Below are positions 1 through 64,000 of a stretch of 64,000 nt of DNA, one piece after another; position 1 is the first letter of the stretch, and the number at the start of each line of letters is the position of its first letter. Source of the stretch: Caenorhabditis remanei (lineage: Eukaryota > Nematoda > Chromadorea > Rhabditida > Rhabditidae); NCBI RefSeq assembly GCF_010183535.1, contig NC_071333.1, positions 8,864,587 through 8,928,586 of the forward strand, written 5' to 3'. The notes under the pieces were generated by a model that made no database searches, was not told the origin of the DNA, and saw only the letters and a list, made by a program, of their open reading frames with translations. The translations under genes and the position numbers were made by a program.

Positions 1-99
1 CACCACATTTCTCACCACATTGGCTCTTGTTCTTCTTTGTTGTGAAGTTCGCTTTGAAGCATTCATTTTCTGAAACTTAATTTGGTTTATATTGGTCAG

Positions 100-653
100 A
101 TGACAGAAAAGAGTAAGATTTAAACGAATACGAAAGAAATCAGGAGGGAGTGAAGACGCGTTGCCCTGAGTTACCGCGCGCGCGATGCTCTGAGTTATCA
201 TTGTTTCTCGTCCGCACCCCAACTTATTTTCCTCACAAACTCACTCCTAACAACCCTAATTTATTGCTTCTTTCAGTATGTACCGTGAAATGCTCAAACA
301 AGGGATTGATGTATACTGTGATGTTTGGCCATGTGATAGAGAATGCGGAAAAATTCATGAACGTTACATGAAAACATCGAGTAATATATATTGTTAATTG
401 TGTGAATTATAGAAAAATGATTTCAGAGCTTCGAAGAATGAAAACACTTTCGGAGTCGGTAGATAAGAATCCAACAACAAGCGGTTAGTTTTAATTTTTT
501 AAAAATGAACGTAGTATGATTTGAATTATGCAGAAACAAAAAAAGCAAAAGGAGTCTTCGAAGAAATAATGGAAGCAGCGGCGAGAAAGGTGGGAAATGT
601 TTGAGATATTTTTAGAAGAAATAGGAAATTATTGAGTTTGGAAACAGATATGA
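100..653 (+). CDS. Unrecognised small gene, 3' part (5' end probably off the left edge)
   Basis: Four exons chain in one frame: 277-380, 427-483, 534-589 and 648-653, each bounded by GT and AG and ending at TGA. The first holds an ATG at 278, directly after a TTTCAG acceptor, so translation could start there if the transcript is trans-spliced. This gives about 73 residues rich in Lys and Glu with a Cys-containing stretch (VYCDVWPCDRECGKIHERY). A 13-nt exon at 100-112 with a good GTAAGA donor also joins in phase, which would mean the gene begins left of the window. I do not recognise the family and see no domain, signal peptide or membrane segment. The exon chain is well supported; the start is not. 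Confidence 0.5.
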
Positions 654-3600
654 GCTTCAGAGAAGGTTAAGGGGGAAATCCGACCAATCCGGTCAATTTG
701 AAAGAAGTTCGGGCCGAAAAACCAAAACTTCATATCCTATTGAGCGGTACTGTAAGTGTCCTCAAAACACGTAAGGGGCCTAAAAACTTCAAAAAAAAAA
801 TCTTCAGTTTAAATTTTGTACGTTGTTAATTTACGGCAGATAAGTTTCTGCCTGAAGAATGATCATAAATCTTGCTATTTTAATGGATAGTAAACTCCAA
901 CTTTAGTCTAACAGTGAACAACAAATAGTCCAACTTTTTGGTAGCCTCTATTAAAAAAATAACTGATTAACTCTACAGTACCCATAGTAGGAAGAGGCAT
1001 CTTTTAAATGATCGATGATTATACATCAGAAACTACGGTACCTTGTTATTTATAATTTGTGTGTTTGTGTTGATTAGAGAGCAGGATAGAAAATGTCGAC
1101 GGCTAATTGGAGGTATGAGAGTTAGAAATTTCTGGCAAATCACGTTTGTTTACACTTTGGTTAGGATGATGTGATAACCAAAAAAAAACTATTATAGCCT
1201 AATCACTCGGGGATTTTAAGACTACCCTTTGGAAATTGTTAAGTGGAAAATGGTTCTGATAACAAAGGTTAATCAGACCATCTGCTATGCCTTTTGGCAG
1301 ATGTTCCAGTTAACCTCTCTTCCCATAGGTGTCTCCCATATCCTAGCGTTTTTACTACGAATTTCAACCAGCTGGCTCTGTTTGTTCCTATTTTCAAAAA
1401 TTGTGTGGACATGGCGTTAGATCAACCGACAATTCCCATGTATCCTTTAAAAGTACTAATGTAGCGAGTTGGAATTCTGGCGGGTTGCAATTATACAAGG
1501 TGAAGTGAGCAATGTGGCCGTTTTATTGTCCTACACGTGGGCCAGCCAGAGTCAAGGTGAATCAAAAAGAGAAGAATATATCTGTTTTACACGGTTTTTG
1601 ATTGACAGATTCGTTCGACTAATCAACTCTTGCTACATGTAGTCATAATAAAGTTTTTAAGGAAGTGCACCGGTAATTTTCTCTCATTGGGAGCCTTCCG
1701 ATTTTTCGCTTATGACATAATAAAAAAGTAAACGGTGTAAAAATTTTTTTCGAGATTTATTTTTCGAGACGAACTCATCCAACGTTGTTCATAACTCTGA
1801 TTGTTTCCATTCGCCTACAGCAGAAGAAATGTAAGAATTCGCATCAACTCAAAGTAGAGAGCACATTAAAAAACCTTAAGTGACCTTTTTCAAAATATAA
1901 TTTTCTATATTCCCTTCATAAATAAAATTCTTGACTTTCGAACGTCTCTCAGTCCAATTCGTTTTAATATTTCCAAAATAACCCAACCTCATTTCCTTTT
2001 CATAGGTCCCCTCTCCTGCTAAGCCGCTTCTCTGACTAATTGTCTTTAATATGACGAGAGATATAATCCGAAAAATTGAGTGAGTGTTTCACAATTGACA
2101 ATGTCTGTTTTTTGACACGCGAATGAGAACAAAAAAGTTAATAAGCTAATAGAAAATAAACCAGCAGAACAGAATAAAATATGAGGTGGATCCGTTTTTA
2201 ATCATTAGAAAAAGAAAAAGGAAAAGATTACTCATAGAAAATATAGAATATAGAATATAAATAATATTTTTTGACTGAACTCTAGATAAAATGAATCTAT
2301 ATGAATCTATATTTGAGTACGGTTCTTGTAAACAATTCTTTTTTAATGTAATGTGTGAGAAACGAGGAAGAATTGAAAAAAAAAACAGGAACAAGAAGAA
2401 ATGCCAATGAGGAACATGGAAACAGAGAGCGGGAGAGAAAACGAGAGAAATGATCAAAACTAGAGAGAAGGGTGCAAGCGATCGGTGCCTACATATTGTG
2501 GCACCTGCTTACAAAAGCAACGTTCAAATGGAGAAGAGAGAAAGATTGACCTCGAGTAATAATAATGATGTCAGCCGAGCTCGCTAATATGAGCTAATAG
2601 TTATTGCGGGCGGAGTTGTGAGATGCTCTTTTACACATGTTTGATCGCGCAAGCAAGAAAATTTTTACATGGCGGGCAACCCGCTGAAAATAGAGTGTAA
2701 GACAAAACACCATTGAGAAAAAAGAGCGCGGGGGGTCGGCTTTTGCTCTTTTTATTGTTGGTGCGCTAAAAAAATGTCCCTCTTCCAAAAAGTGTTAATC
2801 CATTCCACTATCACTCACGCACTCTGTTTCTGATCGCTCTCGAAGACACACGTTGGCTCTCCACACCGGCAGCAAAAAATAAGTGTAGACGGCCGGCGCT
2901 CGAAATGGAAGAGGATCTGCGACGAAAAAAGAAGAGAAATGGGCGACGCGAGTATGTATGCGTGTCGTATGTGAGAAAATCGGGCCCCGTCGTTCGAGAA
3001 GGGCTGCCGGGTGGGTGCACGGTGGTAGAAAAAAGAGGAGCCAGGATGGATGTTCTGACGTGGCGCATAGGATCAAGAAACCAGAATAGGAAAATTAATG
3101 GGAATAAGAGCAAGAAAAGGATTTTGTGATTTATGAGATGGGTAGCGAAATGAGAGCAAGAAAAAAAGAAAGAAAAGAGAAAGACGTGGATAAATGAAAA
3201 ATTCAAAAATAGTAATTTGAAATGTAGGTCGTTCAGGAAAAAAGGAGAACTTGGAAAAGAAGTTCTCGATATATTTTGTGGTGAGAAGAAAAAAGAGGTT
3301 GACATGAGGGACCAATCGAGATATAAGAAAAAACGTCATAGGAGAATAGGAAAATGATATTTTGACAAAATGAAAAGTAACAAAAAGTTTTAAAAAATCG
3401 CTCACCTGACACCAATTCTTGATTGAAAACCGCTGAATTTTTGAAATTTTTCTTTCCAAACCTCGTTACGTGAAAAACTATCTACGCGCAGCTTGATAGG
3501 ACCATCCCATAAGAAACATGTGTTCTGTGATCCAAAAGACCTAACTTCCCTTTTTTGACTGGCGACTTCTTCTAATAGCACTCCCTCCCCAATTCCTGTT

Positions 3601-6600
3601 TAGAGTGCTCAAAACAGAAAATCAGGAAAACTTACGTGTAGGCGAGAGATACAAAAATGTGAGTGTATGTGCTAGTGACACTCCAAAAAAACCAACATGC
3701 AAATTTGACTCTCCCTCTTCTCTCTCCGTTTTTTTTTATCTCAGAAGGAAAAGCGGTCTCAATTTTATGGTTTACCCCTTCTCTTCTTCTTGTTGTCTCT
3801 GTATTGCAGGCAATCAGTACACGTGGAAAGAAACAGCTTGGCGACCTGCACGGGGGCGCAGTTCCTTTTTGGTGAGCCACCCGGCCTCTGAAAACATGCA
3901 GAGCCAAAGTGGAGAGAAAGGGCGCATCTAGAAGTCCCCGCGTAAAATTAGTGGTTGCGAAGAGATGAAGAGTTGACGACTGGAGGGCAAAAGAGTTGGG
4001 TTCGTGTCGAAAACGAAGAGACAGCTTCTTTCTGATCACCCACACAAGAAAAAAGAAGAAAGGGGAAACCTCCTTCTTGACTTTTACGGCATTCCCCTGC
4101 TCCCCCTTGCTCGATATAATGAAAATCTGACTAGTGAAGAAAAAAGAGTGGACACGGAAAGAGATAGCGCAGATTGAGGAAATCGAGAGAAAAAAGGGCA
4201 ATGCAAGAATGGTGTCGAATCTAATAGTTGTGAGTGCTATGAGAGCACCCATTATGAGCCGTTGTCGAAAAGGACTCAACCACTATCCTAGATGATTTAG
4301 ATTCGGAATCGTAATCGGCATGACGTGACTTCATCCAGTACGGGAAGTAAACTCACATCAGAAGCTTTACGAGTTGCTGATAGTTTCTTTTATAATGTAG
4401 CGCCAGGAAAAGAAGCGAACTCGTTATTTTTCAGGAATTCGCCGAGGAGCAAGAAAGTTTCCTTAATTCCAAGAAGACAAATAAAATGAAGTTCTGCCAT
4501 CTATGGAACCCTCTTTGAGCGTTAAAGCCAAATTCATGGAATCAGTACTGAAATTATAAGAAACTCCAGAAAAGCCAGTTTCAAAGGATCAAGACCCCAA
4601 CTCGAACAAAACGTTCTGAGTTCGAGGAGCTGTTCTTTTCCGATAGAGATCAAAAGCCATATGCGTACCACCGGCTTTTCCCGCAAGGACACACCATCTG
4701 TCTAGCGAGGAGGTGCAACATTTGACGGTACAGCGCACTGCGGAGAGGTCATAAAACTGGTGTCGATTACCAAATCCACAAGTTAAAGCATCGATGTGTC
4801 GGGTTGTCTTTGATCGCTTCACAGAAGAAAAGAAGACGAATGCTACTCGTTTCAAATAAAACAACAAAACAATATAACAATCCTGCCACGTCATGTTTGT
4901 CGCGCAAGTCGTGTTTCCAATAAACTTGCAGCGTTTAATCGCGCTAGTAAAATAAAAACCACTGAACGATGGTTCACGTCACCCAAACATGCTGCCACAG
5001 AGCTAATCAAACCATTCTCTGTTATCTTGAAGGACTCAAAACTACACTCTAGAACACCTGTGTATCCCAATTGGATAGTAACGTAGCCACATTCTAATAC
5101 TGGACTAAAAAAGATTAACTATCCATTGAGGGAAGGAGAACAGAACGACCTGGCGAGACCCAGAATACGCGCCAAACTGAAATTGGCGGTCGGTACGATG
5201 GAAAGTGACTATCATCAATCAACCTGAGCTTATCAACAACACCGGATTCAACATATAACTCAAAGTTGGTCATGCTCCGCGTCTTGCGTTTTTTTCTGAC
5301 TCTGAACCTTTCTCCTTCAATCCCCATGTGGATCCCTAAGTCCAACTAATTAATTCCCATGCCGTGTGCCCAAATACCTGTATACCACGACCGGTTGAAC
5401 CATTTCGATTCTATACGAGAAGGCACAATGACAAACTAAAAAGAGAAGGACAGATCGGCCGGCGAGAGAGAGACAACGGAAAGAATATGTGCCGACCTGA
5501 AATCGGCGGGCGATATGATGGAAGGGGGCGTGGTCGGTAGTGGAGTCTTGTGAGGAAATTGAAAGTGAATATATTCTCTAACAGAAACACAGACGGTCGA
5601 TGTGGAGGCAAGCAGAGCCGAAGTGCGTAGAGACAGTTGAAGAGCAAGCGCTAAAAAGTAAAACGAGAATGAGTGGAATGCGTGCCCTCGCTGAAACACA
5701 GACAGTCGAGGCAAAGGGACCAAAAGAAGGCGGGGCTTTGAGCGAGGAGCAGGTCGATACGATGCAGCGGATGCGGGCCAGGGGAGAACAGAGCGGTGGA
5801 CAAAAAGGAAAACGATTTTGACCAATATTTGAAAAAGGTACGTGTGTCCATATTGAAACACGTGGTTTATCCAAACCGAGTAGATGTTCACAACTACACA
5901 ACCGCACTCGGGAGGTAGTTTTTGAGTAAAGTGTTGCCAACATGGTTTGTTGATATCTCATGGCCTGAGCAAAGTACCAAAATGACTAAATGGTACAGAT
6001 CTTGCACAAGTTTTCTCTTTTGGGAAAACATTGACTGATATATGATTTCAAACCAGCAAATTGAACGGATTACGTGCAATATGGAACACAAATAAAAAAT
6101 TGAAAGTTAGGGCGGCACAGAGATGGAAATCAGGAATCGCGAGTTCCGACTAATTTGAGAAATAATTCGACTCACAATTTGTCATCTAAATACTAAAAAC
6201 ATTAATTAAGCCCAAACACTATGCAAGATGAGGTCTCATAAGTAATCAAACTAAGTCTTCTAAAGTAAACTTTTCGATCATTTTATCCCCTTGGCGGCGT
6301 GATATGATACTCCGAAATTCATTCCCCTGGCATCATCAACTGGCATCACTTCTAGACTAAAAAATACCTGCTTATCACAGCTGGTTTGTCAAAGTCAGCA
6401 ATCTCGGCTCCAGACAAGAAGAGACAACGACCCACCGAAGAGTGAAGGACAGACCGGCCGGCGAGGGAGCCAGCAGGGAATATATGCCGAACTGAATCCC
6501 GCCGTCGATATGAAGGAAAGGACGACGAGAAAAGGCGGAGCGCTGCAAAAGAAATGGGAAAAGGGTCGTAAATGTTGTTTTTTTAGTCGCGGGAGAGGGG

Positions 6601-9600
6601 ATACTGTAAAATATTGTAATCGAATTATGCGCTTTTTGGAATGGTCAGTTGAAGCGAAAAAAACAGAAAACATGAAAAAACTGAGCTCCTTCATTGTGAA
6701 TGGATCTAATATAAGAATAAATGTCATGGGTTATGCTTTTTCTAGTTTTATTGAACACTATTAAGAAAAAAAAACCTGGGCCATAAATTCTGAGCCATTT
6801 CCTTTCACCATCTGTAAACAAATTGATGAAGCTGATGTAGGATAAAGATTTATCGCTTTCACAGCAAAACATTTTTTCTGACTTTCCGAGCCCATGATCA
6901 GACTAGAAATACCTGCATTTAACGACTGGTTAAGCAACGTCACACGTTTTGGCTCCAGACAAGAAATCACCATGACAAACTGGGAAAAGTAGAACAGAAC
7001 GACCGGCGAAAGCCTATTTCTACTTTTTTGTACATTTTTTCTTAGTCACGGTCACACTATTCGTCTGTATATTGCACGCTAGTGCAATGATGAGAGGTTA
7101 TAAAACTTGTGTAGATTATAAGAGCCAGGAGAAGAGACGTTGATGTGCCGAAGTCAGAAACCATCTGCTTAGGTTCAGAACCAATTTGACCACTCTTATT
7201 CTTTAACTTAACAATAATTTTAATCCATTTCGTCTTATTATTTGCAAGAGCTGTTCGAATCCACAAGCCCACAATTCTACACTTAAAACACTCGCATGTT
7301 CCGATTGGTTAAGCAACGTCACATTTATCGGCTTCTGACATAAATACAAAACAAGACGTTGACGTGGGAAGGACACAACGACGAGCGCTTGATATCGTGA
7401 AAGAATACATGCTCGGTTGGAAAAAGGGGTCGGCGTCAGGGTGGGCAAAAAAACCGGCAAAGTTTTGTTTGAGGTTGTCGGGAGAAAAGTGTGCTTATAT
7501 TTAGACAAAACACACTTCAACACTGAAACACATGTGGTTTGCAGTAGAAGATCATTACTACAAAAAAGGAAGCGAGCTGGTGAGGGAAACAGGAGGATTG
7601 GAGTGAGCGGAGGTGCTTCTTCAGAATATGTAGACAAATGGTTGTTGCATAGCATTTCCAAACACTCGAACACATCAGATATTTATGTTCAAAGGAAGCC
7701 AACCACGTGTGAGCGTCAATAAAGACACAGGTGGTCCACGCCCAAAAAAACAAGGTTGAAGAGGCCGATTTGGATTCAATAGTGAAGACATCATCTGAGC
7801 TTCTGTTAAGTATCCTTGTTCGATGAATGGAAAAAGGACTAATGTGCCATCGTCGTTCAAAAATCAGTGTAATAATAATCGAAGATACCGTTTGGATGAA
7901 ATTATGAATCAAATGTCATGTTTCATTCCAAATTTAGAAGAGCACATGCACATCGGAAAATTGTTGAATTAACGAGCCCAAATCGGGAGTGAATTGGCAG
8001 TAACAGCACAGCTACTAATCACTACAATCTGATAATATCCTCAATCTATATTAACGCTATCTTCGTGTTTTCCCAGAAACCTCCGGCCCATAGAGTACGA
8101 AGTTTTCACCAGTCTTATGTGTTCACGTTTTTTTGTCTCTTCCATCTTGAGATCTGAAAACCAAAAAAGAGAACCAAAAAATATGTGATGACTCCGTGCT
8201 CATGCAGAAACAGGTGATCCAATAAAAATTGAGGCGATTCGGAGAGGTCGAATCGTCTATTCGCTTCTAAGTATAGAGATATTACTTCAAATTTACCCCT
8301 TTTTGAATGTCCTGGTGGTGTTTCCGATTGTTTTCTCCAAGTGATGTTGGGCAACAAGAAAGAAAAAAGATGAACGTACTGTGAGAAAAATAAGAAAAAT
8401 CAAAATGAAATAAGGCCGCGTCACCAGCCTTGTTTTTGCGCGCTGATAGCTAATTCAATTTGCATCCTAAAGATTTTGAAAGCGGTGACTAATGAGTATG
8501 ACCAATTAGTATAAAATCTGAAGATCAAGTGATCAGCTCTTTTTGTTATTCCCCTAAAGCATATTTTTCAATCCAAAAAGTTGTTGTGGTTAATCGCCGC
8601 ATCCTGCACAATTTACCTGCTTGTCTCACTTTTAACAACTTTTCTTAAACCACTCGATGTTTGGGGGAATGCGCAACAGTCACCCGTGAAAGAATAATCG
8701 ATCGAGCCATAACTAGAAGAGAAGTATGAGTCCTAATCGGCAGCTATATGAATGAGGGGGACGAACGGTGTAGTTGGTGGTGAGTTGGAATGCGAGAGTC
8801 TGACTATATGCAGAGAGCGAAAAGAAATACCAACGATCATGAAGTGCCCACACTCTCACATAAAAAAATGCAAATTCGTGGGACCGATTATCAAAAAATC
8901 ACAAAGAAGAGGAATACCGTGATAGAACCGATTAAGTTGCTATTGAAAAAGCGGGAGACGGAATGAACGATCGAAAGAAAAAAAAATGTGAACTTCCTTA
9001 TGAAAACATAATTCCTCATAGAATTTGAGAAAAAACTTGAATTTTCTCGGAGGAAACTCTTATTGACTCAGTTGATAGGAATGGAGATACTGTAAAACTA
9101 CAATAGTAAGATATAGCGACTTCCTTGTTTCAGATAAGCATTAATCTGACGTCACTTAGTTAATTAGCTTGAAGACTAGATAGAGAGGTGACAAAATGCT
9201 TACACTTCTTGTACCAAAATCCATTGAAATTAAATGAAAACGTAAATGTGAAAATTGTGAGTGTAGTCGTGACCGAATTCAGATACCGCAAAATGTATTT
9301 AAATGAAGGAATGAAATAACAAATGTACACGTCACGTCAAGTCTGACCTTTATTCAAATTTTACTCTGATAAGTAAGACTCACTGAAATAGTTTGTTGAA
9401 GTAGAAATCTTATAGAAGGTCAACAGATGTGCGCCACATAACGATAGACGCATGATTACATAAAGAATTCCATGCCTATCTGGAAATTCAGTCCGAGATA
9501 CTTGCTTTTCTTGAGTAATTTACGATAGCTGCACATTGAAAAATTCCAAATTAAATTCCACACTACCCAAAGCCACGCAAGAAAAGTTTCTATCACAATG

Positions 9601-9742
9601 TGGAAAATTCGTGTGGAATACGCCTGCTTCAGCGAGCTACTGTTCCACAGAAAAAGAATACTGCACTGCTGAGTAACCTACTCTAAGAAAATAGTCACGA
9701 ATCATCATTATAATATTTTAAATTGAGACACTTTCAAAAGTT
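654..9742. other. Long gene-poor stretch
   Basis: No exon chain on either strand was convincing here. Most open frames between 2100 and 5900 are by-products of strand-asymmetric DNA, purine-rich on the plus strand, which reads as Phe/Ser/Leu-rich frames on the minus strand. The region contains the dispersed repeat at 4601-7460 and two adjacent short hairpins near 1250-1310. It may contain regulatory DNA or non-coding RNA that I cannot identify by eye. Confidence 0.5.
4601..7460. repeat. Diverged dispersed repeat, about five copies
   Basis: A recurring module is recognisable near 5041-5210, 5370-5530, 6361-6530, 6901-7015 and 7281-7400. Shared elements are AATACCTG followed by a GGTTNA-containing stretch, GACAANAAG, GAAGGACAGANCGGCCGGCGAG, and an ATATGCCGAACTGAA..CGNCGATATGA block. 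A second module, AGGTNATAAAACTNGTGTNGATTA followed by CGATGTGTCGG or TGATGTGCCG, occurs near 4748-4805 and 7095-7150. Copies are too diverged to date by eye and I cannot assign a repeat family. Confidence 0.5.
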
Positions 9743-10873
9743 ATGGCTGAGAGTAACAAAGTTACAATTGAGGGAAAATTGAATTTAAGCTATTTTCTTT
9801 CAGGACTCCCAAAACTTCGTTCAACCTATCCTTCCTCCTCTTCCAGAAGAGTTTCAATCAATGACACTCGGCGGTCATTCAGATCCAAAACGTCTGAACA
9901 CGAGAGCTGCAGATACAACCATGATCTATTTTGACAACCCAGTCTGGGATGACGCCAAGTTTCGTAGAGAGTTGCTTGATTCTGACGATGAGCAATTCTC
10001 AATTGGTAAGCTAGTGCTTGAATAACAAATGTAACCCGAAAACAATTATAATGAAATGTTCTCCAGGGGATGCTCCGGCTATCATGAATGACGAAGACAC
10101 TCTCGACGATATCTTGAGGTATTCAATATTAAGTGAATGAAAAATAAATAAGATTTTCAGGGTAACTCATCATGAGATTAACTCCAACCCCATTCAACAT
10201 TATCAAGCGGACGAAACAATCCTCTCCAGCGACGATGAGCACGGTGAGAATTTCTGAATGTGACGCAAGTAGTTTTATGCATACTTGTCAAAAATCGGGC
10301 CGGCCCGGCCCGGATTCTAAAATGGGTACCACTTTTTACCAATTTTTTTTTGAAATTTTTCGAAAAAAAAACAGTAAAAATGCTTAAATTATCATACATA
10401 TTCACATTTTGATTCAATTTTAAATGTTTATTCGAAAACTATACTTTTTTCTAAAAAATTTCAAAAAATTTCCAAAAATTTCCAAAAAAAGTTCAAAAAC
10501 TCAAAATGTTTTGAAAAAATTTTTCAAAACGGGCCGAGCGGGCCGGGCCGAGATTTTTCCTGATTTCGGCCCGGCCCGGCCCGGCCCGGCCCGTGACAAG
10601 TATGGTTTTATGATACTTTTGGCGAAAAAAAACATGAGGTATAATACTGCACGCGTATGCAGTATGATTACTGTTAGAAATTATAAGCAACCGAAATGGT
10701 TTTATTTCAGACTACAGTACTCTCGACCTGCGTAACGCAACCAACGGTATTAGTTTGCCTGCTTCAAACTGCAAACAATAGTTTTTCTAGGTCCAATACA
10801 ACAAAACTCCTCGGCGCCAAAAAAGCTTCGTTCCCCGGATGCCAAGTACGAGACGAGTATCCTTGATCTTTAG
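9743..10873 (+). CDS. Small acidic protein of unknown function (157 aa)
   Basis: Six exons join in phase: 9743-9760, 9804-10005, 10067-10118, 10161-10243, 10711-10746 and 10791-10873 (TAG). The first codes only six residues (MAESNK) and is followed by a 43-nt intron. The protein is hydrophilic and acidic, with clusters DSDDEQ, NDEDTLDD and SSDDEHD, a Pro-rich N-terminal stretch (LPPLPEEF) and a basic KKLRSPDAK patch near the C-terminus that could be a nuclear signal. I see no signal peptide, membrane segment or catalytic motif and do not recognise the family. Intron 4 is enlarged by the MITE at 10280-10604. The model is well supported by phase; the function is unknown. Confidence 0.65.
10280..10604. 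mobile_element. hAT-like MITE with 8-bp target-site duplication
   Basis: The element begins CATACTTGTCA and ends TGACAAGTATG, a perfect 11-bp terminal inverted repeat. It is flanked on both sides by GTTTTATG (10272-10279 and 10605-10612), an 8-bp direct repeat as made by hAT-type transposases. Just inside the ends are GGCCCGGCCC-type repeats that can fold back on each other. The AT-rich centre codes for nothing convincing. At 325 bp it is non-autonomous. It lies in intron 4 of the gene at 9743-10873. Confidence 0.8.
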
Positions 10874-12640
10874 AAAGTGACATTCAACAACGTTTTCCTA
10901 CTTTCATCAAACACACCCTCACTTTTAAACAAAATGTGTCAAGCTGTTTTCCATACTCACTTATTTTGGATAACCATAATTTTCTGCCAATAAGACGATT
11001 TGATAGAACAATATGAGATTTAAAAAAAACGTGGAAAAAGTGAACTTGAATACTGCCTTTTTATAAACTGAGTGTGATGCAAACCAAAATCACATTTTGA
11101 ATATCGACGTGGACATGATAAAGAGATATAGATTACGTGCGCAATACAAAAGAACAACTATTGAATTGTACGATAGAATATCGGAAGAAAAAAATAAGAC
11201 ATCGTTTGAATATCATACCTTTATTCCAAAAAGCTCGATGACAAAGCCTCCTCTCGATTTGATTATAACATTTTGAAAGAGATCTTAACAACTAGCACTT
11301 CTGCCTAAAACTGAACAGTGTAGTTGAAATTCGTTATAAAACATGCATTTTTATTTTAAAAATAGCAATCTGGGACATAGTTTCGGTGCTGTTTCGGAAG
11401 TAAGATTGAACTAATGAGTTCAAGAGTACTGTATTACCCTCAAGGAATCACCGACAGTCTGATACGACAATTTATCACAATCTCCACTTTTTCAACAATT
11501 TCAACACAGCCTCCGACAACTTGCATTGCAACTGAAAATGTTAATAATCGTTATGAAGATTTGTTTTTTTCTGGCTCAGTTTCGTAATTGGTCATTGCAC
11601 ACAAGCCAAACAAAAACGACAGATATTTCATTTTTTATTCCATTCGTTTCTGATAAAGTCAACTTATCGTTTTTTGTGAAGAACTGTTGACACCAAGAAG
11701 TTTTCGAACCAATCTACTTCCATTTTTGTTACCATCTACTTTCACGTGTTTTTCGTGTTTTGAAATCCCTTCCCCCATCAAATATACTTCTATTGCACAT
11801 ATTGGGAAGAGTGAAAGACGCAAAGCTCCTTTCCTTTCTTCAATTATTCATCAACCGGCACATCCACACTTCGAGTCAAATGTGCAAAACCAGACGCAAA
11901 AAGGCAAAAATACATCAATTCTTCAAAAACGGACGGTTTTGAAAAAAATACGTAATCGATCAAATCCAGGATCTGTCAAGAATAGTTTAATTAAACTGGA
12001 GGCTGCTTCGAACAAAAGATGGATGACGTGGAAAAGAGGAGGCTTCATTTATGTGCAATACACGATTTGCGTACGAATATTTGTTTTGCTGCATGGCAGT
12101 ACGGTAGTCTATCTTGTTTTTATATTGACTCTCATTTGGCTCATTTTCGAAATTAAGATTATTTTTCCAGTTTTGTAAATTTTGAATCTCTCCCTAAAGT
12201 ACTTTTGAGATTTATAAACCACATAAGTTTCATTTTTTAATCCCTTTTCAAAGAGCAACAGAGCATTCTTCTGACTAACTAATTACAAGTATATCATAAA
12301 CACAACTCGTTGATCATCAGTTGGTACATTGTAGAAAATTCCCAACGGACTGACTCGGTATAAACAACTGATTTTTTACCACTTTACACACGCCTTTTTG
12401 ACGTCTGTGACAAATTCCATTCAGATATTGTTTACTACATCCACCAACTCTCCTGTGTATTATAATTAGACACTCTTATATTCAGAAGTACTCTAATAGC
12501 ATGTTCTTAAAATTTTAAAATCTACCTTCTCGTCTTCCACTTTTCAGTTTTTCAGTTTTTATTTTTTTAGCTTCATTGAATTTCTTCCAGTTTCTAGAAT
12601 GTTGTGAAAGATTCCATTAAGATACAGTTCCCCAATAGTC
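10874..12640. other. Intergenic, one long unexplained ORF
   Basis: No spliced gene was recognised. A 163-codon open frame runs 11687-12178 but begins at TTG and matches no family I know. Its C-terminal 25 residues are hydrophobic. I would not call it a gene without transcript data. Confidence 0.4.
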
Positions 12641-14000
12641 ATGGATTTGGAAACCGTCGACATAAAGTTCAACAAATATATCATAATAGCTGTGAGAACT
12701 GAAAGTCCAAGTTTTATTCAGAAACGTTTCAATTCTCAGACATCGTCGTTCGGAATTATTCTAATTGCATTCATTGTAACCAGCCTTCATAAAATCAATT
12801 TGAAAAACTGCCAACTTGTGAAAACGGTGATTCAAGAACAGGTATCAAATGGGATCTATTTATTTTTCAATATCTTTTTCTACGCTAATCTCGAAGAACT
12901 GTAAGTTTGAAATACATGCCGTATGACAGAACCATGAATTTTCAGAATCGCTCACAAACGAAAATACGTTATTTCTTACATAGGATACATTCTACTATAC
13001 TTCAAATTGGTCACCTTGATCCTGCAACTCGGATTGAGTCTTTTATATCTGCAAACAATGCTCGTTGCTTATGGCATCAATGTTTTTAAATGGTAACGTT
13101 TCATTCAAGAGCATATTAATTCATAACATCCAAAGTTCTCACTCAACGTTTTTAGGTTCGGAAGTATGGCGGTTGGCATTGTTTCATGGACAGTGCCTAT
13201 GATTCTTGTTACCATCTACGGAGGTGAAAGAGGCAACTCTTTCCATTTAATTTAAGATTCTGGTTCAGGAAATTGTCATTACTACTTTTCTCAACATAGA
13301 TGGTATATGATTTCAAAGAAAATTGTGTCATGGCAAAACTCTTCATATGAAAATGGTGATGTTCAATCTTGCAAAAACGATTATTTCATTTTCAACTTGC
13401 ACTTCCAATTGGCAATGTATGCTTTTGCGGTGTTTGTTAACTCCATTGTCTTCATTGCAAACATATGTACCTATGTGAGTTTTTGATGGTATGCATTAAA
13501 GATAGATTTCATTCAGTATCGTAAAATATTTGGATTTGCTCACGTTCGAAATGATAAACGAGGACTTTTTCGAGTGTCTGCTCAAATTGCATCAAATGCG
13601 GCTTTGTTGGCCATCCAATTTTCTGTCACTGCTTTCTTGCTGATGAATAATTTTCCCAAATATGCTTCGTCTAAGCCACTGTGGTTTCAGTATTTGACAT
13701 CAACTTTTTTCATGATTCTCATCATTTTAGTAAACTCGTAAGTTGCAATCTTTGCATGCAGGTTTGAATACTATTGAGTAACATCAAACGTGCGCAAAAT
13801 GCGTTTCTCTGTATTTACTAAATAATTTTAGAGTATCTGTGATCTCGTGGAATCCAAATTCTCGTTGGTGGCTGAAAATGATGATAAGGAATTATAAGGT
13901 AATAATTATAAACAAAGAAGAGTTTGAAACACTTTTAAACTTGCAGCGAAGCAGAAAAGAATCCCATCGGAAATCTGTTGAAATGACTGTCATAGCTTAA
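12641..14000 (+). CDS. Seven-transmembrane serpentine-type receptor (340 aa)
   Basis: Seven exons join in phase: 12641-12900, 12946-13092, 13156-13223, 13269-13474, 13517-13737, 13832-13898 and 13947-14000 (TAA). The protein is mostly hydrophobic, with about seven candidate membrane helices, for example FGIILIAFIV, GIYLFFNIFF, YIGYILLYF, VSWTVPMILV, YAFAVFVNSIVF and FFMILIILVN. The short C-terminus is basic (NYKRSRKESHRK), as expected for a cytoplasmic tail. Composition, length and intron density fit nematode chemoreceptor-like GPCRs of the inner membrane-facing sensory type, but I cannot assign a family; no DRY or NPxxY is obvious. A chemosensory role is inference only. Confidence 0.7.
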
Positions 14001-16462
14001 AACTTTCAGTGGCATTGCCTTGTTTCTGCTCTGATCTGTTTGAAAACTTGCAAAGAATATTTATAAAGCATTATACCCATTTATTTTTGTTAACCAGAAT
14101 GCTTTTAAACCCCACTCAAATCTTTGGAAATTACACGTATTTCACTATGAGTTTGTCAATTGATTCTCATTATTTCCATCCCTGTCACAAATAGCAACGT
14201 TGTCAAAGATACACTAAAAGAGAAAAAAAAATTGTTTCAATTTGTCATACAACTAGTTTCATCATCAGCTTCCCCAAGAACTCTTCGGTTGTATCAGTAG
14301 CTATTTGCCCTTCATTTCGAATAAAAGTAAATAAATTCATTGAACTTTCTAAATCTTGTTTTTGAGTTTTTGATTCGGATGTTTGGTCCTTTTGCGCACC
14401 TTGTAATTATCCAACTAGCATTTTTGATGATTCACTAAACAACTCAGAAATCGTATCCTGATTTTAGTCAAAACCAAAATACATGTTAAATGTTCAAGAA
14501 TCAGAAATCAGAATGACTGAATGAATTTTACAGTCGGTCAGTTAACATTACGGTTGAAACATATTGTTCAAAATGATGATGAAAACTGACAGCAAGGTTG
14601 ATTTATAATTGTGGGAACGTGGGATACACAGGAATAATTAGCCATCATGAAAAAATGGGTGTTTTATTCACAATAACAGTAAATTGTCAATCTCGCTGAT
14701 TAATATGTCTTGATAACCCTTGTTCGTGCTTTCAGCGTAAACCACAGTTTTTTTCATTTTTTGATAATTTTCAGCTTACATCATCTCTACGTCAATTTAA
14801 TTTACCGTAGCTTAACAAATTATAAGTATCACGTCATGAACTATCAAATAGTGATATGTACACAATCCCTATGGAAATGGCAACGTGACTTCAAATTCTA
14901 GTGTCTGAGTGACGTGCGCGTATTAGAGATGACTGACGAATTTTATCGTGATAACTCCGAAATGTTACTATGACTCTAATAGGGGATTTAAAAATAGGTA
15001 GAAAATTCTGAAATAAATATAAAACTTTGAATATTATTAAAATGCCTGAAACTGGACTAGTAAATCAAGTTTTTCTGATGTTAGAGTATCCAAATATTAT
15101 TATGCACAAGCCCACGGGTTAGAATTTGTCCATAGCCCTCCTTTGGCACTTACCGTGTGTCAAAAACTAGTCAGGAAACTGTTTTATTATTTTGAAAACT
15201 TTTAAAACAAAATACACATAACACTACTAGGTCGTTTTCTGCAAATCAATTATTATATATAAATTTTAAAAAATAATTTTGTTCCCACTTTCAAGACGTA
15301 CATGTCATTGATAAATTCTTGTTCTTTGTATCGATAAGGGCAGTTGGTTTACTTGCTTCATGAAACATTGAGACTCATAAATATTGAGCTGTTCGAACTC
15401 TGAAAAAAGATTGTATCAATCAAAAGCTTTATATATAAATGGCAGGTTTAGACGATTTTTCTTCTGAAAATGGTTTGACGTCACACTGGTAGAATCATTT
15501 AAAATTTTTTCGCCTTTTCTATTTATCAATCCCTGCTCACTTTCAGTTCTAAAGGATATATCAGTCATCTGTGATTTCTAAACTTTAATACAGATTCTAT
15601 TCATAGCAAAATTTTATGTTTTTTCGAAGCTCCAGCTTTTATGTTTTCTCGAAGCTCTTTTTGATCGGCAAAACTTTACCTTATTTTTTGTGAGGTCATC
15701 TGTCTAGCTCAAATCTTTCTCATTAAAAAATATTAGAAACAGAATCACGTAAATGATTACACAGACAATTCCCAAAGATCCGGCTTCGTAACTATACCAG
15801 ACTCATTCTCTGAAAAGCACGAGCAGAGCATTATACAGAAAAAGGGCAAACTAGTTTGAATTCACTGACATTAAGTAATATGAGCACCCAACACTTTCGA
15901 AAACAATGGTACACCTTTCAATAGGTTATGCCCACTACCGTTGAATACCCAGTTTGGAGACGGGAAAATGCTGATATTTTTCTCAATCAGATAATGATGA
16001 AATCTGTGCAGAAATGAATAGAATGTTTAATTACAAAACTATTCGTGTTGAAACAAAAATTCTGAATTCGAAATCTACGTTTAATTTAGATTTCTGATAA
16101 AAAGTTCAATGATGATTTAGAGATCAAAAATTTAGACGCCTTCTCAATTTTTGTTTTCTCAGATTTCACTTCCGCGTTTCATAATTGCGGAGTAAGTATT
16201 TTCTCCTTCCCTCGAGTTACAGTAAATAAACTTCCAGTCACCTATAATTAGTTGATCAGTTGACCACAATCCCCAAAGAAACGGAGGCGTGACTACTTTC
16301 ATTTTCAGTGGGCGTGGCAATCATTGAGCACTCTCATATTAGACAAATTCTGATGTTTTCATTTCAGCCGCTTTCTCGTGCTTTTTTGTAATAGACTTTC
16401 TTTTTAGTGTTCGACCTTGAATAATATTTTCAGGCTTGGTTAATATCGTTTGTTTGTTAACA
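14001..16462. other. Intergenic
   Basis: AT-rich with no gene recognised on either strand. It contains the 3' UTR of the preceding gene, with an AATAAA at 14320-14325. The last few hundred bases presumably carry the promoter of the gene starting at 16463, but I see no defined element. Confidence 0.5.
14320..14325 (+). terminator. Poly(A) signal AATAAA
   Basis: AATAAA lies about 320 bases after the stop of the receptor gene ending at 14000. The distance is long for this kind of genome, so a nearer variant signal could be the one used. Confidence 0.3.
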
Positions 16463-18279
16463 ATGAATACATTTGACATCCCCAATCTTAAGGATGCCTT
16501 CAACAGCACCGATCTCGGAAATGCAACTAACAGCACCGCCTTTGGAGAGTCTCGCATTATAACCAAGGATCCCTATTCAGCGGTAGGAATCAATAACAAA
16601 CCAAAAATCTTGTTTCTGTTACTTAGGCTACTATCATTGGGTTGATTACGACAGGGCCAACAATAACAGCCATGTACAAAACAAGATATTGTAACAGTTA
16701 TGTGGCAATTATTTTACAAATGCTCACAGCTAACATGATGATTCTGTTAGGCGTTTTGGGAGCATCACTATTTCCCGTCGGCACGTAAGTTGTTTTATTT
16801 TTATTTTGTGAGATGTTACATTTTTCAATTATAAACCTTCAGTCACACGATAGGGATACGATGGTTCATTTCTTACTTCACATATGCTCGGTCATTGCTC
16901 CCTTTAGGACTATTCGTATACGTCATTCGACAGTATACTTTTCCAACTTTTCCCCGATATAATCAATACATGTAAGGCTTTTCAACAATATGTCACTATT
17001 AGAAGGAAACGTGATAGCTGAAGATCTGTTAACACTACGAGTGCTGATTGGAAACTTAATGAAGCTCCTTCTATAAATTAACAAGGGAAGTATGAAAAAG
17101 AAGGGGAGAAATTATATAAAGAGAAGAATGGATAGGAAAGAAGTATATTGGATTCAAAAATGAGAAAAAGAAAAGATGAAGTAAAAAACTTAATAATTAC
17201 AAGACAACTGAAATTGTTTTTTTTTTGAAAATAAATTACATAGTTGTAGAGTCATTCCAAATGAATTTTTCTTTTAAGTGAACTTCCTAGAAATTATTGT
17301 CGCACGGACTCTTTCTGCAACTTTTATACGAAACTGTTACGGATCTCTAAGCTCTCTTGTTTTCATTGCCTATATAATCTATACGTTTTTGTATGGGTTA
17401 CGTTGGTTAACGGATTATTCTCAAACAATCTCAGAAACGTCAACACAAAAAACTAACTGATACATTCTTCTTATTCAGATTTGTTGTGGTGAATGGCTGC
17501 ATATCTTGGATTACTCCATTATTGATGTTATGTACTTTTGCAGAAATCTGTAAGTAGATCTTGTTATTGTTTCGTAACTTCATTCATTTTCAGCGCACGC
17601 ATGTAGAATTGCCAATCCTAATTCAACAGACGTAGGTTCACTGTGTGCGTATTTTTTTTCCAATTTAGATTTCAGTTATGTGCCTCGGTTGTTTCTTATT
17701 ATATGTTTGTTGCTCATGTAATACCATCTATTATCTCGTGTTTAATGTTTTTTGTTATCATCGTGCTGTACGCTAAAAACCGTCTAGTAAGTTCTTTGCA
17801 AGATCATACTTAACAAACAATACCCAGAACGCCAAATCACCATTCTCGTGGCGAACGATCACTGACCTTGATAGAATGCTTATTCTTCTTCCATGTTTAA
17901 CATTCATTCAACATTTACAAGATGCGGATTATATAAATGGTCGACCATGGGGAAACGCCCCTGGTGATATGAGAGATTCGTGGATTTTCCCTTGGAGATA
18001 TTCAGTTCACATATTTTTCATTTGTATTGACATGTGAGTCTATGTAAAAATGAATTAGCTATCTCTCCCACAAAATGAAACGTTTTCTGAACAACCAAAC
18101 TCAAACCATTAAGATATATATATATATATATATATTACAGTCATTTTATCTGGTATTTCGACATAAAACTTGTACCTTGGATCGGTTCACAAGTCACGCG
18201 TTTCTTCAAATGTACAGGAGCAAGTGATAATAATGTAAAATTAATGGACGCAGTAGATAGATTTTACTTGAATCAATAA
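16463..18279 (+). CDS. Orphan seven-transmembrane receptor-like protein (323 aa)
   Basis: Eight exons join in phase: 16463-16582, 16627-16784, 16843-16971, 17479-17549, 17594-17631, 17676-17786, 17828-18033 and 18141-18279 (TAA). The first 40 residues are polar with three N-glycosylation sequons (NST, NAT, NST), fitting an outside N-terminus. About seven hydrophobic helices follow, including ATIIGLITTG, MLTANMMILLGVLGASLF, LLPLGLFVYVI, CISWITPLLMLCTF, CLMFFVIIVLYA and VHIFFICIDIHFIW. The tail is short and polar. It looks like a nematode-expanded 7TM protein rather than a classical rhodopsin-type GPCR: neither DRY nor NPxxY is evident. No ligand can be proposed. The acceptor of the last intron follows a TA microsatellite. 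Confidence 0.7.
18114..18135. repeat. TA dinucleotide microsatellite
   Basis: An uninterrupted run of about eleven AT units occupies the place of the polypyrimidine tract, immediately before the 3' splice site at 18140. Confidence 0.9.
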
Positions 18280-19394
18280 TATGCTATCAATGACCAACAT
18301 ATACGCAAGAACCGTTAGTATTCAATGAATTATGCTCGGAGTTGTACCATTCTTATAAATGAAATACATTGGTAACATTTTTTTTTCTTGATGTTTTTCC
18401 TGTATTTTGCACTGTTTCCATGGTTTTTTTTTTCTAAAATGTATACATTTTTCTTTATTTCAACCTTGGTCTCATCAAGCCTCTAATCGACTATTCTGAA
18501 TGTACATCAAAAATGCCATGTTTACAATAAATCATAGTACAATATGTGGCGACTTTTTCTTTTGATATTACAGCACAAAAGTGACAGAATGAGACAAGTA
18601 ATTCTGATTTATGTGACCACTTCATTGGTCAGACTACAAGTTAAAGTAATATGTGAATGAATTACTGCGTATTCTCAATAAAAAAGACAAATTATCTCTA
18701 GACCCAATTCAAACCCATGACCTATTAGTCATTTCTCAATTCAAAGTATAATGGGAAGTACTAATTTTCGTTTAAAATGACGAAAAAGAGAATGGCAAAA
18801 GGTGAGTGCACTCCACAACCATCTTCCTTGTTTTCTTATTTCTCTTCTCTCCTTTTTCGTATATCCTGGTTCAGGCCATTCACATTTCATAGGCATCTGT
18901 CTCTATTTTGCTCTTTTTCGACTTTTATTTTCCATCTCACATGTGACTTTGATCACTGATTTGGAGTCTTCCAAAGTAGAATCTATCCAAAAACATATAA
19001 ATCTTTTGGGTTTTTATAATTAAAAACTGGGCGGGTTACTCGAGCTTTTCCTCTCTTTTTACACTTTTGCAGAGGGGTGGAGTCAAAAAGCAAAGCTGGT
19101 GAGTCAGAACAAAGCAGCGTTCAAAGAAAGACTTTGCTAGTCCTCTTCTCCTTTTTTTTCAATCTTTTGACTTTTCAACATTTCGAATTGTTCTTCTCTA
19201 AATTTGGCTAACGAGACAAAAAGCACAAATTGCATTAACGTAGCAAAGTTTAAACAATGTTTCCAGCAGAAGTTTTATGCTCTTGTTTAAATTTTGCAAC
19301 GTTTGAAAGAATTTCATTTATCGCCTAGACTTTTTTTGCTGGTTTTATTCTAAAATTGATAAAAATTAGTTTTTAGACTTCCATCTCCAGAACC
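18280..19394. other. Intergenic, promoter side of the reductase-like gene
   Basis: No gene recognised. An isolated ATG-plus-donor sequence at 18777-18802 looks like a first exon but does not join the downstream reductase-like exons in frame. The segment 19030-19330 is pyrimidine-rich. Confidence 0.4.
18527..18532 (+). terminator. Poly(A) signal AATAAA
   Basis: AATAAA about 250 bases after the stop of the 7TM gene ending at 18279. Confidence 0.45.
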
Positions 19395-20823
19395 ATGCCA
19401 GAGAAGCAAATTCTTAACAAAGGACCCGCAGTTATCCAATGGGTGTCATCAAAAAGCGGTAGGAATATTTGAATAAAACTTGAAACAAATTGGATTCCTA
19501 AATATTGAAGGTGCATCCCCAAGACGAGACTATATCCCAAACAGAATTCGAATGGGAAACGGAGTTGAACTTCCTTTTATTGGACTTGGAACGAGTAGCG
19601 TGGAGAATTCTAACGAAGCAACAGAATATTCCATTCGAACAGCTCTGGATCTTGGGTACACTCACATTGACGTGACGCCGGGAACTCATAAGATAGTTGG
19701 AGATGTACTCAAAGAATACATGGATTCCGGAAAATTGACTCGCCAAGATTTTTTTATTACAACTAAAGTAAGTTTCTGATATAGTTGTTTCTAGCTGTCA
19801 TTATACTTCGCAGCTTCCATGCATCAGTCACAGCCGTGCCAACGTTGCTACCGCATTGAACAGCCAATTGAAGTATCTCCAATTAGACTATGTTGATTTG
19901 TTTCTGGTTCAAAGTCCATGTGGAATTACGGTCAGTTCGAAAACAGACTAATCTAACATTTTAGCTAACACACTGCAGATCCGCCAAACAGCACAAGGTC
20001 GAAATAAATTTGAACCAACGAATTATTCTCTTCCGGAAACTTGGAAAGGAATGGAAGATGTAAGATTATTACATGATCATGAAAAATCATAATGGGTGAA
20101 ATAATAGTAAACATATAGAAACATGAAATGCAACTTCAATTATTCAGAACTGTTTTTCCAGGTGTACAATCTCAAACTCACAAGAGCAATAGGTATTTCA
20201 AACTTCAATATTGACCAAATCACAACAGTCTACTGCAATGCAAATGTGGTTAAACCTCATAACCTACAGGTAATATAAGCGACAAACCAATTTAATAAAA
20301 TAATGTTTAGGTAGAAGTTCATCTTCACTGGCCTCAGAAAGATTTAGTTGTTCTCTGTCAATCTCTCAACGTATCTCTCACTGCGTATGCCCCACTTGGA
20401 AGTCCTGGTAATTTCACTTTTACATTTTACTTAGACACTACTTCGAACCTATAAATTTTAATAGGACTGCAACAAACAATTGATCAACGAGGAGACACTT
20501 CTCCTCTGGACGAACCATTGGTTATTTATCTCGCCCAAAAGTACAAAAAGTCGCCTGCCCAAATTCTATTGAAACAATTGACGCAAAGAAACATAGTTGT
20601 AATCCCAAGAAGTGTCAATGCTCAACACTTGAGAGAAAACTTGGATAGTTTGAATTTCACAATCAGTGACAACGATATGGAAGCACTGGCAAACGTGAGG
20701 TCTCGTGGCCGAATCTACACTTATACGTCAAGGTATCCCTATTTTTTGTGTTTAATTAATTTTTTTTTCAATTTCAGACGTAACCATCCAGAATACCCGT
20801 TCAATGAGAACGATGACGAGTAG
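19395..20823 (+). CDS. Aldo-keto reductase fold protein, predicted catalytically dead (345 aa)
   Basis: Eight exons join in phase: 19395-19458, 19511-19767, 19814-19930, 19979-20059, 20162-20269, 20311-20407, 20465-20732 and 20778-20823 (TAG). After a 35-residue N-terminal extension the AKR fold is clear: RMGNGVELPFIGLGTSS, then ALDLGYTHID, FFITTK, LDYVDLFLVQSP, IGISNFN, VEVHLHWPQKDLV, TAYAPLGSPG, and the cofactor-phosphate region VVIPRSVNAQHLREN. Active AKRs use Asp, Tyr, Lys and His. Here Asp75 and Lys107 are kept, but the Tyr position (Asp+5) is Thr80 and the His position is Gln140. NADPH binding may survive while reduction probably does not. Exon 2 uses a weak acceptor (ATTGAAG); translation could instead begin at Met36, the ATG at 19551. 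Confidence 0.85.
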
Positions 20824-20995
20824 AAACCGATCTTCCTTTAGTATTCAAAGACGCCATAATTTCCCAACTCTCCATTCCATTTTTCTCTGACCTTCGTGCT
20901 CCCATAAATTATCCGAATTTTTTTCGTTTCTTCTTTTCTCAATCTGCTTTGCAAATTTTTCTTTCCTTTTTATTGCTATTCTTTTCTGAGCTAAT

Positions 20996-21001
20996 AATAA
21001 A
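20996..21001 (+). terminator. Poly(A) signal AATAAA
   Basis: AATAAA about 175 bases after the stop codon of the reductase-like gene. Confidence 0.55.
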
Positions 21002-22560
21002 CATATACATAAAAGGAGTGTGTTTTGTTGCTCAGTGATCTTACAAATATCCAAACTACAGTCTACCTAATTCCAGATACTTTTGTCAAATGTGCAGAAA
21101 GTTACAAGCGGGTCACAAATTGTTGGACAAACAACTTCTTTGTCTGCTGCTCGGACAGTACTGCTCAATATAGAAAAGGTGTGCGCACACCCCCGCGAAG
21201 GAAGAATTTTCATCGTTAAACGCTCCCAAGTTGTGCTGATGAATCCACGATTTTGGCAAAATTTGCGTTTCGCTTTTGCTCTATATTTAAGCCGGAGGCC
21301 GCAAAACAATCAGTTCAAATATGCTAAGCAATTGTTCGCTCAAATTTATGCAAAAGGAGATCAGTTCAAAAAACATTATTACTAAATACCGATTCCAGAT
21401 TTAAACACAAGACACAAAAAGTTTTGCAAGTGCAAAGTTCCAATGTTCAACACCGGAAAACAAAAGTGGACAGTGTTGGCTCGGAATCTACATAAACCAA
21501 ACCGCTTGGTCAATAAGCAAACAGAACCAATGAACATCAAGTGTTCACAAGTTTCAACTATGTATTACATTGAAACTCTCATTCACTCACCTTCGTTGGC
21601 CAATTTTGTCCAAAACTAAACTTTGGACGACATGGAAGCATTTTTCTTGCTTGTTGTTAGCAACAACATTAGTAACCCTACATGTCAACAAACTTCGAAA
21701 CATGTAGTTTCATTTAGTGAAACACCTACTTTTCCATTCTTATTCCCTTTTTGCTCTGTCTGTCTTAAGATCTGTTCCACTGCTCACTTAGGTTGTCATC
21801 AATATCATCACCTGTCAAAAATAAGAAAGCATACAGCCGACAGTTTGCTCCTCGGCCTTTTTTGGAAAAGAAAAAAATGAAACCGAGTCGCGAACGTTTA
21901 GAGCGGTCATTAGGTCGAATTAAACTGCGCGGTCGGTCGGCGGGCGGCTTATCAGAAACGAATCTTAAACAAATATTATCGTTTGCTCCAGACTTTTAGT
22001 CGTGGCGCAAGGCTTTTTTTGCGCCGCTCCCTCCTTTATTGTTTCGTTTTGATCGTATATTGCCTCCCTTCTTCTGCTGCTTCAAACTCTTCTGCTCCAT
22101 TTCATTTTGACCCCCAACTTTGTTTATCCTCACTTCAGACTGTCCAGGTTTTTCGTGGGCGATTTTTATTGTATTCGTTGAACTTTTTGCACTCTGTTCA
22201 CTATTTTACAAATTCATAGACATGAATCTGTGTTCTGCTCCGCTCTTTGATCGTTTTCTTTTCATTTTCGCAAAACCATTTTTGCAACAATATGAATGGA
22301 CATCGGGAGGCAGAAGCATTGTTGTGACTTGTCAAGTTTTTGCGGTCTCTACACCCCACTTTGGAGTGCAACCGATTTTCGTGTTGTTCGGTAGCAAAAG
22401 GGTGTATTTGGTTTCACGCCAACGTGATAGCAGCCACGGAGCAAACATTGTTCACCGAATGCGTGCACGCCTGTTCTCGGGAGAGAACGAAAAAGCTCAT
22501 CTCTGTGATTTTGAACTTCTATGAGCTGTATCATCAATAGTTTTTCTTTTCCATATCAGA

Positions 22561-22567
22561 TGATAAG
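22561..22567 (+). promoter_or_regulatory. Candidate GATA-factor site TGATAAG
   Basis: TGATAAG 680 bases upstream of the start of the BPI/LBP-like gene; a second copy lies at 21948-21954 on the other strand. This heptamer is the core of the intestinal ELT-2 site in C. elegans. Such sites also occur by chance, so this is only a hint of gut expression. Confidence 0.25.
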
Positions 22568-23246
22568 GCTCTTTGATGTTTTTTGTTTTCAAAAGAACAT
22601 CTAAATCACGGCTGCTGAATCCGCTAAAAATCGGAAATCCACATTTTCCTATTTTGGGTCGAACAGTCTAGACACTAGGATCCAATTTCAAAACCGTTTA
22701 ATCCAATAAAATCTACTAAACAATACGTTCGGCATCCGAATTGACACCCCCATCTAGCCAAATAAGACAATTTCTGGAACTCTCGATCTTTGCTTTTTCC
22801 CTACCACACCACTTGTGTCGGTCTACATAAAAACAATATGAAGAAGATATCATGTTTCTCTTGACCCTGGCGCTTGAACCGTTTCAACCGGCTCATCCTC
22901 TTGTTTTTTGTTATTGTGGATTTATCCTCAAACACTCCCTATCTTTTCTCTACCTCCCTCAGCTGCTATCCTAAACACAGATGGTATGCGCTCAGTTTTT
23001 TGCGCCGAATCTCGCCTTCCAATTTATTTAACCTCGTGAGCCTCATCGTATCGTTCGTTTTGTTTGCAACTTGACCCTCATCCTTCCCCCACCTAAAATT
23101 TTGGGTTCGTTCACTCGTTTTCCCTCTCTCGTGAAACGGTTCGAGTTTGACCACAAGACATCCCTTTGAAAAACATATCTAAACAATTTTAGAGAAACCA
23201 CCAGTGTTAAGTGTGCTTATCTCTCAAGACCACACTGTTTTTGACA

Positions 23247-25664
23247 ATGCTCTTCAAACTTGTTGGTTTTTTTTGTATAGCACATGTAAGTCAATGTTAC
23301 CAGAAGTAATCCAGTGTAAAAATGTATTTCAGATATCCGAAAGTTTATTATTACGAGTCAACGAATTTGGTTTACACGAAGCAGCTAACTTTACCCGACA
23401 ATGGCTTTCCATGGCAGGACCACATATGAAAATGCCAGAAATTCGAGTGAGTTTTTGTTTTCCGAACTAGTAACTGGAATTAGCTGCAATTTTTCAGCAG
23501 TCATTCTATAACTCATTTGCCGGAGGGGAAATGACAGTTACTAACATCACAATCAAACGATTCGTTCCTCCACTCATCCGATTCCGACCATCCGACCACT
23601 CATTTTTATATATGTCAACACTTAGTGGATACGCACAAGTTTCTGCCGAATGGTCAGTCGAATCTCAGTTTTTGCACATGCTGAAAATCCCACTCCAAGG
23701 TCAAATTCATGCTCAAATGACCGGTTTGATCTCTGAAATTGCTATGCAGGTGACGTTTAGTTCTGAAGCATTTTGTTATGTTTCAATAATTTTAGATCAC
23801 ACAAGACAACGAAGTCGAAGTTCACCACTGTGTTGCTCAAATTCGAGATTTGAGAGTAGCATTTCAGGTGAGAACTTATTTTTTCTATATCACCTTTAGA
23901 TTCCTTATTTACAATTATAGGGTAGCGTAGCCGCAGATGTGATTCACTGGTTCAGACAAAGTGTGACTCGTGCAATCAGAAGAACACTTGAGGAGGTATG
24001 TGTACAACCACTTACTTTTTAGAAGAATTCCATTTTAGGAATACTGTGACATGATGAGAAATCACTGGCTTCCATGGGTGGAGGCTCAACTTTACCAATT
24101 CCCAACGAACTTGACGATTAGTCATTCTCCAGATGTGGGTAGCGATGTAAAACTGAAAAATGCTTGATATTAAATTTTAGGTCACACTTATTCAAAGTAT
24201 GCAATCAATTGCTATGACCCAACATCATGTTGATGTCAGAATGAGAAGTGACTTGATTTGGGATAATGAGTTTGTAGAGAGTGGAATGGTTGAGAACTCC
24301 ACGTTGACCAGTGTTGGTGAGTACAAGCAATTAATTTGTCTCCCATTTCATAGTTATCTTCCAGACGCACTTCCAAGATCAACTAGAATGATTGACATGT
24401 TTATCGATGAACACACTGTGCAAAGTATCATTGCAGCTGCTCACTTTGCTGGTCATTTGAAGTGAGTAACATCCACCAGAACTCTTCTCACATAATTTAT
24501 TGATTCTCAGAACTAAAATTGAGTCGCCATTCTTGAAAACTAGCTGCGATGTGCTTTGCATTGGAACAGTTCTTCCAGAACTTGCCGAACAAGTTCCGAA
24601 TCGGACACTTTCAGTAGAAGCAGCAACACTCTCCCCACCAGTAATTGATCTTCAACAAGGCAGAGCATTGGTTTATTTGAATGCATCTCTAAATGTTAGT
24701 TTCTTACAAGAAATTGTTATCTAAATCTCTATTGAAGGTATTTGCTGAACCACCACTCAAAACCGTAGAAGGTAGTATGCTGACCATCAATGTTGAAACC
24801 GAATTCACGTTAACCATGGAAATGAGGAACAAAAGAGTGAAAGGATATATCAATATGATCAATGCTCAAGCCAATTTAGTGGATAGTAAAGTCGGATTAA
24901 TGTCTCAAAAGGTAAAAAAAAGAAAAAAGAAACTGAAGAGAGTGGGATTCGAACCCACGCCCCCGAAGGGACTGGTGCCTTAAACCAGCGCCTTAGACCG
25001 CTCGGCCATCTCTCCACATGAGATAACAAGAGTGTAGTATGAATAAATGCACGCGCTGGAGTGTCCTGCGGCGGGAGGAAGAAATAACGGATCAGGCGTG
25101 TACACAAAACATTTTACTCCAAAGATTTTGAAAACGGATATTTGGAATTTATTCAAAATCAGAAACAATTGGTACTATGAAAGATACCTAGAAAACGTGA
25201 CTGAACAAGAAGAAACTTATGAAGTCAATTAAATTAAGACATAATTGAAAACTACTGAAACAAATTCCGCTAAAGCAACAGTTCAGCAACAATAAGTCCC
25301 AAACAAAAAAGAAAAAAAAGAAACTGAAGAGAGTGGGATTCGAACCCACGCCCCCGAAGGGACTGGTGCCTTAAACCAGCGCCTTAGACCGCTCGGCCAT
25401 CTCTCCATGCCAACTTCCGCCGCAACTTTTTTATTTTAAACGTACACTCAACACCTTTCATTGCAGACAGTCGATTTCCTTGTGAATATGTCAACTCCAT
25501 TCCTCGAGGACGCCGTGGATGTGCTGATCGGTCGGGGCCTTATTGTAGCGGACCCCTTCCAATTCCCTTCTACGAACGAGCATCTGAGCATTCATGACAA
25601 ATGTCTCCGATGGGAAGCTGACATCGTCATGCCAACAGTGGTGGCTCATACAAATGTATACTAG
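23247..25664 (+). CDS. Secreted BPI/LBP/CETP-family lipid-binding protein (478 aa)
   Basis: Eleven exons join in phase: 23247-23285, 23333-23446, 23498-23749, 23796-23867, 23921-23995, 24039-24134, 24181-24316, 24365-24461, 24511-24694, 24738-24911 and 25467-25664 (TAG). Exon 1 codes a hydrophobic signal peptide (MLFKLVGFFCIAH). The rest has the length and pattern of the two-barrel BPI fold: N-terminal half with VNEFGLHEAANF, VTNITIKRF and WSVES, C-terminal half with SIIAAAHFAGHLK and ending VDFLVNMSTPFLEDAVDVL. Cys147 and Cys187 are 40 residues apart, the spacing of the conserved BPI-family disulfide. Family members bind lipopolysaccharide or other lipids outside the cell. A role in defence or lipid transport is inference. 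The last intron holds two tRNA genes. It converges with the complement-like gene about 0.5 kb downstream. Confidence 0.88.
24934..25015 (-). tRNA. tRNA-Leu (anticodon AAG)
   Basis: The reverse complement folds as a class II tRNA of 82 nt. The acceptor stem GGAGAGA pairs with TCTCTTC (one G-T pair) and has discriminator A. The anticodon arm is CTGGT-TTAAGGC-ACCAG, giving AAG. There is a variable arm, TCCCTTCGGGGG, and a T-arm, GTGGG-TTCGAAT-CCCAC. It lies antisense inside the last intron of the BPI/LBP-like gene. Internal A and B boxes are intact, so it should be transcribed by polymerase III. Confidence 0.95.
25325..25406 (-). tRNA. tRNA-Leu (anticodon AAG), second copy
   Basis: The 82-nt tRNA is identical to the copy at 24934-25015, on the same strand, 391 bases away in the same intron. 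The A-rich bases beyond its 3' end (GAAACTGAAG on the plus strand) match those of the first copy, pointing to local duplication. The anticodon loop TTAAGGC gives AAG. Confidence 0.95.
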
Positions 25665-26184
25665 ACAAAACTATTCTTCTCCACATTCACAACCAAATCC
25701 ACGGAAAATGGGTCATAAGTTTCGAAAAAAATTCTCGAAAGTTCTCAGTCTTTCAACTATTCATTATTTTTATCTTCAATTGTTTTTGTATTATTTCACA
25801 GTATACATATATCTTTCATTTTGCAGTGCAAAACTGAAGCGAACGAGGTTTTCCAACTACGTATTTGTCTTTCTTGATTCCCACCTTACTCACTTGTCTT
25901 TCCCTTGTTTTCTTTTCTCTCTAGAATCAGTCGATTCATTTGGTAACATCTATGATGTCATATTTATTAAATTAATTAACAAATCCATGAAATAAACACT
26001 TGCTTTCCTGTGAACAAAGCGAAATTGGCAAAAACAAAAAGAAATGAGCCCGTGAGAGAAGAAGAGGAAAGATGCGTGTAGATAAGTTTCAGTATCTAAT
26101 TGTGATTGCTGAGTTCAAACTTTGACAAGCGTACGAACTCTCTTCGAATCGGTCCAAGTGGTTGAGAATGTAGTTTTGTCTAAA
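25665..26184. other. Gap between convergent genes
   Basis: It holds the 3' UTR of the BPI/LBP-like gene on the plus strand and that of the complement-like gene on the minus strand. Nothing else was seen. Confidence 0.6.
25991..25996 (+). terminator. Poly(A) signal AATAAA
   Basis: AATAAA about 330 bases after the BPI/LBP-like stop codon, in the short gap before the convergent minus-strand gene. Confidence 0.5.
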
Positions 26185-29100
26185 TTACTCCATATAGTAA
26201 TTCCATACGTATTTACTAACAAACCTTCCATAGGAATCAGAATTAAGACCATCTTCATGACCCAGAACGTAGTAATCTCGTTTCAAGGTTTTCTCTCCCG
26301 GTGTGCAACCAACATTACATGATCGAAGCCACACCCTTACTTTCTCTGAATTTGTCTAATTTCATTGTGTCTCCTATAAAATTTCTTACTTGACAATTCA
26401 AATGCTCCAGCGCCAATACCGTTGCTATCTTTAACCAGACCATCGTATATTGTGTAGTTAGCTCCATTCATCAAAGAGGAGCTTATTGAAGTGAGTTCGA
26501 AGCGGACACCTAGAGTACCAAAAAATGATTATTGTAGTAGGGTTTAAATGGTACCGAAAAAGCCAGGAGTCGACAACAAATTTCGTAAATCTTTTGAATC
26601 ATCCAAATGACATTTATTGCATTTCACATCACATGTCGTCTCGGCACAAGAACATTCACCTGTAAAAAACTCACATAGGAATCTATCAGAATAAGCTATT
26701 TAACTAACCACCATCATAACAGACAGTATCGACAGCCGATTCATCAATGATTCGTCTCACAAATCTTGTCCTCGTGTGATGATGACGTCTTCTGCGTACA
26801 ACTACATCTGACCTTGGGACATCTGGATGAGCGATGAGCAACATTCCGACTAGTCCTTGTACAGGATGAGTTGCACGAATAGGAACAGGTGCAGACTTAT
26901 AAGGAATGTTTTTTCCTCCTTTCGATTCACTAAGTGCCACTTTATAACATATTGTTTCGTTTGCCCTGATATTAGTTAGAATGAAATGGAGACCAAGCGC
27001 TGATGATGTAGGGTTGATAGGTGTGTATGTTTCATTCTGAAATATAATATAATTGACAGGTGTTTCTAGTCACTTTCCTTCTTACTAAAAAGTAAAGCTG
27101 ATCTGGAGTAGCCGAGAATAACGTATAAGTTCCATGGAACATATCCAATGTTTTGATTGTTGGATTAGTTACACTGAAATATAACTATTACAGTAAGTTA
27201 TTCTTTTGAAAAGTCTTACTTAAAGCAGACTGTCTGATGAACAAAATTGTCTTGGACTTTCTGGTCAATTGATAAATGTACTGGATAGTAGTCGTCTTGT
27301 GTGAGGCCTCTCTTTGGTCTCGGTCGTTTTGTTGCAACAATTCTAGCAGCAACAACAGCTTTTCCGTGCCCTTTTGTTATCAGAGTTACGTAATGAATGT
27401 TGGTTGGAATCTGAAACGAGTTGTTTTCAATGCTGTAAGAAAATAACAGCGACGTACGTGAATTTCAATAGGACTCTCGGTGACATTAACTTTTTTCTCG
27501 GGACATCCTTTGCATCGAATTGTCACCTAAAAAGAATAGTGTTGCATACTAATTTTTTTAATTTTCATTACTTCTAAATGATCATTGAATGCAATTTCCA
27601 CTGATCTTCGCCGTTTTTCGTACAAAGATCTAGTCGCAACAAGTGTTGTGAGAGGGCTTCCATATGACCCATCACTACTCTGCTGCTCTGAAATCCAATC
27701 AGCCAATCGATCCCAATCAATCTCCGTTCCTTCAGCATATGCTGTCACAATAGCGGATAAAGCGAAACTGTTAACCATAACTTGACAACTCTGCAAAAAA
27801 TGTTATTCTGCTAGCACAAAGACGGAGCGTGATCAGGAATAGTGCTTCTAATTGTTTTTTATTGGATAGGGGAGCCGGAGCAAATGGAGAAATAGGAGAA
27901 AAAAGCGAGAATACGTAGGAGACCTCATTCGTTTTCTGGAAGGCCACTGGGCTGGTTAATCTATTTTTCCTATTGTTTTCGAGTTTTGGAAAGCGTTTTC
28001 AGCTGGTTCTCACCTCTCGTCTCCGCCTGAACGACTCGTTGTTTCTTTTCAATTTGTCGATTCGATTCGTTTCGTATCCACTACACTTCCAGTAAGGAGG
28101 ATGTTCTTCTGAGAAAATTGTTTTATAGACAAACCGAATTAGTAGGCAGAAAAAGAAAAGAAAAAACATTTCAGACAAAGCACATGAGGTCATTTTCTGG
28201 TTTCTACCCTACAATTAGCTCTGAAAGTTTTCGAACTCTCAAACTTTCAAAAGTTCAGAACCACATTCTATGTATAACATAATGGTTTTTTCAATGACAA
28301 ATTTAAAGAATATTTTTGTTTTTTTCAAAAAATTTGCCACTTACTATTTATTTTCGAAAGTAGATCACTCCTCATTAACTCGGCAGTCGCATTGGTTGCC
28401 ATAAAAGCAATTGCTGCAGAAGTTCTTCCATCCTTCACATTCGATTCATCCAGTTGATAGAAATATTTATGCAATTTCCCAAATGATCTTGTCTGTAAAT
28501 TCATTTTCCACATTTTCACGTTACTTTTGTTAGCCCAACCATATTTTTGAAGCTACTGCGATAGCTGGAGCAGTCTCGTGAAACTTGATACATAAACGAA
28601 ACTAGGAGGTATTTCTTATCCCCTGTGCTTTCCACGTCTATGATGTCACTAAGGTCCTCGTTGAAATCTTTACTTCCTAGTCTTGGAATATAGGCGGTTA
28701 TAGTTTTAAGAGATCCCAGCACTCTGTTTTCTTCCACATCTGCTTCACATAGAAGACTTGTAGCAATACTTGTCAATCTGAATATTGAGAATTTCAATTA
28801 GACTGGTTAATGTTTTAGTGTGGACTCACAAAATGGAGACATCTTTAGATGACTGTGGTTTTCCAAATTCACTGTACGCACATGGATCCTTTCTAGATGT
28901 GCAATTGGAGAACTGCATCATTTCATTGATCACTGAAATTTCAATTGTTCTGTCAAATTACAATACTCTATTAAAGAAACTCACAATCATTGATATTCGC
29001 TTCCATTTGATAAGAGGTGAATCCAGAAAGTTTTAGTTTCTTGAACTTATATAACACTACTGATAGCTCTCGGATGACCGAAGTGAGCATTCTCAATCCG

Positions 29101-32100
29101 TTTCTCTTGAATCTTGTACCCATCGACATTGTTGTTTGTCTATCATGGAGTGGAAGGAATTCTGTTCAAAAATGTGTTACAATTCACAATTTCTTCAGTT
29201 GTTTACTTACTTGACAATGTTATACTAAATGAGAAAACAGTTTCAGTGTCAGGAACATTTGATGTGATGAGAGTGTTAATAGTTTCAGAGTCATCCGTAG
29301 ATGCATGTTGGTCAGAGAAAGCTGAAATTTTCTGGTATTTTCTTGCTTCTAGAAAAAAGACAACCCACTTATCATTTTTGTATCTTTACTACTGGTGGAC
29401 CCTGGATCATCATTCATTGCCGTTACCAGCGGTTTGCTAGGATTTAGAATGTGTCTCTCATAATATTCTTCGGTGTCTGCTCGTTTCTGTAAACCGACGA
29501 AAAAAATTATTTTTTCCGTCTTGTGACTGAAAACACCTGGATCTCAACTTGCTTCCTTACAGCATCGAGTATTTTTCCTGTCTCGCAATTTTCTCTAAAC
29601 TTTATTTGATCAAAACACAATTCTAATATTCTCACTTACGTTCTCAATGTTACTGTCATGTTAACAAGACCTGGAGATAAAAATTTCATCATCAAGTACT
29701 TGCTTTGAATAGGAGAGCTCCTTGATACTTCAACTTTCATGTAATACGTCGTCCCTTTGTTTCCATTTGCTCCTTGATCCGCACAAACTTTTCTTGGCAG
29801 TTCTGACAGACAGATGACAAGTGTCTCTCTCGATTTCACTAAGTCAACTCCAGTTACAGTAAGGAGTGGACTGATAGTTTCATTAACGTAAACATTTCTT
29901 GGCATATCAACCTAAATAATCGCTATCATTCAAACAGCAGTTTAAAATAAAATATTAGTTACCTCCAAAAAAATGGGCTTGCTTGTCTGAATGTACTTTG
30001 TTTCTCCTGGAAATAAGGATGCTCTTCCATGCCACCAATAAGCGCTATTCAAAGCCCATTGACCGACGTTATCAGGTGAGGTAGCTGTAATCTTTTTTGT
30101 CCCATTTCGTCTGAAATTCGGTCAATTTGTGAATGTTATTCTTGGAATTCTTACTCAAGTACAATTGCGTCAAAAAGCCAAGTCTCCGGGAAGTGCTGCC
30201 GGATTTTGGGCTTTTGGACTATCACTCCAGTGTCGTGGAATTCACTGAAAAGTGATGTGGTTGATTTTATGGTTAGTTATAAAGAAATAGTCACTACATT
30301 GCAAACCCTTCTCTTTATTACCCGTATATTGAAACTTAATTCGAGTAAAGGTCAGGAAACTAAACTTAGAAACTAAAAAGAAAATAGTAAACATGCGGGA
30401 AAACACACGGTTTGACGAAGAGTGCATGAGGAGCATTATTTGTTTTTGTACGGAAAACATTGAGGCTTCCTAACCAGTTTGCACTTGAAGCGAGAACTGG
30501 CACCTTCCTTTCTATGTATGGGTTCATGATAGGAAGTACAGTAGCTGTAAATCAAAAAACTAAAACATATCAGATTGCTTTACTGACCTGATGAATTTTT
30601 ATAACAGCTTTTCAGAACATGCTTCAGGCATTTCTCGGAGACGAGAGAAGTGGACCGCTGCCCTTGTTCACATCTGAAACGAAGTTGGTGCCCCGCTGCG
30701 GTACACACCTCTTCTGAAAATAAGGAAGGATTGTTGAGAAGATTTGTTTTTTTTCAAGCAGTTCACTCACTCATAGTTTTGTCAACTTTTTCTTCGTTTA
30801 CAAGATTGAGAATCTTTGCTCCTAAAGATTGTTGTCCAAATATCATATAGTCCTGGTACTCGTGTGTCATGTAATCATTTTTCTGAAATTTTTAATGTTG
30901 GTTTTCCATTTTCACATATAGTTTTAAAAGCAGGGAGTTAAATGCTTCTAGCATTTTTTTTCTAATGCACATTTCCAAAGAAATGAGCAGATTTATCAGA
31001 TCAGTCCAAGGTCGAATCCAGTTAGCTTTGATCTGAATTCATTCATACTTACCAGTGTAATGTAGTTCAATCGTTCATCCATGGCTCTATAAAAAACGAT
31101 GGCTTCTGAGTGTCCTGTAAATTCTAATTCCATCTCATCTCCAGGTTGAATAGCGTCATTTCTTCTCAATTCTTTGCTCATTCCGTTCGAAACCTTTGAT
31201 ACTTTCACTTTACAATCCTGAAAACTTGTTATTTTTCTCTTAGTTTTTTGTTTCCCTCCTTATTTTTTTTCTCACAATTCCAGGCGATTTCGTTTTTCAC
31301 CCGATTCTGACTTATTCATGTTCTGTTTCTTTTGTCAGCTTTCCACAAGAGCCTGCCATGAAGTATATAATGGTGACACACTTTTTTTCAACTACCGTTG
31401 CAGAGAAAACCTATTAGATCTATGGGAAATTTAGGAAGTATAAAAACAAACAACTAACCTCACAATAGTTGTGTACTCTGAACAGAAAAACATCCGAAGT
31501 TAAATCGGCGGAAAATGCTGTGAGAATACAAGTTCCCTCCATTTTATCGGTAATTTTTATTCGGAGAATGTTGTTTTTGACATCATTCGGAACGCGGTGT
31601 ACAGTGTGTGAGTTGCAAATTATCTGAAAAAAAGTCGTGTTCACATTTTTAATCACTTCAATGCACACAGAGTAATTATTAAAAACCCTTAACGCATTTC
31701 AGTTTTTTTTTTAAATTTCTCGACTGACTTCGAGGAAAAAATAAATCCATTCGCAGATCTCCATGGAAAACATATTCGAAAGAAAGTCCAAATGATGCCG
31801 TTTTTAATTCGGAGCTATTCATTTGAATGTTTCCTTCATTTCAATTTTCACAGCAACGTTTTTCAATAGCAAGAGTATTCTTATGAAAAGCAACTAATAT
31901 TTCCTCCTCTTCAATTTTTCTCTTTTTCTTACAAATATGCATAGATCAGAATGATGGTAATTGAATTTTCGAAAAAAGAATAGCATTTGATTATTTTTCT
32001 CATGTTACGATTTTCAACAAAAAAAAAAGCAGGGAGACACAATCTTTTTTAGGAAAATGCTTGGAAATTGTCTAAAATCGGATCTCATTTTTTCTAAATA

Positions 32101-35100
32101 TTCTTGGAAGTCAGTGTTCCCTTTGTTTTTGGTTTTAAACCCAAACAGGAAAGAATATAAATGAAAGAGGAAATGAAGTTTTGCCTGAGTCTTCTCTCCT
32201 CTCAAATTTTTATCTTGTTACGGATCTAATCCGTTCAAACTGGAACGCTGGAACATGTGCAAAAGGTTCTGAAAACATTTTGTTCCATTTCCTTCTTCCG
32301 CTTGATCTTTCAAGTATTCACCAAAAATTTTGTTCCACTCGAAGTGCGCATTTTCTTTTTTTGTCGTCCCTTGTTCCTTTCATTTTCTTCTTTTCGCTCA
32401 TTACTCCTAACTTTTTATGTCATTCATTTCTTGCTCGTACTCCTTTCTTCTTACGAACGTTGCAGACTCGGTGTACTACTGTTATGACGAATTTTCGGAA
32501 TTCTTATTTTTGGCAAGGAAAAACACATAAACCATCAAAAAAGTAATAAACTTGCGTTTTCCATATCTGAGTAATTGCTTCAGAATCTGAATTTTAGTGT
32601 TGAAAACATTAAACTACAGTAATTCATTCGATAATTACCCTTTTTGGATGAATAATTGTTAATTGTTACAGTAATCCATTTTTAGAAAGAGGCGGAGCTT
32701 AGATTCATGAAAAATTCTCAGTAAATAAGCCTAGTGTAATAGATAGATTATTCTTTTCAAAAAAGTATTTTTCTTTGGGTAAAAAATAAATCTTGTGCCA
32801 TATTGAAGAGAAAAGAATAACAAAAGTTCAAGGGTTCGTTATTTTTCAATTTCGTACCCAAATCTATTTTGTTTTAGTTGTTTTGTGAAGCCACAATGTA
32901 TCTATAGACACTTGAAAAACCTATCACTTAAAATTCAACGCATGCTCTCTTCCAAACACCGACAAAGAATTATTCCGAGAATTTGAATTTGATGCGAATG
33001 ACTTTTTGCGAAAATGGTGGCTTTATTCGATTTTTAAATTGGTTTTTTCGTCGTTTTTCTACATCGATCTACTTTTTCATTTTTGGAAATCTGCGATTTA
33101 TATGCTTGACGTATGTGACACAACGTTTTTTAACGATGTGTATGTGTAATATTTATCTTATTACATTCAAATCTGTCTGACAAATGTCTTTCCTAGCTGA
33201 AAACAACATCCTTGTCTCGATACAGAATGCACTGGGTGGGCGATGATCCAGATTGAAACGGTTATCGATAAGATAGCATTAAAATTGGATGCGGTGGCAC
33301 ACTACTTAAAAAAACAAGCGCCGAAATTCCATTTATACCAAGAATCATGGGAGCTTTGAAATTTCCAAAAAATAAATTTGTCAAATTTATTTTGGACCGC
33401 CCACACCTAGACAAGCCGAACGAAGAACCTATTTCCCTTTTTTCTTTTCTATTCACTAGGTTGGTATTTATTCATTTGGCTGATCATAATTCATCAACTG
33501 AATATAACTTAACGTCAATAAACCGGAAGACTGGATTATGCCTCATCTAGTGCCCAAATAAAGCATTGTTTGGTATTGAAAATATGTGGAGCACATCGGG
33601 TGTGATTACGTCTCCTAAAAGTGCTTCTAATTCAATTCACCGCGCTTGTTTTCTGAGGTTCATTTCTAGGGGCTTGTTTTAGTCTGGTTTTTATTTAGTC
33701 TGTTTTCTTGATGTTCTTGATTGTAATCTTTCTCAAAATTGGGGTCTTGAGTACTAAAATGCTTTTTGGGCTTTTAACCACCCACTTTTTAGTTGCTCTA
33801 TTCTTTTACGAACCCTCATGATACCCTAAGCCACCATAAGCTGTCTAACTCAACCCTTCTTAAGATTTGTATCAGATTTTTAGAGGGGCTTTGCTCAAAT
33901 CCGTAGGATATTTATTTGGCATGGAAACGTTAAATATTACTCTCATTGACTCACCACAAAATTCATCTCTTTTCCCGTGTTAGCTACTCGGATATTCATT
34001 ATCTCATCATCTCTGTAGAACGACTTTATTTCCTCTGGATTGATAAGAGAAGATTGTAAAGTTGTGCTGCTGAGATTTGGAATGTAAAGCATTGTCTCAT
34101 TACTGTAGCCATTTTTGATCTTCCGTTTTGCCTAAAATTTCATTTTGTTTTATTTTTGGTTGACGTGTCCGCTTACAACAACTCGTATGACGCTAACATC
34201 ATTCCGCCACTCATTCGGAATTCCAATTTTCAGAGCATCTCCGATTTTTGAGCTCACTTTAACTTCTTTTGTCCGCATAACATTGTTTTTCTCGGAAATA
34301 GATTCAAGACAAATACTCACATTACCATGAGCAATACCATCTCCATCAACCTAAAAAACATATCTTGTTTACCGTCATTTTTTTGTTTTCTCTTGTTCTA
34401 AAACAAGAATCCACACTCTATTCAATGGTCCCATCTCATTCTCATCCTACGCACTGGAGCTACGCATCATGACGTTTTTATGGAAACAAGAGATCCCACA
34501 TTACAATGCTCTCACCATTAGTTCGGGAAAAGAGGGCACAAATTAGATTCATTTTTGCAGATTTGTTCTCCGCCGGCATTCTCTGCTAACTTTCTTTGTT
34601 TGGCTCTTTCCAATTGTTGGCCTGATTTTTTTCTAGATGTTTAAAAACGCAATATTTTAAAACAATTTCCTAGGAGTGATTACGATCTGAGTGGAAAACC
34701 AATACGAGAACTTTTAATCTACAACGTAGTTTGATAATGTGTTTTATGGATTCTGAATGCCTGCCTTTATTGGCTAATACGTGTTTCATTCTGTCTGTTC
34801 CCCACAAAACAAACCATGAGAATAACATCCTCTGTATCACGGGTGAAGTACGGTCTGGTCGCGGTAATTGTAAATTTTGGAGCCATGATTTCCCAGCCGA
34901 GCACCAAGTCTTGACGATAACCGGTTCCATTTTCACGGGACTCGACAAAAATCTAAAACAATACAAGATTAACAACATGTCACACACGATTACCATAAAA
35001 ACGTGTTCTTTTGTTCGAACTCTTTTTTAAACATAACGGATTATGGCGCATTAAGAAGTCATCAAATCTGGGGATGATGACGAATCGCAACAAAAACACG

Positions 35101-38100
35101 ATGAAGAAGAGGAAAAACGTTATGTGCTTTATATCTCTAAGCATTCCGGCATTTTATTGCACGCGTTTTTTTCTGTTTCTTTTCCATGTTCTTCTATTTC
35201 ATTTCCTTTTTTGAAGAGCTTCATAAACAACTTCCTTCTCTAATTAACCTCGTCCTCATCTCTCTTTCTCTATTTTCAATACTCAGAATCAATCTAAGAA
35301 GGTTTTCTTTTGTTAATGATATATCCTGGAGAAGAATAAGTGGTAATCTCCAGGTCATCAATCATGCCGGATCTCCTCTCTTATAATGACATACCTCTTT
35401 TGGAACTGGATTCGTTGGGTCGCATTTCCCGAGGTCCACGATGGAAGACCAGATACCATTGTCAAACTGAAAACGAAAAAAACATGATATTGCGCATTTG
35501 ATCATAGTGTTTTTGGGCTCATTAGGAAATAATGACTCATGTATATGCGCGTCTTCGTTTTTTTCCCACACTTGCAAAAAAAGCTGTCTACTCTTCTTTA
35601 TCTTGGTGCTCACCAATTTTTGGTTGGTTTCAGTCCATATGTGTTCGTGTTTTACACTAAAACATATAGTTGCTCTATTCAGTTTTTCAAGATGGCAACT
35701 TTCTCTCAGTGGTCATTTAACATTCAAATTTCTTCTGAAAATTCAACCATTTCCAGATCCGTAGTTAAGCTTACAAACAGAAAACAGAGCTTACACCCAC
35801 ACCCAATTCAATCTGTGATTATTATACTCAGAACGGCGGCTGTGAAATGCGTACGGCTTCTGTTATCCAGAAAAAATTTGAAAAATGGAGTTGACATGTC
35901 TTTTTAAAAATTTAGTTATGATGGCTTAGTAGAAAAATAGTTAACACGAAAGAGGTCAATTCGAAAATGAATAGTTCCAATTTTTCTGTTTTCAGAATGA
36001 AAGGAGAAATGAAAACATACATTCCTCGGTTTTCCTGATTTCGCATTTCTCTTATTTGTTGTTCATTTTCTTTCAATTGTCCTATTTTATATTTTACGAC
36101 CTTACAGTACGCCTAACCAGACTAGTCGTTTGTACTATAGATGAACAACCTCTCATGGCCTTCGGCTTTCATGATTAGGACTGTTTTCACTTCCTCTTCC
36201 AATTTCTCTTTGGAATTATTTTCGGGAAAACTGACAGCTGCTAGCAAAACCCATTTGTGGCGTTTGAAGAAGAATAACGGTTTTAAGAATAATTTTATAT
36301 AACTTTATTCCATTCTTTGTTTTCTTTTTCACTTCTTTTGACTTGGTAATATTATGCAAAATTTTTCCGGGAACGTGTAGAAGGAGAATTTTTTAATTTT
36401 TAATATTCAGATAATACAAATAACGTTTTAGAAGCACTAGTTCCACGAAAAGCGAGAAAATCTTTCTTTTTCGCTCCAAAATAATTCTTCTAACTCCCTC
36501 AACTCATAAAATTAGCCTGCACAGGTGGTTATAAAAGATCACTCCAGAGATCTTCATCTATAAACCTCCAAGTATGTCCTCACATGGAACTTGAGCAATG
36601 CTCAATTCGCAAAAAACGCATAAATTAGTTTTGTTTATGCTGGAATTTTTATCGCTGAATGAGAAAGAGTAAAAAATAGGAATGAGAGAGAACGAAAAAG
36701 TTTGCCGTAGCAAATCGTCATATTTACACCAGTTCTATCTTTTCATCATCATTCATCCAAGTTCCTTTTTTTCTTGGTAGCAATTTCAGGCAATGTTCTA
36801 ATTCAAGAACCAAACCATCCTTTCATTTAGGTTTGTGATCTTTAAAACACTTTTTGTCTTTTTTTTTCTCATTTCCCAATCTTAGAATGCGGAACGGATT
36901 TCTTTATGAGATAAAATAAGATGAGGAAAAGAGGCGGGAAGCCAATAAGAGCTAAACCAAAACAGAGCGTTGAAGAGTCAAGTGACGAATATCAAGGGAG
37001 TCATCTAGTCCATTTAGAAAGAAGGTTTATTTTAATCTAAAACACTTTAACGGATTGCCAACCACACTTATCGTCTTGTATTCAGCTTAATAAGATTCTT
37101 GAACCACTAATTTGCCGCCTACACCAAGAAATAGCCAAATAACTCTTCCTTTTCTCATATTCCAGTATTTCTAGTTACTACGATAAATTGTGGTCATTGA
37201 GTCGAGTCGAACACACATACTTATATTGGGTTCCCTATTACAGATCAAAACAAAATCATAAAAAAATGAGAAATGTGTGTTCATTCCAAACGCATGTGTC
37301 TTGGTCTTAAATTGGTTCAATCAAATCTTTCAATCACATTATCGCTTCTCGTTTCTCAAGCATTGCATTCCAGCCCTTTTGGTACCCTTTGAGACGTTTA
37401 CTTTAGGCTCTCCAAAAGAAAAAGAAGAATTCCGAATGCACACTTTACATTTGTTCCTTTTCCCAGAAGTACAATTGAATATTCACCTATCTCATTGCAC
37501 TTCTCTCTTTTCGGACCAAAAAGTTGGAAGCTTAAAGGAAAAACGAAGGAGAAACATTTGTCTACTTTTTAGTTGGACTACTGGGACATGCACACTTTGA
37601 GTTCTGAGGACTTTCAAAGCATTACTCAGGATTTCAAACTATGATTTAAAATTCTGTAGCATCGTTCAAAAAGTTTTCTCACGTCTCAGAAACATTTCCA
37701 GCGTCTTTCTTAGTAGCCAAGCATACTGAAGACGATTGCATGTATTCTTCTCATGTTTTGACACTTTTTCTACGCGTGGTGCCAGAATATGAAATATTTT
37801 CATTTGAGAGCAGCGGACCCACCCAACTCATAGTGTTCTATTTGATTCTTGTCTATGTCTCCACTGTCTACAACTTCCTCTATTCTTGGTCGTTTTCTGT
37901 ATTTTCCAACTTTTCATTATACATTGTTGATTTCAAGTCAGCAAAAAAGACAGAAAACATCTATTGAGTCTTTTTTCCTACAATTTGCTATTTTATAAAT
38001 TCCAAAAAATGATGAGAACGTCAAAAAAGCGGGGGTCTTAGACGGACCCTATTGAGCCTTCTCTAGCTTCCAAAAACATCATTTTTGGACATAACATTTG

Positions 38101-41100
38101 CAGCTGAGCTTGTCATCTTTCATATATCCGGCTGCCTATGTATAAGCTCCAATTTCAAAACACAGTTAGCTATTGCTTCTGTACAGAGAAAATCAGACAT
38201 CTTTAATTTTCAGCTGCCTACTGTCTTGATATTCTCAGGCTGACAAAACATGATCACAGCTCGAACAAATATCAGTTCACTCGACATTCCCTTATTCTTC
38301 CCAGTCCTTCTGTTGTCCGTTCTATCCTCATTAATTTTTTTTCCCAACAATCACATATCGAAATTTCTATTCTTAGTATTATTTGTATTCCGTCACGGAT
38401 TTTAATCAAAAACTTGTTTTGTTACTTTTTCTCCTGGCTTTCGGCTTCATATTCCGCGCCACCCAACCTAATCATTTCCTCGTTCATTCGTTCATTGTTC
38501 CTCTATATTTTCGTTTATTCCCTTCTCAAGTTACAATGTTTGGCAGAAAAAGGATGGAGGCCGACAATTCGACTGTCATCAATCCGGTGGCCCCGACGTA
38601 TCTTATTAGTGATTATATCGAAATCGCCTACTTGGGAATGGTTTTAATGCTTGGGGTGCCAGCAAATGTTGTCATTCTGAAGAAGTTAATCAAAGAAATG
38701 AAAGCGTGCAATCGTGATATGGTCAAGGTTGGTACTATTGTAACCTTTGGACAAGCTGTTTATTTTGTTACAGAGTGGCTTTGTGATGTTGAAAATCAAT
38801 CTGAACATTACTGATCTTCTCATTTTGACCTACTCATTGGGAAAACTGATTTGGCTCATCACTTATAGATGGATTGGAGGAGACATTGCCTGTAGAATGT
38901 ACCAGGTGGGAATACCAGATTCCTAACAAAAAATATGACCTTTGATTTCAGATGTTCTCCATGTTCTCCTTATACAGTTCATCTAACATTGTGATGTGTA
39001 TTGCGTTGGATAGGCTCAGAAATGTTATCTATGCAAACCAAATTCATACCAAAACAAGCAAGGTAAGTGGTTCTTATTACAGTACAAAAGTTTGGTAAAC
39101 TTGGAAAAACTTCTTATTTTTTCAAAATTTGCACGCGTGGGCTAACTAGTCTGTTTATCTATTGCTAGGAAGAAATTCTTAGAATTTGCATAACAAAAAA
39201 CCTATTTAAGGGTGTGCATTTTAAATATGTTTACGTGTTTGAAATATTTTGAAAGAGGAAGTGTGTCAGTTCAAAAAGTGTATTTTCAGATCAGTACTGT
39301 CAAAGTGCTCGCTTACGGTTCCTGGTTAGCTGCCTTCGTTTGCAGTTTGCCCCAATTTTTCCTTTTTCAAACGGTCGAGGTTAACCCTAACTTTATCCAA
39401 TGCTCGGATGTCTGGCAGATACGTCGTCACATTAAGAAAGAGAACGAGTATTTTCCTGAAGAATCATTTGTTTTGACTGAAACTTTCGAGAATATATACA
39501 ATATTGTTCACTTGGTAGGATTGAGGTTGGTCTCAACAAGTTTGATTACGATTCTGATTACAGTTCTTGGTTTTCTGGGGACCATTGATTGTACTCATTG
39601 TGACATACGCTGTGATTGCCACCAAACTAATGAAATACTCGCTTAGAGCACCTGGAACTCAAAGTGTCAGGCGACCTATGCCAACTGCAGCTGATGATTC
39701 TCCGAAAGGTTAGCACTAGTAGTACATATCAAAAAACAACCCATTTTTTCCAGATGTCATTGTTCATGTCAATTTGGAAGATGGTCTACTTAAGAAAGAT
39801 GGGAGTTTTAGAAAAGTGAGTAAGAGATATTTAGGAGTCTAGGTACCTATGAAAGATTCATATTTCCATTGTTGTCCTAGACTGATTATTTTTTCCATCT
39901 GCTTCTGGATATACAGAATAACATATTAAAACAAGAATAGAACAAGATACGGTAACTGACTCATATTCTATTTTTTCAGGTGGTCAAGTGTTGTAAGGAA
40001 GAATTAATCCCCAAACAACACCGAAAGAAATCCAACCGAAAGAACGGAGGAAGTGGGTTCAATTTTTATGGAACACATTTTTTCACAAAAAAAAAACTTT
40101 GTAGAAGACTCAACAACCACTACATCGTCGACATCGACACGTGTACCAACGTGGCGGAAACAAATGCGCAGTCGGGTGTTCCGAACAACAATGCTCGTGA
40201 TCCTCACCCACTTCCTTTTCTGGTTCCCATATAATGCACTTGGACTAATGAAGTATATTAATCAGGGGATGTTCGAGTAAGTTACACCTCATCTCGTCAG
40301 TTTTTTTTCAACAAAAAAGATTTGCGCATGATATTTCAAAAAAAAACTTTGAAACGTCAGCATACACTTTGTATGTTTTCAAAAGGGTAATTCGGGATAA
40401 AAAAAACGTATTTATTTTGTTGGAATGATGTCAGGTTTGTAGCTTTTTGAAAGAGGGAGTGTGCTGTCAGTAAGCTTCTTGACAGGTTTACGAGTAGTCG
40501 TAAAACTTTTCCAAACATCCGTACCAAGTGGTCGCTGTTCTTTTTTTGAACAAAAAAATAATTTCCAGGGGGTGGAAAAAGTAAGAATAATAGTTAACAT
40601 TTTTGCAGGGTTCTCAGCGCCAATGCCAATATCTTCAAAGATTTGCAAATTCTCATCACCCTCATCAATCCGTTCCTTTATGGATTCTCTACAGGAAACT
40701 AAATTTTTTTAATAATTATCATAAATCAGCAAACACTAAAATGATCTCGCACTTATTTGGTTCTTTTAATAATATTTTGGACTTGACTATACACGTGGAC
40801 ACTAATAAAATTTCAGTTAGAAAAAACCACTAAACTAGTTCTTGAATGATTTCAGAGTGCTAAAAGAGTCCAAACCGACAAATGGCTTCTGTTGTTGGAA
40901 AATTTGTTCGGGCAAACGGAAAACATGATTCACAAGAAACGGTTGTTTTCAAGAAATTTAATTGTACTAATTTAACCAATTTTCGCTGGAAGCTTGGAAG
41001 GGGACAATATACTATAAATTTCATAGCAGTCTGCTTTCTGTTTTACAGTTTCCAGCAAGATATTAAAAACCAATGGATGTGTCAGAGATCTGCTGACCGA

Positions 41101-44100
41101 GCTCGTACTTATATTATTCAATTTGTCTAGGAAACAATTCAAATTCAAAATATTTCCGGAAACTAACCTAACAAAAATTTCCTCTCTCAACAAGTGATTC
41201 ATATTCATACATCATGTCCTCTCTCGGGTTTATCCAAAAGCTTATTCTACTCAAAACTCTATATACTAAAAAAAAGAAACTTGTCTGAAACGTCATTCAA
41301 ACATGTGAACACATCGACGCCCCATATTATAGTTGGATTAGAGTTGGTGAAGATGAGCTCGTTTCAAATCTGAGGTGTTTGATCTGTTGGTACCAGAATA
41401 AAACTTCCGTAGCATATTATATATTTAGTGTGTGTTTATTCTTATTTCATTATTTTACTCATTACTAAGAAATGTGTCGCTTCTTTTTTCTATCGGAATA
41501 TTGGGATATTTGTTTTGGAACGATTTGTTCTGAATGAACTCATATCTGTCTTCCAAAGGAATCCTTTTTCTATCAGACATCCATGTTTAGACAACCTCCA
41601 AGTTATTAAAACCACCTACGCCGGAAAAGAAATCTCAATCTAGATTCTTTCTTTGTGTCCTTCTTTTCATTTCTTCACTTCCCTTTTTTCTCTGTATTTT
41701 GAGTCTGCACCTATTTTTTCTTATTCCTCATTTCATCGATGAGCAATGAATATCATTAGATGATATGGTAATGACGAACAAACTAATTAGCACGATTATA
41801 TTCCGTCGGGAAGACACAAATTTTGTTCATTTTGCGGCACGACTCCGCCCATTTCGTGAGTAGGAGGGCTCGTTGTCTGTTCTCTTTTTTGTGCGGATCA
41901 CTCCATTGCACTTGGTTTCGAAACTTGGAAAAGATCCCCACAATGATTTCTGCTGCCCAGGGCATTTTCCATCGTTTCAGTCGTTTTATGTTTACATCTT
42001 GTGTTTATGGGCCAACATGCCACGTACTCCATTTTCTGTTATTGTCCCAGAAAGAGAAGAATAGGCTTGAACGTTCTATTTTTGCTTCTTCTGGTTATGG
42101 TCCACTTGTTTTTGTGGTTCCACGGAAAATGACGAGCCTTCTCCATTTAGGAGTGGGTGGTCTTTCCCACGAACAATTTACAAGTCTGTGGTCGTTTAGC
42201 CGGAATCTGAGGACAGAATTAAATTTCTTGTTCTCATGCCAGTTTTTGGAATTGGATACATAGGAAGTTGATTACGATGTCTCGATTCGGATATTTTTCT
42301 CAAGCACTTGATCGTTGTCTATGAGTTCAAGTACAATAGCTAAACTAATCGTTTCTGTTCTTTTTTACAAAAAAAAGAGTCGTCATTTCAAAACGTCAAT
42401 TCTTGTTGTTTGGCAACGAACTCTTGAAAATTCTAGCCACTTCAAAAAACCTCGAGACCTAGGGCTTGATCGTAGACAAAAAATGAAAAATGCATATACA
42501 TGACCAATTCGGATGCGAAGTTTCGTTTCTTATCGAACAGAGACGGAAAAACTGGTGAGGCGTACAAAAAGGGTCCCAGAAAAATTGATAGCGCCGAACT
42601 AAAAGTTATGTGCAGCGATGCAAACGACTTTGAAAAGCAATTATCGTGTTTTTGTGTTCAGTTACCACTTATTGCCCTTCCACCTTCTTTTGTTCTAACA
42701 CGTTCTTTCATGTCTAAAACGTTTTTCTTGCTAATCCTGTTACATTTAGTACTGAGAAAAAAAAACATTCGGTGCATAATCCACTTCTCATTGTCTGTAG
42801 ACGCTGACATTCAGTTCAACATATTGGATCTCAACCTAGGTTAGTAGACAGATGACTGAGCGTTGGTAGCCTGAGGATCATTTATTATGTGTTTTTGTTC
42901 ATTTTCTCATCCATCTTTTGTGGTCCCTTACTGAAGAAGCGCACAGGAAATCAGTTCATTTCCTTTTTTCCCTTTAACCTCGAATGAGAAATTGTTAGTT
43001 TCCTAGATTCTGATGGAATAAGATAGTGTAAGATTCTTTTCTCTCTTCCGAGGCATCCACATGTTTGTATCTTTATTAATTTTGCCTCTATTATATCTAT
43101 TTAAAAAGAGGGTATGGAATGTAGAATTTAATTAGAAGGGCAACGAATCCCCCATCCTGAGCCGGAAAATTACTGGAAGAAGAGTCGTTCGGAAAAGAAC
43201 GGAAACGTATCTAACAGAAAAAAACACGCTTAGAAAATAGCAGAAATACTACTAAATTTAAACAAAAAACTAATAGTGAACGCCTAAAACTAGGTTTCAC
43301 AGTTATGATTTCCCTTTATAATCTTAAAATTTAGTGTTTTGTGACATGTTGTTTTTGTGACACAGCTAATGTGAGAGTTTAGTTTATCCTTGCGATATAT
43401 CCTAATCTCCCGCTAGGAATTATTACTCAAATCGGTCATGCAATACTATGTAGTAGCGGAGAAAAAGTAACATAAGGTCTCTGACACTCTAGTTTTAGGA
43501 TAACGATTGAAAATCGTCTTAATATAAGTTACTTTCTTGCTCACAATGGTTCTTTGAGCCTCTATCTTTTTTTTAAAAACATTTTTGTTGACATAAATCA
43601 AACGAGCAAAAACGTATTACCACTAGAGTGCCTTTCGGACCAAGAGGTAGTCCAAGTTCAAGGTCTTTGGAACGGCGAGGCTCCACCCTCCGTTTGGAAT
43701 GCTCTTCGGTTATGATGAGTCGCATGTTTATCTTCTTCGCTCTGGCCGCCCGCACACGCATTTGCAAAATTTCAATTTCCGCCATTTTTCTTACTCATGG
43801 GGACAGGGGAGCCTTGGATTTACTCCTAAGAAGGCTTGAACGGCCGAACTAGTTGAAAACGAGGCAAAAATGAGTTTATTATTTTGTTGATCACATATGC
43901 CTACCGGCTAGTTCCGTTTGAATTGGAAAATTGAAGCGGCACGATAGAAAAAAAAACGACTGGGGCTAAAAAAATAGAAAACGGGATCTACGTCATTATA
44001 GCACTAATGTTTTATTTTACTTTTTATAACTGTGAACTTTGAAAAATGAGAAAGTGTAAAGAGTCAGAAAAACTTTTTAGCATTGCACTTTGGATAAATC

Positions 44101-47100
44101 TCATGATTATTCAAAAAAAATTCTCAGCTTTGGTTATGAGTTTCTTCCATAGTTCTCATTCTAGACAATTTCTGATTCTCACCCTTTGAATCTAGAGATT
44201 CTGAATAGAGATAAAAGGTTCTTATACTGAAATTCAAAAACAACTCTGTTCCACTTTCTCCTATTTCTCGTGTGCTTTTTCATTTGTCCCATCAACATTC
44301 ACAACCCTATTTTTCTCCGATTCGCTATTTTCTCCGGTAATGATGCCACTTATGTTGTCGTAAAGTTTTAGCTCACAGTTGTCGCGTATGATTTTCGAAT
44401 TAAAAAACAATCACATGATAAAACATAGGCAGATAATTTGCTTCAATTATCTCGGATGGACGAGAAAAATAAATCGATCTTTTTCCAAAAGGTGGGTGGA
44501 GCAATTATTGTGCTCCGTATTATGCTCCGTCTAAACCTAGTTATACTGGTTTTATTTCTTTCTTTTTGCTAGTTGTTCACTTTTTCCAATCTTATTCAAA
44601 TAAATCTCTGATCTATTCATTCTCAAAGAACACCTTACACAATTCCAGTTAATTACATTAGAAAATAAGAAAATATTTTTGGTCATTTTTTTTCAATTTA
44701 CATTACGTGAGTCCGCCCCCCCCCCCCCTCTTCCCACATTTGAACACTTTTTTTTTGTAATCTCGAATGCTCACTTCCTCTTTTTTTCTTGCAATTCGGC
44801 ATATGTTTTATTGGCTCGTTGTGCATAAGATGAGAAGAAACAATTCTCGTGATTTTCTTCAATTTCTTCCTTATGTATCTATAGTACCATTGCCTAGTCA
44901 CTGAAAAAAGGAAAAGAAAAAAAGGCACTCAGTTCCGGGAGGCCACCTTCCATATTTTGGTCGTCTTTGCTATGTTCGTTATGTTAGGAACGTATCCATT
45001 TCTAATTTCCCTCTTATTTTCCTATCTTCCACCAAACACCGTCCGTCATTCTTTTCTTTCTACTTGTACATATAACTTCCCTGTCACTTAGTTCAAACAA
45101 ACAAGTTTTCTAGTCCTCTTTTTTCCTGAAAAAAAGTGTTGACCCAAGGACAGTGACGGGAACACAACAAGATAGGAAATTGCAGCTGAATTCAATTGAA
45201 AAGAGGAGAAAGGGGGTGTTTAAGATTGAGAAAGTCCTTCGACTTGTTTTCCTTTCACCCGAAGAATATATTCTTGGTTTGAACCCAGACTTGAATAACC
45301 AACATTCATGAATCCTATTCTTGTTATTTCTGTTATTTCTTTTGGTTTCATGACTTCTTTGACTTTATGATTAGAACACATATTCTAATTTTAGATGTTG
45401 GAGACGTCCACTCGGATGTCAACAGTTATACCAGAAAGGTTATGGTCAGAAGTAACAGAAGCAAGTATACTCCTGGTTTGCGATGTTGCTTACTGTTTCG
45501 TCGCTCTTATTATGTTATGTAAATTGATAAAACAACCCAAGTGAGCGGATAACACAAAAAATCACAGTTGACCAAGCTGCTTACAGAGTAAAACGCCCAG
45601 TTATTCATAATGGGCAATCGGGAAGCAACAAATCGTTTTTGCTTTTTAAGAAAAGTTTGTTCGTCAGTGACTGCATGATCATGTGGATTTACGCATCTGT
45701 GAAGGTAAATTTGCATGTAATAGGAGAAGGTGTTCCTTACGGATTGTTACTGATGCCAATATTTAAACAGATAGGCAGACCAATCTCTAGCTCACTCAAA
45801 TAGTGATTTCAGGCAGCGTGGCTGCTACAGTTTGAGTGGAAGTTCGGAAACTTGGGATGCAAAATGTATAGGTACTGGTCATCTGTAGCGTTCTTCTCCA
45901 ATTCGAATACTGTCTGCGGAATCGCTGTGGATAGGTACCTAGCAGTGTACAGTAATCATATCATTGGTGAGTCTCTATGTAAAAATTAAAATATTTGAGC
46001 TCAATCACAAACGGTCTTCAAGTAATCCATTATTTTGTAAAAAACAAAAAGAAAGTTTTCCAGGCGCTCGTCAATATGAAAGAACTAAGAAATTGTTATA
46101 TGGAGTCTGGCTAATTGCTGGAATTGCGGCTCTACCTCAGATTTTTGTCTGGGAGACATACCGTCCAAGTTCCGAAAATTGGGAACAATGTGTCACCGTG
46201 TTTGCAATCAAAATTCACAAATTGCCAACTGATTCTCCGATACGAAATGAAATCAATTTTCATTCAATGCTCTATGAAGCATATCACCAAGCAATGTCAT
46301 TTTGGTTGCCTCTCAGTGTCACATTTTCTTGTTATGCTCGTATGTTGAGCCGACTTATCCCATTCTGGCCATTCAATGTGCTCACTTCTTATGAAGATGA
46401 GAGACAAGAAACGTAAGACAATAAAACATGTTACGTTTAGTCATATTGAAATTGCAGACTATGCACAATATTCTGGAGTAAGATGACCGACAAGATCAGA
46501 TATTTCTGCTGTGGAACAATATTCCGGCGCAAGAGTTACGTTTCTCAGCAATCGGCAAGAAGTAGTGAAATATGATCCTGATGGAAGAGAGTAAACAGTT
46601 CTTTTTTCAGTCCCTCTTGCTGGTACGACGCGTCACCCACCCACTACGGCTTTACGACGACAACTTGGGACTACAGTGTTTACGAATGCCTGTGCAATTA
46701 TTGTAACTCATGTTGTTTTATGGATGCCATATAATATAATCAGTTTATCAAGGTTTGTTTGTTTTGTCTCAATTTGATACGTATTGTTGTTTTCAGATTT
46801 GTTAACGAAGGATTCTATGAAATAATATCTCAAAATGGTGGCAACCTCTGCGAACTTCTCATTCTTCTCAGCTCATTTGTGAACCCAATTCTTTATTCCG
46901 GTGGCACGAACACTGTGCATCGAGTCTAGTCATCCGACACACATTTTCAGACAAAAACTTAGATAAATTATGTATAAATATTTTCGGCTACAATGCATTT
47001 GTGATCTATGTCATTATTTTTTGATGTGCTGATTTTTCTCTCCCTCTCACACGTTTCTTTTCTTTTCCATTATCTGGGTTTGCGGGCTTTTACGTTGGAA

Positions 47101-48430
47101 TTAAAATAATAAATGAGTTTTTAGAAAAAAAGAACCCCACCTCTCCAGACTTGATGTGAGTCAGATGACTGCGGTCTTGCGATGAAGATCCAACCTCGCG
47201 GCAGTACACATGAACTGAACCATTCACGGGTTTTCCATGGAAATACCTAAAAACAATGAAATATTCAAACGAAACCTTATGTGTCATCGTTTTGGTGTCT
47301 AATACGGCGAGAATTGGAAAGTTTGTGCTCTTGGCGTAGAATGCTCTTTAATTCAAAAAAGAGAAACAAAAAGCATCGGGGAGAGAAAACTCACTTTGCT
47401 TCGATTGTTATTTTGGTATCATCCAAATTGCTACTATCAGTTAAGAATCCGTAAAGTCTGTAGTTTGGAAGATCTGAAAGATATTTTCACGTATTTTATT
47501 AGTTTCAAGAAAGTAACTCACCATAATCTTGTACTTGGAACACTTTTCCAAAAGTCAACAAATCGTCCGATCTCTTGGATCCAATTTCCACTGGTTGCAC
47601 TTTCACCACCCAGTCACCAAAGAAAGTATGAGATGGAATTTCCAGTTGTTCAATAATCATGGAGTTGGTTTCATCTACTTTTCTTGTTCTTAGTGTTGAA
47701 GATTCAACAAATCCTTTTCCGTTCTGCAATGAAAACAAATAAGAGGGAAAATCAAAAAAAGTTGCAACTTACCACAAGACAAATGCTGAGATCGCCACGA
47801 TAAATACTTCCAGAATGTGTGAGTGGTAGAATACGTACGTGCACTGTAATCAGTAATTGAACTTGGAATATTGAAATTGAAATGCTAACCTGTCTCCGAT
47901 TTCCGATAAATAGTTTTGTCGATATGAATATGAACATTGAATAAATCTGGTCGCACTGGAATATTTGTATTCAGTTCTATTTTTCCGTCAACCTGAAATT
48001 AAATCTACTGGGAACGAAATTATTGGTAGTATTACCTTAATCATGATATGTGCAGTGGGTTGACTTGAACTGGTATGAAATGAAATCATTTGTACATCAC
48101 CTGCAAACTCGGTTTGATAATATGCACAACATTCAGAGGCTCACCTTGAATTTCTTTATTAGTCTTTTCTCCTCCATGATCTATTTGCACAACTGATTTT
48201 ACTGATTTTTCCTGTAATCGCTCAAATGTTCTTGTTGTGATACTTATAAATTCGGTTAAAACTCACATTAACAATTGTGATAACATTCTGCTCGTTCAAT
48301 TTCAAAAAAGGTGGCAAGACAATGACCGGGCTACTGAAAATTAGTACTCGTTTTGATCGCTAATTTCAACTTACCTTGTGAGAACTTCACACACAAAATA
48401 TGTGATAAGAATAACTGTAGATAACCTCAT
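26185..48430 (-). CDS. Complement C3/C4/C5-like protein without thioester (about 1,677 aa)
   Basis: Thirty-seven exons chain in phase from ATG 48430 to TAA 26185-26187; the exons total 5,034 nt. Order: signal peptide (MRLSTVILITYFVCEVLTS); MG1; MG2 (IHIDKTIYRKSETVHVRIL, exons 47890-47992 and 47773-47843); MG3-MG6; a four-Cys anaphylatoxin-like module (30588-30713, residues about 641-680); the macroglobulin landmark HFPETWLFDAIV (30155-30244); MG7 (29640-29911); a TED (about residues 990-1340) with no GCGEQ; MG8 (26709-27036); and a C345C/netrin-like C-terminus (exons 26555-26659, 26390-26509, 26185-26345) with RSCNVGCTPGEK and YYVLG. Length and module positions match C3/C5. It should be secreted. 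The intron 35467-47140 contains two GPCR genes on the opposite strand. Polybasic runs lie in the TED and in MG8. Not CD109 or A2M, which lack the anaphylatoxin and C345C modules. Confidence 0.85.
31624..33954 (-). other. 2.3-kb intron of the complement-like gene
   Basis: The flanking exons (33955-34131 and 31459-31623) join in phase 0 without needing another exon. Open frames inside are short and unconvincing on both strands. Confidence 0.5.
35467..38535. other. Intron of the complement-like gene, upstream of the first nested GPCR
   Basis: No coding exon recognised. This segment is intron for the minus-strand gene and must carry the promoter of the plus-strand receptor starting at 38536. The frame at 37277-37600 is open but has no splice partners or family match. 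Confidence 0.45.
38536..40702 (+). CDS. GnRH/AKH-receptor-like GPCR (401 aa), nested in an intron
   Basis: Nine exons join in phase: 38536-38727, 38774-38905, 38952-39062, 39290-39514, 39564-39708, 39754-39815, 39980-40052, 40105-40276 and 40609-40702 (TAA). Rhodopsin-class features: an N-terminal sequon (NST); TM2 region INLNITDLLILTYSLGK; WIGGDIACRMYQMFSMFSLY leading into TM3, typical of GnRH/AKH/corazonin receptors; ALDRL in place of DRY; TM6 ILTHFLFWFPYN; TM7 INPFLYG. The third intracellular loop is long and basic, and the tail is very short. An in-frame ATG 153 bases upstream exists but would add a hydrophobic leader; I chose the ATG giving a polar N-terminus. I recall gnrr-6 and gnrr-7 as a neighbouring pair on X (cosmid F13D2) and suspect this is one of them, unchecked. 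Ligand unknown. Confidence 0.85.
40804..40809 (+). terminator. Poly(A) signal AATAAA
   Basis: AATAAA about 100 bases after the stop codon of the first nested GPCR gene. Confidence 0.55.
43573..43785 (-). CDS. Possible small basic protein or gene fragment (up to 70 aa)
   Basis: The frame opens with ATG at 43785. For about 55 codons its composition is coding-like, rich in Arg, Lys, Glu and Leu (MAEIEILQMRVRAARAKKIN...), in a patch more GC-rich than its surroundings. A GTAATA donor sits after codon 55 (GPKGTLV), but I found no convincing next exon. It lies in the large intron, on the same strand as the complement-like gene. It could be a short gene, an unannotated exon or a decayed fragment. 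Confidence 0.2.
   Translation of the reverse strand: MAEIEILQMRVRAARAKKINMRLIITEEHSKRRVEPRRSKDLELGLPLGPKGTLVVIRFCSFDLCQQKCF
44716..44728. repeat. Homopolymer C13 tract
   Basis: Thirteen consecutive C, preceded by CCG, on the plus strand; the minus strand carries the G-tract. Such tracts can form G-quadruplexes, and in C. elegans long G/C tracts are known to be unstable without the DOG-1 helicase. Confidence 0.9.
45395..46929 (+). CDS. Second nested rhodopsin-class peptide-type GPCR (381 aa)
   Basis: Seven exons join in phase: 45395-45540, 45587-45704, 45813-45966, 46064-46412, 46458-46561, 46611-46752 and 46797-46929 (TAG). The ATG follows directly on TTTTAG, a likely SL1 trans-splice acceptor. 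Features: TM1 LLVCDVAYCFVALIMLCK; WKFGNLGCKMYRYWSS before TM3; a good DRY (GIAVDRYLAVYSNH); TM4 WLIAGIAALPQIFVW; Cys in ENWEQCVTVF for the disulfide to TM3; TM6 IIVTHVVLWMPYN; TM7 SSFVNPILYSGG. Its domain order and its W..GN..C.MY signature resemble the receptor at 38536-40702, so the two are probably paralogues of the GnRH/AKH-receptor-like group. A gnrr gene is a reasonable guess. Exon 5 must end at 46561, since reading on meets a stop 14 bases later. Confidence 0.85.
46930..47140. other. Remainder of the large intron
   Basis: It holds the 3' UTR of the second nested GPCR and the donor side of the complement-like gene's big intron. No other feature was seen. Confidence 0.5.
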
Positions 48431-50593
48431 TTTTCCATTCTTTTGTGTATTCCTCGAGATCGTTCAATTTCCAACTCTTAAAATGAATTGAATTTCGAAA
48501 TCAAGTGTAAAAGAAAGGAAAAATCAAAAGAAGAAATAAGGAAATAGGTTAGCCGAAAAAAATGCCGGTGGCGGTAGAGCAAATAGATGTGGACCGAAGG
48601 AAGGACGCAATTGAAAAATAAAGACGCAAAACGTATTGGACGGTAGTACGGACTATGAGAGGGTATCATTTCGGACAATGCATCATCACCATCTTGAATT
48701 TACAATGGGGAAGTGGGCAAACGTTGTTTTTTTCTTATTCTGGTGTGGTGGAGAATTAGGGACAAGTGCCATTCAAGACATTCGGAGGAACTAGTTTCAA
48801 AACTATATTTTCAATTTCTAGAAAATGAATTACAGATTTTTGAAAGAAAAATTGAATGATCAGAATCCCTGTAAGATAGACATAAACGCAGACGTGAAGT
48901 GAAACAAATCCTGTGATGTAATAGAGATAAAATCATATCAATCTGAGAACAGTGCGTCTAATCGGTTGCGACAAACAAGGGAAACAATATATTCTGGAAG
49001 ATTCGATTGTTATTGATGATGGAGACGCGCCAACAGAGAATGTTTGAGGGTGCCAAAAAAAGATGTTATCCTGACATTCTCTATATCTCTCATCTCTTCC
49101 CGGTCACTCATGTTCCCGTCAGGCGGGTTAGATCTCCCTCGATCGAATGTGACATTAGATCATTTGCCGTCTTTTCACTATTTCTCTATCTCAACACGCT
49201 TGCGTCTATTTCTTCTTGGTTTCTGTTTTACTTGTCAGGATTGTTTTTGTACATACAATTAATCTCCTTTGTGTTGAATCAAGTAGTTGAATAACGTGAA
49301 AAAAAAAGTTTTTTATCAACTTGAAAATAGTTGTTTTCGCACTTACTCATGATGTTCGAATACACTGTTATCATTTTTTCCAATAACAAAATTACATTTT
49401 CAAGATTGAGACTATAAAAAAAACAATCAAAAATTCAAAAAATATCAAAGAACTGAAGACAAAATTACGGAAAGAGCCACCTATTGGAAAACGTGAATTA
49501 AAGTGTTTATGCTAGCAAGAGTGATGATTTGCAAGCGGATACTGTCTGGTTCCTTTGTTATGAAAAGCTTTCGTGTGTATATTATCATTGTGATGCCCTT
49601 CAATTTATAAACAAAATGACGTTGTGTGGGAAGAGAATGTGAATGAAGTTTGAGTGAAAGATGTTATTGGGAATTTTTGAAGAAAAAAAAACAAAAAATG
49701 GAAAATCAAAAAGAGAACGAAACGCTACCTGTCCAAGTCATTGTTTTGCTTTTTAGTATTTGAAGGAGAGTAAAAAGAAATGAGGGAGTGAAAGATGACT
49801 CATCGATTGGCCAAACTTCACGGCAATTATCGAGAAAGTTTTTTGTCTGATGGTGGTGGCAATGATGTGAGACAGAAGAAAGGAATCGGAAGGGATTCCC
49901 GAAGGAAATTGGATTCAATCGAAGAAGCAGGTAATTACTTAGATTGGATGGGAGAAAGTGAAAAAGATCAAGAACCTCTGGCAAAATTGTACTAGAAAAA
50001 AAATGTCTGAGACTAGCAAAGGGCATCTCCAAGTAACCCGAGAAGATAGGGTTGGACGAAGGAAGAAGCTGAGAAACTGAAAACGAAAACGAAAACTGAT
50101 ATGCAATTTCTTTTTTGAAAGCGAAGATCAAGAAACGATTCTACTTTTTGCAGTTTTTTCTTTTGATTCCCACAGCTGACTCGATGATTCAGGTTCAGAT
50201 GGTGAACAGATGTAGGCTGTGATGAAAATGAAATGTTTATTCAATTGCATTAGATAAATATTACAATTGATATAACGAAATATTAGTACAAAAAATCTGA
50301 TGGTCAAAATTGGGAAGAAAAACGAAAGGGGACAGACACTGAGCAAACAGAGCAGAGTACGGCTCAAGGGAAGGTTATACCAATAATTAGAAAAAAAATA
50401 GGTGAAGTGATAATCATCCACAGAAAAAGACGCATTGAGAAGTGAAAAGAGATCCAATAAAAGAACTCAATTTTTTTTTGTTTTTTTTGTCAGAACTATG
50501 TGTTTTTTGAAAAGTGAAAAAGTATAAAAGAAAGCAATTGGCTACCGGCATCGTCGTGTTTTCAAAATTGAAAAATTGTTGGAAAGAAAACGT
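48431..50593. other. Intergenic between two minus-strand genes
   Basis: The left part should hold the promoter of the complement-like gene and the right part the 3' UTR of the Kunitz gene; TTTATT at 50236-50241 is a minus-strand AATAAA. A 66-codon plus-strand frame at 49795-49995 has a protein-like composition but no family match. Confidence 0.45.
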
Positions 50594-53500
50594 TTACAAT
50601 CGGTGTCTTCTCTTGTACTCTTTGCAACAAATTTCAGTACATCTTTGAAGAGAGTGGAAGTTATTCAATGTTCCCTCACATCCTCCGTATTGGTATTCAA
50701 CGCAAGTATCGGTATTCGCATCGTAACCATATCGTTTTTCGAAATTGTTACATGGTCCAGAATCGCGGGCTGATAAGCAGAAGTCCATTGGGTCCTGAAA
50801 CATAAAAATGAAAATATAGCAATTATTGCTCTACTGCAAACCTGGCAACAAATAGAGACATTGAATTCTGAAGACATGTGACAGATGAATCCTTCTGGAC
50901 ATCCCTTATCAATTCCACATGAAGTGACTGTTGAACTTTCAATCAATGGAATTCCATGTGGACAGTAGTTTCTGTATTCAGGACAGGCATCCATACAAGT
51001 GTTTTGACTTATGAAGTTATTCTCGTTTCCAGCAACTCCTCCGTATGTAAATGGAGCACATCTGTTTTGTTTGCGGTCGAAGAACCATCTTGGCAAATCT
51101 TCAGATCCGGTTCCTTCTTCGACAGCTTGATCACATGGGTCAATCTCTGAAAAAAAAACATTTAAAAACATGAATTTCTCAATAACGCTCACTTCTCTTT
51201 GGACAACACAAAGTGGTAAGCGCACTGGATCCAACGTGACAGTAACTGTTTGTTGGGCAACTATCAACTCTCTGTCCACCAGTACACAAAATTCGTTCTC
51301 CAGCAGTGTCAACGAGTGGATCCCCATAACCGCACGGGTTCATTTCCTTGCAAGCCTGTCGGCACGACTGTTTGGTTAGGAAGTTGTTCGAGTTTCCTTT
51401 CATTCCCTTGTAAACAAATGGACGACACATTTGAATTCCTCCATCGAAGAACCAGCGCTCGAGTTTCTCAACGCCTTGGCCGACCTCAAGTGATAGATCA
51501 CATGGACGGCGAGCTGAAAATAGAAAAAAAGTTGAAAATGATAAGTTGATATCTCTCGATCTTCTCACTTCCAGGACAACAGTTGGTGGTTTCTGGGGCT
51601 CCTCCGACATGACAATAGTATCCGTTTGGACAGGTGTCTTCTCCGCCGCAAATGACTGGTTCTTTCTGAATGCTGAGCAGAGGCTCTCCCATACTACATG
51701 GGTTTGGAAGGACTGGGCACACAAGTCCACAATCTTCGAGGGTCAAGAAATTATTAGCGTTTCCTTTTTGTCCTTCGTATACAAAGTCACGACATCTGCG
51801 GGTTTCCTTGTCGTAATAGTATCTGGTAATTGAAAATCCTCCGGTTCCAGTGGCCAATGATTGTTGACATGGGTCACCGTCTGGAAAGAAACCTATAGAA
51901 ATAATTATTTTTTAACAGTGATTTACGTTTTGGGCAGCAGTAATTTTCAGATCCTTCGACTCCAATGTGACAGAAATGAGTTGATGGACATCTCTCATCT
52001 GGTGAGCAAAGTTTTGGCTTGGCTCCAATCAAAAGTGGTTTTCCATTTCCACATGGATTCTCGAACACTGGACAGATAGACAAACAATCTTCTTGAGTGA
52101 GGAACATATTTTGGTTTCCGCCCTCTCCACTATAAATGAATTTGACGCATTTGTTCAAGTTCTTGTCAAAATGCCATCTGGTCAAATGAGAGTTTCCATA
52201 TCCTCTAGTCATTGGGAGTTCACAAGTATTCTGGACAGCAGAGCAGCAAACTGTGGTGTCTGGAGTTATTCCAACGTGACACCAATGAGAGCTCGGACAT
52301 GGTGAACTTGGGCTACAGATACGTGGTTCATTCGTTGGTGTCATCAGCATTGTTCCAGATCCACATGGGTTCTTACACTCGCGTTTGCATTTTGACTCGC
52401 ATTGTTGTTTAGTGAGGAAGTTGTTTTGATTTCCTTTGGATCCGTTGTAAGTGAATGATTTGCATTGTCTGCTGCATGACTTGTCAGCTGGATCAGCATA
52501 CCATCTAGTCAGATTTCCGGTCCCTTCTCCGCTAAACATTGGGAGCGAGCATGGGTCTGGTGAAGCTCCTGGGCAACAGACAGAGGTTTCCTTGGTGGCT
52601 CCGATATGACACCATTGTCCAGCACTGCATTCAGTTCCATTGTTAGATTCCATTCCACACTCTTTCTTCTGAGCGTAGTTAACAGCTACTGGACATGGGT
52701 TATCCCACTCTGAAAACAATAATTTCTAACTGGCTCTATCAATGTAATACTCCTTACTTTGACATTTTTCTTGACACTGTGTATAAGACAAGAAATTGTT
52801 CTCATTTCCCTTCGTTCCTTTGTATATAAACTCAGTACATCTCTTCGAGAACGTGTTGTAGTAAAATCTTTTGAGAAGAGCTTTACCTTGACCGATATTG
52901 ATTGAGAGTAAGCAAGGATCGGTCACTGTAAAATGAAAATAAATAAAAGCCGGAGTGGCTGTAGAAAACAAACAGAGGTCTGAGAAAAAAAAACTACTAC
53001 TCACGTCCACTGTTCTCGCAGCAAGCAGTCAGTTCCGGGTTCTCTCCGATATGACAGTAATATCCGTTCGGACACATCGAGTCATCGTTTGGACCGCAAA
53101 TGATGCGACTACCATTTTTGAATGTAGCTGCGTTACTGAACTTGCAAGGGTTGGTCTCATCTGTCACAGTTCCTGAAATTTGGGAGATTAGCTTTGAATT
53201 TGTACTCGAGATTAGTATCTAGTATACTATAATTTAAAATCTAAACCTGCTTCACATGCATCAACACATTGAGCTTTGGTGACAAAGTTATTAGCATTTC
53301 CGCGGATTCCCTTGTACAAGAAACGTCTGCATTCCTTTGCTTGACTGTCAAAGTACCATCTTGCTACAAGTTCATCTCCCTCTCCAGTATCTCTCCTCTG
53401 AGCACATCTGTCTTCTGAAGATATTAATGGACAACACGCTGTGGTTGAGAATGATGCTCCAGTATGACAGAAATGATCTTCAGGGCATCCGCCGTTTGGT

Positions 53501-54498
53501 TGGTTCAAGTAGTTGCATGAGATGGGAGTGGAGAATTCGTTAAGAAGTGGCTGACCGACAGCGCATGGGTTGAAGTATTCTGCAAACGGGTGGGAGGGAA
53601 AATGTGTGATGCATTCCGATATATAAAGGGAGTCGCAACTAATACTATATCTATTTGTTTATTTATTGACATATAATTATCTTTTAAGTGCTTGCTATTG
53701 AAACTCAATAAAACTGCGTTCGATTTAACGCCGGTTCGGTCAGAGAGGTTGAACTATTCGATCACGCAGACAAACATTACAAGAATGCCTGGGGTGGGTT
53801 GCAAAAAACAACTTACTGGCTTTTGTTTGTTTGCGCTCAGGACGCAAGTACTTTGTTGTGGGGGCAACAGTTGTCTCGGGTGCTGGAGTTGGGTCAGTAT
53901 GCGATGGAGCCATAGATGGAGTTGACTCAGGAGCAGGAGTTTCAAGAGTAGTGGTGGTTGTTGGTGGCTGAAATTCTCTATGTGTGGTTTAGTAAGAGAA
54001 TTACAGTGATACCTGAGTGGTAGTCTCGGTTGTTGTTTGTGGTGTAGTGATTGGTACACCAGCAGTAGTTCTTGGGTATGTGATTGGAGGCAATGTACTT
54101 GGTGGTGGTGTTGGAAGAGTTGGGAGTGGAACTGGAACTGGGTTCACTACTGGTCTAATTGGTCCAGGTGCTGATGGAAGAGTACGGATTTGCACTTGAA
54201 CATTTGGTCGGATATCTGGAGAGAAAGATATGCGAATAATGACAAAAATGGAAGTATACTTACTTGTTGGTCTCACATTCCACCTATACCTAGTCTGCTG
54301 GTTACATCTGTTCTGGCAATTAGTCCTCACTGGATAATACATTGTTCTCTGTTGCTGAGGTTGCATGACAGGACGGACCTGTTGTTGCATGTAGTACTGT
54401 AATATTATAAAAAACTATTAACAACATTCATTCCTTATTGGTTTACCTGTGATAACACAAATGGCACTAAGGCCGCTATGAGGAGCAGCAGTCTCATG
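50594..54498 (-). CDS. Secreted multi-Kunitz, Cys-rich protein (1,042 aa, eight Kunitz domains)
   Basis: Twelve exons join in phase: 54448-54498, 54264-54396, 54013-54215, 53817-53967, 53247-53579, 53005-53172, 52758-52925, 51927-52709, 51569-51880, 51193-51513, 50842-51146 and 50594-50794. Order: signal peptide (MRLLLLIAALVPFVLSQ); a Gln-rich part; a Pro/Thr-rich linker of about 120 residues; then lustrin-like Cys-rich modules (NPC..G.PLL ... CP...YCH.G ... CCP) alternating with Kunitz domains (RWYFD...C..F.YKG..GN.NNF...C...C). Kunitz domains 1-7 lack the second and fourth cysteines; only domain 8 has them (SGPC and YGGC). It should act outside the cell, in cuticle or matrix, judging from neighbours and family. 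I recall it as C34F6.1, unnamed. Exon 51927-52709 encodes two Kunitz domains; one carries an extra SCSRQC insertion. Confidence 0.88.
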
Positions 54499-56748
54499 GC
54501 TTTGCTGAAAATACGAATGAAATGATTGCTAAAGATTTTGAGAAGTGAATCGGAAGCCAAAAGTGCTAGGTGATCCGAGTGGAGGTCAACTTCGTGAAAT
54601 GAGTGACCGACGGCCGGAAATGTAAACAGGGTGGTCGAGCTGTGGGGAGGAGCTGAGGCGCGGGGCGGGTGCTTGATCCAAAAAAAAATCGCTCGCAGGT
54701 ACAAGGTACCGTGTATAGAGAGCCGAGAAGCGACAAGAAGAATATTGTTAGCGTTGTTAACACTTTATGGTCAGTTTTGCGTCGGTTGGGTAGTTTGTTA
54801 ATCCGACGCAAACTATAATGAAAAATTGTGAACAAGTGTTCGGAAGGATTCTGTAGCAAAAAAAGGTGTTTCGGTGCATTTTTGTAGCTAGTTCATTGGG
54901 TTCAGATACAACGTGCAGCACAGAAATCAGCATCACTAAATATAAAAAAGTTGATTTCAAAGGAACTTGACAGGAAATTATCACTACAGCTGTTCTGAAT
55001 ACTATGCGTTTTCCTAAAAACCAAGTCAGGTTTGTACATACAGAAAGTTCAGAATGTTAAATGTTCATAACTACTATTTAAAAAAACATATTCCACTATT
55101 CTGCTCAATGATCACTATCGATAAATCTACCACCCGCACACAAAACCATTAGACATTCTCCGACGTCTAAACTTCCCGTCTGTCCAGTTCAAAGTTTGAG
55201 TCAAGTCGCCGCTCCTTTTCCCGAACTTCCTCTCTTAATTCCCACTGTCGTCCATTTTTTGACATGTAGTGGACATTGTCGAGCCCGGCTCTTACCTACT
55301 TTTCTCTTTACATTTCGCTTTTCGTCTCACAACAGGCAGCTCTCTCAAGACGGACGCCGAAAAAAGAGTTGGACTGGATAAACATTGACCTAAATGACAA
55401 CTATTTAGCTCTGCGTGACACTTACACTAACTGTTTTGTTTGGACTTCGTCATCCTTCAAAAATGTTCACTTTCCCAATGATAAGAATAGGTCGTGATTG
55501 ACTGTGGGAAACTGGATAAAGTTGGTTTTCTGGAAAATTGTGAAAACCCGAAGTGTTGTGTTTTGTTGTGTTTTAAAGTTCAGATATTCCATTCATTGTG
55601 TATGTATGTTTTCAGGTAACATCCCAGATATAAACATCAAAACACCAAACTATCCTGCCGTAGTAAATTGGATCATAACACAGTGTTCCCAATAAATTTA
55701 CACATGAATCAGTTTCATCATTTCCATCACAATCGATAGTTCGATTTGAGAACATTCTCGACGATTTGTGTTTCACTTCTTCTCGCTAATTGAAAGTTGA
55801 AGTTGGGAGAGATCGTCCATCCGCAACCATTATTACCGATCATCATCAACAAGTCATTTGGTTTTTTTCTGTTTCTCTTCTGTCTTCAAGTCCATTTTCA
55901 TTTTTCTGCACGCTTCTCTGTCATCTATGTTCTCACTGCGAACCCAAAGTTCACATTCTATTTCTTCTTTTCTCTTTTTTTTCAATTTGCGCTAGTTTAC
56001 ACTTTTACTTGCTGGTTTCATATATCGTTCAGGATTACCGAAGAAGAGAAAGAAAAAAGAAAAGAGAAAAAATGAGAAGAGACGACGAAGTGAGTGATGG
56101 CGACTGATTGTCGTTGACATCGCTAGCAACAGTAGTCCTATTACTGCTTTCTGATCGAAACAGGGAAACGGAAAAAAGTGAAACCGGTTGAAAACAACAA
56201 CAGTTTAGACCTGAAACTGATCAAAATGGTTTATTGGAATTCTGTGAGTAATTAAGACGGAATGAATTTGTGGAACAACAAAGAAATTATTTCAAACTAT
56301 CACCGTCTGGAATAAAATTGCAAACATGAGAAACATTTCCCGAGGTGAATGGTATCCATTAAACGTGAAAACGTTCCATTATAAGCACACTTAAAATTTA
56401 ACGCAATAACAACAAGAATTAAACCAATTTATTTTAAGAATTGGTGTATTTTTACATTCAGGTGTTTGAACTACATCACATTGGTTGTAATAGTTCAGAT
56501 ATGTTTTTGTTCTAGCCTCCAGATAACTTTCTATCCTCGCAATAAATTTATAAAAATCTCCTATCAATTTCTTCTCCCCAAATTTTAAGAAGGAAATGAT
56601 TTGGTTTACTCTCAAGTCACCTCTCTGTCGTCACAGTAACTGACGAGATTCCAAAAATGATAAGACGTAATTGAGAGAAGTTGCCGCGGAAACCCCTTGA
56701 AAGAAATGAGTACGCGCGCCGAAGAGACAGCGACAACTAAAGAGAATG
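54499..56748. other. Intergenic between divergent Kunitz and collagen genes
   Basis: This is the shared upstream region of the minus-strand Kunitz gene and the plus-strand collagen. It includes a GC-rich patch near 54600-54720 close to the Kunitz start. No coding exon recognised; the frames at 55790-56107 are low-complexity. Confidence 0.5.
54583..54588 (+). promoter_or_regulatory. Candidate nuclear-receptor half-site AGGTCA
   Basis: AGGTCA lies 85 bases upstream of the Kunitz gene's ATG. RGGTCA is the half-site bound by NHR-23 and other receptors that drive moulting-cycle expression of cuticle genes. The position is suggestive, but a 6-mer is weak evidence. Confidence 0.25.
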
Positions 56749-56820
56749 GCAGAAAAAAATCCACAAAGTTTAAGAAGGCGTGGCAAACCTCCTCCTTCCG
56801 CTATAAGACAAGTATAAATA
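56749..56820 (+). promoter_or_regulatory. Collagen promoter block with TATA box, first copy
   Basis: GCAGAAAAAAATCCACAA is followed by GTTTAAGAAGGCGTGGCAAAC, then a TATAAATA box at 56813-56820, 37 bases before the collagen ATG. The same block precedes the second collagen (58653-58723), so it was duplicated with the gene or is under selection. Confidence 0.6.
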
Positions 56821-56856
56821 GGTAGCTGACCAACGGTAGAATCACATTTCGGTGCA

Positions 56857-57755
56857 ATGGACGAGAAGGCAAAGTTTGTGCAGGCAGATGAACTCAAGAA
56901 GTTCGCCTTCTTCGGTAACGTTGTTTTCTTTTTTTATCACACTAATAGTTTTGATTTTTAGGTGTCGCAGTTTCGACTGTTGCCACTTTGATCGCTATCA
57001 TTGCTGTTCCACTTCTCTGCCTTCACATGCAAACTGTTCACTCTGGACTTTCTGATGAACTCTTGTTCTGCAAATCGAAGAATGTTGACATGAAGAGCGA
57101 GATCAGCAAACTTGCAGTGATCCGTGAATCTGGAAGACAAAAGCGTCAAACTCCACAAACTTGCTGCTCGTGCGGTATTGGAGAGACTGGACCAGCTGGA
57201 GTTCCAGGACAAGAGGGAGCCCCAGGAACAGACGGAAAGGCCGGAAACCCAGGAGCACCAGGAGCTGATGCTGATGAGCAAGGATTCCATTACAAGGCAC
57301 CAGAATTCTGTTTCGATTGCCCAGCTGGACCACCAGGAGCCGTCGGAGGACCAGGACCAAAGGGACCACCAGGACCACCAGGAGGACCAGGAGAGCAAGG
57401 AGGACAAGGCCGTGGAGGAAACCGTGGACCACCAGGACCACGTGGAGGGCCAGGAGAGGCTGGACCAGACGGAGAAGCTGGACGTCAAGGACAAGCTGGA
57501 CAAACTCGCTCTGCACCATCCCCACCAGGACAACCAGGAGGCCCAGGAGAGCCAGGAGCACCAGGAGAGCCAGGGCCAGATGGACGTGCTGGACACCCAG
57601 GACGCAATGGACCACCAGGACCACCAGGAGACAATGGAGGTCAAGGAGAACCAGGAAAGGATGGAGCCGATGGAGACAACGGAGCTGCTGGATCACCAGG
57701 ACCAAAGGGATCTTGCGACCACTGCCCACCACCACGCACTGCCCCAGGATATTAA
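56857..57755 (+). CDS. col-178: Cuticle collagen (283 aa)
   Basis: Two exons, 56857-56914 and 56962-57755 (TAA). Nematode cuticle collagen plan: short cytoplasmic N-terminus; a membrane-spanning or signal-anchor stretch ([18 protein letters not shown]); then the furin-like site GRQKRQ, cut before secretion; a CCSCG cluster; Gly-X-Y repeats with short interruptions (including [11 protein letters not shown]); and the C-terminal CDHCPP, whose cysteines cross-link chains. It should be made in hypodermis and built into cuticle. From residue 92 on it is the same protein as the neighbour at 58762-59664. The symbol rests on remembered gene order (Kunitz gene, col-178, col-179, hst-2), not on a search. 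Confidence 0.85.
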
Positions 57756-58652
57756 TTCACTTGTCTTTAATTTTAGTGAATCTCAGGCAAATAAAGATAT
57801 TTGTGTAATATTTTTTTTTCTCAATCACAATAACGGCTTTCAATCATGATCGGTATCTGACGACAGTAATGAGTTCAAATGATCATACTCATTTGATTAA
57901 TCTCTCAAAGTCACAATATCATTGTGATTTGGACGTTTTTTAAAATACTTCCGTTCATGATACACAAACGAAAAAAACAAGTGAAAGAAGGATAAAATGC
58001 TTTGTTGAACCTATTGATCAAGTTGCGACAATAATAGAAAAACATTCGGAAGACAACTAGAAGCTTACGTAAAGTTATATTGAGTTGAGAGGAATACAAA
58101 CGACGATTATTCAAAATACATATCCATGCAGCTTCTATGCGTTATACACGTTTTACGAGCCTGTCCTGACAACAAACCGAACCATCAATAATAAATATCA
58201 CATATAAAAAAGACAATAGATAGTTGTTTTCACTGATACTTGCCATAGCTCTTCTCATAATTATTCTGAAAATTAACTTCAAGAAAAACCAAAGATATAC
58301 TCAAATTTTCACAAGATTACCGTGTAAAGGAGCTTTTCCTAATCACAAAAGTAAATGTTTGTGTTTTCCAGATCCAACCAGAGCGATACAAAATTTCAGT
58401 TAGTCGTGATGTGACAACTAATTAAATTTAGTATCAATTTACTGCAATCGGATAACTACCGTATTTCGTTTTCACTTTCACAATGACGACGAGAAATATC
58501 AATTTCCAAAAAAACAGATATTCTTTTTTTCGCTACCGTAAAAACGAAATTCCATGATACCCAAAAAATGATACGCAGTAATTGTGAAATGTCGTCACAA
58601 ACCTGTCGGCAGGGACAACGTGTTGCGTAGAGACGGAGAAAGCAAAGTGATT
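57756..58652. other. Intergenic between the two collagens
   Basis: After the short 3' UTR there is no further coding signal. The last 150 bases upstream of 58653 share scattered similarity with the upstream region of the first collagen (for example CCAAAAAATGATA), so the duplication reaches beyond the promoter block. Confidence 0.5.
57790..57795 (+). terminator. Poly(A) signal AATAAA
   Basis: AATAAA 35 bases after the stop codon of the first collagen gene, a typical spacing for a short collagen 3' UTR. Confidence 0.7.
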
Positions 58653-58723
58653 GCAGAAAAAAATCCACAAGTTTAAGAAGGCGTGGCAAACTTCCTTGTT
58701 CCGTTAGCAAGTAAGTATAAAAG
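58653..58723 (+). promoter_or_regulatory. Collagen promoter block with TATA box, second copy
   Basis: It repeats the block of the first collagen: GCAGAAAAAAATCCACAA, GTTTAAGAAGGCGTGGCAAAC and a TATAAAAG box at 58716-58723, 39 bases before the ATG. Near-identity in non-coding DNA suggests shared regulation. Confidence 0.6.
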
Positions 58724-58761
58724 AAAATGCTTGGAATAGTGAAACCACATCAGACAGTGCA

Positions 58762-59664
58762 ATGGAAGACAAGGCAAAGTTTGCCCAGGCGGCTGACCTC
58801 AAGAAGTTTGCTTTCTTTGGAGTCGCAGTCTCAACTGTGGCTACTTTGATTGCAATAATTGCTGTCCCACTTCTCTGTGTTCACATGCAATCAGTTTCGA
58901 CTCATCTTTCTGAAGAACTTATGTTCTGCAAGGCTAAGAACTTATATGTTAAGTATGTTTTTTTTCAATCCTTCCCATCTAGCGCAAACTTGTGCAATTT
59001 CAGAAACGAAATCAGCCAACTTGCGACACTCCGCGAGGTCGGAAGACAAAAGCGTCAAACTCCACAAACTTGCTGCTCGTGCGGTATTGGAGAGACTGGA
59101 CCAGCTGGAGTTCCAGGACAAGAGGGAGCCCCAGGAACAGACGGAAAGGCCGGAAACCCAGGAGCACCAGGAGCTGATGCTGATGAGCAAGGATTCCATT
59201 ACAAGGCTCCAGAGTTCTGTTTCGATTGCCCAGCTGGACCACCAGGAGCCGTCGGAGGACCAGGACCAAAGGGACCACCAGGACCACCAGGAGGACCAGG
59301 AGAGCAAGGAGGACAAGGCCGTGGAGGAAACCGTGGACCACCAGGACCACGTGGAGGGCCAGGAGAGGCTGGACCAGACGGAGAAGCTGGACGTCAAGGA
59401 CAAGCTGGACAAACTCGCTCTGCACCATCCCCACCAGGACAACCAGGAGGCCCAGGAGAGCCAGGAGCACCAGGAGAGCCAGGGCCAGATGGACGTGCTG
59501 GACACCCAGGACGCAATGGACCACCAGGACCACCAGGAGACAATGGAGGTCAAGGAGAACCAGGAAAGGATGGAGCCGATGGAGACAACGGAGCTGCTGG
59601 ATCACCAGGACCAAAGGGATCTTGCGACCACTGCCCACCACCACGCACTGCCCCAGGATATTAA
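58762..59664 (+). CDS. col-179: Cuticle collagen (283 aa), tandem paralogue
   Basis: Two exons, 58762-58952 and 59004-59664 (TAA). The domain plan and length are the same as the collagen at 56857-57755: cytoplasmic start, hydrophobic segment, GRQKRQ cleavage site, CCSCG, Gly-X-Y domain and CDHCPP end. The N-terminal 91 residues have diverged (for example [15 protein letters not shown] and [16 protein letters not shown]), while everything from GRQKRQ on is identical. The single intron is after codon 63, not after codon 19 as in the paralogue. That 51-nt intron is itself open and in frame, so its retention would add 17 residues. The symbol is from remembered gene order. Confidence 0.85.
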
Positions 59665-59793
59665 TGCATTTTTAATAGCTTTATTAGAAATTACAAACAT
59701 AAAGAATTATTTCTCAAATATCTGTTTTCGAAGGAATTTTTTCAATTACGAAATCATAGTGATACCCATTAGCCACATATTGAAAACTGTGTT

Positions 59794-60723
59794 TTAGACG
59801 CTTCTTCCTCTTAAAATCTGTCCTTCAGGAAGCCAGTATTTGTAGTAGACAATCAATTCGAAAACCGAAAGACACACTGAAACAGAAAAGTGATCTTTCA
59901 TTTCTTCTTTTTTTTTTGATTTCACAACTTCTTACCAATTGTGTAAGAACAAATGGCCAACACGATGTCGGCGCTCGCATTCCAATATCCCCAATTCTTG
60001 CCACCGCGAGACATTCGTTGTTCTTCATACCAACTGTAACATCAAATGTACAGAAAAAAGAGATTGTGTAAATTGGATGTGTGGACTTACACTGGAACTT
60101 GTGTTGTAGCAAAGATAGCTGCGATCAACATCAAAGGTGTCATTGTAGCAGTGAAAACTAGGTGAACAAATGCGGACCAACGGATATGAAGAGCTTTGAC
60201 AGCAAAGAATCCAGTCCATGTAGCAATCTGGAAAGTGGTTATGAGTGATTCATAACATTTTCGAAGAGAAAAAACTAACCAAGTTGTTTAATGGAATCCA
60301 AATGTTTAGTCCGTTTTCACAGTTAATCCTGGTATAGAATGTTGAATAGTACAATCCCAGGGTAAAACACAAAACTCCCCCAATCTGAAAATGCTACCAT
60401 TTTGTCCACTCAAAAACCATGTCACACACGAATGAAAGAAGGGCCAATGTGAAATTGATATACACACTGTAGCAGAATAAATCCCAAACTCTTTCCGGTA
60501 CACTTAACAAATTTCGTTCTTGTACAATCTGGAATTGAATTAATTTTGGTATTTTCCATGGATGAAACTAAAGAAAAGTGTTACAACTCATACTCACTCG
60601 ATCCACTGCCAGTGAGAAGGTGGTGAACTTATTGTTGACATATTTCCAAATTGCTTTCAGTGGAGCTAGAAAACAGCAAAAACAGTTTCGTAAAAATCGA
60701 GTAACTGCTGAAACCCGACTCAT
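59794..60723 (-). CDS. Small multi-pass membrane protein of unknown function (215 aa)
   Basis: Six exons join in phase: 60598-60723, 60430-60528, 60280-60384, 60091-60227, 59936-60033 and 59794-59876. The start MSRVSAVTRFLRNCFCCFLA is basic then Cys-rich. About five hydrophobic segments follow: YSVYINFTLALLSF, IGGVLCFTLGLYY, FFAVKALHI...FVHLVFTAT, MTPLMLIAAIFA, and IVLAICSYTIVCLSVFELIVYY. The C-terminus is short and basic. There is no signal peptide and no catalytic motif I recognise. One intron has two possible in-frame donors; I used the 45-nt version, and the 33-nt alternative would insert four residues. The product probably sits in an internal or plasma membrane. It lies between the collagens and hst-2, transcribed in the same direction as hst-2. 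Confidence 0.75.
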
Positions 60724-61307
60724 GAGAGCAGCAGAGTTGAAAAGAAATAAATCGATGAAGCAGACAAAAACGTTCTTATCACTGTGAAAATGTAGTCACA
60801 CCACACAAACATCGTCCCCTCTCACCCCCATCATGTTTTTCTTATAGATGCTTTATTTTGTGCATTATTACACTTTTCTCCAAGATTTAAAGTAAGACCT
60901 CATTTCATGAACACATACGATTTATTGGGAAATTGGCAGTATACACGACACGATATCATACGTGGAAACTAACCAGATGGCATGTGGAAAAGCAATGACA
61001 GATCGGCAGACCCGTTTGGTTTTTGGGATTGAGAAAAATGAAGAGAAGAAAAAAAAAAGAAGAAGAAGGAGAAGATGAAGCACACAACGCAGGAAAAGAG
61101 AAATGAGAAAAAGGACCAGAAGGAAATGGAGAAGCATAGTTTTCAGTGAATAATTACATATGGAAATAAGTGAAAAAGTACAATAAATCAAAGCTGATAA
61201 GAGTGCAAAATGACAGAATATGCTAAACTAGCTAAAACCAGAATAAAATTCTTACACAATTGATAAAATAGAAATCTGAAATGATGTATATAAAAAATGT
61301 AAAATGA
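60724..61307. other. Intergenic between two minus-strand genes
   Basis: Purine-rich on the plus strand around 61030-61080, with no coding signal. It holds the hst-2 3' UTR and the upstream region of the small membrane protein gene. Spacing of 0.6 kb argues against a classical operon but does not exclude one. Confidence 0.5.
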
Positions 61308-64000
61308 TTATGGTGGTTTGATTTTTTCATAATGATACTGCGTGGGCATATTTGCGAGGTTTTCTGCTTTTGATGATCCGTTAGTTGCTTTTCTGAAATT
61401 CAACACATTTATTTCAATTCATCTGGTTTTTCAACTGCATCTCTATTTTGTTTAGTGAGCTTTACTGTTTCAATCATTTGACGAAATCCATACTATATTT
61501 CTCTGACTAAAAATCCATCCCAGTTCGTTAGTATAGATCTTTCGCATCTAAATTTAGTTCATCCCTTTTTCTGTGTCCGAGTAAAATACTAAGAAGCAAA
61601 GTCTATAAAACGCTGCAAGAATTGCTAATGAAGTCCCACATTTTCGTCGCTCTCGCGATGAACTTGATTGAACGCTTTTGCTTCTTTTGTTTGAAGTTTT
61701 AAAATTGCGTTTTCTTAGAAAACTAGAAGGCTGTAATTGTATTTGCAATCTCGAAAGTTATCTGGTAGTCCTTTGAAAAAAGGGTATGAAAGTGAAAGCT
61801 AACAAGGGAAGTCGTCGGGGACGCGGCTTTCAAAAAATTAAATAATTCGGTCACAGGTACTTTCGACTACGGGGAGTCCATTTATGCAATCAAAACCTGT
61901 TAAATGTCTCTGTGAGCCAAGTTATGAGCTGACAAACTTTTTCTATGGTTATGCTTTTTTGACATGAATTAGCAAATAGTATATTCCAAACCGCTGGGGA
62001 ACACAAATGAAACCGCGCGGTGGCGTATATGCGGACGATTTGGAATTCCATATGAAAAAGCTTAACCATTTGAAAAGTTTGAGAGCTTATAACTCAGCTC
62101 ACAGTAACATTTAGCAGATTTTCTTGGCAGAAATGGAATCCCTATAGTCAAAAGTACCAATGACCAAATTTATAGATTTTTTGAAAGCCGCGTCTCCAAA
62201 GATTTCTCTTGCAAAACACGATACGCTACATAGAACTTTCTTCTTTATGATAAAAACTCACTTGAACACTGCATCGAATAGATCACTAACGAAATCGTAG
62301 AATTCTCGTTCCATTTTATACACTTCATCTCGTCGAATCATAGATAACGTTTGATCATTTGGAGGGATTTTCTTTTTTGTGTATCGTAGATGAGCACGAT
62401 TAGCTGAAATAAACAAAAAAAATGTGATTGGATTGTTTGGCAGTTTTGATGACATGCAGAACCAGGTAAATCTGCGTCTATAAATAAAACTAAATTTTTG
62501 GAGTATTCATCTGTAAAGATTAATCAGTTAAAATTGAGCAAAATTGATACATCTGGACCATTTTTTCTTCTTCTTTCCACACTTTTTTACAGTAAACAAA
62601 GAGAGGAAAAAGGATAAAGCAATTTCTTCCATTCTGGGCACTCAAGCAAAACTTCGTGAAATACATCCACCGGGAAATCCTCGAAGAGCAGCTTCATATC
62701 TGATGAGAAACATCAGTTTTTTATTTGTATTTCCATTTGCTATTTCGTTCAATCTGTTTGAAGAAATAGCAAAGAGAGCGACTACAGATGAACTGTTACC
62801 TTTCACATCGTCGACGTAAACCATTTTTCCTTGAACAAGAAATTTGTGGAGATCATAACGTTTTGTATTTGCAATGAAGCCAACTTGGGCAAAAAGACAT
62901 GGAACAGTTAACGGAGGTTTATACTGATTTGTCCTGCTTGATGATATTTTGAAACTAAACATGGACATTCATAGCAAATAGAATATGATCTCTCAACTAG
63001 TACTGCACCCGTCCTGACCGAGATTATGTTTGTGCGCCTTATTTTCATTCTGATTTAGTTGACTCTTTGTATCTAAAAGTTTTTGTTGAGAAAAAGCGCG
63101 TATCGTAATTAAAATAGAACCAGGCAGCAAATATTCAGTCTCAACTAATCTAGAATTCTGTCTCTAACTAAATTTATTGAAATCCTCACCGTCAAGATGA
63201 TCAAAATGGTTGAGTGCTCCATTGAAGAAGTCTGGAACTGTGACTTCAAGAAGTGCAATCATATCCCGCATCCGCGCGGTTGTTCCAACCAAAAGGTACT
63301 TCTCCATCGCGTTTTGTTTTGCCATTTTTAACGCTTCTGGGTTCCCGACTTCTCTGAAATTGATAAATCTGCTTGGAAATTCACAGCCTCATCAAACTCA
63401 CGAGCAAAAGTGATAGTGTCCGCAGAAAAAGGGAATTTGTACCCACATTTGTTTCATATCGCAATCTTTCCCTCCTCGCGTGTAGCACTCATCGAAGGTC
63501 TGGAATTGATCATACTTGTTGAGAGTTGACGAATCAAAAAGCTTCTCACCTCATTGTTTCCTGCTCGACTTCGTTTCAAACCTATTCTATAGTTGTCTCC
63601 GTATCGTAGAAAATAGTAATGAGACAATAGTCGTTCTAATGGCTCTCTTATGATGTTAATGTATATTGGGTTGGCCAAACCAAACCTGAAATGTAATTTA
63701 TTGTATAATTTGCGACTTTCCATTGAGTAAGTTAAATGGTTCATTCAATTTTTGTGTGAATCAACGAAAACTGACCTTTGAAAATCGATATATGCGACAT
63801 GGCCGTGGTAAAAGGCCGGTAGCCTCTCGGTCCACGTAGTGACATTGTTGACGAACGTGTATTGATCGGGCAGACTCATTATCTAAACGGGACATACGTT
63901 TTTTTGCCGAGAACTCCAGTCCTACCTGTCGATTCTTTGTCATATTAACATGAAGTACATTGAATCCATTTTCTTTGTATAAATCGTAAGCAATTGCATT
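61308..64000 (-). CDS. hst-2: Heparan sulfate 2-O-sulfotransferase (5' end beyond the window)
   Basis: Seven exons join in phase: 63926 to beyond 64000, 63776-63882, 63550-63685, 63402-63499, 63190-63353, 62262-62403 and 61308-61392 (TAA). The fragment covers most of the catalytic domain: [31 protein letters not shown], then the 3'-phosphate side of the PAPS site, [20 protein letters not shown], followed by [38 protein letters not shown] and the conserved end YHYEKI. The enzyme moves sulfate from PAPS to the 2-O of iduronic (or glucuronic) acid in heparan sulfate in the Golgi. In C. elegans it affects cell migration and axon guidance. The N-terminal anchor and the 5'-phosphosulfate loop lie outside the window. 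One intron holds an inverted-repeat element and another an unexplained ORF. Confidence 0.93.
61817..62197. mobile_element. Foldback (inverted-repeat) element in an hst-2 intron
   Basis: The left arm starts GGGGACGCGGCTTTCAAAAA and the right arm ends with the reverse complement of GGAGACGCGGCTTTCAAAAA. The arms stay alignable inward for about 150 bases; GGTACTTTYGACTA and AATGTYNCTGTGAG are shared. A GC-rich centre (CCGCGCGGTGG) lies at the loop. It has no coding capacity and I could not define a target-site duplication. It resembles a MITE or foldback transposon relic. Confidence 0.7.
62800..62968 (-). CDS. Unexplained coding-like exon inside an hst-2 intron
   Basis: From ATG at 62968 the frame has protein-like composition ([20 protein letters not shown], then [20 protein letters not shown]) up to a GTAACA donor at 62799. 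A second exon, 62463-62510 ([16 protein letters not shown]), follows a good TTTACAG acceptor and joins in phase. It could continue in phase into the hst-2 exon at 62403. The frame does not match the phase of the upstream hst-2 exon, so it is not a simple cassette exon. I do not recognise the sequence. It may be an alternative first exon, a nested gene or a relic. Confidence 0.3.

What the first reader, a model, noticed from the sequence alone, without database searches (positions are those of the whole stretch)
26185..48430. A complete C3/C4/C5-type complement architecture in a nematode
Seen: 37 exons that close in phase give about 1,677 residues. The order is signal peptide, MG domains, anaphylatoxin-like module, HFPETWLF landmark, MG7, TED, MG8 and C345C/netrin-like end. 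Known: A2M, CD109 and insect TEPs lack the anaphylatoxin and C345C modules, while vertebrate C3, C4 and C5 have both and are 1,660-1,740 residues long. I know of no described nematode protein with this whole set; C3 is usually said to be missing from C. elegans. Inference: a diverged complement-type effector survived in this lineage.
Basis: partly seen in the sequence, partly recalled or inferred. Interest (0 to 1): 0.92.

Follow-up and report, generated by a model that had tools for sequence, protein, structure and literature searches.

The report
Complement-like protein hidden in nematodes

The parts
26089..48430 (-). Whole coding span, 38 exons, 1,656 aa, thioester-less complement-type (C3/C4/C5-like) macroglobulin
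   Evidence: model; 1168 of 1170 identical to P0005; orthologues
48375..48430 (-). Exon 1: start codon and signal-peptide-like hydrophobic start
   Evidence: signal peptide judged by eye, no predictor run
47522..47992 (-). Exons 5-7: MG2 region
   Evidence: Pfam MG2 105-187, E 0.001, below its curated cut-off (on the 1,617-aa model); above cut-off in relative P0007
35467..47140 (-). Intron 9, 11,674 bases, splitting MG3; hosts two GPCR genes on the + strand
30588..30713 (-). Exon 17: anaphylatoxin-like Cys module (aa 607-649), four invariant cysteines
   Evidence: for, in 2 of 4 sequences; 2 of 4; against
30155..30244 (-). Exon 19: HFPETWLF landmark, start of the Pfam A2M stretch
29211..29321 (-). 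Exon 24: VPDTET, like VPDTES before the TED of human C3 (the C3 motif is recalled)
28985..29161 (-). Exon 25: start of TED; thioester GCGEQ absent, RFKR|N (aa 976-979) at or just before that position
   Evidence: RxxR in 12 of 12
27572..29161 (-). Exons 25-30: TED-like helical domain without thioester
   Evidence: Pfam TED_complement 22.3 bits, cut-off 22; in C. elegans P0002 19.2 bits, below cut-off
28014..28108 (-). Exon 29: TED loop with RRRR|E, conserved as RxxR in 6 of 11 only
27220..27410 (-). Exon 32: CUB/MG8 junction with RPKR|G (aa 1340-1343), aligned with the RNRR of fish C4
   Evidence: 11 of 11
26709..27036 (-). Exon 34: MG8 end and linker with RRRR|H (aa 1483-1486) and RFVR|R (aa 1493-1496), then start of C345C
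   Evidence: RxxR 10 of 10 for each motif; RX[KR]R 10 and 5 of 10
26089..26751 (-). C345C domain (aa 1498-1656, exons 34-38), signature CYDGGECSCAETTC

Best explanation
The window (Caenorhabditis remanei) carries one single-copy gene for a secreted member of the complement branch (C3/C4/C5) of the alpha-2-macroglobulin superfamily that has lost its thioester. It keeps the MG scaffold, a reduced anaphylatoxin-like insert, a TED-like helical domain and the C345C domain. Most likely mechanism (inferred): furin-type proteases cut it at up to four conserved sites (thioester position, before MG8, twice before C345C), giving chains held together by the fold and disulfides; it then acts non-covalently, as C5b does, binding extracellular partners or surfaces through MG and C345C. 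It should not act as a covalent opsonin, and release of a C3a-like peptide is unsupported. Shown: gene, conservation, predicted C345C fold, thioester loss, conserved RxxR motifs. Inferred: secretion, actual cleavage, chain structure, partners, role.
Confidence: 0.72

Rival explanations
1. It is a diverged A2M/CD109/TEP-type protein (a tep-1 paralogue) that gained an unrelated C-terminal netrin-like domain by convergence.
For: Single-sequence search ties C5, A2M and CD109; Pfam gives A2M bait-region hits in P0007 and Necator; two database names call it A2M domain-containing; an RRRR motif before MG8 also occurs in fish CD109; VIA on the poor long model lists CD109 and TEP1 beside C3/C4/C5.
Against: Grouping with tep-1 rejected, p-AU 0.005; profile score 169 for C3/4/5 against 79 for CD109; the domain sits at the C345C place and the 50 listed VIA entries are complement factors (a family not listed is not excluded); the signature with CxCAE matches fish C3 and C4.
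Confidence: 0.15
2. It is the nematode counterpart of arthropod MCR proteins, thioester-less macroglobulins.
For: Both lack the thioester (PMC4833078 passages); MCR-like P0011 is the best non-nematode hit of the second homologue search, E 1.2e-14.
Against: P0011 has an LDL-receptor class A domain, not found in P0002, P0007 or P0008; the tree puts P0011 with CD109/tep-1 (97/96), and nematode+MCR gives p-AU 0.039. P0011 as held ends about 50 residues after TED, so a C345C in it could not be tested. That P0011 is an MCR is my label, from its LDLa domain.
Confidence: 0.08
3. It is a working classical complement component: activation cleaves off an anaphylatoxin and the rest opsonises or starts a lytic complex.
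For: Domain order; the exon 17 module beats shuffles against human C3a in C. remanei and C. elegans; C. elegans has a factor H homologue, CFH-1 (PMC12633222, PMC12632885).
Against: No thioester in 12 of 12 and no shared RxxR near the module; module not recognisable by sequence in P0007 and Necator and the family test fails; no MACPF match in the genome, searched exon by exon only (weak).
Confidence: 0.07
4. Artefact: two adjacent genes split by the 11.7-kb intron, wrongly fused.
For: Entries from C. briggsae, C. tropicalis and C. japonica begin after the large intron (P0003, P0004, P0006); two GPCR genes lie inside.
Against: MG3 is split across the intron and reads on in phase; the C. elegans, C. 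brenneri, P0007 and Necator proteins contain both halves, P0007 on a contig too short for introns.
Confidence: 0.04

Closest known systems
Complement C5 (vertebrate)
   Same: MG scaffold, insert with anaphylatoxin-like Cys pattern, TED without thioester, C345C; C5 is among the best C345C fold matches
   Different: Two of six anaphylatoxin cysteines missing; no furin-type motif before the module; RxxR at the thioester position and before C345C; 18% identity in the profile alignment
Complement C3 and C4
   Same: C345C fold and CxCAE signature; fish C4 has a furin-type motif at the same CUB/MG8 junction
   Different: Thioester motif absent here
C. elegans TEP-1 (ZK337.1) and the tep-1-type gene on contig C1
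   Same: Same superfamily; the only C. elegans member discussed in the sections read of PMC12633222
   Different: The C1 gene has GCGEQ and IHHKDM; TEP-1 has no anaphylatoxin or netrin domain according to PMC12633222 section 5. That the C1 gene is the tep-1 orthologue is inferred from its type and chromosome, not tested
Arthropod MCR (macroglobulin complement-related)
   Same: Thioester lost
   Different: LDLa domain (P0011); groups with CD109/tep-1

Membership tests
Complement C3/C4/C5 | MG-domain scaffold with MG7 and TED | tested here: met
   Pfam MG3, A2M and TED just above cut-off in the 1,617-aa window model, but A2M and TED below cut-off in C. elegans; profile hits to C3/C5
Complement C3/C4/C5 | C-terminal C345C domain | tested here: met
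Complement C3/C4/C5 | Six-cysteine anaphylatoxin domain | tested here: not met
   only four invariant cysteines in 7 sequences
Complement C3/C4/C5 | Anaphylatoxin-like module at the right place, allowing a lost disulfide | tested here: inconclusive
   beats shuffles in 2 of 4 sequences; family profile: 27 of 200 shuffles reach it; helices only at low confidence
Complement C3/C4/C5 | Thioester GCGEQ (C3 and C4; C5 lacks it) | tested here: not met
   absent in 12 of 12 sequences
Complement C3/C4/C5 | Beta/alpha furin site before the anaphylatoxin domain | tested here: not met
   no RxxR cluster there; all 5 RxxR of the window protein lie elsewhere
Complement C3/C4/C5 | Alpha/gamma furin-type motif before MG8 (C4) | tested here: met
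   11 of 11; aligned with fish C4 RNRR; also in fish CD109, so not specific
Complement C3/C4/C5 | Phylogenetic grouping | tested here: inconclusive
   91/89, not starred, long stem, 13 rows
A2M / CD109 / TEP | Thioester motif | tested here: not met
A2M / CD109 / TEP | No C345C domain after MG8 | tested here: not met
   C345C present
A2M / CD109 / TEP | Groups with tep-1 | tested here: not met
   p-AU 0.005
Arthropod MCR | LDLa domain | tested here: not met
   absent in P0002, P0007 and P0008, present in P0011
Arthropod MCR | Groups with MCR | tested here: inconclusive
   p-AU 0.039, one MCR row
Complement C3/C4/C5 | Activation by convertase, surface deposition or MAC initiation | not testable with these tools
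   needs protein biochemistry

The most novel reading that the evidence does not exclude
Rhabditine nematodes, C. elegans included, kept a complement-branch macroglobulin and exchanged its thioester for a protease-processing site at the same spot: a complement factor switched by furin-type cutting instead of covalent chemistry, and a candidate partner of the worm factor H homologue CFH-1, showing a role of complement proteins older than immune lysis.
Probability: 0.3. Interest if true: 0.88.

Novelty: new variant of a known kind. Interest (0 to 1): 0.74.

Why it matters
The sections read of a 2025 preprint on the C. elegans superfamily (PMC12633222: abstract, sections 3, 5, 12) discuss TEP-1 as the worm's AMCOM relative and state that the anaphylatoxin and netrin domains of C3/C4/C5 are not found in A2M, CD109 or TEP-1. 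A second member with a C345C fold changes the starting point for asking what complement proteins do in a worm that has a factor H homologue, and makes it a genetic question in a standard laboratory animal. It would also extend the complement branch to strongylid nematodes, and the conserved RxxR motifs suggest how a thioester-less family member could be controlled.

Tried and rejected
Three-frame Pfam scans of the unspliced plus strand and of one minus frame found nothing useful; exons are short. The first self-trained splice run put exons into the big intron that I dropped as false (its exons 10-19). The gene name T14B1.1, recalled, was looked up: the passages seen of PMC3521710 do not say what T14B1.1 encodes, so the name is NOT used. 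Domain-only PDB and Pfam searches failed, and so did the family-level anaphylatoxin comparison. VIA on the low-confidence long model did not separate families; TIMPs and netrins are not in the 50 VIA rows of the C345C model, which does not exclude them. Searches of print for a nematode protein with this architecture; none seen in the listings or passages read; most listed papers were not opened and most subscription papers are not in that library. MACPF and ANATO scans of the genome gave no match, but they work exon by exon, and for ANATO nothing rang in the controls either, so absence is not shown.

Papers: PMC12633222 abstract/outline and sections 3, 5, 12; passages only of PMC12632885, PMC4833078, PMC5489563, PMC9835746, PMC3521710; PMC9363628 and PMC3701546 one passage each, from the reference list.

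Full report
Place and gene. The window is part of a 130-Mb genome in 186 contigs with SL2 RNA genes; the gene product equals a protein named C. remanei CRE_07473 at 1,168 of 1,170 aligned residues, so the species is taken as C. remanei. The finding lies on the minus strand. A self-trained splice search, hand inspection of missed exons and comparison with annotated orthologues gave 38 exons and 1,656 residues, 48430 to 26089. All 37 introns are GT-AG, which the search imposed. Exon 18 has two possible donors: the C. remanei, C. brenneri, C. briggsae and C. tropicalis entries use the long form, C. elegans and C. japonica the short one. An exon-level genome search with P0005 listed 20 matches, all at this place (only the best candidates are scored), so I take the gene as single-copy.

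One gene or two. Intron 9 is 11,674 bases and contains two rhodopsin-type GPCR genes on the plus strand (7tm_1 E 3.5e-23 and 4.8e-30 for pieces stitched by eye). Three Caenorhabditis entries start only after it. Yet the C. elegans, C. brenneri, Necator and P0007 proteins contain both halves, and P0007 (1,676 aa) sits on a 5,062-base contig, too short for introns. One gene is the better reading.

Conservation. Identity is 84% to C. elegans and 85% to C. brenneri over the whole length, 78% to the C. japonica entry over 83% of it, 38% to P0007 (species not given; taken as a nematode) and 31% to Necator; Trichostrongylus has two partial entries, and Angiostrongylus and Ancylostoma have relatives. 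The searches scored only the candidates sharing most words (7,987), so absence elsewhere is not shown.

Which family. The single sequence cannot decide: C5 5.5e-12, A2M 7.7e-12, CD109 9e-12. The nine-protein profile prefers C3 (7.8e-26) and C5 (1.2e-24) over A2M (3.5e-24) and CD109 (1.6e-22), the A2M margin over C5 being small; it aligns in one stretch to C3 residues 26-848. Profile-profile comparison gives E 9.2e-19 (score 169) with three fish C3/C4/C5 proteins, ending at column 1501 of 1509, and 3.7e-8 (score 79) with two CD109 proteins, ending at 1416. In a 13-row tree the family joins fish C3/C4/C5 (91/89, not starred; stem 2.76), while grouping with the tep-1-type protein of this genome is rejected (p-AU 0.005) and with one MCR protein weakly so (0.039). 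The tep-1-type gene on contig C1 has GCGEQ and IHHKDM.

Anaphylatoxin-like module. It is one exon (30713-30588) between MG6 and MG7 with four cysteines invariant in seven sequences. If disulfides are C1-C4, C2-C5, C3-C6 as in C3a (recalled), loss of C2-C5 leaves exactly four; this is an inference. C. remanei and C. elegans beat shuffles against human C3a (0-5 of 1,000 reach the score); P0007 (878; 887 with Cys fixed) and Necator (258; 310) do not, and a nine-sequence profile against five anaphylatoxin domains does not (27 of 200). Helices are predicted there only in the poor model. I call it inconclusive.

Thioester and RxxR motifs. GCGEQ is absent from all 12 sequences compared (window, five other Caenorhabditis, P0007, Necator, two overlapping Trichostrongylus entries, Angiostrongylus, Ancylostoma). 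At or just before its place stands an RxxR motif in 12 of 12 (RX[KR]R in 11); the alignment there is loose, with an insertion of about 16 columns. Further motifs: before MG8 11 of 11, where fish C4 has RNRR and fish CD109 RRRR; linker before C345C, two motifs, 10 of 10 each (the second RX[KR]R in only 5); a TED loop in 6 of 11. Four of the five RxxR motifs of the window protein coincide with motifs in both P0007 and Necator; random placement gives 0.02 on average, at most 2 in 10,000 trials, block shuffles 0.05, at most 2 in 5,000. No cluster lies near the anaphylatoxin-like module. I infer processing by furin-type proteases; cleavage is untested.

How it probably works. A secreted, multi-chain, non-covalent scaffold like C5b is the most economical reading: the chemistry for covalent tagging is gone, the C345C domain and MG body are strongly conserved within Caenorhabditis, and peptide release is unsupported. 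Immune, cilia or matrix roles cannot be told apart here. PMC12633222 (sections 3, 5, 12) reports TEP-1 and CFH-1 acting on sensory cilia, which makes CFH-1 a sensible partner to test, nothing more.

Novelty. The names seen for the orthologues are A2M domain-containing, hypothetical or unnamed protein. The searches named under Tried and rejected showed no description of a nematode C345C-bearing macroglobulin in the listings and passages seen. I rate it a new variant of a known kind.

Noticed in passing
window 38500-40280 (+) and 45500-46930 (+): Two rhodopsin-type GPCR genes nested, on the opposite strand, inside the 11.7-kb intron of the complement-like gene (7tm_1, pieces stitched by eye); any closer receptor label would be by eye only.
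   Followed up: partly
window 50600-54450 (-): Gene upstream on the same strand with Kunitz and lustrin-type cysteine domains (ORF 51874-52725 scanned; further similar ORFs read by eye).
   Followed up: partly
window 56955-57755 (+) and 58708-59664 (+): Two ORFs with cuticle collagen domains (Col_cuticle_N and collagen repeats).
   Followed up: partly
L002-L003, contig C1 17085851-17090800: tep-1-type thioester protein gene with intact GCGEQ and IHHKDM, the only PF07678 and PF00207 match listed in the genome; the window gene escaped both exon-wise searches.
   Followed up: partly
P0017 (fish complement C5 isoform, 1,840 aa): Three six-cysteine anaphylatoxin-like patterns in one annotated fish C5 protein.
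   Followed up: no
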